This document shows positions 1-41,662 of a stretch of 41,662 nucleotides of DNA, piece by piece. The stretch is from an uncultured Methylococcaceae bacterium (GTDB taxonomy: Bacteria; Pseudomonadota; Gammaproteobacteria; Methylococcales; Methylomonadaceae): NCBI GenBank assembly GCA_903873165.1, contig CAIQNQ010000125.1:1-41662 (forward strand), written 5' to 3'. Both the position numbers and the translations under genes were made by a program. Numbering within the stretch: position 1 is the first letter of the stretch; each line of letters opens with the position of its first letter. The notes beneath the pieces were generated by a model, which did no database searches, had not been told where the DNA came from, and saw only the letters and a program-made list of their open reading frames with translations.

Positions 1-408
1 ATGACTTTAGTGCAAATTGCCATGGGCACCCAAGTCAGAGAGGCGGTCGACTTTATTGCTAAAACCAACATAGATCGACAATATTGGCGGGATGATTTTC
101 CGATTATCTTTTACATCCACCGCTCATTTTCATCGATTATTTTATTTACAAATCTTTGGTTGGCTTGGAAAATAAAACAAGCCGTGGCATCATCAAGCTT
201 ATTATTTAAAACTGGAATCGTGCAGATAATTTTAGTGGTGATTGCCATATTAGCAGGCATTAGTTTAGATAGGCTCGGCGTACCCGCCATCGTGCAACCG
301 ATTCATCTATTAATGGCTAACCTTATCTTTGGGGCGCAGTTCTTTTTGTTTAGTTGCTTGAGATATGTGGAAAGAAAGCCAAAGGAACTCGATAAACCAG
401 CCAGTTAA
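1..408 (+). CDS. ctaA: Heme A synthase (COX15/CtaA family), C-terminal part, cut by window edge
   Basis: This is the C-terminal 135 residues of a membrane protein that oxidises heme O to heme A for aa3-type cytochrome oxidases. Seen: the motif GTQVREAVD (residues 9-17), characteristic of the family, a histidine in FYIHRS (H40) and a second one in QPIHLL (H102). These fit the paired heme-ligand histidines of the C-terminal half. Three hydrophobic segments follow (about 47-58, 70-87 and 100-119), ending in a charged tail. The family is usually about 300-350 residues, so the N-terminal half must lie upstream. The ATG at base 1 is probably an internal Met, not the true start. It converges on the signalling genes at 1.1-2.0 kb and is unrelated to the polysaccharide locus. 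Confidence 0.8.
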   Translation: MTLVQIAMGTQVREAVDFIAKTNIDRQYWRDDFPIIFYIHRSFSSIILFTNLWLAWKIKQAVASSSLLFKTGIVQIILVVIAILAGISLDRLGVPAIVQPIHLLMANLIFGAQFFLFSCLRYVERKPKELDKPAS

Positions 409-1103
409 TAGCTCTACTTAAAATGATTCTAATCAACTTAACGACAGTCATTAGAGTAATGTCTTCTAAAAAAGGAGTCAACGATGATGTTTGAGCTTAG
501 ATAGCCTTGGAATATGCAGTAACGACGCCTAATATAGCAACACCTTGACTTAAATTAGCAATTTCCGCGCTTACCTTAACAATTACATCGGCTAAACATC
601 CAATATTCGCTGCTGTTACTACCAAAACAGCAGAGCTTATTAGCAAACCAAGCGGTGTCACTCTAATAACACCGGCGATTATTATCAACTTAGGCGGTGT
701 TTCTTGAGAAACCGCTCCTAGGTCTCCTCAATTCGACTTAAAAACTCCTAATTCCCCTCCTGATTTAGTTAAAACAGGCGGGGGTATTGCTTAACTAGCC
801 GCGACTATAGTTATAACTCCGGCTGTTATTGCTATAACAGCCGAGAACCGTGCAATTTCAGCCGGAATTATGATCGCCAAGCCTTCAGTCAGTACCAAAC
901 AGTTATAGCAATTGAAAAAAGCAGTGTTAGATCAAATACAAGAGGAAGTATGGTGATGGCACATAACCATTTCAATCAATACACTTTTGGCAATCGGATT
1001 ATAAAAAATTGCTGAGCTTCATGGATAATCACGAAAAATTTAAAAAATATATTAAGATTATAAGCTAGGAATTTTACTAAAACTCTTTTTAAAATAAATT
1101 CCC
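409..1103. other. Convergent intergenic gap with several hairpins and possible gene relics
   Basis: There is no convincing intact gene in these 695 bases between two converging transcripts. Three hairpins occur: arms CTGCTGTT/AACAGCAG (610-617 with 626-633), GCGG..TTTC/GAAACCGC with a two-base bulge (694-715), and a perfect ten-base stem CGGCTGTTAT/ATAACAGCCG with a TGCT loop (820-843). None is followed by a T-run, so they are not classic terminators. On the minus strand, two short open stretches (688-497 and about 915-780) encode similar hydrophobic patterns, SAVLVVTA and SAVIAITA, each with an AEIA motif. On the plus strand, a good ribosome site (AAGGAG) precedes an ATG at 483 that stops after six codons. 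This may be a decayed small gene or duplicated remnants; I do not recognise it. Confidence 0.35.
820..843. repeat. Perfect 10-bp inverted repeat
   Basis: Arms CGGCTGTTAT (820-829) and ATAACAGCCG (834-843) pair perfectly around a four-base TGCT loop. No T-rich tail follows on either strand. A similar but shorter hairpin with the same GCTGTT/AACAGC core lies at 610-633. Function unknown. Confidence 0.6.
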
Positions 1104-1442
1104 TTAACTTTCATCGAAGGTCAATAAAGCGGCAGCTTGAGAAGGTGAAATGTCAAAAATAGTATGCAGACGGGTTAACTCTATAAGTGATTGAACTATA
1201 GAGCTAGTTACTATCACTAAACGCCCTTCTCTTAATTGCATACCTTTATAGGCTGATATAAGCACTGCACAAGCACTTGAATCGATAAATGTAACTTTTT
1301 CCATATCAATAACTAGTTTCCCTTCGCCTTCTTCAATGATAGATTTTAAACGATCGCGAACATCCGAAAAATTTGCCATTGCAAAACGACCTGTTAATTC
1401 AACGACATCAATATCGCCGTGTTTTTTTTCATTTAAGATCAT
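1104..1442 (-). CDS. STAS-domain anti-anti-sigma factor (SpoIIAA/RsbV-like)
   Basis: A 112-residue single-domain STAS protein. In partner switching, this protein when unphosphorylated binds the anti-sigma kinase and frees the kinase's other partner; the kinase inactivates it by phosphorylating a serine. Seen: the phosphorylation loop FIDSSACAVLI (D54, S55, S56), which matches the DSSG region of SpoIIAA, so S56 is the likely phospho-site. The β-strand pattern GDIDVVELTGRF and the helix after the loop are normal, and the length is typical. Start: ATG with AGGGA six bases upstream. It lies 63 bases downstream of the kinase gene at 1506-1997 and reads the same way, so they are probably co-transcribed. 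The matching phosphatase is likely the RsbU-like protein at 33894-35117 (inference). Confidence 0.88.
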   Translation of the reverse strand: MILNEKKHGDIDVVELTGRFAMANFSDVRDRLKSIIEEGEGKLVIDMEKVTFIDSSACAVLISAYKGMQLREGRLVIVTSSIVQSLIELTRLHTIFDISPSQAAALLTFDES

Positions 1443-1505
1443 TACGATTCCCTGCTTATAGTATAAGTTTTAAGCTAAAAAAATTATTATATTAACTAAT
1501 CTAGC

Positions 1506-1997
1506 TTAAAAATATTTAATTAAAGTTAATACGTTACTGTGTGAATTGACCACAATCTGTTCAGAATATTCATTCTGACCGTTTTCTTTATACATCCTAT
1601 CTCTTTTAATAAATTCTTCAACTTTATAATAATAATCATCACAACAGGCATTGATAATCCACCACCCCCTGCCACTTTCGGCTTCAAAATTTGGCAATTT
1701 CGGTGGTGGCAAAGCCGACATTGATAAACCATAATCAGTTATATCAATACGTATACGATTATCTTCACGCTTCCATTGCACAACAATATCATGCCCTTCG
1801 TGGTTGTGATAAGCATGCAAAATAACATTATTAAGAGCCTCGACTACTGCTCGCTGAACATCATTCGCAAAGGATTCACTGCCTGTTTCATACAAACAAA
1901 GTACTTGAATTGCCTCTCCCAGAGGTGATACACAATCAACCGAGCTGGTAATTTTCAATGTAACCGGATTAACCGTTTGAGTATTTGAAAGAACCAC
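1506..1997 (-). CDS. Anti-sigma factor/serine kinase, HATPase_c (RsbW/SpoIIAB-like)
   Basis: A 163-residue GHKL ATPase of the RsbW type. Family members bind a sigma factor or other target, and phosphorylate the STAS partner to switch it off. Seen: an N-box EALNNVILHAY at about 50-60, a G1-type DYG about 90, and a G2-type glycine box ESGRGWWII at about 106-114, so ATP binding looks intact. A Tyr/Asp-rich segment follows (CCDDYYYK), and the C-terminal extension (FIKRDRMYKENGQ) is longer than in minimal RsbW proteins. Start: GTG at 1997, chosen because GGGTGA lies five bases upstream; an ATG at 2010 is out of frame and stops at once. It is followed by the STAS gene and preceded by the polysaccharide transferase operon, 74 bases away, suggesting linked expression. 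Confidence 0.85.
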   Translation of the reverse strand: MVLSNTQTVNPVTLKITSSVDCVSPLGEAIQVLCLYETGSESFANDVQRAVVEALNNVILHAYHNHEGHDIVVQWKREDNRIRIDITDYGLSMSALPPPKLPNFEAESGRGWWIINACCDDYYYKVEEFIKRDRMYKENGQNEYSEQIVVNSHSNVLTLIKYF

Positions 1998-2071
1998 TTA
2001 AATCACCCATGGTTTATAATATAATATCAAGTATTCTACCTTAAAATATAAAAATTAAAAGGTAAAACGAT

Positions 2072-3517
2072 TTAATGAGTCCAAGCTTTACTTGAAATAA
2101 GTGCTTGAATAGATAAAAATAAATAACGCAAATTAGTTCTACGATTAACCTGAGTAGCATAAACAGAATCACTCATTAATATCTCTTCTTCGGAAGCGCC
2201 CGCAGGGACATTTAATTGGGTTGGACCAAATAAGCCTGAAGGTGCTTGATCGGCAAGTCTTTCCCATTCTTCTAGGCGTTTTTTTGCAACTTCAAGACTA
2301 ACTGGTAAAGAACCCATCAAATTAAGATCACCATTAACAACTGCAAATACTCGGGGTAAATAACGCAGTACAGGTGGGGTCACGTTCAATTCAACTGCAG
2401 AGAACTCAGTTCGTTCTGGAACCCCAAAATCATTTAAGACAATTTTATTACCGCGTAAACGCTTTACCAGAAAAGGCTTTGAAGGATTTTGTGTTAAAAC
2501 CAAACCTAAAGCTAAAAACCAAAAGGGTAAACTGAGTGTCAACAAAAACAAACCTGCAGTGCGATTAAAAAATGGTCCTAAGCCCGTATTAAAATAGGTG
2601 GTTGTTAAATCCGCAAGTAAAAAGGTATCGCTAATTTTAAGAATTGATCCATTATCAACACGAATTAGATCATTACCTCGAACAATTGCGTTACGCAATT
2701 CAATTAATTCACCCACATAAGTATGAGGCAAGATAACCGAGGACTCTATAGTAGCTCGTTTATCAATAATCACGTGATCACCAATAACCACCTCTCCAAT
2801 CAACTCTACAGAAGGATGAATGTGGCAATTTGAACCTATTAAAGCAATACCTTGTTTTATGTTTTGTGGATATACCTCGGTATTACGACCTTGAGTCAAA
2901 CCCAACGCTGTTTCACGCCCTGGAATCAATAATGTGTCAAGTCGTCTAGCAGCTGCATCAAGATTGGCCTGATGAAATGCCGCCAGTGAATCAATTCTTG
3001 ACACATGACCAACCACGTCAACGGCTGTTTTGGCCAATGAAATTGAATTATTCCAATTTAAAGTATCGAAATCAAGATCAGCGGCATTTCGGCATAGCAA
3101 CATATAAGCATTTTCTCCACCATATAATGCTTGAACACAAGGGGCTGCAAGCAATTCTGCCTGTTCGATAAAATCTTTAACTGAACCGCTGCGAATAACA
3201 TCCCCTCGTAACATTAAAAAAGGAAATGCCAAAGGGATTTGCAATTTTAAAAATTCTTGCAGGGTTGATTCTTCACCACGACTAGTACTGTAAGTTAAGG
3301 TCAAACCCCATCGCATACCGTCACCCAATTTAAGTTTAACCTGATCGGCAAACGGAGAAAGGATAATATGGACTTTTTTGATACCTACATCTACTAAAGC
3401 TTCTAGGGTATGTTCAAGAATCAATTTACCCGCTAACGGCAATAGAGCCACACAGGTTTGATCAGTTAAAGGTAATAATTCTTGACCTTCACGGTCTGCG
3501 AAAATAATAACATCCAT
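2072..3517 (-). CDS. Nucleotidyltransferase-like / β-helix / inactive PGT-like fusion
   Basis: 481 residues in three parts. Residues 1-200 have a sugar-nucleotide pyrophosphorylase fold (LLPLAGKLILEHTLEAL; MLRGDV at 102-107). The usual G-x-G-x-R and P-K signature residues are not seen (the region reads DREGQELLPLT, then TCVALLPLAGK), so activity is doubtful. Residues about 225-285 are hexapeptide-like β-helix turns. Residues 318-475 look like a decayed bacterial sugar transferase: one hydrophobic helix (318-341), then RYLPRVFAVVNGDLNLMGS at 385-403 in place of the DELPQLWNV-KGEMSLVGPRP block. The catalytic Asp-Glu has become Arg-Tyr and KFRSM is absent. Start: ATG at 3517, with GGAG seven bases upstream; it overlaps the stop of the PGT gene by one base (TGATG), so the two are translationally coupled. 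It may be a scaffold or regulator of that enzyme (inference). Confidence 0.7.
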   Translation of the reverse strand: MDVIIFADREGQELLPLTDQTCVALLPLAGKLILEHTLEALVDVGIKKVHIILSPFADQVKLKLGDGMRWGLTLTYSTSRGEESTLQEFLKLQIPLAFPFLMLRGDVIRSGSVKDFIEQAELLAAPCVQALYGGENAYMLLCRNAADLDFDTLNWNNSISLAKTAVDVVGHVSRIDSLAAFHQANLDAAARRLDTLLIPGRETALGLTQGRNTEVYPQNIKQGIALIGSNCHIHPSVELIGEVVIGDHVIIDKRATIESSVILPHTYVGELIELRNAIVRGNDLIRVDNGSILKISDTFLLADLTTTYFNTGLGPFFNRTAGLFLLTLSLPFWFLALGLVLTQNPSKPFLVKRLRGNKIVLNDFGVPERTEFSAVELNVTPPVLRYLPRVFAVVNGDLNLMGSLPVSLEVAKKRLEEWERLADQAPSGLFGPTQLNVPAGASEEEILMSDSVYATQVNRRTNLRYLFLSIQALISSKAWTH

Positions 3518-5583
3518 CAATAAGCTCCACGACTTAGTATTACTGCCGGTATAGTTCGGAGTAACAATTTAATATCCAGCAACAAAGAATGCGAATGTAT
3601 GTATTCAACATCCATCTGTACTTGTTGCGGAAAGGGTATAGTTGAACGTCCTGACACTTGCCAGATACAGGTAATACCCGGTAAAGCACCAAGACGCTGG
3701 CGGTCTTGTAACGAGTATTGGTTTACTTCGGAAGGTAAAGCGGGACGGGGGCCAACCAATGACATTTCTCCCTTTATCACATTCCATAATTGCGGTAATT
3801 CATCAATGGATGCCTTACGAATAAAACGCCCAATGGGAATGATGCGAGGATCATTTTTCATTTTAAAAAGAACGCCACCATCCATTTCATTTTGAGCCAT
3901 CATTGCTTTTAATCGTACATCGGCGTCTGGGTACATCGAACGGAACTTCCACATTGTAAACAACTTACCCCACTGACCCACCCGGGTTTGTTTATAAAAA
4001 ACGGGCCCAGGTGAATCGTTATATATCAATATCATAATAACTACAAATAACGGTATCAATACGATCAATAAAATAACGGACGCGATTATATCAATAATTC
4101 GTTTAACGAGAAAAGTACCTCGAATCACAAAAAACCATGACAACCGTTTTAATTGTAAGCGTAAATATACCCGTTTATTAAAAAAATTTACCTGACTGAA
4201 ACGATTTAACAATTCATCTTGTAATTCGTAAATCAAATCATCATAGGCATCAGTGGGTTTAAAACTCTCTTTAATGCGTTGCTGCCTTTGTAACCATACC
4301 CGATAAAGAAATAAAGGATTGCCAATGATATAACGTTTCCACATCCGACCAGGTTCTTGTAATAAACGCCAAGACCATTCCATACCGATTTCACGCACCC
4401 AAACAGGTGCTCTCTTTATACGACCCGAATAAAAATCAAACAACCCCCCTATACCCAAACAGACAGTGGGATTTAATTGTTCACGGTTACGAGCCAACCA
4501 CAACTCTTGTTTAGGCGCACCTAAACCTACAAAGAGAATATCAGCAACCGAATTATTTATAGTTTCAATGACATCAGCTTCTTGTTCACTGTCAAAAAAA
4601 CCATCATGCACACCAGCAATAAGTAACTCTGGATATCGCTCCTGCATTGCCTTAGCTGCCAAATCGGCAACGCCCGGCATTCCACCCAACAAAAATAAAC
4701 GGTGACCGTTTTGAGCCGCTCGTTCACATAACCGTGGAAACATATCCGTGCCATTAATATTTGACAATAATGATTCATTAAGCATTCGACAGCCAACGTT
4801 AACCCCAATACCATCAGGCAAAACTCTATCAGCTGCTTGTAAAACTTCCAGATAGGCTGAGTTCGTATAAGCGATATTTAGACAATCAGGATTAACATAA
4901 GCCAATAAGGACTTTTTTTTATTTATAACACGTTGTTCTACCCAGTCTAAGGCTTCAGTCATTGTCGTATTAACAATATCGACCCCCCAAAAATGTAGGA
5001 TGAGCGGAGTCTTTCTGTGTGTATTTCCACCCAAAATCGAGCCTACAATTCCTCGTAAACTAACACCTACATGTTCTTTTACGGTCGAACTATAATAAAA
5101 TTCATGATCCGTCACCAATTCATCATCGTAAGCTAAACCCACTTTCTTTCTTAACGTATAAGCAGATACAACCCCAGGCCTAACACCAAACCTGAATAGA
5201 GCCTGAGCTGACAATTTTGACAATTCTTCAGGTAGGATTGCTCGAGGCCCAGCCCAAGCATAATCCCCTCGCAATACATTAAATAAAATGGCTAAATCTT
5301 GACCCATTTGGGAGCCAGCGAAGCTTAAACGTTCAAACTCTTCTTGAAAATAACCTAGATGTTTTTGCCGTTTGAAAACCAACCCTGTTTGGATATAAGC
5401 CAGTAAAGCACGGAGAAATAATAAAGGAAATAAAACTAATATTAATAACAGACTAGTTGTTATATCAAATACTCGCGGTAAAGCAGACAGAGTATCGTAA
5501 ATAAAAAGCTGAAATAACCTGATAGGCGTCGGCTTTGGAGTCTGGCCTAAAGGGCCAGGTATAGATTCGATAGATTTAGTCAT
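3517..5583 (-). CDS. Inactive PGT / GT26 (WecG/TagA) / active PGT three-domain fusion
   Basis: 688 residues. The C-terminal domain (480-688) is an intact polyprenyl-phosphate sugar-1-phosphate transferase: a membrane helix at 494-520, DSPGPVFYKQTRVG, KFRSM (546-550), the catalytic dyad in SIDELPQLW (D594, E595) and LVGPRP (609-614). It should load the first sugar onto undecaprenyl phosphate. The middle domain (about 196-430) is a GT26 WecG/TagA/CpsF transferase with LPDGIGV (255-261) and the FVGLGAPKQE and GIGGLFDFYSG blocks; it would add the second sugar. Residues 30-185 resemble another PGT: a helix at 38-64, then QDLAILFNVLRGDYAWAGPRA, where the dyad reads Gln-Asp and KFRSM is missing, so it is probably inactive. 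Joining the first two steps of repeat-unit assembly in one membrane protein makes sense as substrate channelling. It is coupled to the next gene, at 2072. Confidence 0.85.
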   Translation of the reverse strand: MTKSIESIPGPLGQTPKPTPIRLFQLFIYDTLSALPRVFDITTSLLLILVLFPLLFLRALLAYIQTGLVFKRQKHLGYFQEEFERLSFAGSQMGQDLAILFNVLRGDYAWAGPRAILPEELSKLSAQALFRFGVRPGVVSAYTLRKKVGLAYDDELVTDHEFYYSSTVKEHVGVSLRGIVGSILGGNTHRKTPLILHFWGVDIVNTTMTEALDWVEQRVINKKKSLLAYVNPDCLNIAYTNSAYLEVLQAADRVLPDGIGVNVGCRMLNESLLSNINGTDMFPRLCERAAQNGHRLFLLGGMPGVADLAAKAMQERYPELLIAGVHDGFFDSEQEADVIETINNSVADILFVGLGAPKQELWLARNREQLNPTVCLGIGGLFDFYSGRIKRAPVWVREIGMEWSWRLLQEPGRMWKRYIIGNPLFLYRVWLQRQQRIKESFKPTDAYDDLIYELQDELLNRFSQVNFFNKRVYLRLQLKRLSWFFVIRGTFLVKRIIDIIASVILLIVLIPLFVVIMILIYNDSPGPVFYKQTRVGQWGKLFTMWKFRSMYPDADVRLKAMMAQNEMDGGVLFKMKNDPRIIPIGRFIRKASIDELPQLWNVIKGEMSLVGPRPALPSEVNQYSLQDRQRLGALPGITCIWQVSGRSTIPFPQQVQMDVEYIHSHSLLLDIKLLLRTIPAVILSRGAY

Positions 5584-5601
5584 TTCTATTTAATTTAATT
5601 T

Positions 5602-6105
5602 TTAGAGAGAACGCGATTTAATTTGTGCGGGCACACCCACAGCCAGCGAATTACTCGGAACATCTTGTAATACCACTGCATTGGCACCAATAACGGCATC
5701 ATCTCCAATCCGAATAGGCCCTAACAGCTTAGCGCCAACACCAATATCAACACGATTACCAATCACCGGTGCTCCAGCCATACCCGTCCGTTTCAAACCA
5801 ATCGTTACACCGTTACGGATAATAACATCATCACCAATTACTGCGTCACCACTAATAATAATACCACCAAAATGTTCGATAATTAATCGATGTCCAACCT
5901 GCGTTTCACAGGGAAGTTCAATGCCCGTTAAAATCTGTGACAGTATCTTCAGGGCTTTGTACACGAAAGAAAATGGTAACCGTAAAAAACGCTGTTTAAT
6001 TGTGTATCGCCACTGTCCAAATCGATATACCCACATAACCCATAAACCTTGTCGTGTTATATCTCCGTCGTAGGTATGCCAGTCTTCACGAATATTCTCA
6101 AACAT
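5602..6105 (-). CDS. CysE/WcaF-type hexapeptide O-acetyltransferase
   Basis: 167 residues. The N-terminal half is helical (REDWHTYDGDITRQGLW, close to the start of serine acetyltransferase-like proteins in sugar clusters). The C-terminal half is a left-handed β-helix of hexapeptide turns (GDAVIGDDVIIRNGVTIG, VIGNRVDIGVGAKLLG, IGDDAVIGANAVV). It ends with the common VPSNSLAVGVPAQ loop. The active-site histidine is expected in IEHFGGI. It probably acetylates a sugar of the repeat unit using acetyl-CoA. Start: the ATG at 6105 is preferred because GGTGA lies five bases upstream; in-frame TTG (6117) and GTG (6114) codons would overlap the GT2 gene stop. It sits between the GT2 gene and the GT26/PGT gene in one operon. 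Confidence 0.78.
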   Translation of the reverse strand: MFENIREDWHTYDGDITRQGLWVMWVYRFGQWRYTIKQRFLRLPFSFVYKALKILSQILTGIELPCETQVGHRLIIEHFGGIIISGDAVIGDDVIIRNGVTIGLKRTGMAGAPVIGNRVDIGVGAKLLGPIRIGDDAVIGANAVVLQDVPSNSLAVGVPAQIKSRSL

Positions 6106-6110
6106 CGAAA

Positions 6111-7079
6111 TCACCAAGGTTGTTTAGGAGAATTAAGCCCGCCCTGAGTAGCTTGCCACGCTTGCTCCCAGAGTTGAACTATGCGTCTGGACTCGGCTGC
6201 TTTCTCCGGATTACGGACTTTATTTCGCCAAGTGCGTAAACCATGCCAAGCTTGTTCTATTACTTTTGCTAAACGAGCATAAAGCAAACCATGCCATTTT
6301 CGATAATACAATAACTGACTTTGCATACGCCAAAGTGTTAACTGTTTACCAGAACTTGAAAATGCCAATTGATCAACTGTTTCTGAAGAAGCACCACCCA
6401 CATGGGTAATAACAATATCCGGCCAGTAATAAACCTTAAAATTCGATTGATTGATACGGCGACACAAATCAACTTCTTCGTAATAAAGAAAAAAACGTGG
6501 ATCAAATAAGCTTATTTGATCCACAATACTTCTACGTATGATTGCGAAAGCACCTGGAACCCAGTCAACTGGCGTTGCTGTTAATGGATCAGCCCAAGAT
6601 CGATCAAAACGTCCAAAAAAACGGGATGCTGGATAGCGATAGGCCAAACCTGATAGGGTTAAAATATCATTTAATAAAGTAGGGAATAATCGAGCTGAAG
6701 GTTGCCAACCACCTTCCGTGTCTTGCAAGAGTCCACCTCCCATTCCTGCATCGACATTAGCTTCCATGTGTTTCAATGCTCGCTCCAAAGTATCAGACGG
6801 CAATTGCGCATCGGGGTTAAGTAACACTAAGTATTGGCCTTGCGCTAATGTTAACGCCTTATTATTAGCATTACCAAAACCTAAATTTGACTCACTGACA
6901 ATTAACTTAACCTCAGGATATTCGTCACGTATGATCGAAACTGAATCATCGCGGGAAGCATTATCAACCACTATCACTTCATATTTGCCAGTCAATGTTT
7001 GCGCTCTCAGACTATCAAGACATGATCGCAATAGAGATGAACTGTTATAAGTGACTATAAAAACCGATAAATCTATCAT
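6111..7079 (-). CDS. GT2 glycosyltransferase (WbbL-like)
   Basis: 322 residues, with an inverting GT-A fold. Seen: the opening VFIVTYNSSSLL (6-17), EVIVVDNAS with the nucleotide-binding Asp, NLGFGNANN (65-73) and the DxD-type NPDAQ (88-92). A later acceptor-side region contains FFLYYEEVDLCRRI, which is typical of rhamnosyltransferases such as WbbL. There is no membrane helix, so it is likely peripheral on the inner membrane and extends the lipid-linked repeat unit. Its start ATG overlaps the stop of the upstream GT2 gene by one base (TAATG). The sugar donor cannot be read from sequence; rhamnose is only a family-based guess. Confidence 0.87.
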   Translation of the reverse strand: MIDLSVFIVTYNSSSLLRSCLDSLRAQTLTGKYEVIVVDNASRDDSVSIIRDEYPEVKLIVSESNLGFGNANNKALTLAQGQYLVLLNPDAQLPSDTLERALKHMEANVDAGMGGGLLQDTEGGWQPSARLFPTLLNDILTLSGLAYRYPASRFFGRFDRSWADPLTATPVDWVPGAFAIIRRSIVDQISLFDPRFFLYYEEVDLCRRINQSNFKVYYWPDIVITHVGGASSETVDQLAFSSSGKQLTLWRMQSQLLYYRKWHGLLYARLAKVIEQAWHGLRTWRNKVRNPEKAAESRRIVQLWEQAWQATQGGLNSPKQPW

Positions 7080-8272
7080 TAATTCTCCCTATCTGTGCGT
7101 TGCCACGCGGCATTATGCCGACTATTTGCCCATAGCTGGGGTATTAAAATTAATTTCCACAACACATAAGTGGGTACAGTTGCTATTACCTTTAATTCTT
7201 TTAAGCCCCCGCCACCCAAAAAAATCGCTATCAATACATGTAGAAAAACCAATAACAATGCTGCGCCTGCGTACCATTGCAAAATCGTTAGGGGAATCAG
7301 CAAGGTTAAAACCAATATAACCACATGAAAAGATAAAGGTAATAACAATAACTCAAACAAAGGTTCAACCAAATTCCATTTGCCAGTCATTACTGCTCTT
7401 AATAAACCTGGCACATGATCAATAATCAGTCGAAATCGACCACCTTCCCATCGGGTTCGCTGTGATGCGGCGTTTACATCCTGATTAGGTGATTCAGAAT
7501 AAACACAAACGGTATCGAGAAAATGTACTTTAAATCCCGCAGCAACCAAACGCAAATGGTATTCCATATCCTCTGCAATTGAACCTGCTTCATAAGGCAC
7601 GGCTTGAAGCACCTTTCGACTTAAAGCAAAACCATTACCTAGAATACCCACAGAAACATTTAAGTTTTCGCGGCCTAACAAGCGTAATTCATTAAAAGCT
7701 AACCAGGCAATAAAATTAAGTCTGGCTCGACGCGACTGATCTGGGTTAGCGATTCTATAACGACATTGAACTGCTTCAATGCCTTGCGCAAAAGCATATT
7801 GAAATTCACTAATCAATTCTTCATCAATACGGCTGTCTGCGTCAAGCACTAAATAACCATCATACTGATCAGCCAATAAAATTTTGAATGCATAATCAAG
7901 TGCGTAACCTTTACCTCGCTTAACCTCATCTTGACGCACTAAAACTCGGGCACCTGCTTTTGTTGCCCTTTCTGCAGTATCATCATGACAATTATCTGCG
8001 ATGACCACTAAATCACACGCACTGGTTTTATTTAAGCTAAGCTGTAAATTTTCGATACATGCCGCAATACCTTCTGCTTCGTTGTGCGCAGGAATAACAA
8101 TAACCAATTTTGGCAAAGCCGTCGCATTAATCGAACGATTTTTAATTAAACTTTTTTTGGGGGAAATAGCAGCAAGCGTTAAGGTTAGTAATTCAAGCGT
8201 ACCAGGCAAGGTTAAACCCAGTATCAATAAATGCACCAACACAAAAACTAAAAACAATAAATCATTAATCAT
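7079..8272 (-). CDS. Membrane GT2 glycosyltransferase (processive-type motifs)
   Basis: 397 residues. An N-terminal hydrophobic helix (about 5-35) is followed by a GT-A domain: VIVIPAHNEAEGI (57-69), VVIADNCHDD, KRGKGYALDYA, the DxD site LDADSRID (143-150), AEDMEY (233-238, with the catalytic Asp in the TED position) and QRTRWEGGR (271-279), the Q-x-x-R-W box of cellulose/hyaluronan synthase relatives. Two to three C-terminal membrane helices follow (about 310-375). The Q-x-x-R-W box is usual in processive enzymes, but many single-addition transferases of Wzx/Wzy clusters carry it as well. It lies 19 bases downstream of the GT4 gene at 8292 and is coupled to the next GT2 gene. Confidence 0.85.
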   Translation of the reverse strand: MINDLLFLVFVLVHLLILGLTLPGTLELLTLTLAAISPKKSLIKNRSINATALPKLVIVIPAHNEAEGIAACIENLQLSLNKTSACDLVVIADNCHDDTAERATKAGARVLVRQDEVKRGKGYALDYAFKILLADQYDGYLVLDADSRIDEELISEFQYAFAQGIEAVQCRYRIANPDQSRRARLNFIAWLAFNELRLLGRENLNVSVGILGNGFALSRKVLQAVPYEAGSIAEDMEYHLRLVAAGFKVHFLDTVCVYSESPNQDVNAASQRTRWEGGRFRLIIDHVPGLLRAVMTGKWNLVEPLFELLLLPLSFHVVILVLTLLIPLTILQWYAGAALLLVFLHVLIAIFLGGGGLKELKVIATVPTYVLWKLILIPQLWANSRHNAAWQRTDREN

Positions 8273-8291
8273 AATTAATGTAATCCTTTAT

Positions 8292-9518
8292 TCATAAATC
8301 AGCCAAGCGCTGAACGAACTTTTCAAAAAGATAGCGAGTATTTTTAGTTAAATCATAGTCTGACAATACCTTTGATCTACCAGCTTGGCCAATTTGTTTT
8401 CTTAATAAAGGATCGTTAACCAACTTTGCGATCGCTTCAACCAATCCATCTCTATCCGATGCAGCCACCAACAGACCATCTTCACCCGATTGAATCAGCT
8501 CAGGAACACCAGTAATAGCTGTGGTTATACAGGGAATTTCCATGGCCATGGCTTCCATCAAAACAACCGGCAAACCTTCGGCAAAACTAGGTAACACAAA
8601 AACATCAGCTGCTTGATAATAAGCTATTATATGATTTTGATCTACTGGTCCGGTAAAAATAACCTGCTCACTGATACCCAAAGTTTCAGCATAATGAATC
8701 AGGCTTTGCTGATCAGGCCCCATACCCACTAATGTAAGGGAAACTGATATGCCTTGTAGATTTAATTCTGCTATGGCCTCCAATAAAATTGCCTGACCTT
8801 TAGCTGACGTTAAACGTCCCACACAGAGCAATTTACATTCCCTGGTTTTCTCGGTTTTAACATGAGGAATAAAGCGTTGTGGATCAACGCCTAAGCGGCA
8901 CACATCAAATTTAGTCCACGCGCTAACTGGAGATAGTTTCATCACTTGACTTCGAGCATAATGACTTATGCAAAAAATAAAATCAGCAGCCAAAATCTTC
9001 TCTGGCAGATTATAACCTGCCGCATCATAGAATTCGTCAGGGCCATGCACAGTAAATGAGAAACTGTAACCAAAAACCTCTTTAACCAACAACCCAACCA
9101 TAGCTGCAGGCGTTGCGAAATGCACATGTAAATGCGTTATCTGCTGTGAACGCATCCACTGTCCTAATAACAATGCCTCAATCAAATAAAAAACATTAAA
9201 AAGTAAACGTTTAATATCAAAGCCAGCTAATTTAACTGCTTTTTTAAATCCTTTAACTAAGCCTATTGGCTTAAAAAACAAGGTTTTTACCAAAGCAATT
9301 CCAGCTTTTAAAATACCCTGAGACTTAACATAAAATGTATGTTCGGCCTCTTCTTTTTCCAAAGGCGTTAGTTGATCAATCTGTCGATCGGGTAGATTAA
9401 TTGAAGCAACAACAATTGATAAATCAAACTCACGAAGTTGCTGAACTTCTCGTAAGATAAAGGTGTGTGAATAAGCCGGATACTGACTGACTAAATAAGC
9501 TAAACGATGTTGCTTCAT
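8292..9518 (-). CDS. GT4 glycosyltransferase (WcaL/colanic-type)
   Basis: 408 residues, with a retaining GT-B fold. Seen: the N-terminal start LAYLVSQYPAYSHTFILREV, typical of WcaL/AmsK-like transferases; HLHVHFATPAA in the acceptor domain; LLCVGRLTSAKGQAILLEA at the start of the donor domain; and AEGLPVVLMEAMAM with the E-x7-E nucleotide-sugar site near residue 315. It is cytosolic or peripheral. The start ATG overlaps the upstream GT4 stop by four bases (ATGA). It adds one sugar of the repeat unit; donor not predictable. Confidence 0.87.
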   Translation of the reverse strand: MKQHRLAYLVSQYPAYSHTFILREVQQLREFDLSIVVASINLPDRQIDQLTPLEKEEAEHTFYVKSQGILKAGIALVKTLFFKPIGLVKGFKKAVKLAGFDIKRLLFNVFYLIEALLLGQWMRSQQITHLHVHFATPAAMVGLLVKEVFGYSFSFTVHGPDEFYDAAGYNLPEKILAADFIFCISHYARSQVMKLSPVSAWTKFDVCRLGVDPQRFIPHVKTEKTRECKLLCVGRLTSAKGQAILLEAIAELNLQGISVSLTLVGMGPDQQSLIHYAETLGISEQVIFTGPVDQNHIIAYYQAADVFVLPSFAEGLPVVLMEAMAMEIPCITTAITGVPELIQSGEDGLLVAASDRDGLVEAIAKLVNDPLLRKQIGQAGRSKVLSDYDLTKNTRYLFEKFVQRLADL

Positions 9519-10780
9519 GCTTTTGATCCCAATAACTCTTTATAAAATACCAATGCATCTGCAATTTTTGTATCCCAACTATAAGCCGTTTCAACCCTGC
9601 GACGACCTTCTTGGCCTCGGGACTTCCACAACTCAGGTTGTTGCCATACACTTTCAAGTTGTTCAATTAACCCTTTAATTACATCAGTTTTTCCTGTTGC
9701 TGGTAATTTAGCACCAACCCCTTCATCAACAATTTCTGCGGGGCCACCAAAATCGATAGCAATAACGGGCCTCCCAACAGCCATTGCCTCAAGTAATACC
9801 GCACCGCCCGATTCTCGTACAGATGGCAAGCAAAATACATGCGCTTGTTGCATAATAGGAGCAACTTCATTTAGTGGTAAATTACCTGTAAACAGTATTT
9901 TATCAACTATATTATATTCTTTAACTAAACGTTCCAAGTAAGCTCTCTCTGGACCTTCTCCTACTATGGTTAGGTATACAGGGAAATCAAGGCATTTTAA
10001 AGCTTCCAGTAACATGGCAATGCCTTTAAATGGCAGTAATCGCCCAACAAAAACAACTTGCAAAGGATTGGTGATAGTCGGCTCTTGTGGCCATGGAGAC
10101 GATTTAAACAAGCTCAAATCAACACCATTTTCTAACATAAATCGGCACTTAGATTGGTAACGCAATGGGATACTGTTTAATGTAAAACGAGTCGCTGTCA
10201 ATATTAGGGATGCATTACGAGTAGAACCGATTAAATAATCTACTAAGCGACCAACGTTACGTAATGGATACAGCCACTTAGATTCGGCTTTCATTATTTC
10301 TGGAAATGTAGTCGGTGAAGCAATACCGCCGTTCCATGGCCCTAAAACTAACGGAATACCCAGTTTATACAAACTTGTTGCCGCCATAGGAGACACAGGA
10401 GTCACGGCATGCACAACATCCCAAACTTTACCTGCTTTCAATAAGCGTTGGCAATGGCGAGTAGCAATCCAGTCATATACATAAAAATCAAGTGAAGCAA
10501 TTAAGAACTTTGGATGTTCACTACGTGGAAAGCAACGCGATGCAAAACGATATAGAGGTCCTGCAAACCATTCGGTATCAATAAAAATAATGTTTGAATC
10601 GTCTTCTGAAATACCGACTGCTTCCAAAGATGTTCTATTTCGCACATGGGTCAATAAAGTTACCTGACAAAGCGTGCTTAAACGCTGATACCATTCCCAA
10701 CCAATTTGAGAGACTGAACCCATACCTACGCCACATTGGTACGCAGAGAGTAATACGCGGATTTCGTGATTGTTAGCCAT
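9515..10780 (-). CDS. GT4 glycosyltransferase, first gene of left operon
   Basis: 421 residues, with a GT-B fold. Seen: an N-terminal glycine-containing turn (AYQCGVGMGSVSQIGWEW), the donor-domain start VVFVGRLLPFKGIAMLLEAL, the ILFTGNLPLNEV strand and the E-x7-E site ESGGAVLLEAMAVGRP near residues 330-345, so it looks active. It is the promoter-proximal gene of the run 10780 to about 2072, which then continues into the RsbW/STAS pair. No strong ribosome site precedes its ATG. It faces the divergent acyltransferase gene at 11251 across a 470-base gap. Confidence 0.87.
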   Translation of the reverse strand: MANNHEIRVLLSAYQCGVGMGSVSQIGWEWYQRLSTLCQVTLLTHVRNRTSLEAVGISEDDSNIIFIDTEWFAGPLYRFASRCFPRSEHPKFLIASLDFYVYDWIATRHCQRLLKAGKVWDVVHAVTPVSPMAATSLYKLGIPLVLGPWNGGIASPTTFPEIMKAESKWLYPLRNVGRLVDYLIGSTRNASLILTATRFTLNSIPLRYQSKCRFMLENGVDLSLFKSSPWPQEPTITNPLQVVFVGRLLPFKGIAMLLEALKCLDFPVYLTIVGEGPERAYLERLVKEYNIVDKILFTGNLPLNEVAPIMQQAHVFCLPSVRESGGAVLLEAMAVGRPVIAIDFGGPAEIVDEGVGAKLPATGKTDVIKGLIEQLESVWQQPELWKSRGQEGRRRVETAYSWDTKIADALVFYKELLGSKA

Positions 10781-11250
10781 AGATTAAATAGTCAATTGTA
10801 AATAGTTTTAAAAACGTATACGACGAAAAGAATTTATTAACAAATTTATCACCACTAACTTGACGACTTTATAAAATACAATATTATATGAATTTAATAA
10901 AGTGACAAAAAACTTAATTATGTTGGTGTTAACATGCCCATCATAATCATTTTCATTTCCAAACTCAAATAAATAGGTAATTTATTTATTATATGAATAT
11001 TACTCCTCTCAAACAAAAACTTCTGCGTGTTATATCACGATCACATAAGACGGTTCAAGATTAGAGTGCAGAGAGACATGTAGTGTTCTAATAAAACGGA
11101 CATTACACCCCACTACGATTACTGTTCGTTAGATAGTTCCTGCTAGTCACGAAGCAAATTAAATTAATTTAATTGTGCGAAAAATTGAAGTATGATAACA
11201 AATCATAACGTTTAGCTACCTAAAATTACTTTAATAAGTCCAATGCAAAT
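10781..11250. promoter_or_regulatory. Divergent promoter region between the left operon and the central block
   Basis: There is no gene here. It must hold promoters for both divergent directions. On the minus strand, TATAAT (10883-10888) is preceded by TTGTCA (10903-10908), but the 14-base spacing is poor. A perfect 18-base A+T palindrome lies at 11157-11174. On the plus strand, TATGAT (11191-11196) is a possible -10 with no good -35 box. No riboswitch or clear operator was seen. Confidence 0.35.
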
Positions 11251-12372
11251 ATGAACAAATTTAATTCTGCTTATCTTGATTTCGTCAGACTATTTGCTGC
11301 ATTAATTGTCTTTGTCGGGCATTTAAATTATGAATACTTGGTTGGCTCTATTTTAGGTGTTACTCATTTGCCTGGATTTGGTCCAGATGCAGTCATGGTT
11401 TTTTTTGTGTTATCGGGTTTTATTATTTCTGATGTTGTCAAGAAGCGCGAATCAGCGTTAACGGAGTATATTTCAGCCAGAATATCTAGACTATTCTCTA
11501 TTGCTTGGCCTGCTTTATTAATTACATTAATTTGTGATCAAATAGGACAAGCTATAAATCCTGATTATTATCATAGTGCTTGGTGGTTTAATAATTCACA
11601 TTTTATTCCAAGACTTGGAGTTAATCTATTACTTTTAAATCAGTTGTGGTTTTTAGATGTGGATGCTTTTTCAAATGGCCCATTTTGGTCTTTGGGGTAT
11701 GAGGCACTGTTTTATGCGATTTTCGTAGCTGTCGGATTTAATATAAAACATCGAAAGTCGACGCTTACGTTTTTGTGCCTAATTGCTGGACCCAAAATTT
11801 TAATTCTTTTTCCAATATGGCTCAGTGGATACTATTTATACAACTATGTAACCAAAATACAACTCTCACTTTTTACATCCATAATGTTATTTTTGCTTTC
11901 AATAATATTATACATCACCTATAAATCTTATTGTGATGAAGGCTTAATGTCGTCATATTTCACTAATCTAGTATTTGAAAAACAAAATAAATTTATCAAT
12001 AGCCTAGGTCACTCTAGATGTTTCCTAGATTTTTATTTTTTAAGTTCTTTGATTATTTTAAATTTTTTAGCTACTTACAATATTTTTAAACTAATTAGTG
12101 ATGATCGTATGCCAAAGATGGTATATAAACTGAATAGAACTATTGCTTTAGGTACCTTTGCAATTTACGCAGTGCATTACCCAATCGTTCATTGTATCGC
12201 AGCAATATCTGATTTCTATAAAATATCTCATACTTTTCAATCTAATACGATGATGTTTTTAATTCCATTAATCGTATCGGTTTTTGTCACTTATTATGGT
12301 AATAAGATTAGAATACCCATGGTTAAAATCATAAAACATCTAATAAATTCGATTTGGGCACGCATGACATGA
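11251..12372 (+). CDS. Acyltransferase family 3 (OafA-like) membrane O-acyltransferase
   Basis: 373 residues and about ten hydrophobic segments. Seen: the family-3 opening YLDFVRLFAALIVFVGHL, with conserved R13 and H24, and FGPDAVMVFFVLSGFIIS, where the usual glycine-rich GVxxFFVLSG block is recognisable. GPFWSLGYEALFY and a late FAIYAVHYPI segment complete the pattern. It acylates (often acetylates) sugars on the periplasmic face using a donor passed through the membrane. There is no C-terminal SGNH domain. It opens the plus-strand block and is coupled by an ATGA overlap to the next gene. It is notably A+T-rich compared with the flanking operons. Confidence 0.85.
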   Translation: MNKFNSAYLDFVRLFAALIVFVGHLNYEYLVGSILGVTHLPGFGPDAVMVFFVLSGFIISDVVKKRESALTEYISARISRLFSIAWPALLITLICDQIGQAINPDYYHSAWWFNNSHFIPRLGVNLLLLNQLWFLDVDAFSNGPFWSLGYEALFYAIFVAVGFNIKHRKSTLTFLCLIAGPKILILFPIWLSGYYLYNYVTKIQLSLFTSIMLFLLSIILYITYKSYCDEGLMSSYFTNLVFEKQNKFINSLGHSRCFLDFYFLSSLIILNFLATYNIFKLISDDRMPKMVYKLNRTIALGTFAIYAVHYPIVHCIAAISDFYKISHTFQSNTMMFLIPLIVSVFVTYYGNKIRIPMVKIIKHLINSIWARMT

Positions 12373-13565
12373 AAGATCCTCATTTAATGATTACTCCCTC
12401 TGTTCCTGCGTGGAAATCGGATAATGCACTGATCTTTGACCGAAAATTTTATGATGGTATGTTACTCTACTCTCAAAAATGGCCCGGAAAGTTAAGCTGT
12501 GTTATCTCATTAAGCACGACAAAACTCCCTGAATTTGGCACAGTCACTATAAATCCCAATAGTCTTCCTTTTAAATGCATCACTTTAGAAGAACATCTAA
12601 TAATAACAGCGCAGCATTTACAGGACGCATCAATTGTACTGGCTTCAGGGGATGCCGATAATCAACTGCATTTAAGTAAATTATGCAAGCAAAAAAACAT
12701 AAAGTGCGTCTACATTATTGAATACATACCTGAAACTAGGTATCAAATAGCCGCTTTAAGCACCTCAAATACAATTGTAAAACTGAGAAGATTTTTTTAT
12801 ATCTGGGAAAAAGAAAGAAAAAGACTAGCCTCCTTTAAACTCTGCGATGGTCTTCAATCAAACGGCACACCTGCCTATAATGAGTACAACTTTGTTGGTA
12901 ATAATTTATTATATTTCGATACTCGGGTTTTTGAAAATCAGATCATTGACGATGAGAATTTACAGCAACGACTTGATTACCTGTCTGAAAACAAACCATT
13001 ACGCATTGCATTTTCTGGACGTTTAATCAAAATAAAGGGAGCAGACCATCTTGTTGAACTTGCACTTAAACTAAAGCAGAACAACACTCCCTTCCAATTA
13101 ACAATATATGGTGCTGGTGAACTTTCAAGTGAAATGAAAGCCTATATTTTAAAACATAAGCTCGAAAATTATGTCTCCATGCCAGGATCTGTTGACTTTT
13201 ACAAAACACTTATTCCTGAACTTAAACAAACTGTTGATCTATTTGTATGCTTGCATCGACAAAGTGATCCTTCCTGTACCTATTTAGAAACCCTATCCTG
13301 CGGTATACCTATTGTGGGTTATAAAAACAGAGCGTTTGCCGGAATACTAGATAATTGTGATATTGGCTGGGGAGTTCCCTTAAATAATATTGATGAGGTT
13401 TGCCGTATTATCACCTATTTGCACAATAACAGATCAGAGTTACTTGATAAATCAAACAATAGTGCAGCTTATGCACGGCTACATGATTTTGAGTCTACTT
13501 TTCAAAGAAGAATTGATCAAGTTTATGATATTTACAAGGAAATCCCTAATAAAATTGAAACCTAA
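12369..13565 (+). CDS. GT4-like glycosyltransferase
   Basis: 398 residues. The donor half is recognisable: LRIAFSGRLIKIKGADHLVELALKL, FQLTIYGAGELSSEM and DPSCTYLETLSCGIPIVGY near residues 300-320, with the Glu that binds the nucleotide sugar. The N-terminal half is atypical and has few known motifs. Start: ATG at 12369, giving an ATGA four-base overlap with the acyltransferase; a TTG at 12354 would lengthen it by five residues and is less likely. It is probably co-transcribed with the acyltransferase, forming a two-gene unit that adds and modifies a side sugar (inference). Confidence 0.8.
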   Translation: MKDPHLMITPSVPAWKSDNALIFDRKFYDGMLLYSQKWPGKLSCVISLSTTKLPEFGTVTINPNSLPFKCITLEEHLIITAQHLQDASIVLASGDADNQLHLSKLCKQKNIKCVYIIEYIPETRYQIAALSTSNTIVKLRRFFYIWEKERKRLASFKLCDGLQSNGTPAYNEYNFVGNNLLYFDTRVFENQIIDDENLQQRLDYLSENKPLRIAFSGRLIKIKGADHLVELALKLKQNNTPFQLTIYGAGELSSEMKAYILKHKLENYVSMPGSVDFYKTLIPELKQTVDLFVCLHRQSDPSCTYLETLSCGIPIVGYKNRAFAGILDNCDIGWGVPLNNIDEVCRIITYLHNNRSELLDKSNNSAAYARLHDFESTFQRRIDQVYDIYKEIPNKIET

Positions 13566-13748
13566 GTCAAGGTAACTCGCAATAAATAAAATAGTTCAAT
13601 AGAACACAAGTTGTTAAAAAAATAGGAAAGCAACAACTACAACTATTGCCTGTAAAATCGGCTAAAGCTAATTTACTCCAAAAATCAATATTAATCTCCT
13701 CAATATATAAAACTTTATACCTATAAGATCACCAACCAGAATCATAAT

Positions 13749-13823
13749 ATGTAACAATATGTAACTATCTATATCGCAATGTAACATACTAATTTTATTA
13801 CACTTATGTAACGCTGATGTAAT
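13749..13823 (+). promoter_or_regulatory. Cluster of ATGTAAC repeats, candidate activator sites
   Basis: ATGTAAC occurs at 13749-13755, 13759-13765, 13779-13785 and 13806-13812, with ATGTAAT at 13817-13823. The first two are ten bases apart (one helical turn). TTACA-N4-TGTAA at 13798-13811 forms an inverted pair. The cluster ends ten bases before a TATAAT box that has no -35 hexamer, a layout typical of an activator-dependent promoter. The binding protein is unknown. Confidence 0.5.
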
Positions 13824-13839
13824 AAAAACAATGTATAAT
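13815..13839 (+). promoter_or_regulatory. Promoter -10 region of the glycosidase-like gene (shared block)
   Basis: GATGTAATAAAAACA is followed by ATGTATAAT, with the -10 TATAAT at 13834-13839. No consensus -35 lies 17 bases upstream. Nearly the same block (GATGTAGTAAAA then ATGTATAAT) lies at 18369-18390 before the exostosin-like gene, which supports a real regulatory element. A start site near 13846 is expected (inference). Confidence 0.5.
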
Positions 13840-14099
13840 AATTCCAGACATTAAAAATACAGCAGTATCTTTGGAGACAATTGACTGTGAAAATTATAGA
13901 TTAAAATCCATTTATGTTTCACATTAGTAAAGTTTGGTATTAAACGCATATATAAAGATCAGCGAAGTTAATTAGCTAATAATTACCTCATGAAAACGCC
14001 GTTGAAATTATTCAATAATGCAGTACCACTTTGACAAAACCAACTGAAAAGGTGGATGTATTTGGATGCAGTGCCAGAAGTCAGATAATTTAAATTTGT

Positions 14100-14132
14100 G
14101 TAAGTTTATTGCACAACCCGATAAAAACTTAC
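14100..14132 (+). promoter_or_regulatory. Leader hairpin just before the glycosidase-like start codon
   Basis: Arms GTAAGTTT (14100-14107) and AAACTTAC (14125-14132) pair perfectly over eight bases around a 17-base loop. The stem ends 19 bases before the ATG at 14152, which lacks a strong ribosome site. It could modulate translation or mRNA stability. Confidence 0.35.
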
Positions 14133-14151
14133 TTTAGTCGAGCATACCGAA

Positions 14152-17100
14152 ATGAACAATAAATATTCAGTTAAATTAGTATTAATCGCACTTTTTTCAT
14201 TTTTTGTTACATCCAATACAACTAATGCTGCAACACCCACAGTATCAATTTCATCAGACTCCACAATGATAACAGCAGGTGCTACCACTTCATTTACATG
14301 GACATCAACGGATGCCAACTCCTGCGTTGCTTCTTCTGGTTGGGCGGGAAATCAGCCATTATCAGGCACTTTTGTAACTCCACCTTTATCTTTTCCTACC
14401 CTTTATAAACTCACATGTTCTGGGTCAGGCGGGAGTACAACTCAATCAGTGAACATCAATGTCACCCCATTAACGAGTAATGTAGGATCAAAAATAGGTA
14501 TCAACCTAAGCTTCATTAACGCTTCGAGTAATAGGGATTTAACATTTATCGATGTTACGAAGATAGCACGCGGATTTGCTTCGCTGAAAGCACCATGGGA
14601 TCCTATTAATTACCCAGTCCCAACGGATGCGAATGGTTGGCCAACTTCAGATTTTGGTATATATTTCATAACCAGTGCTGGTGACCCGTTAAATCGACCT
14701 TTAAGCTCTACATTCCCCAGTATGTTTGGCACTTATAAACTTAGTTTTACTGGTCAGGCTACAGTGAATGGCTATAACTGCTGTCAAGTTCAGAACAAAG
14801 CCTATAACGCAGCGACCAACACCACAACTGCTGATATTGTTGTTAGACCTACAGATCCTTATGTCGCTCTTACATTTAGCAATACCAACAACGGCATTCA
14901 AAACCTACAGTTGTTAAGGCCAGGTTATCCTATCGGAACAACCCAAGTTTTTACTACGGAGTTTTTAAATGCAATCGCGCCTTTCAGCACATTACGCTTT
15001 ATGGAGCCGTTGCAAACCAATATAAATCATGGCTCAACATGGAGTGCAAGAAAGCTTAAAACTGATCCTACCCAAAGTGACGCTAGAGGTATCGCGTGGG
15101 AATATGTGATAGATATTGCGAATGCGACTAACAAAGACATTTGGATTAATATTCCTGATCAAATTGATCTTAATGATTCAACGACTAATAATTATGTTAT
15201 CCAACTTGCCACTTTAATTAAAGGATCATTGAACAATGGCATCCATGTTTATATTGAATACGGTAATGAAACCTGGCTAGATACTTCGCTAAATAACCCC
15301 AATATCACTGCAGCTGTGGCCGATGTTACTTCAGGAACCGACACCACTCTTAATTTTGACAATACCAACAATCAGTGGTATTGGAGCTATCGAAGGGCGG
15401 CACATCAAACTTTAAAAATCAGCCAGTTATTTGCTCAGATCTTTGGGCCAGCCGCAATCAATACTATAATTAGACCCGTTTATATGTCTCAATATGCCGC
15501 TCCCTTTGTAATGGAAGACATATTACACTATTTAAATACAAATTTTGGCGCGCCCAATAATTATCTATATGGGATAGGTGGTGCTCCGTACTTTTTACCA
15601 CAAACTAGTTTTACTGATACAACTAGTTTATTAAGTACATTGCAAGTCAATCTTAATAAATTAAACCTTAGTGCTGCTCCGCTTCCTGCCTATAACGGTG
15701 GTTTTGTTTGGAACGGAATTAGTCAAAAAAGTTTAGCTGATTATTATGGCCTAAAAACCCTGATGTATGGAGGCGGACCCGACCTAAGAAATCGACCAGA
15801 AAGAGTCGTTATTGAACAGACTGCAGCCACACCTGAAATGGCAACGATGATTAAATCTGAACTGACTAATTTTTTAAGCTGCAATACTGATTTATTTGTT
15901 TACTACAAGTTATCAGCTCCAGAGGGTAACACATCATTCGGGATTTATGAAGATGTGGCTTTACCAACAGAAAAAAGTAAGATGTTTATTGACCTAGCCG
16001 CTGCACCCCTTACCAATTTACCCACTTGCAGTGGATCTGTAAATGCAACTCAACAACCCGTTACCATTGTAGCCACCCCACCTACCATTGTAGCCACCCC
16101 GCCACCTCCGACTTTGTCGATAAGTACTAAGACAGCATTAATCGATAATGGCGCTACCACTTCATTAACATGGACATCAACTAATGCTGGTTCCTGCGTT
16201 GCTTCATCAGGTTGGTCAGGAAATCAGCCAGTATCAGGCACTTTTGTAACACCACCATTATATACTGCAACTCTCTTCACATTAGCATGTACTGGAGCAA
16301 ATGGAACAACAACACAGTCTGTAACAATTGGAGTGACACCTCCCCCTCCCCCTATAGTTTCGATAAGTGCCGCTCCATCTTCAATCGATAATGGCGATAC
16401 TACTTCCTTAACATGGACATCAAATTTTGCAAGCTCCTGCGTTGCTTCATCTGGTTGGTCAGGTAATCAACCACTATCAGGCACTTTTGTAACTCCGCCT
16501 TTATCTTTTCCTACCCTTTATAAACTCACTTGTACTGGGCTTGGCGGTAGTACAACGCAATCAGTTAACATCAATGTGACCCCGTTAACAGGCACCGCAG
16601 GATCAAAATTAGGTATTAATCTAAGCTGGGTTAATGATTGGGGTAATCGGGATTTAACCTTTGTTGACGTGATGAAAATAGCTCGGGGCTTTGCTACGGT
16701 AGCTGTGCCTTGGGATCCCACCAAATACCCGGCTCCCACGGATGCTAACGGTTGGCCGACTACAGATTTTGGCGTGGTTTTTTTAAGCAATGCGTCAGAC
16801 CCACTGAATCGTCCACTGAATGCTACTTTCCCCAGCATGTTTGGCACCTATAAACTAAGTTTTACTGGCCAAGCTACCGTCAGGGGCTATAACTGCTGTC
16901 AGGTTAATAACAAAGTTTATAATGCGGCAACTAACACCACAACGGCTGATATTGTAGTTGGGCCTGCAGATACTTCTATGACACTAACATTCACCAATAC
17001 TAACAATGGCGTTCAAAATCTACAACTGTTTAGACCTGGTTATCCTATTGATACCACTCAGGTATTTACCACAGAATTTTTAAATGCCATTGCACCTTTT

Positions 17101-18156
17101 AGTACTTTGCGCTTTCTGGAACCACTCCTAACCAACAATAATCATGGCTCAAAATGGGATGCAAGAAAGCTTAAATCCGATCCCACTCAAAATGATCTGA
17201 GGGGTATTGCCTGGGAATATGTTATCGATTTAGCTAATGCGACTAACAAGGATATTTGGATAACTATTCCTGATCAAATTGATCTTAATGACCCAACGTC
17301 TAATAATTATATTACTCAGCTAGCCACTTTAATTAAAGGCTCTTTGCACGATGGTATCCATGTCTATGTTGAATATAGCAATGAAACATGGAATGGGGGG
17401 TTCACACAAAGTTGGACCAATATAGCGGCAGCAATTGCGGATGTTAATTCTGGAACTGACACTACCCTAAATTACGATAATTTCAACAATCAATGGTATT
17501 GGGGCTTTCGAAGAGCGGCACATCAAACATTAAAAGTTAGTCAATTATTTGCAGAGGTTTTTGGTCCTGCCGCCATCAATACGACCATTAGACCGGTTTA
17601 TATGTCTCAATATGTCCAACCCATCATCATGGAAGATATCTTAAGATATCTAAAGACGAATTTTGGCGCGCCCAATAAATATCTATATGGTATAGGGGGA
17701 GCGCCTTATTACGCAACAGCACAAACTAGTTTTACAGATGCCAGTAGTTTATTAAGCGCATTGCAAATTGGTCTTAACCAAATAACCCCAGGTGCTGCAC
17801 CTCTTCCTGCCTATAATGGCGATCTTGTTTATACAGGCATTACCAACAAAAATATAGCTAATTATTATGGTCTAAAAACCCTAATGTATGAGGGTGGCCC
17901 AGATTTGAGTAACCAGCCGAATAAAGCCCTTAGTGAACAGACTGCAGCCACACCAGAAATGGCAAATATGATTAAATCTGAATTGACTCGCTTTTTAAGC
18001 TGCGACAATGATTTATTTGTTTACTACAAATTATCAGCTCCAGCGGGTGACGCACCTTGGGGCATTTATGAGGATGTAGCTTTACCAACAGAAAAGAGCA
18101 AGATGTTTAATGACTTAGCTACAACGCCACTAGCCAATTTTACCACTTGTAATTAG
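14152..18156 (+). CDS. Secreted protein with tandem Ig-like and glycosidase-like domains
   Basis: 1334 residues. An N-terminal signal peptide (cleavage about 26) is followed by Ig-like repeat 1 (29-107), catalytic-like domain A (112-about 640), a Pro/Thr linker with a 21-base direct repeat (ACCATTGTAGCCACCCC at 16063 and 16084), Ig-like repeats 2 (654-730) and 3 (734-810) and domain B (817-1334). Units A and B are offset by 705 residues (2115 bases) and are closely similar. Each large domain has a GH clan-A-like NETW motif (E373, E1078). Domain B also has LMYEGGPDL (E1247), matching a nucleophile position; domain A reads LMYGGGPDL (G540), so it may be catalytically dead. The Ig-like repeats (SCVASSGWSGNQP) are probable sugar-binding or spacer modules. 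No anchor or sorting signal was seen. It likely trims or binds the locus polysaccharide, as PslG does in Pseudomonas (inference). The family assignment is not certain. Confidence 0.75.
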   Translation: MNNKYSVKLVLIALFSFFVTSNTTNAATPTVSISSDSTMITAGATTSFTWTSTDANSCVASSGWAGNQPLSGTFVTPPLSFPTLYKLTCSGSGGSTTQSVNINVTPLTSNVGSKIGINLSFINASSNRDLTFIDVTKIARGFASLKAPWDPINYPVPTDANGWPTSDFGIYFITSAGDPLNRPLSSTFPSMFGTYKLSFTGQATVNGYNCCQVQNKAYNAATNTTTADIVVRPTDPYVALTFSNTNNGIQNLQLLRPGYPIGTTQVFTTEFLNAIAPFSTLRFMEPLQTNINHGSTWSARKLKTDPTQSDARGIAWEYVIDIANATNKDIWINIPDQIDLNDSTTNNYVIQLATLIKGSLNNGIHVYIEYGNETWLDTSLNNPNITAAVADVTSGTDTTLNFDNTNNQWYWSYRRAAHQTLKISQLFAQIFGPAAINTIIRPVYMSQYAAPFVMEDILHYLNTNFGAPNNYLYGIGGAPYFLPQTSFTDTTSLLSTLQVNLNKLNLSAAPLPAYNGGFVWNGISQKSLADYYGLKTLMYGGGPDLRNRPERVVIEQTAATPEMATMIKSELTNFLSCNTDLFVYYKLSAPEGNTSFGIYEDVALPTEKSKMFIDLAAAPLTNLPTCSGSVNATQQPVTIVATPPTIVATPPPPTLSISTKTALIDNGATTSLTWTSTNAGSCVASSGWSGNQPVSGTFVTPPLYTATLFTLACTGANGTTTQSVTIGVTPPPPPIVSISAAPSSIDNGDTTSLTWTSNFASSCVASSGWSGNQPLSGTFVTPPLSFPTLYKLTCTGLGGSTTQSVNINVTPLTGTAGSKLGINLSWVNDWGNRDLTFVDVMKIARGFATVAVPWDPTKYPAPTDANGWPTTDFGVVFLSNASDPLNRPLNATFPSMFGTYKLSFTGQATVRGYNCCQVNNKVYNAATNTTTADIVVGPADTSMTLTFTNTNNGVQNLQLFRPGYPIDTTQVFTTEFLNAIAPFSTLRFLEPLLTNNNHGSKWDARKLKSDPTQNDLRGIAWEYVIDLANATNKDIWITIPDQIDLNDPTSNNYITQLATLIKGSLHDGIHVYVEYSNETWNGGFTQSWTNIAAAIADVNSGTDTTLNYDNFNNQWYWGFRRAAHQTLKVSQLFAEVFGPAAINTTIRPVYMSQYVQPIIMEDILRYLKTNFGAPNKYLYGIGGAPYYATAQTSFTDASSLLSALQIGLNQITPGAAPLPAYNGDLVYTGITNKNIANYYGLKTLMYEGGPDLSNQPNKALSEQTAATPEMANMIKSELTRFLSCDNDLFVYYKLSAPAGDAPWGIYEDVALPTEKSKMFNDLATTPLANFTTCN
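14236..18153 (+). repeat. Intragenic tandem duplication, about 2.1 kb offset
   Basis: The segment about 14236-16041 (Ig-like repeat 1 plus domain A) is repeated at about 16351-18153 (Ig-like repeat 3 plus domain B). The copies share long identical stretches at DNA level (for example the NGWPT, SMFGTYKLSFTGQATV and RRAAHQTLK regions) but differ at many positions. They are therefore a true diverged duplication and not an assembly artefact. A third Ig-like unit (16111-16350) lies between them. Confidence 0.85.
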
Positions 18157-18226
18157 ACGGGTAATTTAACAATTACTCTCTATTTTAAATCGATAAATTA
18201 ATATTTTTTACTACATTAAAAGACTC

Positions 18227-18266
18227 CACCTACCCTACATTTGCTAAACAAAATGTAGGGTAGGTG
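18227..18266 (+). terminator. Strong hairpin after the glycosidase-like gene, possible terminator or repeat
   Basis: Arms CACCTACCCTACATTT (18227-18242) and AAATGTAGGGTAGGTG (18251-18266) pair perfectly over 16 bases around an eight-base loop, 70 bases past the stop codon. The downstream sequence (TATCAACACC) has no T-run, so it is not a canonical intrinsic terminator. It may stabilise the mRNA end or be a REP-like element. Confidence 0.45.
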
Positions 18267-18368
18267 TATCAACACCCGCCTTACTTCCCCTTCTTATCTA
18301 GCTTAAGAATTATTTCTTAAGTTAATTTATATGCACTTCTCCTGTGATTACAAAACATTTTTATATTA

Positions 18369-18390
18369 TGATGTAGTAAAAATGTATAAT
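18369..18390 (+). promoter_or_regulatory. Promoter of the exostosin-like gene, shared block
   Basis: TGATGTAGTAAAA is followed by ATGTATAAT, with the -10 TATAAT at 18385-18390. The same elements, with three extra bases between them, occur before the glycosidase-like gene (13815-13839). No good -35 box. It suggests that both genes answer to one activator. Confidence 0.5.
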
Positions 18391-18532
18391 GAACGAAAGG
18401 TTTGAAAAATAGCTTTAACTAACGAAATGTTATAAATTAATAAACTACCCTTACAATCTGATTTAATAATTAATGCATAAACTTTTATAATTAGTTACAA
18501 ATACGCTATAACAATAAATAATTAAACTTTTT

Positions 18533-19690
18533 ATGACTGAAAAATTTAGAATAAAAATTTATAGAGTTTTATTAAAAATTAAATTATCCAAGCTTTATTT
18601 TAGAAGCTTTATAGTACGCAAAATTGGTATATTAATACCATTTAACAAATTGAGTACAGCAAAGCGGATATTATTTATTAGTGAGTCTAATCCGATTTCA
18701 AAAAATCAGATATTTCCGTTTTTCTTTTATAACCAAGCATTATCAAAAAAAGCGATAGCTCTACGTGAGCTACCCATAGAACGATTTAAATCAAATAAAC
18801 ACTCTTATAATGACCAAATAGATATCGTTTTCTTACAAACCTGGTTTGATTATACAAGTGATGAAATGAATAAATTGGTTCTCTCAATTAAACAAAAATG
18901 GCCACAAGCAAAGTTAGTTTATGCCGATTGGTTTGCACACACTGATTTACGCTATGCAAAGGTTTTGGATAGGTCTATCGTAGCCTATTATAAAAAAACC
19001 ATCATAAAAGATTTTAATCAATACTATAAACCTACCAATAAACATACATTTATTTCAAATTACTATAGTCGCTTATTAAATTTGCCTGATGAAGTTGGTT
19101 ATTTTGAAGTTCCTGATAATTTTCAAAAAAATATATTTGTTGGCTCAAGCTTTGCTTTTGCTGACTATATAATGATTAGGTTTTTTCAGCCATTTCCTGA
19201 CCATAAAAATCGTTCCATTGATATACATCTCCGAATTGCTGTTTCAGGATCCCCTTGGTATCAAGAAATGCGCCAACAATGTTTTTATCGAGTGAAAAAT
19301 TGTAATTCAAGAAATATATTAGTTAGTGAGGATAGGATTTCAAGAAATTCTTTCATAAATGAACTGCTCAACTCCAAAATTTGTTTTAGCCCTTTTGGCT
19401 ATGGTGAAGTCTGCTGGAGAGATTTTGAAGCAATTTGCACTGGAAGCTTACTATTCAAGCAAGATATGTCCCACACAATCTCCAATCCAGATATATTTAT
19501 ACCTTATGTGACTTACATACCCTTGGCCTGGGACTTAAGTGATTTTGATGAGAAGCTGGACTATTACCTTAACAACCCTACTGAACGAATTAAAATTACT
19601 CGAAACGCTTTTGAACGAGTACGTAATTATTTTATAAATAATGAATTTTTAACTGATGTGCGTCCACTCTTGGAAAGATTGAACTTATAA
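18533..19690 (+). CDS. Exostosin/GT1-like glycosyltransferase
   Basis: 385 residues, no signal peptide. The C-terminal half contains ISRNSFINELLNSKICFSP, then FGYGEVCWRDFEAICTGSLLF near 290-312, the pattern of exostosin-type (GT47-like) and related GT-B donor sites (G-x-G-x-x-x-x-R-x-x-E-A-x-x-x-G). A late FDEKLDYYLNNPTERIKI segment is also typical. The N-terminal half has RILFISESNP but no known motif. It stands alone behind its own promoter and is very A+T-rich, consistent with recent acquisition. Sugar donor unknown; the assignment to glycosyltransferases is moderately sure. Confidence 0.65.
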   Translation: MTEKFRIKIYRVLLKIKLSKLYFRSFIVRKIGILIPFNKLSTAKRILFISESNPISKNQIFPFFFYNQALSKKAIALRELPIERFKSNKHSYNDQIDIVFLQTWFDYTSDEMNKLVLSIKQKWPQAKLVYADWFAHTDLRYAKVLDRSIVAYYKKTIIKDFNQYYKPTNKHTFISNYYSRLLNLPDEVGYFEVPDNFQKNIFVGSSFAFADYIMIRFFQPFPDHKNRSIDIHLRIAVSGSPWYQEMRQQCFYRVKNCNSRNILVSEDRISRNSFINELLNSKICFSPFGYGEVCWRDFEAICTGSLLFKQDMSHTISNPDIFIPYVTYIPLAWDLSDFDEKLDYYLNNPTERIKITRNAFERVRNYFINNEFLTDVRPLLERLNL

Positions 19691-19776
19691 CTTTTAGAAA
19701 CTCATTAAATCAATTGTTAACACTATTGATTTAATTACCTTATATTCAAATATTCACCAGACTTATTCAATATTTT

Positions 19777-19805
19777 TTGACGCCAGAATACTCATGTTTT
19801 ATAAT
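19777..19805 (+). promoter_or_regulatory. Sigma-70-type promoter for the oxygenase gene
   Basis: TTGACG (19777-19782) and TATAAT (19800-19805) are separated by 17 bases, which is close to consensus. Transcription would start near 19812, leaving a leader of about 175 bases that includes a small hairpin ATGGC/GCCAT near 19922-19940. The gene at 19988 has an AGAGG ribosome site. Confidence 0.65.
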
Positions 19806-19987
19806 GTTATTTCAATTCTAATGAGTTTTTTTAAAAACTAAAGCTAAAAAGGCTTAAATATTCCTAAAATAATATACAGTTATACTCTAGACTAGTTCCT
19901 TATGTTAGAACACTCTTAAAGATGGCTTGCAACGCGCCATTTAATAAATGAAATCACGCCCATATCATCAGCTACATAGAGGTAAAA

Positions 19988-20830
19988 ATGGAAAATAAAA
20001 CTGAATTCACAATAGATTACCTCAATCAAATTGTTTCGATTGATCAACTAAATAAAATCGCTGAAGAAAATTCAGAAAAATATAAAAATGCTCAACCATT
20101 CCCCCATATTTATTTTGATAATTTTTTTCCTAAAGATTTTCTACTAAAAGTTGCTGAAGAGTTTCCTGAATCTAATTCTGAAACTTGGCAAAAGTTTGAT
20201 GCTGCGGCTGAGAAAAAACTAGCATCAAAAAGTGACGCTAATATTGGACCCTACGCTAAAGCTTTGATTGGGGTTATGAATTCTGGGATATTTATCGAAT
20301 TCATTGAAAAATTATCTGGAATAAGTGGGTTAATACCTGATCCACACTTGACTGGCGGCGGATTACATCAAATTATGCCGGGTGGAAAATTATCCTTGCA
20401 TGTTGATTTTAACAAATATAAACGTAAGAACTTAGAAAGGAGGCTTAATATTCTTGTTTATCTAAATGATAATTGGGAGGATTCTTACGGTGGTTATTTG
20501 GAATTATGGGATAAAGATGTCACCAAAGCAGAAGTCAAAATACTGCCAATTTTAAATCGGATGGCGTTATTTTCAACATCAGAAACCTCTTGGCACGGAC
20601 ATCCTGACCCCCTTACATGCCCTGCTAACCGTTCTAGAAGATCGGTTGCTCTTTATTATTATACAGTTGGTCGTCCTGAAGAAGAACAAGCAGACGAACA
20701 CACTACTGTATTTAAAGAACGGCCCGGTGAAAATTTAGCCGAATCCAAAATAGACAAACAAAAGCTAAAAAATATTGTCAAAGATTTTATCCCTCCTATA
20801 TTAATTAAATTAATTAAAGGGCGTAAATAA
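19988..20830 (+). CDS. 2-oxoglutarate/Fe(II)-dependent oxygenase (prolyl-4-hydroxylase-like)
   Basis: 280 residues, cytosolic. Seen: the iron-binding H-x-D in LSLHVDFN (H138, D140), a distal His in TSWHGHPDP (H203 or H205) and the 2-oxoglutarate-binding Arg in RRSVALYYYT (about 217-218). LNILVYLNDNWEDSYGGYLELWD is the usual double-stranded β-helix strand region. Family members hydroxylate proteins, sugars or small molecules. Related genes sit in LPS and polysaccharide clusters, where the substrate is often a sugar or lipid, but here the substrate is unknown. Start: ATG with AGAGG upstream. It ends the plus-strand block and converges on the acyltransferase gene at 20866. Confidence 0.85.
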   Translation: MENKTEFTIDYLNQIVSIDQLNKIAEENSEKYKNAQPFPHIYFDNFFPKDFLLKVAEEFPESNSETWQKFDAAAEKKLASKSDANIGPYAKALIGVMNSGIFIEFIEKLSGISGLIPDPHLTGGGLHQIMPGGKLSLHVDFNKYKRKNLERRLNILVYLNDNWEDSYGGYLELWDKDVTKAEVKILPILNRMALFSTSETSWHGHPDPLTCPANRSRRSVALYYYTVGRPEEEQADEHTTVFKERPGENLAESKIDKQKLKNIVKDFIPPILIKLIKGRK

Positions 20831-20865
20831 GATAATCCAAGAGACAACTTAAACATGTACCAATT

Positions 20866-21915
20866 TCATGGCACTAGCCATTTTGGTACATATTTTCGAA
20901 TCAACCAAACTACGGGCATAAAAACTATCATAATCGTAGTTACATATATAATTGCATACAGATTTATCAAAAGTGGGTCAGTTGGAAAGTAGCCAATTTT
21001 ATAGATAACTTTTATGTCAATAAAAAACAAACATAAACCATTTAATCCAAGATATATCAACGTATTTTTAGCTATAAAATTTAGAAAATAACCTTCATAT
21101 TCTAAGAAGCGTGCCCCAAAAATAATAAAGCTAATTCCAATTAAAGCTGTCATGACAAATAATAAATAATTACCATGTGAAGATGCATTCATTAGTACTA
21201 TCTTGTGCAAATCAGAAAAAGGACCATTATTCAAGTTATATGTATAAAACAAAAGCACCCCTGATATGACAGCATAAAATCCATCGAGCAATCGATATGA
21301 TGGTTTAAACAAAAAACCCTTAGCTAAGTACCCTAAAAGATAAAAACCACCCGCAGTAAAAGACTCATTAATAAACCAGAAGTTTTTTGGCAAACCTGTT
21401 TTAATAGTTATTAATTCTGCATAATTCGCTAATAACCAACCAATTGCAAAGAATATTGGAATAACAAATACCATTTTACGTTTACTTGTAAAAGAATAGA
21501 ACCTTGATATTAAAACAATAATTATCTCTAATGTAAATAAACATACAAGAAACCAGGTTACCCAGTTAAGCTCAGGTTGTCCCAGTAAGTATGCTTTAAC
21601 CTTTAAAAGAACGGCTGAAACGGTAAACTTATCTAAAAACAAAAACCAAGGTATGGCAATTAAGCCAAAGAAAACAGTTGGCAAGATTCGAGTTTTGAAT
21701 TTATTTAATACAATTAACCCCAAAGGTCGACTATCAAATTTCAAAAACACACCGGACAAGAAAAAAAACAGGGGGACATGAAAAGAATAAATTAACTTTA
21801 ACTCAGGAAATATTAAGACTGAACCAGTATAGTAAAGTTTTTCAATAAAGTGACCGTAAAAAACCAAGTACATACCTATTGCTTTTGTTGTATCAAGATA
21901 AGCGATTCTTTGCAT
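20866..21915 (-). CDS. Acyltransferase family 3 membrane protein
   Basis: 349 residues and about ten hydrophobic segments. Seen: the opening YLDTTKAIGMYLVFYGHF (conserved H22), then YSFHVPLFFFLSGVFL, which is the pattern of O-acetyltransferases of the WecH/YiaH kind. It differs clearly from the acyltransferase at 11251. Start: ATG with AGGGA six bases upstream. It is the last gene of the minus-strand run from Wza, 99 bases after the flippase. It probably acetylates the polymer or its repeat unit. Confidence 0.83.
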   Translation of the reverse strand: MQRIAYLDTTKAIGMYLVFYGHFIEKLYYTGSVLIFPELKLIYSFHVPLFFFLSGVFLKFDSRPLGLIVLNKFKTRILPTVFFGLIAIPWFLFLDKFTVSAVLLKVKAYLLGQPELNWVTWFLVCLFTLEIIIVLISRFYSFTSKRKMVFVIPIFFAIGWLLANYAELITIKTGLPKNFWFINESFTAGGFYLLGYLAKGFLFKPSYRLLDGFYAVISGVLLFYTYNLNNGPFSDLHKIVLMNASSHGNYLLFVMTALIGISFIIFGARFLEYEGYFLNFIAKNTLIYLGLNGLCLFFIDIKVIYKIGYFPTDPLLINLYAIIYVTTIMIVFMPVVWLIRKYVPKWLVP

Positions 21916-22014
21916 TCTTAGTCCCTATTAAATTTCTTGTTAACAAATTTTGGAAAAAGTTTAATAAAACTCAAAATAAAGCCACACTTTTTAATAACGG
22001 TTTTATATTTTTAT

Positions 22015-23397
22015 TTACCACATTCCAGCAATGGGTGAACCAAAACCTAATAATATTCGCCCATAAAGCAGAGTACCTAATAATCCAGCAAAAAAGATAG
22101 TTATATAGATATCTTGACGTATACTTGACAAGCCTTCACGAAAAACACCAAATGCGATAGCAAAATAATACGGTACATCATTCAAAGCGACCGCAATAAT
22201 CGCTCCTGGTATCCCAAAATAGGAAAAACCTAGAGGAATTGCTATTAAATTGTAAAGAAATCGCAAAAAGTGCCCAACTGTTGCATAACTAAGTTTTCCA
22301 ATAGCATTCAGTGCCTGATCCATTGTTTGCGATAACACATTGGACCAAACCCCAGTTGCCAGTAATGGTAGCATCCAAGCAGCCTGAGCGTAACGCTTAT
22401 CATAAAGAAATAAAATCAATATATCTCCAAAAGAAGCCAAGATTGCAAGACCAAATGCTAATAGCATCAAAAAACGTTTTCGAGTGTGTAATAATTGATC
22501 ACGAAATTGAGGACGTGGCATATTTACCAAACGTGATAAAGTTGGAAAAACTATTTTTCCGCTTAATGCACCAACCATTTGCCTAGGCACATCCGATAAG
22601 GTTAACGCAATGGCATAAATACCCAACAGCTCAAGTGAAAATATTTTCCCCAAAATCATGCGATCAGCTTGTCCGGCTAAAAAGCAGAGTGCTGTAGATA
22701 TAAATACCCACTTACCAAAGTAAATGAGTTCCCTAATCGCTGCTTTATCCCAACATAAACGATTATGTTGACCCGGTATTAGGAAATGAGTCCAGATTGT
22801 GTGTACCAGTTGAGAAAAAAATGTTCCTGCGACTAAAGCCCAAATAGAGGGACTCACCCATGCCCAAGAAATCATAATGGCTATACAGACTAATTGTGTA
22901 GCCAATTCCATAAAAAAAAGTTTTTTTACGGCCATTTGTCGATAGCTTACAAACAGTCCAGTAGAACTAAAACCAGAAATAATTGAATTAACAGCAATAA
23001 CAGGAATTAACCAAGTCAATTCAGGTGTTTTATAAAATTGCGCAACAGGATAAGCAATGACTATTGCCACTATACAAATCCCAACCCCTCTGATTATTTG
23101 TAAAGTCCACGCAGAGTTAAGAAAATCAGGATCATCGCGCTTAGTTCGAATAATGCTAGTGCCAACACCAATATCTGAAAACAAACCTAATCCCATGATT
23201 ATGACGTTAACCATGGACATCAATCCAAACAAGTCAGGAAACAGTAATCTAGTTAAAATCAGATTACTTCCAAATCTAAGTGCTTGGCTCAAGCCATAAT
23301 TTACAATGGTCCATAAGGCGCCTGTGGTAGCCACCTTTTTTAGTTCAGATAATTCATGATCACTAGTTGTTTGATTTGTTGTTTGGCCGTTGGTCAT
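22015..23397 (-). CDS. wzx: Wzx-type polysaccharide flippase
   Basis: 460 residues, about 12-14 membrane segments. It belongs to the polysaccharide-transport (PST) branch of the MOP superfamily: ATTGALWTIVNYGLSQALRFGSNLILTRLL at the start, then LFPDLFGLMSMVNVI and FSDIGVGTSIIRT. It flips the undecaprenyl-linked repeat unit to the periplasm. Start: ATG at 23397; a TTG at 23415 would add six residues and has no better ribosome site. It pairs functionally with the polymerase at 23504 and the Wza/Wzc pair at 26.6-29.7 kb. The symbol is by function. Confidence 0.87.
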   Translation of the reverse strand: MTNGQTTNQTTSDHELSELKKVATTGALWTIVNYGLSQALRFGSNLILTRLLFPDLFGLMSMVNVIIMGLGLFSDIGVGTSIIRTKRDDPDFLNSAWTLQIIRGVGICIVAIVIAYPVAQFYKTPELTWLIPVIAVNSIISGFSSTGLFVSYRQMAVKKLFFMELATQLVCIAIMISWAWVSPSIWALVAGTFFSQLVHTIWTHFLIPGQHNRLCWDKAAIRELIYFGKWVFISTALCFLAGQADRMILGKIFSLELLGIYAIALTLSDVPRQMVGALSGKIVFPTLSRLVNMPRPQFRDQLLHTRKRFLMLLAFGLAILASFGDILILFLYDKRYAQAAWMLPLLATGVWSNVLSQTMDQALNAIGKLSYATVGHFLRFLYNLIAIPLGFSYFGIPGAIIAVALNDVPYYFAIAFGVFREGLSSIRQDIYITIFFAGLLGTLLYGRILLGFGSPIAGMW

Positions 23398-23503
23398 TAA
23401 CTTTTTTGGTTTCAAGGTTACAATTTATAAACAATTTAACGCCTTTTTTATTCTTAATTTTCAATATCTAGCACAGCATCAAAAATCAAACCTAAGCCAT
23501 TAA

Positions 23504-24889
23504 TTAAAGCACTTTTCGAAATTTAAATTTACGAGAATCAATTTCAACTTTACTTTTACTACCACCCACATCCCCATCCCAGTTACTAGTTCGCAAATAA
23601 GCATCTGATAAACCGGTAATTATAAAAAATAATGTGCTACTTTGATATTGCATGGAAACAGTAATATCAGCAATGAAAAACATTAGATAAATTGCCGCTA
23701 AACTATAAGCTAACGAACTCCCTCTGGGTTCAGAAATTGGTTGAGCCATGCCATGACTTATTAAACGCCCCATCATGCCAAAGATAATGCCCAACAATAA
23801 AATGATAGCCACAAAGCCATGATTTAAAAATACCAGCAAAAAATGATTGTCGATTGATTCAAATTGAGGATCTTCTGGCCATTGCATCAAACCCCAGCCC
23901 CACCAGAACTTTTCTGTTGCAACATCCATATAGGTAGTAATCAGCTCATAGCGATAGCAAGCCGTTTCTTGATTATCATCATGGGCATTATAACGACCTA
24001 CTGAAGCATAGTCTATAAACACACCCATCAAAGGAATTCCGAGACCAACAAATACCGTTATAACTGCCGTCATAGCCAAAGCAGGCTTTTTAGATCGACC
24101 AATAATTGCAATACCCGCTGCCACAATTCCTGCCAACCACTGGCCTTTTCCTAAGGTTGAGAGTACACCACCCAACATCATCAACGTAATAAGTTGTGCT
24201 GGTGTAACCCACGGCAACCACTGTAACTGTTTTATTTTATGAGGCCAGGCATCCGACCATTGTAGCCAACGTTGTAAGCGATAACCAACAGCCATAACGA
24301 TGCCAGCTATTAAACAATGTCCATAAGGACCCGATGCCCTTGCTAAACCAAAGCGAAACGTTGTCATCCAACCTTGGCCTTGTCCAGGAAAAAATCGGCT
24401 AAAGAGCATTTGCCATAAATTAGCCGACATTTTATTTTCGTATAAATTCATCACAAATACGAAACACAAACACAACACTATGCTTTTAGCGAAGTCGTAG
24501 CGCAAATTAAATGGCTCAATAAGGCTTTTGGCAAATAGATAAGGAAACAACACAGAGGTTAATTGATTGAACATTAAATTTTGCGCATCGGAATATCCAG
24601 ATGCCCTAAATTCAGAAAATGACACAGCAAACGCATAAAATCCCACCACTAAATCAGTGTAACTAAAGCGATAACCTGGTGTACCCTTCATTAAAAATAC
24701 TGCAAATAAAGCCACTGACGCAGCTTGACTACAGTTAGGATCAGGAAGGCCAGGTGTAACTGCGTAAAAATAATCTGGCAATAGCATTAATATGGGAATA
24801 TAACCCCAAATAAAAGCTTTTGATACCGATTGCTTTTGAGCGACGTGATATACCCAAAACCCTGCCAAATATACGATATAAGATAGCAT
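23504..24889 (-). CDS. wzy: Wzy-like O-antigen polymerase/ligase family membrane protein
   Basis: 461 residues with about 11-12 membrane segments and a large periplasmic loop in the second half (about 290-350, YNAHDDNQETACYRYELITTYMDVA). The GPYGHCLIAGIVMA segment and the WWGWGLMQWPEDP loop are typical of the O-antigen ligase/polymerase superfamily (WaaL/Wzy). As a single copy near Wzx and Wza, it is most likely the repeat-unit polymerase. Polymerase and ligase cannot be told apart reliably from sequence alone. It starts four bases after the hexapeptide acetyltransferase stop. Confidence 0.78.
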   Translation of the reverse strand: MLSYIVYLAGFWVYHVAQKQSVSKAFIWGYIPILMLLPDYFYAVTPGLPDPNCSQAASVALFAVFLMKGTPGYRFSYTDLVVGFYAFAVSFSEFRASGYSDAQNLMFNQLTSVLFPYLFAKSLIEPFNLRYDFAKSIVLCLCFVFVMNLYENKMSANLWQMLFSRFFPGQGQGWMTTFRFGLARASGPYGHCLIAGIVMAVGYRLQRWLQWSDAWPHKIKQLQWLPWVTPAQLITLMMLGGVLSTLGKGQWLAGIVAAGIAIIGRSKKPALAMTAVITVFVGLGIPLMGVFIDYASVGRYNAHDDNQETACYRYELITTYMDVATEKFWWGWGLMQWPEDPQFESIDNHFLLVFLNHGFVAIILLLGIIFGMMGRLISHGMAQPISEPRGSSLAYSLAAIYLMFFIADITVSMQYQSSTLFFIITGLSDAYLRTSNWDGDVGGSKSKVEIDSRKFKFRKVL

Positions 24890-24893
24890 AAAT

Positions 24894-25472
24894 TTATGCG
24901 TTAATAACGCGTGCAGGTATACCTACCGCCACAGCACCCGCAGGTATGTTTTTTGTGACCACTGCATTTGCACCGATAATTGCACCTTCGCCTATAGTAA
25001 CTCCGCCTAGAATAGTGACACCTCTACCAATCCAAGCATTACGTTTTATTACAATCGGTTTACCTTGATGACCCGTGTATCGCACAGAACTACCTACTAT
25101 CGCCCGATGATTAGCATCTCGAATACTTGAATATTCACCGACCATAACGCCTGCTTCCAAAATAATCTCAGAATAAGCCACTAAATGAACACCACGAGAC
25201 AAAACCACCTCATCACCAATGTCAATAACGCCGTTTTCTTGTGTTTCAAAATAAAGATCTCGGTAAAAAAAAAGATTCTTACCAAGATTGATTCTTCGAG
25301 TACCGTGTATTTCAGGGGTACTCAGCACCACAACCGAAACATCAAGCGTACCGTTCAGTGCACTTTTTAATCGTGCACTGGCCCATAATCTACCTATAGC
25401 ATCCAATGGGTTGATCAATTTGATGATTGGTTGTAAAGCAGAAACCAATATCTTTTTAACTAGATAGCTCAT
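24894..25472 (-). CDS. Hexapeptide-repeat acetyltransferase (maltose/galactoside-type)
   Basis: 192 residues, with a left-handed β-helix. Seen: GVHLVAYSEIILEAGVMVGEY, then IRDANHR (the active-site His is in this loop), RNAWIGRGVTILGGVTIGEGAIIGANAVVTKNIPAGAVAVGIPARV. The last part is the standard end of the LacA/WcaF/NodL family. It would acetylate a sugar hydroxyl using acetyl-CoA in the cytosol. Its ATG overlaps the stop of the GT2 gene by four bases (ATGA). It is a second soluble acetyltransferase besides the one at 5602. Confidence 0.85.
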   Translation of the reverse strand: MSYLVKKILVSALQPIIKLINPLDAIGRLWASARLKSALNGTLDVSVVVLSTPEIHGTRRINLGKNLFFYRDLYFETQENGVIDIGDEVVLSRGVHLVAYSEIILEAGVMVGEYSSIRDANHRAIVGSSVRYTGHQGKPIVIKRNAWIGRGVTILGGVTIGEGAIIGANAVVTKNIPAGAVAVGIPARVINA

Positions 25473-26467
25473 TTATACTCAATTAGTCCTTGTTGCTGAT
25501 TTTTGAAACGATAATACCAATAACTTATCTGTCCACAAGCAATAGGAATTTGCTGGAAATGAGAATGCAGACCATATAGCAATAACGTAACTGACGAGCT
25601 ATTTTTCCAGCGGGCTTTATAAGCTGTACGAAGAATCAAAAAAGAATATCCAAATAGTAAACCCAGAAAAGGCAGAATATCATAGCTCATTAAACTTAAA
25701 ACACTTGCGCTTAATAACAATAGTAACAAAACAATTGCATGCGCGGCGTTACGATAACAGTCGTTGATCCAAAGTGGAAATGCTGTTTTTTTCATGCGCT
25801 GAGAGACTTCTGCATAAGCATGACCAGCACGCACAGCTCGCTTCCAATAGGCTTTAAATTGAGTCATAGCCATATCATGACGGGTCATCGGTTGATCAAT
25901 ATGCAAAATAATCTTACCTTGCGCTCGAATTCTTTGACATAATTCTGGCTCTTCGCCGGCGATTAAATCCTCACTAAAACCTCCAACTTCTTCCAGAATA
26001 TCTCGACACATCAACGCATCACCACCACAAAACTCGGAAACACCGACCGGATAAATCCAGTCTAAATCCAATACTCTGTTATACAAAGAGTGTTCAGGAA
26101 AAGTTTCGCGACGATGCCCCCATACCACAGCAATATCTGGCGAACTAATGGACTTAAGTGCAACACTTAAAAAATCTGGATGCAATAACGTATCACCATC
26201 TAAAAATAGAACATATAAGCCCGTTGACGCACGCCAGCCGGCATTGCGCCCAATAGCCGCTGAAGGCCTCTGTGGCTTTACACGCAAAACCTTTGCACCT
26301 AATCCTTCGGCGAGTTCTGGACTGCCATCTTTAGAATCAGAATCAACATAAATTAACTCTAAATCTCCACCAAAGTTATTAACTGCTTTTATAGATCTTA
26401 AACACCCAGCTAAACGCTGACCTTCATTACGTCCAATGACTATTACTGATACTAACGGTCTAGTCAT
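25469..26467 (-). CDS. GT2 glycosyltransferase with C-terminal membrane segments
   Basis: 332 residues. Seen: VSVIVIGRNEGQRL (6-19), IYVDSDSKDGS (39-49), RNAGWRASTGLYVLFLDGDT (DxD at 90-92), then HRRETFPEHSLYN and GEEPELCQRIRAQG for the catalytic half. A hydrophobic pair of helices lies at about 242-285. It adds a sugar to the growing repeat unit at the membrane. A ribosome site (GGTGATG) lies about eight bases before the ATG. It is preceded by a 143-base gap after the Wzc-like gene, in which I see nothing definite. Confidence 0.85.
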   Translation of the reverse strand: MTRPLVSVIVIGRNEGQRLAGCLRSIKAVNNFGGDLELIYVDSDSKDGSPELAEGLGAKVLRVKPQRPSAAIGRNAGWRASTGLYVLFLDGDTLLHPDFLSVALKSISSPDIAVVWGHRRETFPEHSLYNRVLDLDWIYPVGVSEFCGGDALMCRDILEEVGGFSEDLIAGEEPELCQRIRAQGKIILHIDQPMTRHDMAMTQFKAYWKRAVRAGHAYAEVSQRMKKTAFPLWINDCYRNAAHAIVLLLLLLSASVLSLMSYDILPFLGLLFGYSFLILRTAYKARWKNSSSVTLLLYGLHSHFQQIPIACGQISYWYYRFKNQQQGLIEYK

Positions 26468-26610
26468 AACTTCATCACCGGATTAAATGCACTTGGGCAA
26501 TCCTTCAACCGAACAGGTTTTAAATAACACTCACTCATATTAGATTGCAACTTATAACTCATTATTATCATAGTGAAAATATAAAATTAATAATGTGAAT
26601 TTAATAATTA

Positions 26611-28743
26611 TTATTTTTTATTAAAAAGACCAGCTATTAACTTACCAACTTTTTTATACCCTAACAGATTAGACTTTATAATAAATACATAATCATTAAT
26701 TCCCTTAAAAACCTGTAATCGCGTTACTACAAAACTGACGATATCTGGCCCTATACGCTCTAACAATTTCGCGGCTTGTTTCAATTCATTCAATGTGGTT
26801 TGTTGTGCTGCCACTAATAAAAGCGTAATATCACTAAGACCAATAAAAAACTCTGTATCAGCTGCACACAAAATAGGAGCTGCATCCAAAATCACTACTG
26901 GGTAAGCTTGAGAAATCCTCTGTAAGACCAAACTCAAATCTTGATGACCAGACAACAAACCTACATCATGAACTCCAATTGAAATACGTTCAGGGTACAT
27001 ATCATCAGCCGGACTCACCACCTGAGACAATAACAGCTTAGGATCAAGTGCTAGATTTAACAAGCCCAACGAAGTGTGACCACTCAAATATCGCTGATCT
27101 GGTTTTATCAAATTGACTTCAACCAATATAGCTCGTTTATGCATAATTTTGTAATCCATGGCTAAATTAAAAGCCAACGAAGTCACTCCGCTCTCATGAT
27201 TAACAGATGTCATTAAAATCAGAGTACTCGATCTCCCAGACCTATCATGCTCTCGATCGATTGCCAAAGCCATCCGTCGGGTTTTATCAATGTTAATTTT
27301 TGTAAAATTATTTTCATTATCTACCTCCATTAAAGATGACAATGGCTTATAACCCAGTAATTTTTCTACTTGACCTTCTGTTCTAATGGAACGATTAAAT
27401 AAACCAATCACAATCGGTACTACAAGCCCTAATACCAGAGCTAATACTAACACAATAATTACTGGCTTTTTCCGTCCGCCCGCTGTTGGGAATTGTGGTG
27501 GTCTTGCCATGCTTTCAAAGCGAATTAAACCCGGAGCTTTCGATTCTAATTCAAGAAAACCGATCCGGTCTTCTATTCGATTTAATTGTTCATAAATATT
27601 TTTCAGATCTCGATTCAAAGCTACGCCATCACCATAATGTGTTGAAAACCATAGTGCATTCTTTTTTTGAGCAGTAACTTGAGCCAACAAATCTTGTTCA
27701 ATCTTTCGCGCTAAGACTACCTTAGATCGTCGATCCTCAAGCAGTGAATTTTTGACATCATGAGTTAACTTACCAACTGCTTCATCTACTTCAGCTTCAA
27801 TTACTTGGATTTGTTTACTTATCTGTTCATAGCCCGGGTGCTTAGAGTCTAAGCCCGAAATCAACTTAAGTAATTCACTACGACGCGCATACATATTAGA
27901 TTTTAAACTATTCAAGCCCGAATCTTTATAAACGATATCAGCCACAATAGAATTCAGAGCTTTTGAGTCAGGTTTTTTAGGGTCTTCATACAACAGCAAC
28001 TCAGCTTCAGTCTTCATAAGTTCGCGTTGAGCTTGAGAATAGGCCACCTGACTACTCGCTAATAACTGATCGTACGGATTAGCAGCATTATCAACAAACA
28101 CAGTAACACTTAATAGCTGGGATAGCGCAGCTAATTCCTTCTTCTTATTATTAACAATCCCATTTAATTTTTCACGTTGATCATATAAAATTTGAATCCT
28201 CTCCTTGGATGCATATAACATTTGTTCTACACGTGCATTTTCAATATAAGTTCCTACCACAGTATTAACAATTTCATCCAAACCCTCTGCTCTATCCATT
28301 TCTAGTGCTACTGAAATGAGATAAGTCTCACTAATTGGCTTAATAATCAAAGCAGCTTGCAAACGTTCTGCTGCACTGCGATCAGATTCTTTAGGATCTT
28401 GCCATAAAATACGTTTACGACCCAACTTATCTAAAGCCAATAATAAAATATCATAACGTCCAATGGTTCCGACTTGTTGGTTACTAAACAGCTTATATTG
28501 CTGAGACAAATCCTGCTCTCTATTCTCACTCAAAATATTAGCAATATGAGAAGAGACGTGAATAATTGCCGTTGCAGTATAAATTGATTTCCCTTTTTTC
28601 CACGCAATCGGAACACCCACTAAAATAATCACCAAAAATAAACACAAACCAATTTTGTAATTTTTTATTAGACTGTTTAGTGGCATAAAAGCACCCACTG
28701 CAACCTGCTCGTCAGCTTTAGCAGATAAATTAGATTCATTCAT
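26611..28743 (-). CDS. Wzc/GumC-like chain-length regulator with degenerate BY-kinase domain
   Basis: 710 residues. A Wzz domain has TM1 at about 30-48, a long coiled-coil periplasmic region (about 160-400) and a second membrane helix near 425-448, preceded by the Pro-rich MARPPQFPTAGGRKKP. The C-terminal part (480-700) has the BY-kinase fold, but the Walker A Lys is replaced: the motif reads NHESGVTSLA (V520 where Lys is expected). Walker A' reads ILVEVNLIKP, and Walker B, VVILDAAP (D620), is kept. No Tyr-rich C-terminal tail is present. Kinase activity is unlikely, so it probably acts as a structural co-polymerase with Wza. It starts four bases after the Wza-like gene. Confidence 0.83.
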   Translation of the reverse strand: MNESNLSAKADEQVAVGAFMPLNSLIKNYKIGLCLFLVIILVGVPIAWKKGKSIYTATAIIHVSSHIANILSENREQDLSQQYKLFSNQQVGTIGRYDILLLALDKLGRKRILWQDPKESDRSAAERLQAALIIKPISETYLISVALEMDRAEGLDEIVNTVVGTYIENARVEQMLYASKERIQILYDQREKLNGIVNNKKKELAALSQLLSVTVFVDNAANPYDQLLASSQVAYSQAQRELMKTEAELLLYEDPKKPDSKALNSIVADIVYKDSGLNSLKSNMYARRSELLKLISGLDSKHPGYEQISKQIQVIEAEVDEAVGKLTHDVKNSLLEDRRSKVVLARKIEQDLLAQVTAQKKNALWFSTHYGDGVALNRDLKNIYEQLNRIEDRIGFLELESKAPGLIRFESMARPPQFPTAGGRKKPVIIVLVLALVLGLVVPIVIGLFNRSIRTEGQVEKLLGYKPLSSLMEVDNENNFTKINIDKTRRMALAIDREHDRSGRSSTLILMTSVNHESGVTSLAFNLAMDYKIMHKRAILVEVNLIKPDQRYLSGHTSLGLLNLALDPKLLLSQVVSPADDMYPERISIGVHDVGLLSGHQDLSLVLQRISQAYPVVILDAAPILCAADTEFFIGLSDITLLLVAAQQTTLNELKQAAKLLERIGPDIVSFVVTRLQVFKGINDYVFIIKSNLLGYKKVGKLIAGLFNKK

Positions 28744-28747
28744 ATAG

Positions 28748-29749
28748 TTAAGGAGCTACCACAGCACCTAGCTGGGTAATACTAAATAATGTGCTGATAG
28801 GATTGACCTGCTGAATGATATAACCAAATAAACTGGCTCCATTACGCGGGACAAAAATAATATCACCTTCATTTATAGCAACATTCAGATTTTTATGAGG
28901 TGATAAAATTTCTTTTAAATCAATTTTCAGGTTAACATCAGAACTTGGACGTATAAGATGTAACTCATTAAAATTACCATCTCTAGTAATACCTCCAGCT
29001 TGTCCCAAGAGATCTATAAAAGACATTTGTGGTGTCAAACTAAATACGCCAGGATGATTAACCGCACCCATTACATAGACCGATGTGTCTGTTGAATCTG
29101 GGACATAAACCACATCGTTACGTTGCAACGATACATTTAAAGTAGTATCGGTACCACTTAACAAGCGGGCTAAATCAATCCACAAAATCTTATCGTTACG
29201 TATAATCGCACATCGGGTCAGCACCTTTTCTTTACCACCCGCTTCAGCCAAGACTGTTAGTAACGTAGGTGGCGTAATAAATTGCATCTCACCAGGCTTA
29301 TCTACCCTACCGATAATGGTGATTCGATTAGAGTTGTAATTATTAACCCTTACAGTAGTCAAAATATTCACATAATACAATGAAAGTGCTTTATTAATAG
29401 CAGTAGCGGCTTCGTCACGAGTCATATTTCGCAACAAAATAGTCCCAACCACAGGCAATGTTATTCTCCCATCAGGGCCAATGCGTTGCGCACCTGATAA
29501 CTCGGGTCGTCCAAATACTTCAATACTAATATCGTCACCATCATACAAGGTATAATCTTGGGGATTTTTAGTTTGCTCACTAAATGCCTCAACAGCACTA
29601 GCTTCAGAAATTCTCTTGGGTTTATCTGGCGTGACAAAGGCTTTTTCTGCGTTCAAAGTTGCACTTGGTACTCCTTCAAATGCACCACATGCTACTAGAG
29701 CTAACGATATCAACAATAAAACTACACGAACAACAATAAACTTAAACAT
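28748..29749 (-). CDS. wza: Wza/GumB-like outer-membrane polysaccharide export lipoprotein
   Basis: 333 residues. A lipoprotein signal with lipobox LVAC (C21) is followed by a Poly_export domain (YTLYDGDDISIEVFGRPELS at about 67-86, then IGPDGRITLPVVGTI) and SLBB-type β-grasp repeats (GRVDKPGEMQF, VYVMGAVNHPGVFSL). It forms the outer-membrane export channel. Start: ATG with AGGGAG close upstream. First gene of the minus-strand Wza-Wzc-GT2-acetyltransferase-Wzy-Wzx run. Symbol given for function. Confidence 0.88.
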   Translation of the reverse strand: MFKFIVVRVVLLLISLALVACGAFEGVPSATLNAEKAFVTPDKPKRISEASAVEAFSEQTKNPQDYTLYDGDDISIEVFGRPELSGAQRIGPDGRITLPVVGTILLRNMTRDEAATAINKALSLYYVNILTTVRVNNYNSNRITIIGRVDKPGEMQFITPPTLLTVLAEAGGKEKVLTRCAIIRNDKILWIDLARLLSGTDTTLNVSLQRNDVVYVPDSTDTSVYVMGAVNHPGVFSLTPQMSFIDLLGQAGGITRDGNFNELHLIRPSSDVNLKIDLKEILSPHKNLNVAINEGDIIFVPRNGASLFGYIIQQVNPISTLFSITQLGAVVAP

Positions 29750-29797
29750 GACTCCCTAATTGGCTACTATCATCAATTTTTAGTGTATCACTTTAAA

Positions 29798-29815
29798 AAT
29801 GTAAATGCTTACATT
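29798..29815. promoter_or_regulatory. Palindrome AATGTAA-N4-TTACATT upstream of wza-like gene
   Basis: A perfect seven-base inverted repeat AATGTAA (29798-29804) and TTACATT (29809-29815) with a four-base spacer, about 50 bases before the wza-like start codon. It shares the ATGTAA core with the repeats before the glycosidase-like gene (13749-13823), and may be an operator for one regulator of both units. Confidence 0.45.
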
Positions 29816-29884
29816 ATCTTCAAACAAATCGAACGTAATTTAACAACAAAACATAGAGACATTGATGAAAATAAACTATAGTAC

Positions 29885-29913
29885 TTGATATAAATAGTAT
29901 CCTATTTTAGAAT
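29885..29913 (+). promoter_or_regulatory. Sigma-70-type promoter for the sensor kinase gene
   Basis: TTGATA (29885-29890) and TAGAAT (29908-29913) are separated by 17 bases, each matching consensus at five of six positions. Transcription would start about 29920, with a leader of about 118 bases before the kinase ATG at 30038. It lies in the 288-base divergent gap between the signalling and wza-like transcripts. Confidence 0.55.
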
Positions 29914-30037
29914 TTTAAACAAATGGCTTCCAATCTTACAACAAAACGTTATTAATAGACTTTTTACAGTCCGTCGCGTACAAACTAAAGAGGGGCACTA
30001 GTCAACATGTATATTTACACCTCATTAACAACATCCA

Positions 30038-33000
30038 ATGCCTGACAATACCCTAAACAAAAGCATCTTACGTTTTAAAAAATGGTTAGATTTTGGCTTA
30101 TTTTTTAGAGATCTAACTTTTATACGAGTGTTGATATTGGGACTAGTGCTAGGATTAGGGTTAACTTATATTGCTCAACAAGCCATCCTTAATAGTGAAA
30201 CTGTACGTAATCAGCAAGTCTTCAATAATAAGAATAATGCCTTTAAAAAAACTGTTATTCAAAGACGCACTTCATATCAACAAGTTCTTGAAAGTGTTAA
30301 TGCTCTATTTAGCACCTCAAACAGTGTTACTCGCGAAGAATTTCAATTCTTTGTGTCCCAACTGCATGTGTCAAATTATTACCCAGAAATTCAGGCCATT
30401 GGCTTTGCTAAGGTTGTTAATAATCAACAAAAAAAAAATTATACCAAAAATATAAAAAAAACTGCCGAACCGCTTAACACCTTTTTTCCGGATGGAGAAC
30501 GGGAAGTTTCCGTTCCAATTGAATATATAGAACCTTATACCCATCAAAATACCCCAGTACCCGGATTTGATCTTTTTTCTGACTCCGAGCAACGCTCTAC
30601 CCTGGAGAAAGCCTGTGATACTGGACTCCCAAACTTAAGCGGAAAAACTAATCTAATACAAGCATCAAATAAGCAAATTGAATCAGTATCAATCTTGTAT
30701 TACCCCGTCTATCTCAAAGGTAAAAAACATGAAACCCTTGAAGAACGACGTAACAATATTTTCGGTTATACCTTTTTAATATTAGATATTAATAACCAAA
30801 TGATTGATATATTCAACCTCAATGACTCAACTATTAATTATCAAATTTTTGATGGAGAATCCACCGATCCCGAAGCATTAATCTATGACAATATTTTTAA
30901 TCAAATTTCATCACAAAAAGTAACCGCATCATTCCAGCGCTCTCAAGTAGTATCTGCAAATGAGCATACTTGGACATTAAAAACTAGTTTACTACCAAAC
31001 TTTGAGTCAAAAATTAATTTACAAACTGTTAATTTGATTCGAATACTAGGGTCATTAAGTAGTATATTGCTAACATTATTGATATGGCAATTAGGCAGAC
31101 AAAGCAATCGTGCGCATCTTTTAGCCATTAAAACAGCTATTGCTTCACAAGAAATTGAAGATCAAAAAAAACAAGTACTCATTGAATTACAATACCAAAA
31201 ATATGCGCTAGACCAACATGCCATCGTTACAATCACGGACACAAAAGGAAAAATAACCTATGTGAATGATAAATTTTGTCAAATAAGTGGCTATACAGAA
31301 AAAGAATTAATTGGTAAAAATTATCGAAGATTTAATTCGGGAACCCATTCCCGTGATTTTTTTATAGATATGTATAACACCTTATTGTCAGGGAAAGTAT
31401 GGCAAGGTGAAATTTGTAATAACTCTAAAAACAAATCATTCTATTGGGTTTTAACCACAATTGTCCCTTTTTTAGATAGTAACAATATCATTACCCAATT
31501 TATTGCCATACATACTGATATTACTTTAAGTAAGCAAAATGAACTTCAACTTCGTAAAAATGAACTGCAATTACTCAATATTCTTGATATTAGCCCAATT
31601 GCCGTTCATATCACTATAAACAATGAACGGGACGTCGTGTTTTATAATAAGGGCTATCTAAAAATCATTGGCAATATTGAACCACAACTTATCAGACCCG
31701 AGCAACTTTATGCTCACCGCGAAGACTATCAACACATTATTGCACAACTGGATGAAGGTCAAAGCGTAATCAATCAGGAGGTGGAATTAATTCGCCCTGC
31801 CGACAACGCTTTTGTTTGGTCAATAACTTCACATATTCCTATCCAATATAAGGGTAAAACCGCAATATTAAGCTGGTTTTACGACATGACTTCAATACAC
31901 CTTGCATCCCAAGAACTTTTAAAAGCAAAAGAATTAGCCGAAGAAGCCGCAAAAATGAAATCACAGTTTCTGGCCAACATGAGCCATGAAATACGGACAC
32001 CGATGAATGGTGTGTTGGGTATGCTTGATTTATTAAGTGAAACAGAACTAAACTCAACCCAGCGGAGTTGGGTCGGAACAGCACATGTCTCAGCAGAAGC
32101 CTTACTAGAAATCATCAATGACATATTGGATCTATCAAAATTGGAAGCAGATCAACTGATCATAGAAAACATTAGCTTTAATATGATTGAACTAGTTGAG
32201 GATATTTGTGCTTTGTTAGCCGTTAAAGCTCACCACAAGGGACTTGAATTAAATTGCTTATTACCCTCATTAACTAATTCATTTTGGCAGGGTGACCCGA
32301 TGCGCATCAGGCAAGTAATCACCAACTTTCTGGGCAACGCAATTAAATTTACTAACCAAGGAGAAGTTTCTATTATTGTAACGCTGTTAAGTGATGGTGA
32401 GAATGGACTTCGCTTTGAAGTACGAGATACCGGTATTGGCCTATCAGAAGAAGTACAAACCCGGTTATTTAAATCTTTTTCTCAAGGAGAGAGTTCCACC
32501 TCACGCCGCTACGGTGGTACTGGCTTAGGTTTATTTATCAGCAAAAAATTGGTGAGTCGAATGGGTGGTAGAATTGGCGCTGAAAATATTGCTGACACTG
32601 GCTCGTGTTTTTGGTTTACAGTACCCTTATTGCAAGTCACAAACACCGAAATACCAAGACAATCAAACGATTTTTCGGGCAAAAATGCACTCATTGTTGA
32701 TGACAATACTACAAATCGTAAATTCCTTCGACATTACCTAACTAGTTGGGGTTTACGTGTTAATGAATCTGATAATGGTACGAATGCACTGATTGAATTA
32801 CAAAATTTAACTAGCCAAGGTAATACTGATTGTGACTTAATATTACTGGATACAGATATGCCTGGCATGGATGGTTTAACACTTGCAAAACTATTGTCGC
32901 AAATCTCTAATTTGGCTAATATTCCTATAATAATATTATCCGCCAGCAATCAATCAGAACCTATTGAATATCAAAACAGCAATATTGTCTTTCGCTTGCT

Positions 33001-33889
33001 CAAACCCGTTAGACAACTTGAATTATATAGTGAGATAAGCAATACCCTGAACCCTATTTCGATAATTTCTAAGCTTTCAGCGCACTTAAAAATAGAACCT
33101 GAGTTTCAAACTTACAAAGATAAAAAAGTACTTGTTGTAGAAGATAATAAAATTAATCAAAAAGTTATCAGTGCCAAGCTTGCAAAATTTAATATTGCCC
33201 CCGAAATAGTAAACGATGGTTTACAAGCACTGACTAAATTACAACAAACTACTTACGATTTGATTTTTATGGATTGTCAAATGCCAGTCATGGATGGATA
33301 CGTTACCACGAGCGAATTACGTATACTTGAAACCAAACTCGGTAAAGCACATCAACCCGTTATTGCGCTAACAGCCAATGCTTTGGAGGGCGAAAAAGAA
33401 AAATGTCTAAGTGCAGGTATGGACGATTATCTAAGCAAACCATTGATTACCGATGAATTAAAAAGAATATTAGCATTTCACTTTAACACCTCATCAGAGG
33501 AAACACCACCCACATCAGTAAATCTACCTGTTTTAAATAATGATAGCAATTCAATCCCTATTTGGGACAAGGAAAACACAATAAAACACCTTGAAGATGA
33601 TACCGACTTACTTTACGAAATGATTGATTTATTCTTAATTGAAGGACCTAAACAACTTCAGATTTTATCAAAACTGCTTGCCAATAAAAACATGTCAGAA
33701 CTTGCCAACACAGCCCATTTAATTAAAGGAATGGTTGATCATTTTTATGCAATACCCGCAAGGGACTGTGCATATACTCTTGAAAAAACAGCTTCGACTG
33801 GTGATTCAAGCAATATTGAAGACATAACCCAAGCACTTATCATTGCTGTCACAGATTTAATCACCCAACTTCAACTCACAAGGACTTAA
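30038..33889 (+). CDS. Hybrid sensor histidine kinase: CHASE-PAS-PAS-HisKA-HATPase-REC-REC-Hpt
   Basis: 1283 residues. TM1 is at about 28-50; a periplasmic CHASE domain (about 80-310, VPIEYIEPYTHQN, SVSILYYPVYL) senses an external ligand; TM2 is at about 330-352. Two PAS domains follow (about 390-500 with TYVNDKFCQISGYTEKELIG, and 505-625). HisKA has NMSHEIRTPMNGVLGM (H650). The HATPase has its N-box (MRIRQVITNFLGNAIKFT), DTGIGL and GTGLGL. Two receiver domains follow: REC1 with LLDTDMPGMDG (D938) and REC2 with FMDCQMPVMDG (D1079). The C-terminal Hpt has NTAHLIKG (H1227). A complete phosphorelay is therefore present in one protein. It is followed after four bases by the response regulator-phosphatase, its likely output. 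Confidence 0.9.
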   Translation: MPDNTLNKSILRFKKWLDFGLFFRDLTFIRVLILGLVLGLGLTYIAQQAILNSETVRNQQVFNNKNNAFKKTVIQRRTSYQQVLESVNALFSTSNSVTREEFQFFVSQLHVSNYYPEIQAIGFAKVVNNQQKKNYTKNIKKTAEPLNTFFPDGEREVSVPIEYIEPYTHQNTPVPGFDLFSDSEQRSTLEKACDTGLPNLSGKTNLIQASNKQIESVSILYYPVYLKGKKHETLEERRNNIFGYTFLILDINNQMIDIFNLNDSTINYQIFDGESTDPEALIYDNIFNQISSQKVTASFQRSQVVSANEHTWTLKTSLLPNFESKINLQTVNLIRILGSLSSILLTLLIWQLGRQSNRAHLLAIKTAIASQEIEDQKKQVLIELQYQKYALDQHAIVTITDTKGKITYVNDKFCQISGYTEKELIGKNYRRFNSGTHSRDFFIDMYNTLLSGKVWQGEICNNSKNKSFYWVLTTIVPFLDSNNIITQFIAIHTDITLSKQNELQLRKNELQLLNILDISPIAVHITINNERDVVFYNKGYLKIIGNIEPQLIRPEQLYAHREDYQHIIAQLDEGQSVINQEVELIRPADNAFVWSITSHIPIQYKGKTAILSWFYDMTSIHLASQELLKAKELAEEAAKMKSQFLANMSHEIRTPMNGVLGMLDLLSETELNSTQRSWVGTAHVSAEALLEIINDILDLSKLEADQLIIENISFNMIELVEDICALLAVKAHHKGLELNCLLPSLTNSFWQGDPMRIRQVITNFLGNAIKFTNQGEVSIIVTLLSDGENGLRFEVRDTGIGLSEEVQTRLFKSFSQGESSTSRRYGGTGLGLFISKKLVSRMGGRIGAENIADTGSCFWFTVPLLQVTNTEIPRQSNDFSGKNALIVDDNTTNRKFLRHYLTSWGLRVNESDNGTNALIELQNLTSQGNTDCDLILLDTDMPGMDGLTLAKLLSQISNLANIPIIILSASNQSEPIEYQNSNIVFRLLKPVRQLELYSEISNTLNPISIISKLSAHLKIEPEFQTYKDKKVLVVEDNKINQKVISAKLAKFNIAPEIVNDGLQALTKLQQTTYDLIFMDCQMPVMDGYVTTSELRILETKLGKAHQPVIALTANALEGEKEKCLSAGMDDYLSKPLITDELKRILAFHFNTSSEETPPTSVNLPVLNNDSNSIPIWDKENTIKHLEDDTDLLYEMIDLFLIEGPKQLQILSKLLANKNMSELANTAHLIKGMVDHFYAIPARDCAYTLEKTASTGDSSNIEDITQALIIAVTDLITQLQLTRT

Positions 33890-33893
33890 TAAA

Positions 33894-35117
33894 ATGCGTA
33901 TTCTAATTGTTGAAGACAACCTGATCACTAGTGCGATGCTGAAAAAAAACCTGAATAAATGGGGATACGATACTCTATCAGCAAGGGATATAAATGAAGG
34001 ATTATTTATTGTTCAAACTAACGAAATTAACCTAGTTATCACGGATTGGCTAATGCCAGGCGGCAATGGAGATGAACTATGTCAGCGAGTACGTGAGTTA
34101 AACTTACCTTTCTATATCTATATAATACTGGTTACCTCTCTTGAAAAGGCCGAATACGCAGTACTAGGTATTGATGCAGGTGCTGATGATTTTATTCGAA
34201 AACCAATTCAACTAAATGAATTACATGCTCGCATTCGAGCTGGTGAACGTATTTTGAACCTAGAAAAAAATCTCCAGGATAATAATGAGCGTTTAGTTGA
34301 AACCAGTAAAAAGTTAATAGTTGCAAACGAAGCCATTAACCGCGATCTGAATATGGCAATGGCTATGCAACGCAGTCTGCTTCCTGATATTAATACTCAA
34401 CATCAAGGAATTTCCATCGACTGGCTTTATCATCCATCAACACACTTGTCGGGCGACATATTCAACTTCTTTCCTATCGATAGACACCATGTCGGATTTT
34501 ATATTTTAGATGTAGCAGGACATGGCATTGCTTCAGCAATGCAATCGTTTATGCTCAGCAGATTGCTTTCTGAAACCAACAATAACGATGACTTAAAATT
34601 TGCCACATCAAAGATACCTACCCTCCTCCTCGACAAAAAATTAAACTCTGCCTCTACAATCGTAACTCGCCTAAACCAACGCTTTCAGACTGACACGAAT
34701 AATATTCTATATTTCACAATGATATATGGAATTATTGATACGCTTAATCGCACTATAGAATTGTGCCAGGCTGGGCATCCACATTCCTTGTATTTATCGC
34801 AAGATTTACCCGCAAAATTTATTGTTGAAGGTAACGTTCCAGTTGGCATTATTCCTCTTGCAAACTATGAATCAGTGTCATTAAATTATGTTTCAGGAGA
34901 CCGTATTTTTATATATTCAGATGGAATCACCGAATGTGCATCACAAAGTGGTGAATTATTTGGATCCGAACGCTTACGACAGTTTGTTGATGAAACCCGA
35001 GATCTAAATATTAGAGATGTTGTAACACAAATTGATCAGCTCATTAATTCCTGGCATGGTGGAAATCAATTCGAAGATGACATTTCCTTATTAGTTCTAG
35101 AGTTCCAAGCGACATAA
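33894..35117 (+). CDS. Response regulator with RsbU/SpoIIE-type PP2C phosphatase
   Basis: 407 residues. The receiver domain has VEDN (E7, D8), phospho-acceptor D51 in VITDWLMPG and K103 in FIRKPI, all intact. A coiled-coil linker (about 115-155) leads to a PP2C/SpoIIE domain: MAMQRSLLPD, the metal-binding DVAGHGIASAMQSF, IYSDGITEC and FEDDISLLVLEF, with all acidic residues present. By family, phosphorylation of the receiver controls dephosphorylation of a STAS protein such as the one at 1104-1442. This resembles HsbR in Pseudomonas and SypE in Vibrio fischeri, though the domain order differs from SypE. Probably co-transcribed with the kinase upstream. Confidence 0.9.
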   Translation: MRILIVEDNLITSAMLKKNLNKWGYDTLSARDINEGLFIVQTNEINLVITDWLMPGGNGDELCQRVRELNLPFYIYIILVTSLEKAEYAVLGIDAGADDFIRKPIQLNELHARIRAGERILNLEKNLQDNNERLVETSKKLIVANEAINRDLNMAMAMQRSLLPDINTQHQGISIDWLYHPSTHLSGDIFNFFPIDRHHVGFYILDVAGHGIASAMQSFMLSRLLSETNNNDDLKFATSKIPTLLLDKKLNSASTIVTRLNQRFQTDTNNILYFTMIYGIIDTLNRTIELCQAGHPHSLYLSQDLPAKFIVEGNVPVGIIPLANYESVSLNYVSGDRIFIYSDGITECASQSGELFGSERLRQFVDETRDLNIRDVVTQIDQLINSWHGGNQFEDDISLLVLEFQAT

Positions 35118-35227
35118 ACGGTTTACAAAGGTGATGGCTACGAATCTTTATGTATACTCAAATAGTTATTTTACAGCTTATCACTATTTGCATTACATTT
35201 TTTAAAAACTTAGTCAAATTCAGCCAT

Positions 35228-35240
35228 TCCCAAAATGGGA
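35228..35240. terminator. Weak hairpin between convergent genes
   Basis: TCCCA (35228-35232) and TGGGA (35236-35240) form a short stem in the 140-base gap between the converging phosphatase and glycosyltransferase genes. No long T-run follows on either strand, so it is only a weak terminator candidate. Confidence 0.25.
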
Positions 35241-35257
35241 GCATTTGAGCTGTGCGG

Positions 35258-36229
35258 TTACCTTATAAGCTTATAATAACCCAAGCGTTGAGCCCAATCT
35301 TTAAGAACCCGACTTTTTTCGTACTTATCACGAGTCAATTCTTCAAATGGCAAAGGTACTTGTGATACCAACAACTGCTTCGGCTCAGGCAGATCACCCG
35401 CTTTAATTGCATCAGGTATCCACCACTTAGCAATACCACCACCATGAAAACACTTGATAGAACCAAAACGTTCTGCCCGCAATACCGTGCGACCCGACAC
35501 ACCCAAACGTATCAGCAATCGTTTCCACTGCGAGTTGCGCCAACAGTGCCAATGCTCAGAATTAAGATATCCACCACCAATACGCAATGCCAGAGCAGCC
35601 CAAACGATTGATTCGACATGCATCGAACGTGGCAGACTGGTACCACCTAACTCACCAACCAACCAGTCCAACCATTCAAGATCAAGATTGTTAGATAATT
35701 GTGCTACACCAATATCAGTGTGATGCGCCAAACGAATGCCACAATCATAGGCATGAACTACTACTTCATGCGGTAACAAACAACTTGGCGGCTGATACAT
35801 CAATAACAAGCCATTAGCGGGAGTCTCTTCAAAACGAAAATAATTTGGAAAATACAAATCTGGATCGAGAATAACTATTTCTTCATCGGGTTCTGCAAAC
35901 AATAATGGATCCGTAATCTTTCTCCAACAAGGATGACCAAAACGAAAAGCCGCCAGATGAGGGTAAGGTGCTAATAAGCTCAACGCACGCTCATCGGCCT
36001 CCGCTTGATCATATACTCGCCAACTATGTCTAGATGGCAATTGCAGTTTTTCCAATGCCTCAGTCAATGCGATTTTATCCGCCACGGCATCAGTTATTAG
36101 AGTTAAATCAAAATCGTCTAAACTATGTGCAGCAAGACTTTCGAATGCCTTTTCAGAATAAGGCAACGAACCCGAACCTAGCACGCAATACAATTTTCGG
36201 CTCGGTGCTTTATCAATGGATTGACTCAT
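35258..36229 (-). CDS. Putative GT-A-fold glycosyltransferase
   Basis: 323 residues, no membrane segment. Seen: KLYCVLGSGSLPYSEKAFESL, DLTLITDA and a DxD-type IVILDPDLYFPNYF near 120, as in GT8-like and related transferases. The C-terminal half has KCFHGGGIAKWW. I do not recognise the exact family; the DxD and the neighbours suggest a sugar transferase. Start: the ATG at 36229 is preferred because AGGAG lies five to six bases upstream; a further ATG at 36241 is part of that ribosome-site region. It is last in the MBOAT/SGNH group, 190 bases after the SGNH gene. Confidence 0.6.
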   Translation of the reverse strand: MSQSIDKAPSRKLYCVLGSGSLPYSEKAFESLAAHSLDDFDLTLITDAVADKIALTEALEKLQLPSRHSWRVYDQAEADERALSLLAPYPHLAAFRFGHPCWRKITDPLLFAEPDEEIVILDPDLYFPNYFRFEETPANGLLLMYQPPSCLLPHEVVVHAYDCGIRLAHHTDIGVAQLSNNLDLEWLDWLVGELGGTSLPRSMHVESIVWAALALRIGGGYLNSEHWHCWRNSQWKRLLIRLGVSGRTVLRAERFGSIKCFHGGGIAKWWIPDAIKAGDLPEPKQLLVSQVPLPFEELTRDKYEKSRVLKDWAQRLGYYKLIR

Positions 36230-36419
36230 AACTCTCCTCATTCTCCATTCGATCAGATAAAGAAATCACGATGGTTTTGAAATTAAAAAAAACAGTACTA
36301 AGTTAATTGTTTCATAATTACTGTAAAATAGCAAGGACAGCATCTTCCAATACTAAACACACTTACTTCTCAGTGCTTCAGTTAGCTTGAAACTACTGGC
36401 CTAGTAGTCAATTTCTAGC

Positions 36420-37586
36420 TTAATGCTTATCCAATTTACTTAACACATCGTCACGAAATGCCCTAGCAATTTGTTTAGTTACTTCAGGAGTGAAATGTCC
36501 ATCACTAATAAAGTTCCTATAATTTGTACTAGGAGCAATTGTGTGAGTACTGAGATAAGGAATGTTCAATTGTTTAAGCTGGGATTCAAATGCCAAAGCA
36601 AGATGGTCTTTATAACCTTTATCCTGAATCAACAATACATAAGGAATCTGGCTTTTGGCCTTTACATCAGCAGCAAAATCAGCGATTAACGCATTAGCAA
36701 CATCCAATAAGCCATCGGTATTTTTAAAACCGTCTTGTGTCCAGTATTTGGACGTCACATCATAAACGTGTTTTTGACCTATACTCCGTCGCACAAGCCT
36801 GCCCAATGAGGAATAATCAAACAAGTCTGAGTCGTATACCCATTTATTATATGTAAAAGAGTTAGTTCTAAGTAATTTCAAATACTCTTCCCACAAAACG
36901 GGATTACTCCATAGTGCTGTGCGTAATTCTTCGAGAGAATGGATAACAGGGTCGTGTGCAGACAATTGACCATCTTTTAAAAAATAGACTGGGTAGGTAT
37001 AGGGTGCGGCCATTTCGAAACTCAGAGTAGATATGGTCGGCCCCATCATATAAGGCAGCGAAGATGCAAGTATGCCAAGCACAACAACATCGGCGTGCTG
37101 ATGCTTGGCATCAATTTTATAGTAAGCATAGGAATGTGACAAAGTGGCTCCAGGCCCAGCTTTGAGGCGCAACTCGAAACGTGGATCAATTTCATTAAGA
37201 GCGTCACATATTTGATTTGAAAATGATTGCCCATAAGCTGCAACCAGAATCTGCGCAGGAGCGGATGCAGTCATAGGAGGTTTACCAGTATCATCTTCCA
37301 TTATCCAACCTGCATACGCAATTTTGGCGGTAGCCTCCTTATCAACCCCAACCATGCTTCTAATTTTACCTTCCACAGAGCGACCGTAATTAAAAAAGGT
37401 TTGCATTTTGCTGGGGAGAACGTTTGGCGAAGTTGGCATCGCAAATAAAATATTTACTGTGACATCTATCAATATCAGCCAGACTAACGACCAAATAACA
37501 GCCACAAACACCTTGCGCACAGTGAATTCAGGCGAGGCATTATTTTTAGATTCAGAATTGGAAGTAAATAAATTGCTGACTGTCAT
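36420..37586 (-). CDS. SGNH-hydrolase-like protein, AlgJ/AlgX-type O-acetylation partner
   Basis: 388 residues. A single N-terminal membrane helix (about 24-47) places the rest in the periplasm. Seen: AAYGQSFSNQICDAL, whose S121 fits the GDSL-type catalytic serine, and SDGHFTPEVTK near the end (D362, H364), which completes a Ser-Asp-His set. Such proteins work with an MBOAT partner in O-acetylating a polysaccharide. Start: ATG at 37586, overlapping the MBOAT gene by 35 bases; an upstream in-frame extension to 37700 would run deep into that gene and is rejected. Acetylation (transfer) is more likely than deacetylation because of the partner. Confidence 0.75.
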   Translation of the reverse strand: MTVSNLFTSNSESKNNASPEFTVRKVFVAVIWSLVWLILIDVTVNILFAMPTSPNVLPSKMQTFFNYGRSVEGKIRSMVGVDKEATAKIAYAGWIMEDDTGKPPMTASAPAQILVAAYGQSFSNQICDALNEIDPRFELRLKAGPGATLSHSYAYYKIDAKHQHADVVVLGILASSLPYMMGPTISTLSFEMAAPYTYPVYFLKDGQLSAHDPVIHSLEELRTALWSNPVLWEEYLKLLRTNSFTYNKWVYDSDLFDYSSLGRLVRRSIGQKHVYDVTSKYWTQDGFKNTDGLLDVANALIADFAADVKAKSQIPYVLLIQDKGYKDHLALAFESQLKQLNIPYLSTHTIAPSTNYRNFISDGHFTPEVTKQIARAFRDDVLSKLDKH

Positions 37587-39192
37587 TAGACAAACCCATA
37601 ATGAATACAAATATAAGAGCGGCATATATTCCGCCATGTACGAAAGCCGGAGACCGCGCGTAAAAGTGAATATTCTTACACTTGAACTGACTAACCTCAA
37701 TGCAAGTTAAGATAAAAACACCTAACAAAGCACTGAGTGGAGGGGTTTTGATATGTAATGCCATATCTGAAAAACCGCCGAATAATATTTGAGTAAAACT
37801 TTCTATTTGAGCCAAAGATGTAGCCCTGAACAATAACCAACCGTAACAGACGAAGACGAAAAAAAACGCCATTCTAGGTAAACGATATAACAATCCACCA
37901 GCAAACTCTATTGGTTTTCTCCCGACAACAACCCTATGAATGATCAACATTACACCTTGATAACCACCCCAGAGTAAAAAATTCCAAGCGGCGCCATGCC
38001 ACAAACCACCTAGCACCATAGTCAGTAACAAATTTCTATATACCATGACTTCCGATCCTCGATTCCCTCCCAGTGGAATATATAAATAATCTCGCAACCA
38101 TGATGATAGACTGATATGCCAGCGCCGCCAAAACTCAGAGGGATTTAAGGAAAAATAAGGTTGATCAAAGTTCTTTAATAATTCAATGCCAAACCACAAT
38201 GATACGCCACAAGCAATATCAGAATAACCAGAAAAATCACAGTAAATCTGAACAGCAAAAGCCACAGTTGCCGTAACAACATCCATCCAGCTTACATCTC
38301 CAGTCGAATTGTAAATAGAAGACACTGAACCCGCGAGTCCATCAGCTATAGCCATTTTTTTTACCAAGCCGAGCAGTATCAGATACCCCCCCTGGCAAAT
38401 ATTTTCAAAGCCGACCTTCCGCTCCCCCAATATCCGTGGCACTAGATGCGAAGCTCGTTCTATTGGGCCTGCTACCAACGGAGGGAAATAAGAAACGAAG
38501 AGTGCAAAATCCCTTAACCGCGCAACAGGCTGCATCTTACCCCAATAAACATCACATACGTAACTGAGAGTTTGAAAAGTATAAAAGGAAATACCAATTG
38601 GGAGGATGATATCTAAGTGCATGCCTGGAACATCGAATCCTGCATCTTTTAAAAATATCTCGGCTTCAGTAACAAAAAAATTGTAATACTTAAACATAGC
38701 CAGCATGCCTAATTGACCAACCAAACTACAGCGCAAGAAGAATATGCGCCTAATTTTTTCTTGCATGTTGGAAATAATAAAAGGATAGGCTATATGAGCT
38801 ACTCCTACGCCCAAAACCGACAATACCAGCACTTTAAGACCCAAAGGAGTCGGACTAAGTAAGCGTTGCCAGTCGATACTATCAATTAGCATTCCATTTA
38901 ACTTTACAGCATGCCAATCAGGTACCAGAAAAAACAACGCAAATCCAAGCAAATGGCAAGTGGGGGCGATCCTTTGAGATAACGTCATTCGCCCATTTGC
39001 TATCATCAGGCCAGTACTAAAATCTAAGACTGTAGATAATGAAACTAAATATAAGAAGCGTATATCCCATATACCATAGAATATATAACCCGCTAACAAT
39101 AAAACCCAATTTTGGTAACGTCGACCAGATAGATAATAAAAAAGTAGGACTATCGGTAGGAAAATAGCGAATGCAAGTGAATTAAAAATCAT
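37552..39192 (-). CDS. MBOAT-family O-acetyltransferase (AlgI/DltB-like)
   Basis: 546 residues and about 12 membrane segments. Seen: the AlgI-type start MIFNSLAFAIFLPIVLLFYY, YFPPLVAGPIERASHLVPR, IYCDFSGYSDIACG, FWRRWHISLSSWLRDYLYIPLGG and LGGLWHGAAWNFLLWGGYQG, with active-site H399. All the hallmark AlgI blocks are present. It passes acetyl groups across the membrane for O-acetylation of the polymer. The unusually large hydrophilic loops near 100-160 separate it from AlgI. First gene of the three-gene minus-strand group, 267 bases from the tRNA-Leu. Confidence 0.88.
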   Translation of the reverse strand: MIFNSLAFAIFLPIVLLFYYLSGRRYQNWVLLLAGYIFYGIWDIRFLYLVSLSTVLDFSTGLMIANGRMTLSQRIAPTCHLLGFALFFLVPDWHAVKLNGMLIDSIDWQRLLSPTPLGLKVLVLSVLGVGVAHIAYPFIISNMQEKIRRIFFLRCSLVGQLGMLAMFKYYNFFVTEAEIFLKDAGFDVPGMHLDIILPIGISFYTFQTLSYVCDVYWGKMQPVARLRDFALFVSYFPPLVAGPIERASHLVPRILGERKVGFENICQGGYLILLGLVKKMAIADGLAGSVSSIYNSTGDVSWMDVVTATVAFAVQIYCDFSGYSDIACGVSLWFGIELLKNFDQPYFSLNPSEFWRRWHISLSSWLRDYLYIPLGGNRGSEVMVYRNLLLTMVLGGLWHGAAWNFLLWGGYQGVMLIIHRVVVGRKPIEFAGGLLYRLPRMAFFFVFVCYGWLLFRATSLAQIESFTQILFGGFSDMALHIKTPPLSALLGVFILTCIEVSQFKCKNIHFYARSPAFVHGGIYAALIFVFIMGLSNDSQQFIYFQF

Positions 39193-39459
39193 TTTGGGCT
39201 GCCAATATTTTTAAATGAGATTCAGTTTATGAGACTTTATTAGTTTGATACTGCCATACTATTATTACCAGATCGCCAAATTAGTTACCCATAAAATAAA
39301 TTAGTAACCAACCACCTCAGTACAAGGACGATAAATTAAGACTCAAAGCATTGTTGTGACCAATTTCCATCAGTAAAATTTATTGTAAATTTTAATGTAA
39401 TATTTCGTTGGACTATAATAAACCCGCTAAGTCTTATGACTTGCGGGTTTCTTTTTATT
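39193..39459. other. Gap between the O-acetylation genes and tRNA-Leu
   Basis: 267 bases with no gene. It must hold a minus-strand promoter for the MBOAT gene; I cannot pick one with confidence. Related sequences TTAGTTACC (39281) and TTAGTAACC (39301) lie 20 bases apart. The hairpin at 39421-39449 lies at the right end. Confidence 0.4.
39421..39449. terminator. Hairpin beside tRNA-Leu, likely terminator
   Basis: Arms AACCCGC-T-AAGTC and GACTT-GCGGGTT pair over 12 bases with one bulged T and a TTAT loop. On the plus strand, TCTTTTTATTT follows. On the minus strand, TATTATAG follows, ten bases beyond the tRNA 3' end. It probably ends the glmM-tpiA-secG-tRNA transcript and may be bidirectional. 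Confidence 0.7.
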
Positions 39460-39544
39460 TGGTACCGGCGGCCGGATTTGAACCGGCACAACTTGCGTCA
39501 CCACCCCCTCAAGATGGCGTGTCTACCAATTCCACCACGTCGGC
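39460..39544 (-). tRNA. leuU: tRNA-Leu, anticodon GAG
   Basis: 85 nt with encoded CCA (39462-39460). The anticodon arm CCATC-TTGAGGG-GGTGG gives anticodon GAG (39510-39508), which reads CUC/CUU. The D-arm has GTGGAATTGGTAGACAC, the variable arm is long (class II), and the T-arm is GCCGG-TTCAAAT-CCGGC. The acceptor stem GCCGACG/CGCCGGT has a G1-U72 wobble pair and one A5-C68 mismatch. Immediately downstream of secG, as leuU in E. coli. Confidence 0.93.
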
Positions 39545-39559
39545 ATATAATTGATAATA

Positions 39560-39982
39560 CTATTTTACAACTTTAATTTCTTCTGCTTTAGGGACTTCGA
39601 TGCTTTTAATTTCTGCATCATTAGCCGCCTCAACAGGTTTAGCAACTTCTGAAACAGAAGGCAATTCAGGCTGGGCATCTACTTTTTTCTCAGTGCTTAT
39701 AGATGATTCTGGTGACGTATTTTCACCACTCATCAAATCATACGCAGCACCTTTATGACCATTAATAACTGCAAGTCCTAAACTAGTAATAAAGAACGAA
39801 GTTGCTAAAATTGCAGTGGCTTTTGATAAGAATGAAGCAGAACCTTGGGCACCAAAAACAGAACCCGCAGAGCCAGTGCCAAATGCAGCGCCTGCATCCG
39901 CTCCTTTACCTTGTTGCATCATCACTAAGCCAATAACCCCTAGGCCTAGCAACACATGAATAACTATAATTACTTGATACAT
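39560..39982 (-). CDS. secG: Protein translocase subunit SecG
   Basis: 140 residues. It is the small, non-essential subunit of the SecYEG channel. Two membrane helices (about 3-24 and 55-75) flank the conserved cytosolic loop [17 protein letters not shown] and [10 protein letters not shown]. The C-terminal tail (about 85-140) is Glu/Ser/Lys/Pro-rich and longer than in E. coli (110 residues), as seen in several other gammaproteobacteria. It follows tpiA by 11 bases and precedes tRNA-Leu. Confidence 0.96.
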
Positions 39983-39993
39983 AATTGTTTTAT

Positions 39994-40743
39994 CTACTTA
40001 ACCGATTTAAAAACACTTAAAAAAGATTCGGCTTCCAATGAAGCACCACCTATTAAACCGCCATCTATATCTGGCTGTGCAAATAAACCTTTTGCATTAT
40101 CAGGCTTAGCACTACCACCGTATAAAATTTGAACTTTTTCAGCAATTGCTTGATCTTTTGCAGCAATATACTGACGAATATAATGATGAACTTCTTGTGC
40201 TTGCTCATCAGTAGCCGTTTTACCTGTACCAATTGCCCATACTGGTTCATACGCTATTACAGCTTTACTAAATGATTCAATACCCGCCAACTCAATAACC
40301 GCATCTAATTGCTCATTAATCACAGCAAAAGTCTGATCTTGTTCTCTTTCTTCTAAAGTTTCACCTACACATAAAATAGGTGTGATACCTTGTTCTTGGG
40401 CTTGTACGTAACGAGCCGCGACTGAAGCATCTGTGTCGCCATAATAAGATCGTCTTTCAGAGTGACCCACTAAGGCATATTGAGTATTAAACTCTTTAAG
40501 CATTAAAGCAGAAACCTCACCGGTATAGGCACCTGATGCTTTATCAGCAATATTTTGTGAGCCTAAACCTAGCGCAGTACCTTGTACTAATTCGCTAATA
40601 GCAGGTAAATAAACATACGGCACACAAACTGCGATATCCGCATCTACTGAACCTAAACCTTCGATGATACCTTTTGCAAGTAATTGAGCACTCGCAAGAG
40701 TTCCATTCATTTTCCAATTTCCAACAACCAGAGATCGACGCAT
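39994..40743 (-). CDS. tpiA: Triose-phosphate isomerase
   Basis: 249 residues. It interconverts dihydroxyacetone phosphate and glyceraldehyde 3-phosphate. Seen: GNWKMNG with the catalytic Lys, ALVGHSERR with the electrophilic His, and [11 protein letters not shown] with the catalytic Glu and the flexible loop after it, plus the phosphate-binding [11 protein letters not shown] and [10 protein letters not shown]. Length normal. Start: ATG at 40743, with GGAG nine bases upstream; an in-frame TTG just before it would add one residue. Between glmM and secG in one minus-strand run. Confidence 0.97.
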
Positions 40744-40800
40744 CAAAATTACTCCTCTATATAATTAAACCGTCTATGATATAGCCTAATGGCATGTATT

Positions 40801-41662
40801 TCAAGCACCTATTACTTGCTTAACGTCTTCAGATAATTGTTGAGCTAATTTACCCACTAAATCAGCATCTTCACCCTCTACCATTACTCTAATTAAAGGC
40901 TCTGTTCCTGAAGCTCTAAGTAAGACTCTGCCTTTATCACCTAATTTTTCTTCAATGGCCTGCACGGCTTTTTGAATCGGCCCATTAAAATCTAAATCTA
41001 CTTTTTCAACTGTCTTAATATTGATTAAAATTTGTGGATATTTTTGCATACCCGACTTAAGCTCATGCAAACTCATTCCAGAGTCATGCATTTCGGCCAT
41101 CACCTGGAGCGCCGCAATAATACCATCACCTGTTGTAGTTTTATCTAAACAAATAATATGCCCTGAGTTTTCACCCCCTAAGATACTATTATGCTCACTC
41201 ATCATTTCCAAAACATAACGATCACCAACATTGGCTCGAAGCATATCAATCCCCAACCTTTTAAGCCCATGCTCCATACCAAGATTAGTCATTAAGGTAC
41301 CTATTACAGGGCCTTGCATTAAACCCGCATCCAGCCTTGCTTTGGCAATAATGTAGATAATTTCATCACCATCGACAATCTCACCTTTATGGTCTACCAT
41401 GATCAAGCGATCACCATCCCCATCTAGGGCAATACCAAAATCAGCTTGGTGCTCTAATACCATTGCGGCTAGTTTTGCTGGGCTAGTCGCGCCACACTCG
41501 GCATTAATATTAAGCCCATTCGGTTGTGCACCCATGACAATTACCTCGGCACCTACCTCAGTAAACACGGGCGGGGCAATGTGATAAGTCGCGCCATTGG
41601 CACAGTCCACTACAATTTTCATCCCACTAAAGTCATAACGGGTTGGAATGCTGGCTTTACAA
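40801..41662 (-). CDS. glmM: Phosphoglucosamine mutase, C-terminal part, cut by window edge
   Basis: The enzyme converts glucosamine 6-phosphate to glucosamine 1-phosphate for UDP-GlcNAc, and so for peptidoglycan, LPS and many polysaccharides. Seen: the metal-binding loop ALDGDGDRLI, the sugar-binding loop GGENSGHII and the phosphate-binding RASGTEPLIRVMVEG. The N-terminal domain with the phosphoserine loop lies beyond the window, and the reading frame stays open to the last base (CKASIPTRYDFSG precedes MKIVVDCANGA). About 285 of roughly 445 residues are present. The first ATG inside (41622) is not the start. Confidence 0.97.
   Translation of the reverse strand, partial: CKASIPTRYDFSGMKIVVDCANGATYHIAPPVFTEVGAEVIVMGAQPNGLNINAECGATSPAKLAAMVLEHQADFGIALDGDGDRLIMVDHKGEIVDGDEIIYIIAKARLDAGLMQGPVIGTLMTNLGMEHGLKRLGIDMLRANVGDRYVLEMMSEHNSILGGENSGHIICLDKTTTGDGIIAALQVMAEMHDSGMSLHELKSGMQKYPQILINIKTVEKVDLDFNGPIQKAVQAIEEKLGDKGRVLLRASGTEPLIRVMVEGEDADLVGKLAQQLSEDVKQVIGA

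Follow-up and report, generated by a model that had tools for sequence, protein, structure and literature searches.

The open reading frame (ORF) at 14152-18156 (+) in a 41,662-nucleotide stretch of DNA from an uncultured Methylococcaceae bacterium (contig CAIQNQ010000125.1 of assembly GCA_903873165.1; hereafter the window) encodes a 1334-residue protein with two copies of one predicted glycosidase-type barrel. The second copy (B) keeps both catalytic glutamates, and the first (A) carries glycine at the nucleophile position. Such live-plus-dead tandems seem to have arisen separately in related bacteria. The reading we favour, with moderate confidence, is that copy B is a glycosidase acting on the producer's own exopolysaccharide (EPS) and that copy A, a pseudoenzyme, has been retained as a module for binding or positioning.

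Organization of the tandem protein

The ORF is uninterrupted by any stop or frameshift. Its two copies, which the initial annotation had described as aligning along their whole length, aligned over 610 residues with 75% identity (E = 0), and their cores were 77% identical at the DNA level over 1548 aligned sites. The N-terminus (residues 1-27; 14152-14232, +; MNNKYSVKLVLIALFSFFVTSNTTNA) resembles a signal peptide, judged by eye from its basic start, hydrophobic core and small-residue end, and the protein is probably secreted. An Ig-like repeat (14233-14484, +) precedes the copy A core (14485-16032, +), a putative pseudoenzyme that AlphaFold2 predicts to be a clan GH-A-like barrel and that has no strand-7 Glu. 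A Pro-rich linker with two further Ig-like repeats (16033-16599, +) leads into the copy B core (16600-18153, +), for which AlphaFold2 and DSSP indicate an intact clan GH-A-like barrel that contains a beta-sandwich insertion. The Ig-like repeats, so named by eye, share a motif found at residues 57 (SCVASSGW), 681 and 762. The repeat ahead of copy A had no Pfam match above its cut-off, and residues 646-809, which are mostly Ig-like repeats, matched a virion structural family in PHROGs (E 2.6e-10) and two more families weakly.

A fusion of two separate genes during assembly is very improbable. The genome assembly comprises 298 contigs, which would favour such an error, but the longest exact stretch common to both ORF halves is only 32 bases, so that a repeat-driven join is unlikely, and tandem ORFs are also present in other genomes of the genus.

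Predicted fold and structural matches

AlphaFold2 models of the cores reached pLDDT 95.1 and pTM 0.94 for copy B and pLDDT 93.8 and pTM 0.93 for copy A. DSSP assigned eight barrel strands to copy B (core numbering). Strand 4 (255-259) is followed by N261-E262, the acid/base-type Glu with its preceding Asn, and strand 7 (426-429) by E431, the nucleophile-type Glu. A beta-sandwich is inserted between strands 1 and 2 (core residues about 57-144). With VIA-align, copy B matched GH51 (Z 23.6), a bacterial heparanase that we take to belong to GH79 (Z 21.9) and GH39 (Z 20.6), with 7-14% identity among the matches listed; copy A matched GH51 chains (Z 22-24) and the PslG structure 9g17 (Z 18.7). The 50 fold matches listed were GH-A-type enzymes with Z 18-24. 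Foldseek TM-scores by query length were modest (0.13-0.36 among the first 48 matches listed), and the 14 Foldseek matches with E ≤0.001 included beta-amylases and other barrels. The assignment of both cores to clan GH-A-like (beta/alpha)8 barrels, with the two Glu of copy B after strands 4 and 7, is well supported by these models and agrees with the barrel fold that had been expected from the sequence. Within clan GH-A, the predicted barrel, the Asn-Glu after strand 4 and the Glu after strand 7 are shared with GH51, GH79 and GH39, the nearest families by fold, from which the window family differs by its beta-sandwich between strands 1 and 2, low identity and lack of a Pfam match.

Sequence family

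None of 86 family members matched any Pfam family at E 0.01, and the barrel family thus looks undescribed as far as Pfam goes, as the initial annotation had suspected. Searches of Pfam, NCBIfam and PDB sequences with the whole protein returned no family, the weak Pfam rows lying below their cut-offs, and every match in PDB profile searches had E ≥0.46. Membership of GH39 or GH51 was considered and rejected on family profiles (Pfam and profile-profile comparison, with small sets). Neither GH39 (PF01229) nor GH51 (PF22848) had a match in the bacterium's own genome, and profile-profile probabilities were 0.3% against a small set of six GH39 sequences and 0.1% against a GH51 set of four sequences that itself matched PF22848 weakly. 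No phage record matched copy B at E 1e-5. Relatives occurred in at least 25 plasmid records; among the matches listed these were named hypothetical, calcium-binding or cadherin-like or had no gene, and they also included one "family 16 glycosylhydrolase" and one ABC substrate-binding protein. Since these names disagree, they offer no consistent name to borrow.

Catalytic positions and their conservation

The NETW motif starts at residue 372 in copy A and 1077 in copy B, placing the retained acid/base-type Glu of copy A, E373 (15268-15270, +), in alignment with E1078 of copy B (core 262; 17383-17385, +), which follows strand 4. YEGGP starts at residue 1246 in copy B, where E1247 (GAG, core 431; 17890-17892, +) is the nucleophile-type Glu after strand 7, and its counterpart YGGGP starts at 539 in copy A, where the nucleophile position is G540 (GGA; 15769-15771, +). 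These residues and codons are as first annotated. GGA and GAG differ at two bases, so one miscall cannot explain G540. Of 124 rows, 116 cover the nucleophile position; G540 is the only Gly there and the other 115 have Glu, in a set that is pattern-biased and counts some copies twice.

Copy A carries further lesions. The DWG of copy B (D829, W830, G831), which all 10 live close copies compared share, aligns with ASS at residues 124-126 (14521-14529, +), and in the three acid/base-dead copies compared either W and G or only G has changed too. The Asn after NETW, shared by 95% of the remaining copies counted, is replaced by L376 (15277-15279, +), with one residue deleted nearby.

Single-domain relatives keep the E1247-type Glu, a regularity on which the reading of copy A as a catalytic loss had been made to depend. 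Both Glu were present in 17/17 distant relatives from the first homolog search, several of which are paralogues or near kin of one another. A class-wide sample of 23 matches outside the own genome, five of which cover neither residue, had the acid/base Glu in 16/16 and the nucleophile Glu in 18/18 where the positions were covered. In the taxonomic family of the window, all 29 non-tandem copies showing both positions keep both Glu (6 of 35 non-tandem rows do not show both). These three sets came from whole-protein or profile searches; the related-locus search used patterns including NE and YEGG, so that Glu conservation among its loci is biased. The weak match L149 has the acid/base Glu, the one position read there.

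Copy A might still be an enzyme, with E373 working through a substrate-assisted or alternative-nucleophile mechanism in a protein of two activities. The retained acid/base Glu and the intact predicted fold leave room for such weak or substrate-assisted chemistry, and the C-terminal domain of PgaB, once thought inactive, proved to be a hydrolase, according to a passage of PMC5933820. We nevertheless regard altered chemistry as unlikely: copy A also lacks DWG, the Asn after NETW and one nearby residue, and it has no new acidic residue at or beside the lost nucleophile position. In addition, the other tandem lineage described below lost the acid/base Glu instead, a pattern more in keeping with lost catalysis than with a single new chemistry.

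Other tandem proteins and evolution of the dead copies

In the taxonomic family, each degenerate copy seen belongs to a different one of five tandem proteins. Besides the window protein these are G011 (1238 aa), G033 (1241 aa), G032 (846 aa, cut by a contig end) and G016, in which only the last ~45 residues of the first copy are visible. The window copy has lost the nucleophile, whereas the dead copies of G011, G033, G032 and G016 have lost the acid/base residue through a change of NE to NR or NK plus a short deletion. Their partner copies are cut by the contig end in two cases, that of G032 showing the YEGG Glu only and that of G016 neither Glu. The tree requires two separate changes, the nucleophile loss and the acid/base loss, with the four acid/base-dead proteins counting as one event and not four.

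Pairwise dN/dS, which averages dead and live branches and was computed at high dS, was 0.11-0.18 for dead copies, 0.16 for copy A against copy B (dS near 0.93) and 0.13-0.15 between species for parallel dead copies. At positions where the 10 live close copies otherwise agree without exception, copy A differs 20 times; when each live copy was left out in turn, its own count was 0 to 12. Tajima's test gave no significant rate excess (chi-square 2.8). The window and L037 dead copies are both altered at six positions that do not otherwise vary among live copies (hypergeometric p 0.006).

The excess of changes at otherwise invariant sites is what a functionless relic, drifting since the duplication, would be expected to show. 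Such a relic is improbable, however, given the low dN/dS between the two copies and the result of Tajima's test, the uninterrupted frame, the confidently predicted fold and the retention of parallel dead copies between species at low dN/dS. That live and dead copies have been paired repeatedly, and that different catalytic residues were hit, suggests a function for the dead copy.

Genomic setting

The gene lies inside an apparent EPS cluster. On one side (22015-29749, -) are genes for export and polymerisation, comprising a flippase, a Wzy_C protein, an acetyltransferase, a glycosyltransferase, a Wzc-like and a Wza-like protein. Pfam identified Polysacc_synt_3, Wzy_C and Poly_export/SLBB there; the Wzc-like protein had no Pfam match at 1e-5 and, like the glycosyltransferase and acetyltransferase, was labelled by eye. 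On the other side (3517-13565), the same cluster contains a priming transferase/WecG fusion, glycosyltransferases and acyltransferases. Three of these proteins were scanned, giving Bac_transf, Glyco_tran_WecG, Glycos_transf_1 and Acyl_transf_3, and the rest were labelled by eye. A single-domain relative in G018 also has EPS-gene neighbours, 72-76% identical to the Wzx, Wzy and GT4 proteins of the window.

Of the 41 loci compared (six of them repeat views of places already included), 8 had at least two window-cluster-like proteins close to the family gene, among them loci in Ramlibacter and Laribacter genomes. Near the tandem genes of G011 and G033, BLAST found none of the window's cluster proteins; the two neighbours scanned for each were a UvrD helicase, a VWA protein, a Zip transporter and a laccase-like protein. 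For the wider family, the 115 nearest-neighbour proteins included Polysacc_synt_3 in three and Wzy_C in two, as counted in the best 25 of 115 families, outside which single-member glycosyltransferase families may lie. A linkage to EPS across the whole family was rejected, EPS families being infrequent among these nearest neighbours.

That infrequency beside distant relatives, together with the CBM2 cellulose-binding domain of at least one of them (L010), would accord with a protein that breaks down foreign polysaccharide, as a nutrient source or in competition, and that sits in an EPS cluster only incidentally. We consider this rather unlikely, because the gene lies within an EPS cluster both here and in G018, cluster-like proteins recur near family genes elsewhere, and the genome carries a pmoA-family gene, from which the organism is probably a methanotroph.

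Proposed function and known systems

In the preferred reading, copy B, having both catalytic Glu, would most likely be a retaining glycosidase that cuts the product of the surrounding EPS cluster. Copy A, with fold and acid/base Glu kept and the nucleophile and nearby active-site residues lost, may hold or feed the chain to copy B or anchor the enzyme in the matrix; we propose that continued affinity for the same polymer is the probable reason for its maintenance.

Lactase-phlorizin hydrolase, a eukaryotic protein with lactose as substrate, has four tandem GH1 domains, some of them inactive, and the window protein resembles it in having tandem glycosidase-type domains of which one is putatively inactive. 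A further likeness is to the FGF co-receptor beta-Klotho, whose tandem GH1-like domains both have a conserved Glu replaced, as described in part of PMC10229096. The window protein differs from it in its bacterial host and in its intact copy B, which keeps both catalytic Glu, so that the Klotho-like pattern of each domain lacking one Glu was not found. The GH1 sequence family of beta-Klotho is presumably distinct from the window family, which has no Pfam match.

Hydrolase genes inside EPS clusters are an emerging trend, according to a section of PMC5933820, and the window gene resembles those of PslG (GH39), PgaB and BcsZ in being a candidate glycosidase gene within such a cluster. Unlike PslG, it showed no profile relationship to the small GH39 set, and the passages of PMC5933820 considered here mention no protein in which a domain is joined to an inactive duplicate of itself. 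In the open-access PMC literature, we recognised neither a bacterial live-plus-dead glycosidase tandem nor this family.

A widespread barrel enzyme family that lacks a Pfam model merits description by itself. We tentatively suggest that, within this clan GH-A-like family, tandems of live enzyme and pseudoenzyme have evolved two or more times in gammaproteobacterial methanotrophs, with different Glu lost and with live and dead copies in opposite order, and that the dead partner, by binding the cell's own polymer, may set how the live copy trims EPS. The tandems supply matched live, nucleophile-dead and acid/base-dead domains, a natural experiment on how a pseudoenzyme may help an enzyme to act on a polymer, and copy B is a candidate EPS-trimming enzyme for methanotrophs.

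Tandem protein and its two copies

The open reading frame at 14152-18156 (+) encodes 1334 residues comprising, in order, a signal-peptide-like start, an Ig-like repeat, a first glycosidase-like domain (copy A), a Pro-rich linker bearing two further Ig-like repeats, and a second glycosidase-like domain (copy B). Judged by eye from its N-terminus, the protein is probably secreted. The Ig-like repeats (14233-14484 and 16033-16599) had no Pfam match above the cut-off, and residues 646-809 match a PHROGs virion structural family.

The initial annotation's description of tandem copies was borne out, with 75% identity between copies A and B across 610 aligned residues, and so were its residue assignments: the NETW Glu is present in both copies (E373 in A, E1078 in B), whereas the YEGG Glu of copy B (E1247, GAG) is Gly in copy A (G540, GGA). 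These codons are unlike at two bases, which rules out a single miscall, and the longest exact stretch common to the two halves is 32 bases, which makes a repeat-driven assembly join unlikely.

Predicted fold

Each copy was modeled in one AlphaFold2 run fed with an 86-row alignment of the window sequences and loci from a pattern-seeded scan, giving pLDDT 95.1 and pTM 0.94 for the copy B core, and 93.8 and 0.93 for the copy A core. In the copy B model, barrel strands lie at core residues 4-7, 169-171, 218-223, 255-259, 330-336, 364-367, 426-429, and 472-475, numbered by our reading of the DSSP string. N261-E262 (E1078) lies just past strand 4 and E431 (E1247) just past strand 7, in agreement with the clan-A barrel that had been proposed; Glu residues after strands 4 and 7 are the hallmark of clan GH-A. 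A beta-sandwich insert at approximately residues 57-144 of the copy B core (window 16600-18153), between strands 1 and 2, is possibly a built-in binding module.

VIA-align rescored 1000 Foldseek-chosen chains, among which barrels generally score well (972 at Z >= 8 for copy B); GH51 arabinofuranosidases were top for copy B (Z 23.6, 3.1 A across 300 residues), followed by bacterial heparanase (21.9), GH39 (20.6), and GH5/GH164/GH44 (18-19). The list for copy A was almost identical, with PslG at Z 18.7. Foldseek's own scores are modest: the best E-value was 8.1e-6 (GH26 lichenase), 14 matches had E <= 0.001, beta-amylases were among the matches, and the TM-score by query length was below 0.4.

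Family distribution and conservation of the Glu pair

None of 86 family members matched any Pfam family at E 0.01, the window protein had no NCBIfam match, no significant sequence relative was found in the PDB, and profile comparison with GH39 and GH51 sets, both small, detected no relationship. The pattern-seeded scan of genome contigs found at least 523 relatives, and the titles of the 79 loci retained include Proteobacteria, Planctomycetota, Acidobacteria, Chloroflexi, Bacteroidetes, Armatimonadetes, Cyanobacteria, Verrucomicrobia, and Paenibacillus/Cohnella. Since the Pfam, NCBIfam, and PDB searches were empty and the scan loci span many phyla, the family is widespread and lacks a Pfam model. 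At the Pfam level this supports the suggestion that it may be undescribed. One distant relative, scanned whole, carries a CBM2.

As the idea of a residue lost from copy A requires, single-domain relatives do keep the Glu: the initial search for relatives gave 17 distant ones, and 17/17 have both residues. A class-wide sample had matches in 13 of 369 genomes, own genome included; among the 23 matches outside it, the acid/base was Glu in 16/16 covered and the nucleophile in 18/18 covered, with two class-sample matches (genome G063) overlapping the 17-relative set. Matches within the window's taxonomic family came from 25 genomes out of 237 (own counted) and made up 45 rows, 10 of them in tandem proteins; among the 35 others, both positions are visible in 29, every one of which has the two Glu. 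In the pattern-seeded set of 124 rows, which is biased and has some copies counted twice, conservation was likewise near-complete, with E 111, R 5, K 2, and six uncovered at the acid/base, and E 115, G 1, and eight uncovered at the nucleophile.

Degenerate copies and their retention

All degenerate copies found are in tandem proteins from one genus. In the window the nucleophile-less copy A comes first; in genomes G011 (1238 aa), G033 (1241 aa, locus L037), G032, and G016, the last two genes cut by contig ends, the dead copy is second, with NR/NK replacing NE, a short deletion, and an intact YEGG. The partner copy is intact in 3/3 fully seen (window, G011, G033); only the YEGG Glu is visible in the G032 partner and neither residue in that of G016. 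In a 28-row tree, copy A groups at support 100/100 with copy B plus the single-copy gene of contig C137; a separate clade (100/99) holds the four acid/base-dead rows. Because the dead copies fall in separate clades and their state requires two changes, the live-plus-dead tandem most simply appears to have arisen twice, by loss of different residues.

The C137 gene (G000:C137:21884-24013; L002, L159), a second family gene in the window's own genome, is 85% identical to copy B and adjoins genes like the window's hybrid histidine kinase. Four Ramlibacter loci (L047, L048, L050, L053) have two nearby family genes on opposite strands, with both Glu present where read.

Pairwise dN/dS values from a Nei-Gojobori script were 0.16 (A vs B), 0.18 (A vs C137), 0.11 (A vs G018), 0.13-0.15 among acid/base-dead copies, 0.17 (L037a vs L037b), and 0.10-0.14 for live pairs; they are rough, since any pair with a live member averages in a live branch and dS is high, at 0.66-2.3 in several pairs. 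Ten live close copies share 220 invariant sites; copy A departs from these at 20 and the three acid/base-dead copies compared at 21 or 22, and the live copies themselves, each left out in turn, at 0 to 12 (copy B 8, C137 9). The L037 dead copy is altered at six of copy A's 20 sites (about 1.9 expected; p 0.006), and four of the 20 fall in the 11-site set common to the three acid/base-dead copies (p 0.011); among the shared sites are those of the DWG loop, which follows strand 1, and of the loop behind NETW. A and B did not differ significantly in Tajima's relative-rate test (47 vs 32 unique changes, chi-square 2.8).

Genomic context

The tandem gene is surrounded by genes for glycosyltransferases, a priming transferase, a flippase, a Wzy_C protein, and Wza-like export. 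The protein at 3517-5583 (-) fuses a WecG/TagA glycosyltransferase to a Bac_transf priming sugar transferase. Near the glycosidase gene is one for a 2OG-Fe(II) oxygenase (19988-20830, +), and another oxygenase gene of this kind adjoins a Ramlibacter family gene (L047:10621-11700, -). A STAS-like small ORF (1104-1442, -), a HATPase-like ORF (1506-1997, -), and a hybrid histidine kinase with a receiver/PP2C-like protein (30038-35117) stand at both edges of the exopolysaccharide (EPS) cluster and, by eye, look like partner-switching control.

In genome G018, a single-domain relative (843-aa frame) adjoins genes 72-76% identical to the window Wzx, Wzy, and GT4 proteins. In a BLAST comparison with window proteins, 8 of 41 loci (35 distinct places, several loci short) hold at least two cluster proteins nearby (L160, L043, L047, L048, L053, L055, and, with just two, L038 and L057). 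BLAST found no window cluster proteins near the G011 and G033 tandem genes, whose scanned neighbours (two each) are a UvrD helicase, VWA protein, Zip transporter, and laccase-like protein; the two scanned in G032 are GT9 and a Wzy_C protein. Among 115 nearest neighbours, from 64 of the 65 loci L047-L111, Polysacc_synt_3 occurred three times and Wzy_C twice (among the first 25 of 115 families listed). The G011/G033 neighbourhoods and the rarity of these neighbours speak against a general rule of EPS linkage.

Proposed function

The source organism is probably a methanotroph, because its genome carries a pmoA-family gene. Lactase-phlorizin hydrolase is a further parallel for tandem glycosidase domains. 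The nearest architectural parallel found is beta-Klotho, in which, according to PMC10229096, each of the two tandem GH1 domains has a replacement at one catalytic Glu and both are regarded as inactive and serve as a receptor. In the window protein, copy B keeps both Glu. PMC5933820 speaks of glycosidases within EPS clusters as an emerging trend and relates their proposed roles to polymer length, to a secretion-competent form, and to clearance of excess periplasmic polymer. The likeliest arrangement is that copy B would cut the cell's own polymer while copy A, with its fold and much conserved sequence kept, would hold it. Our confidence is slightly reduced by the modest Foldseek scores, and we consider it somewhat probable, as a whole, that copy B is a live glycosidase acting on the organism's own EPS and copy A a polymer-holding pseudoenzyme.
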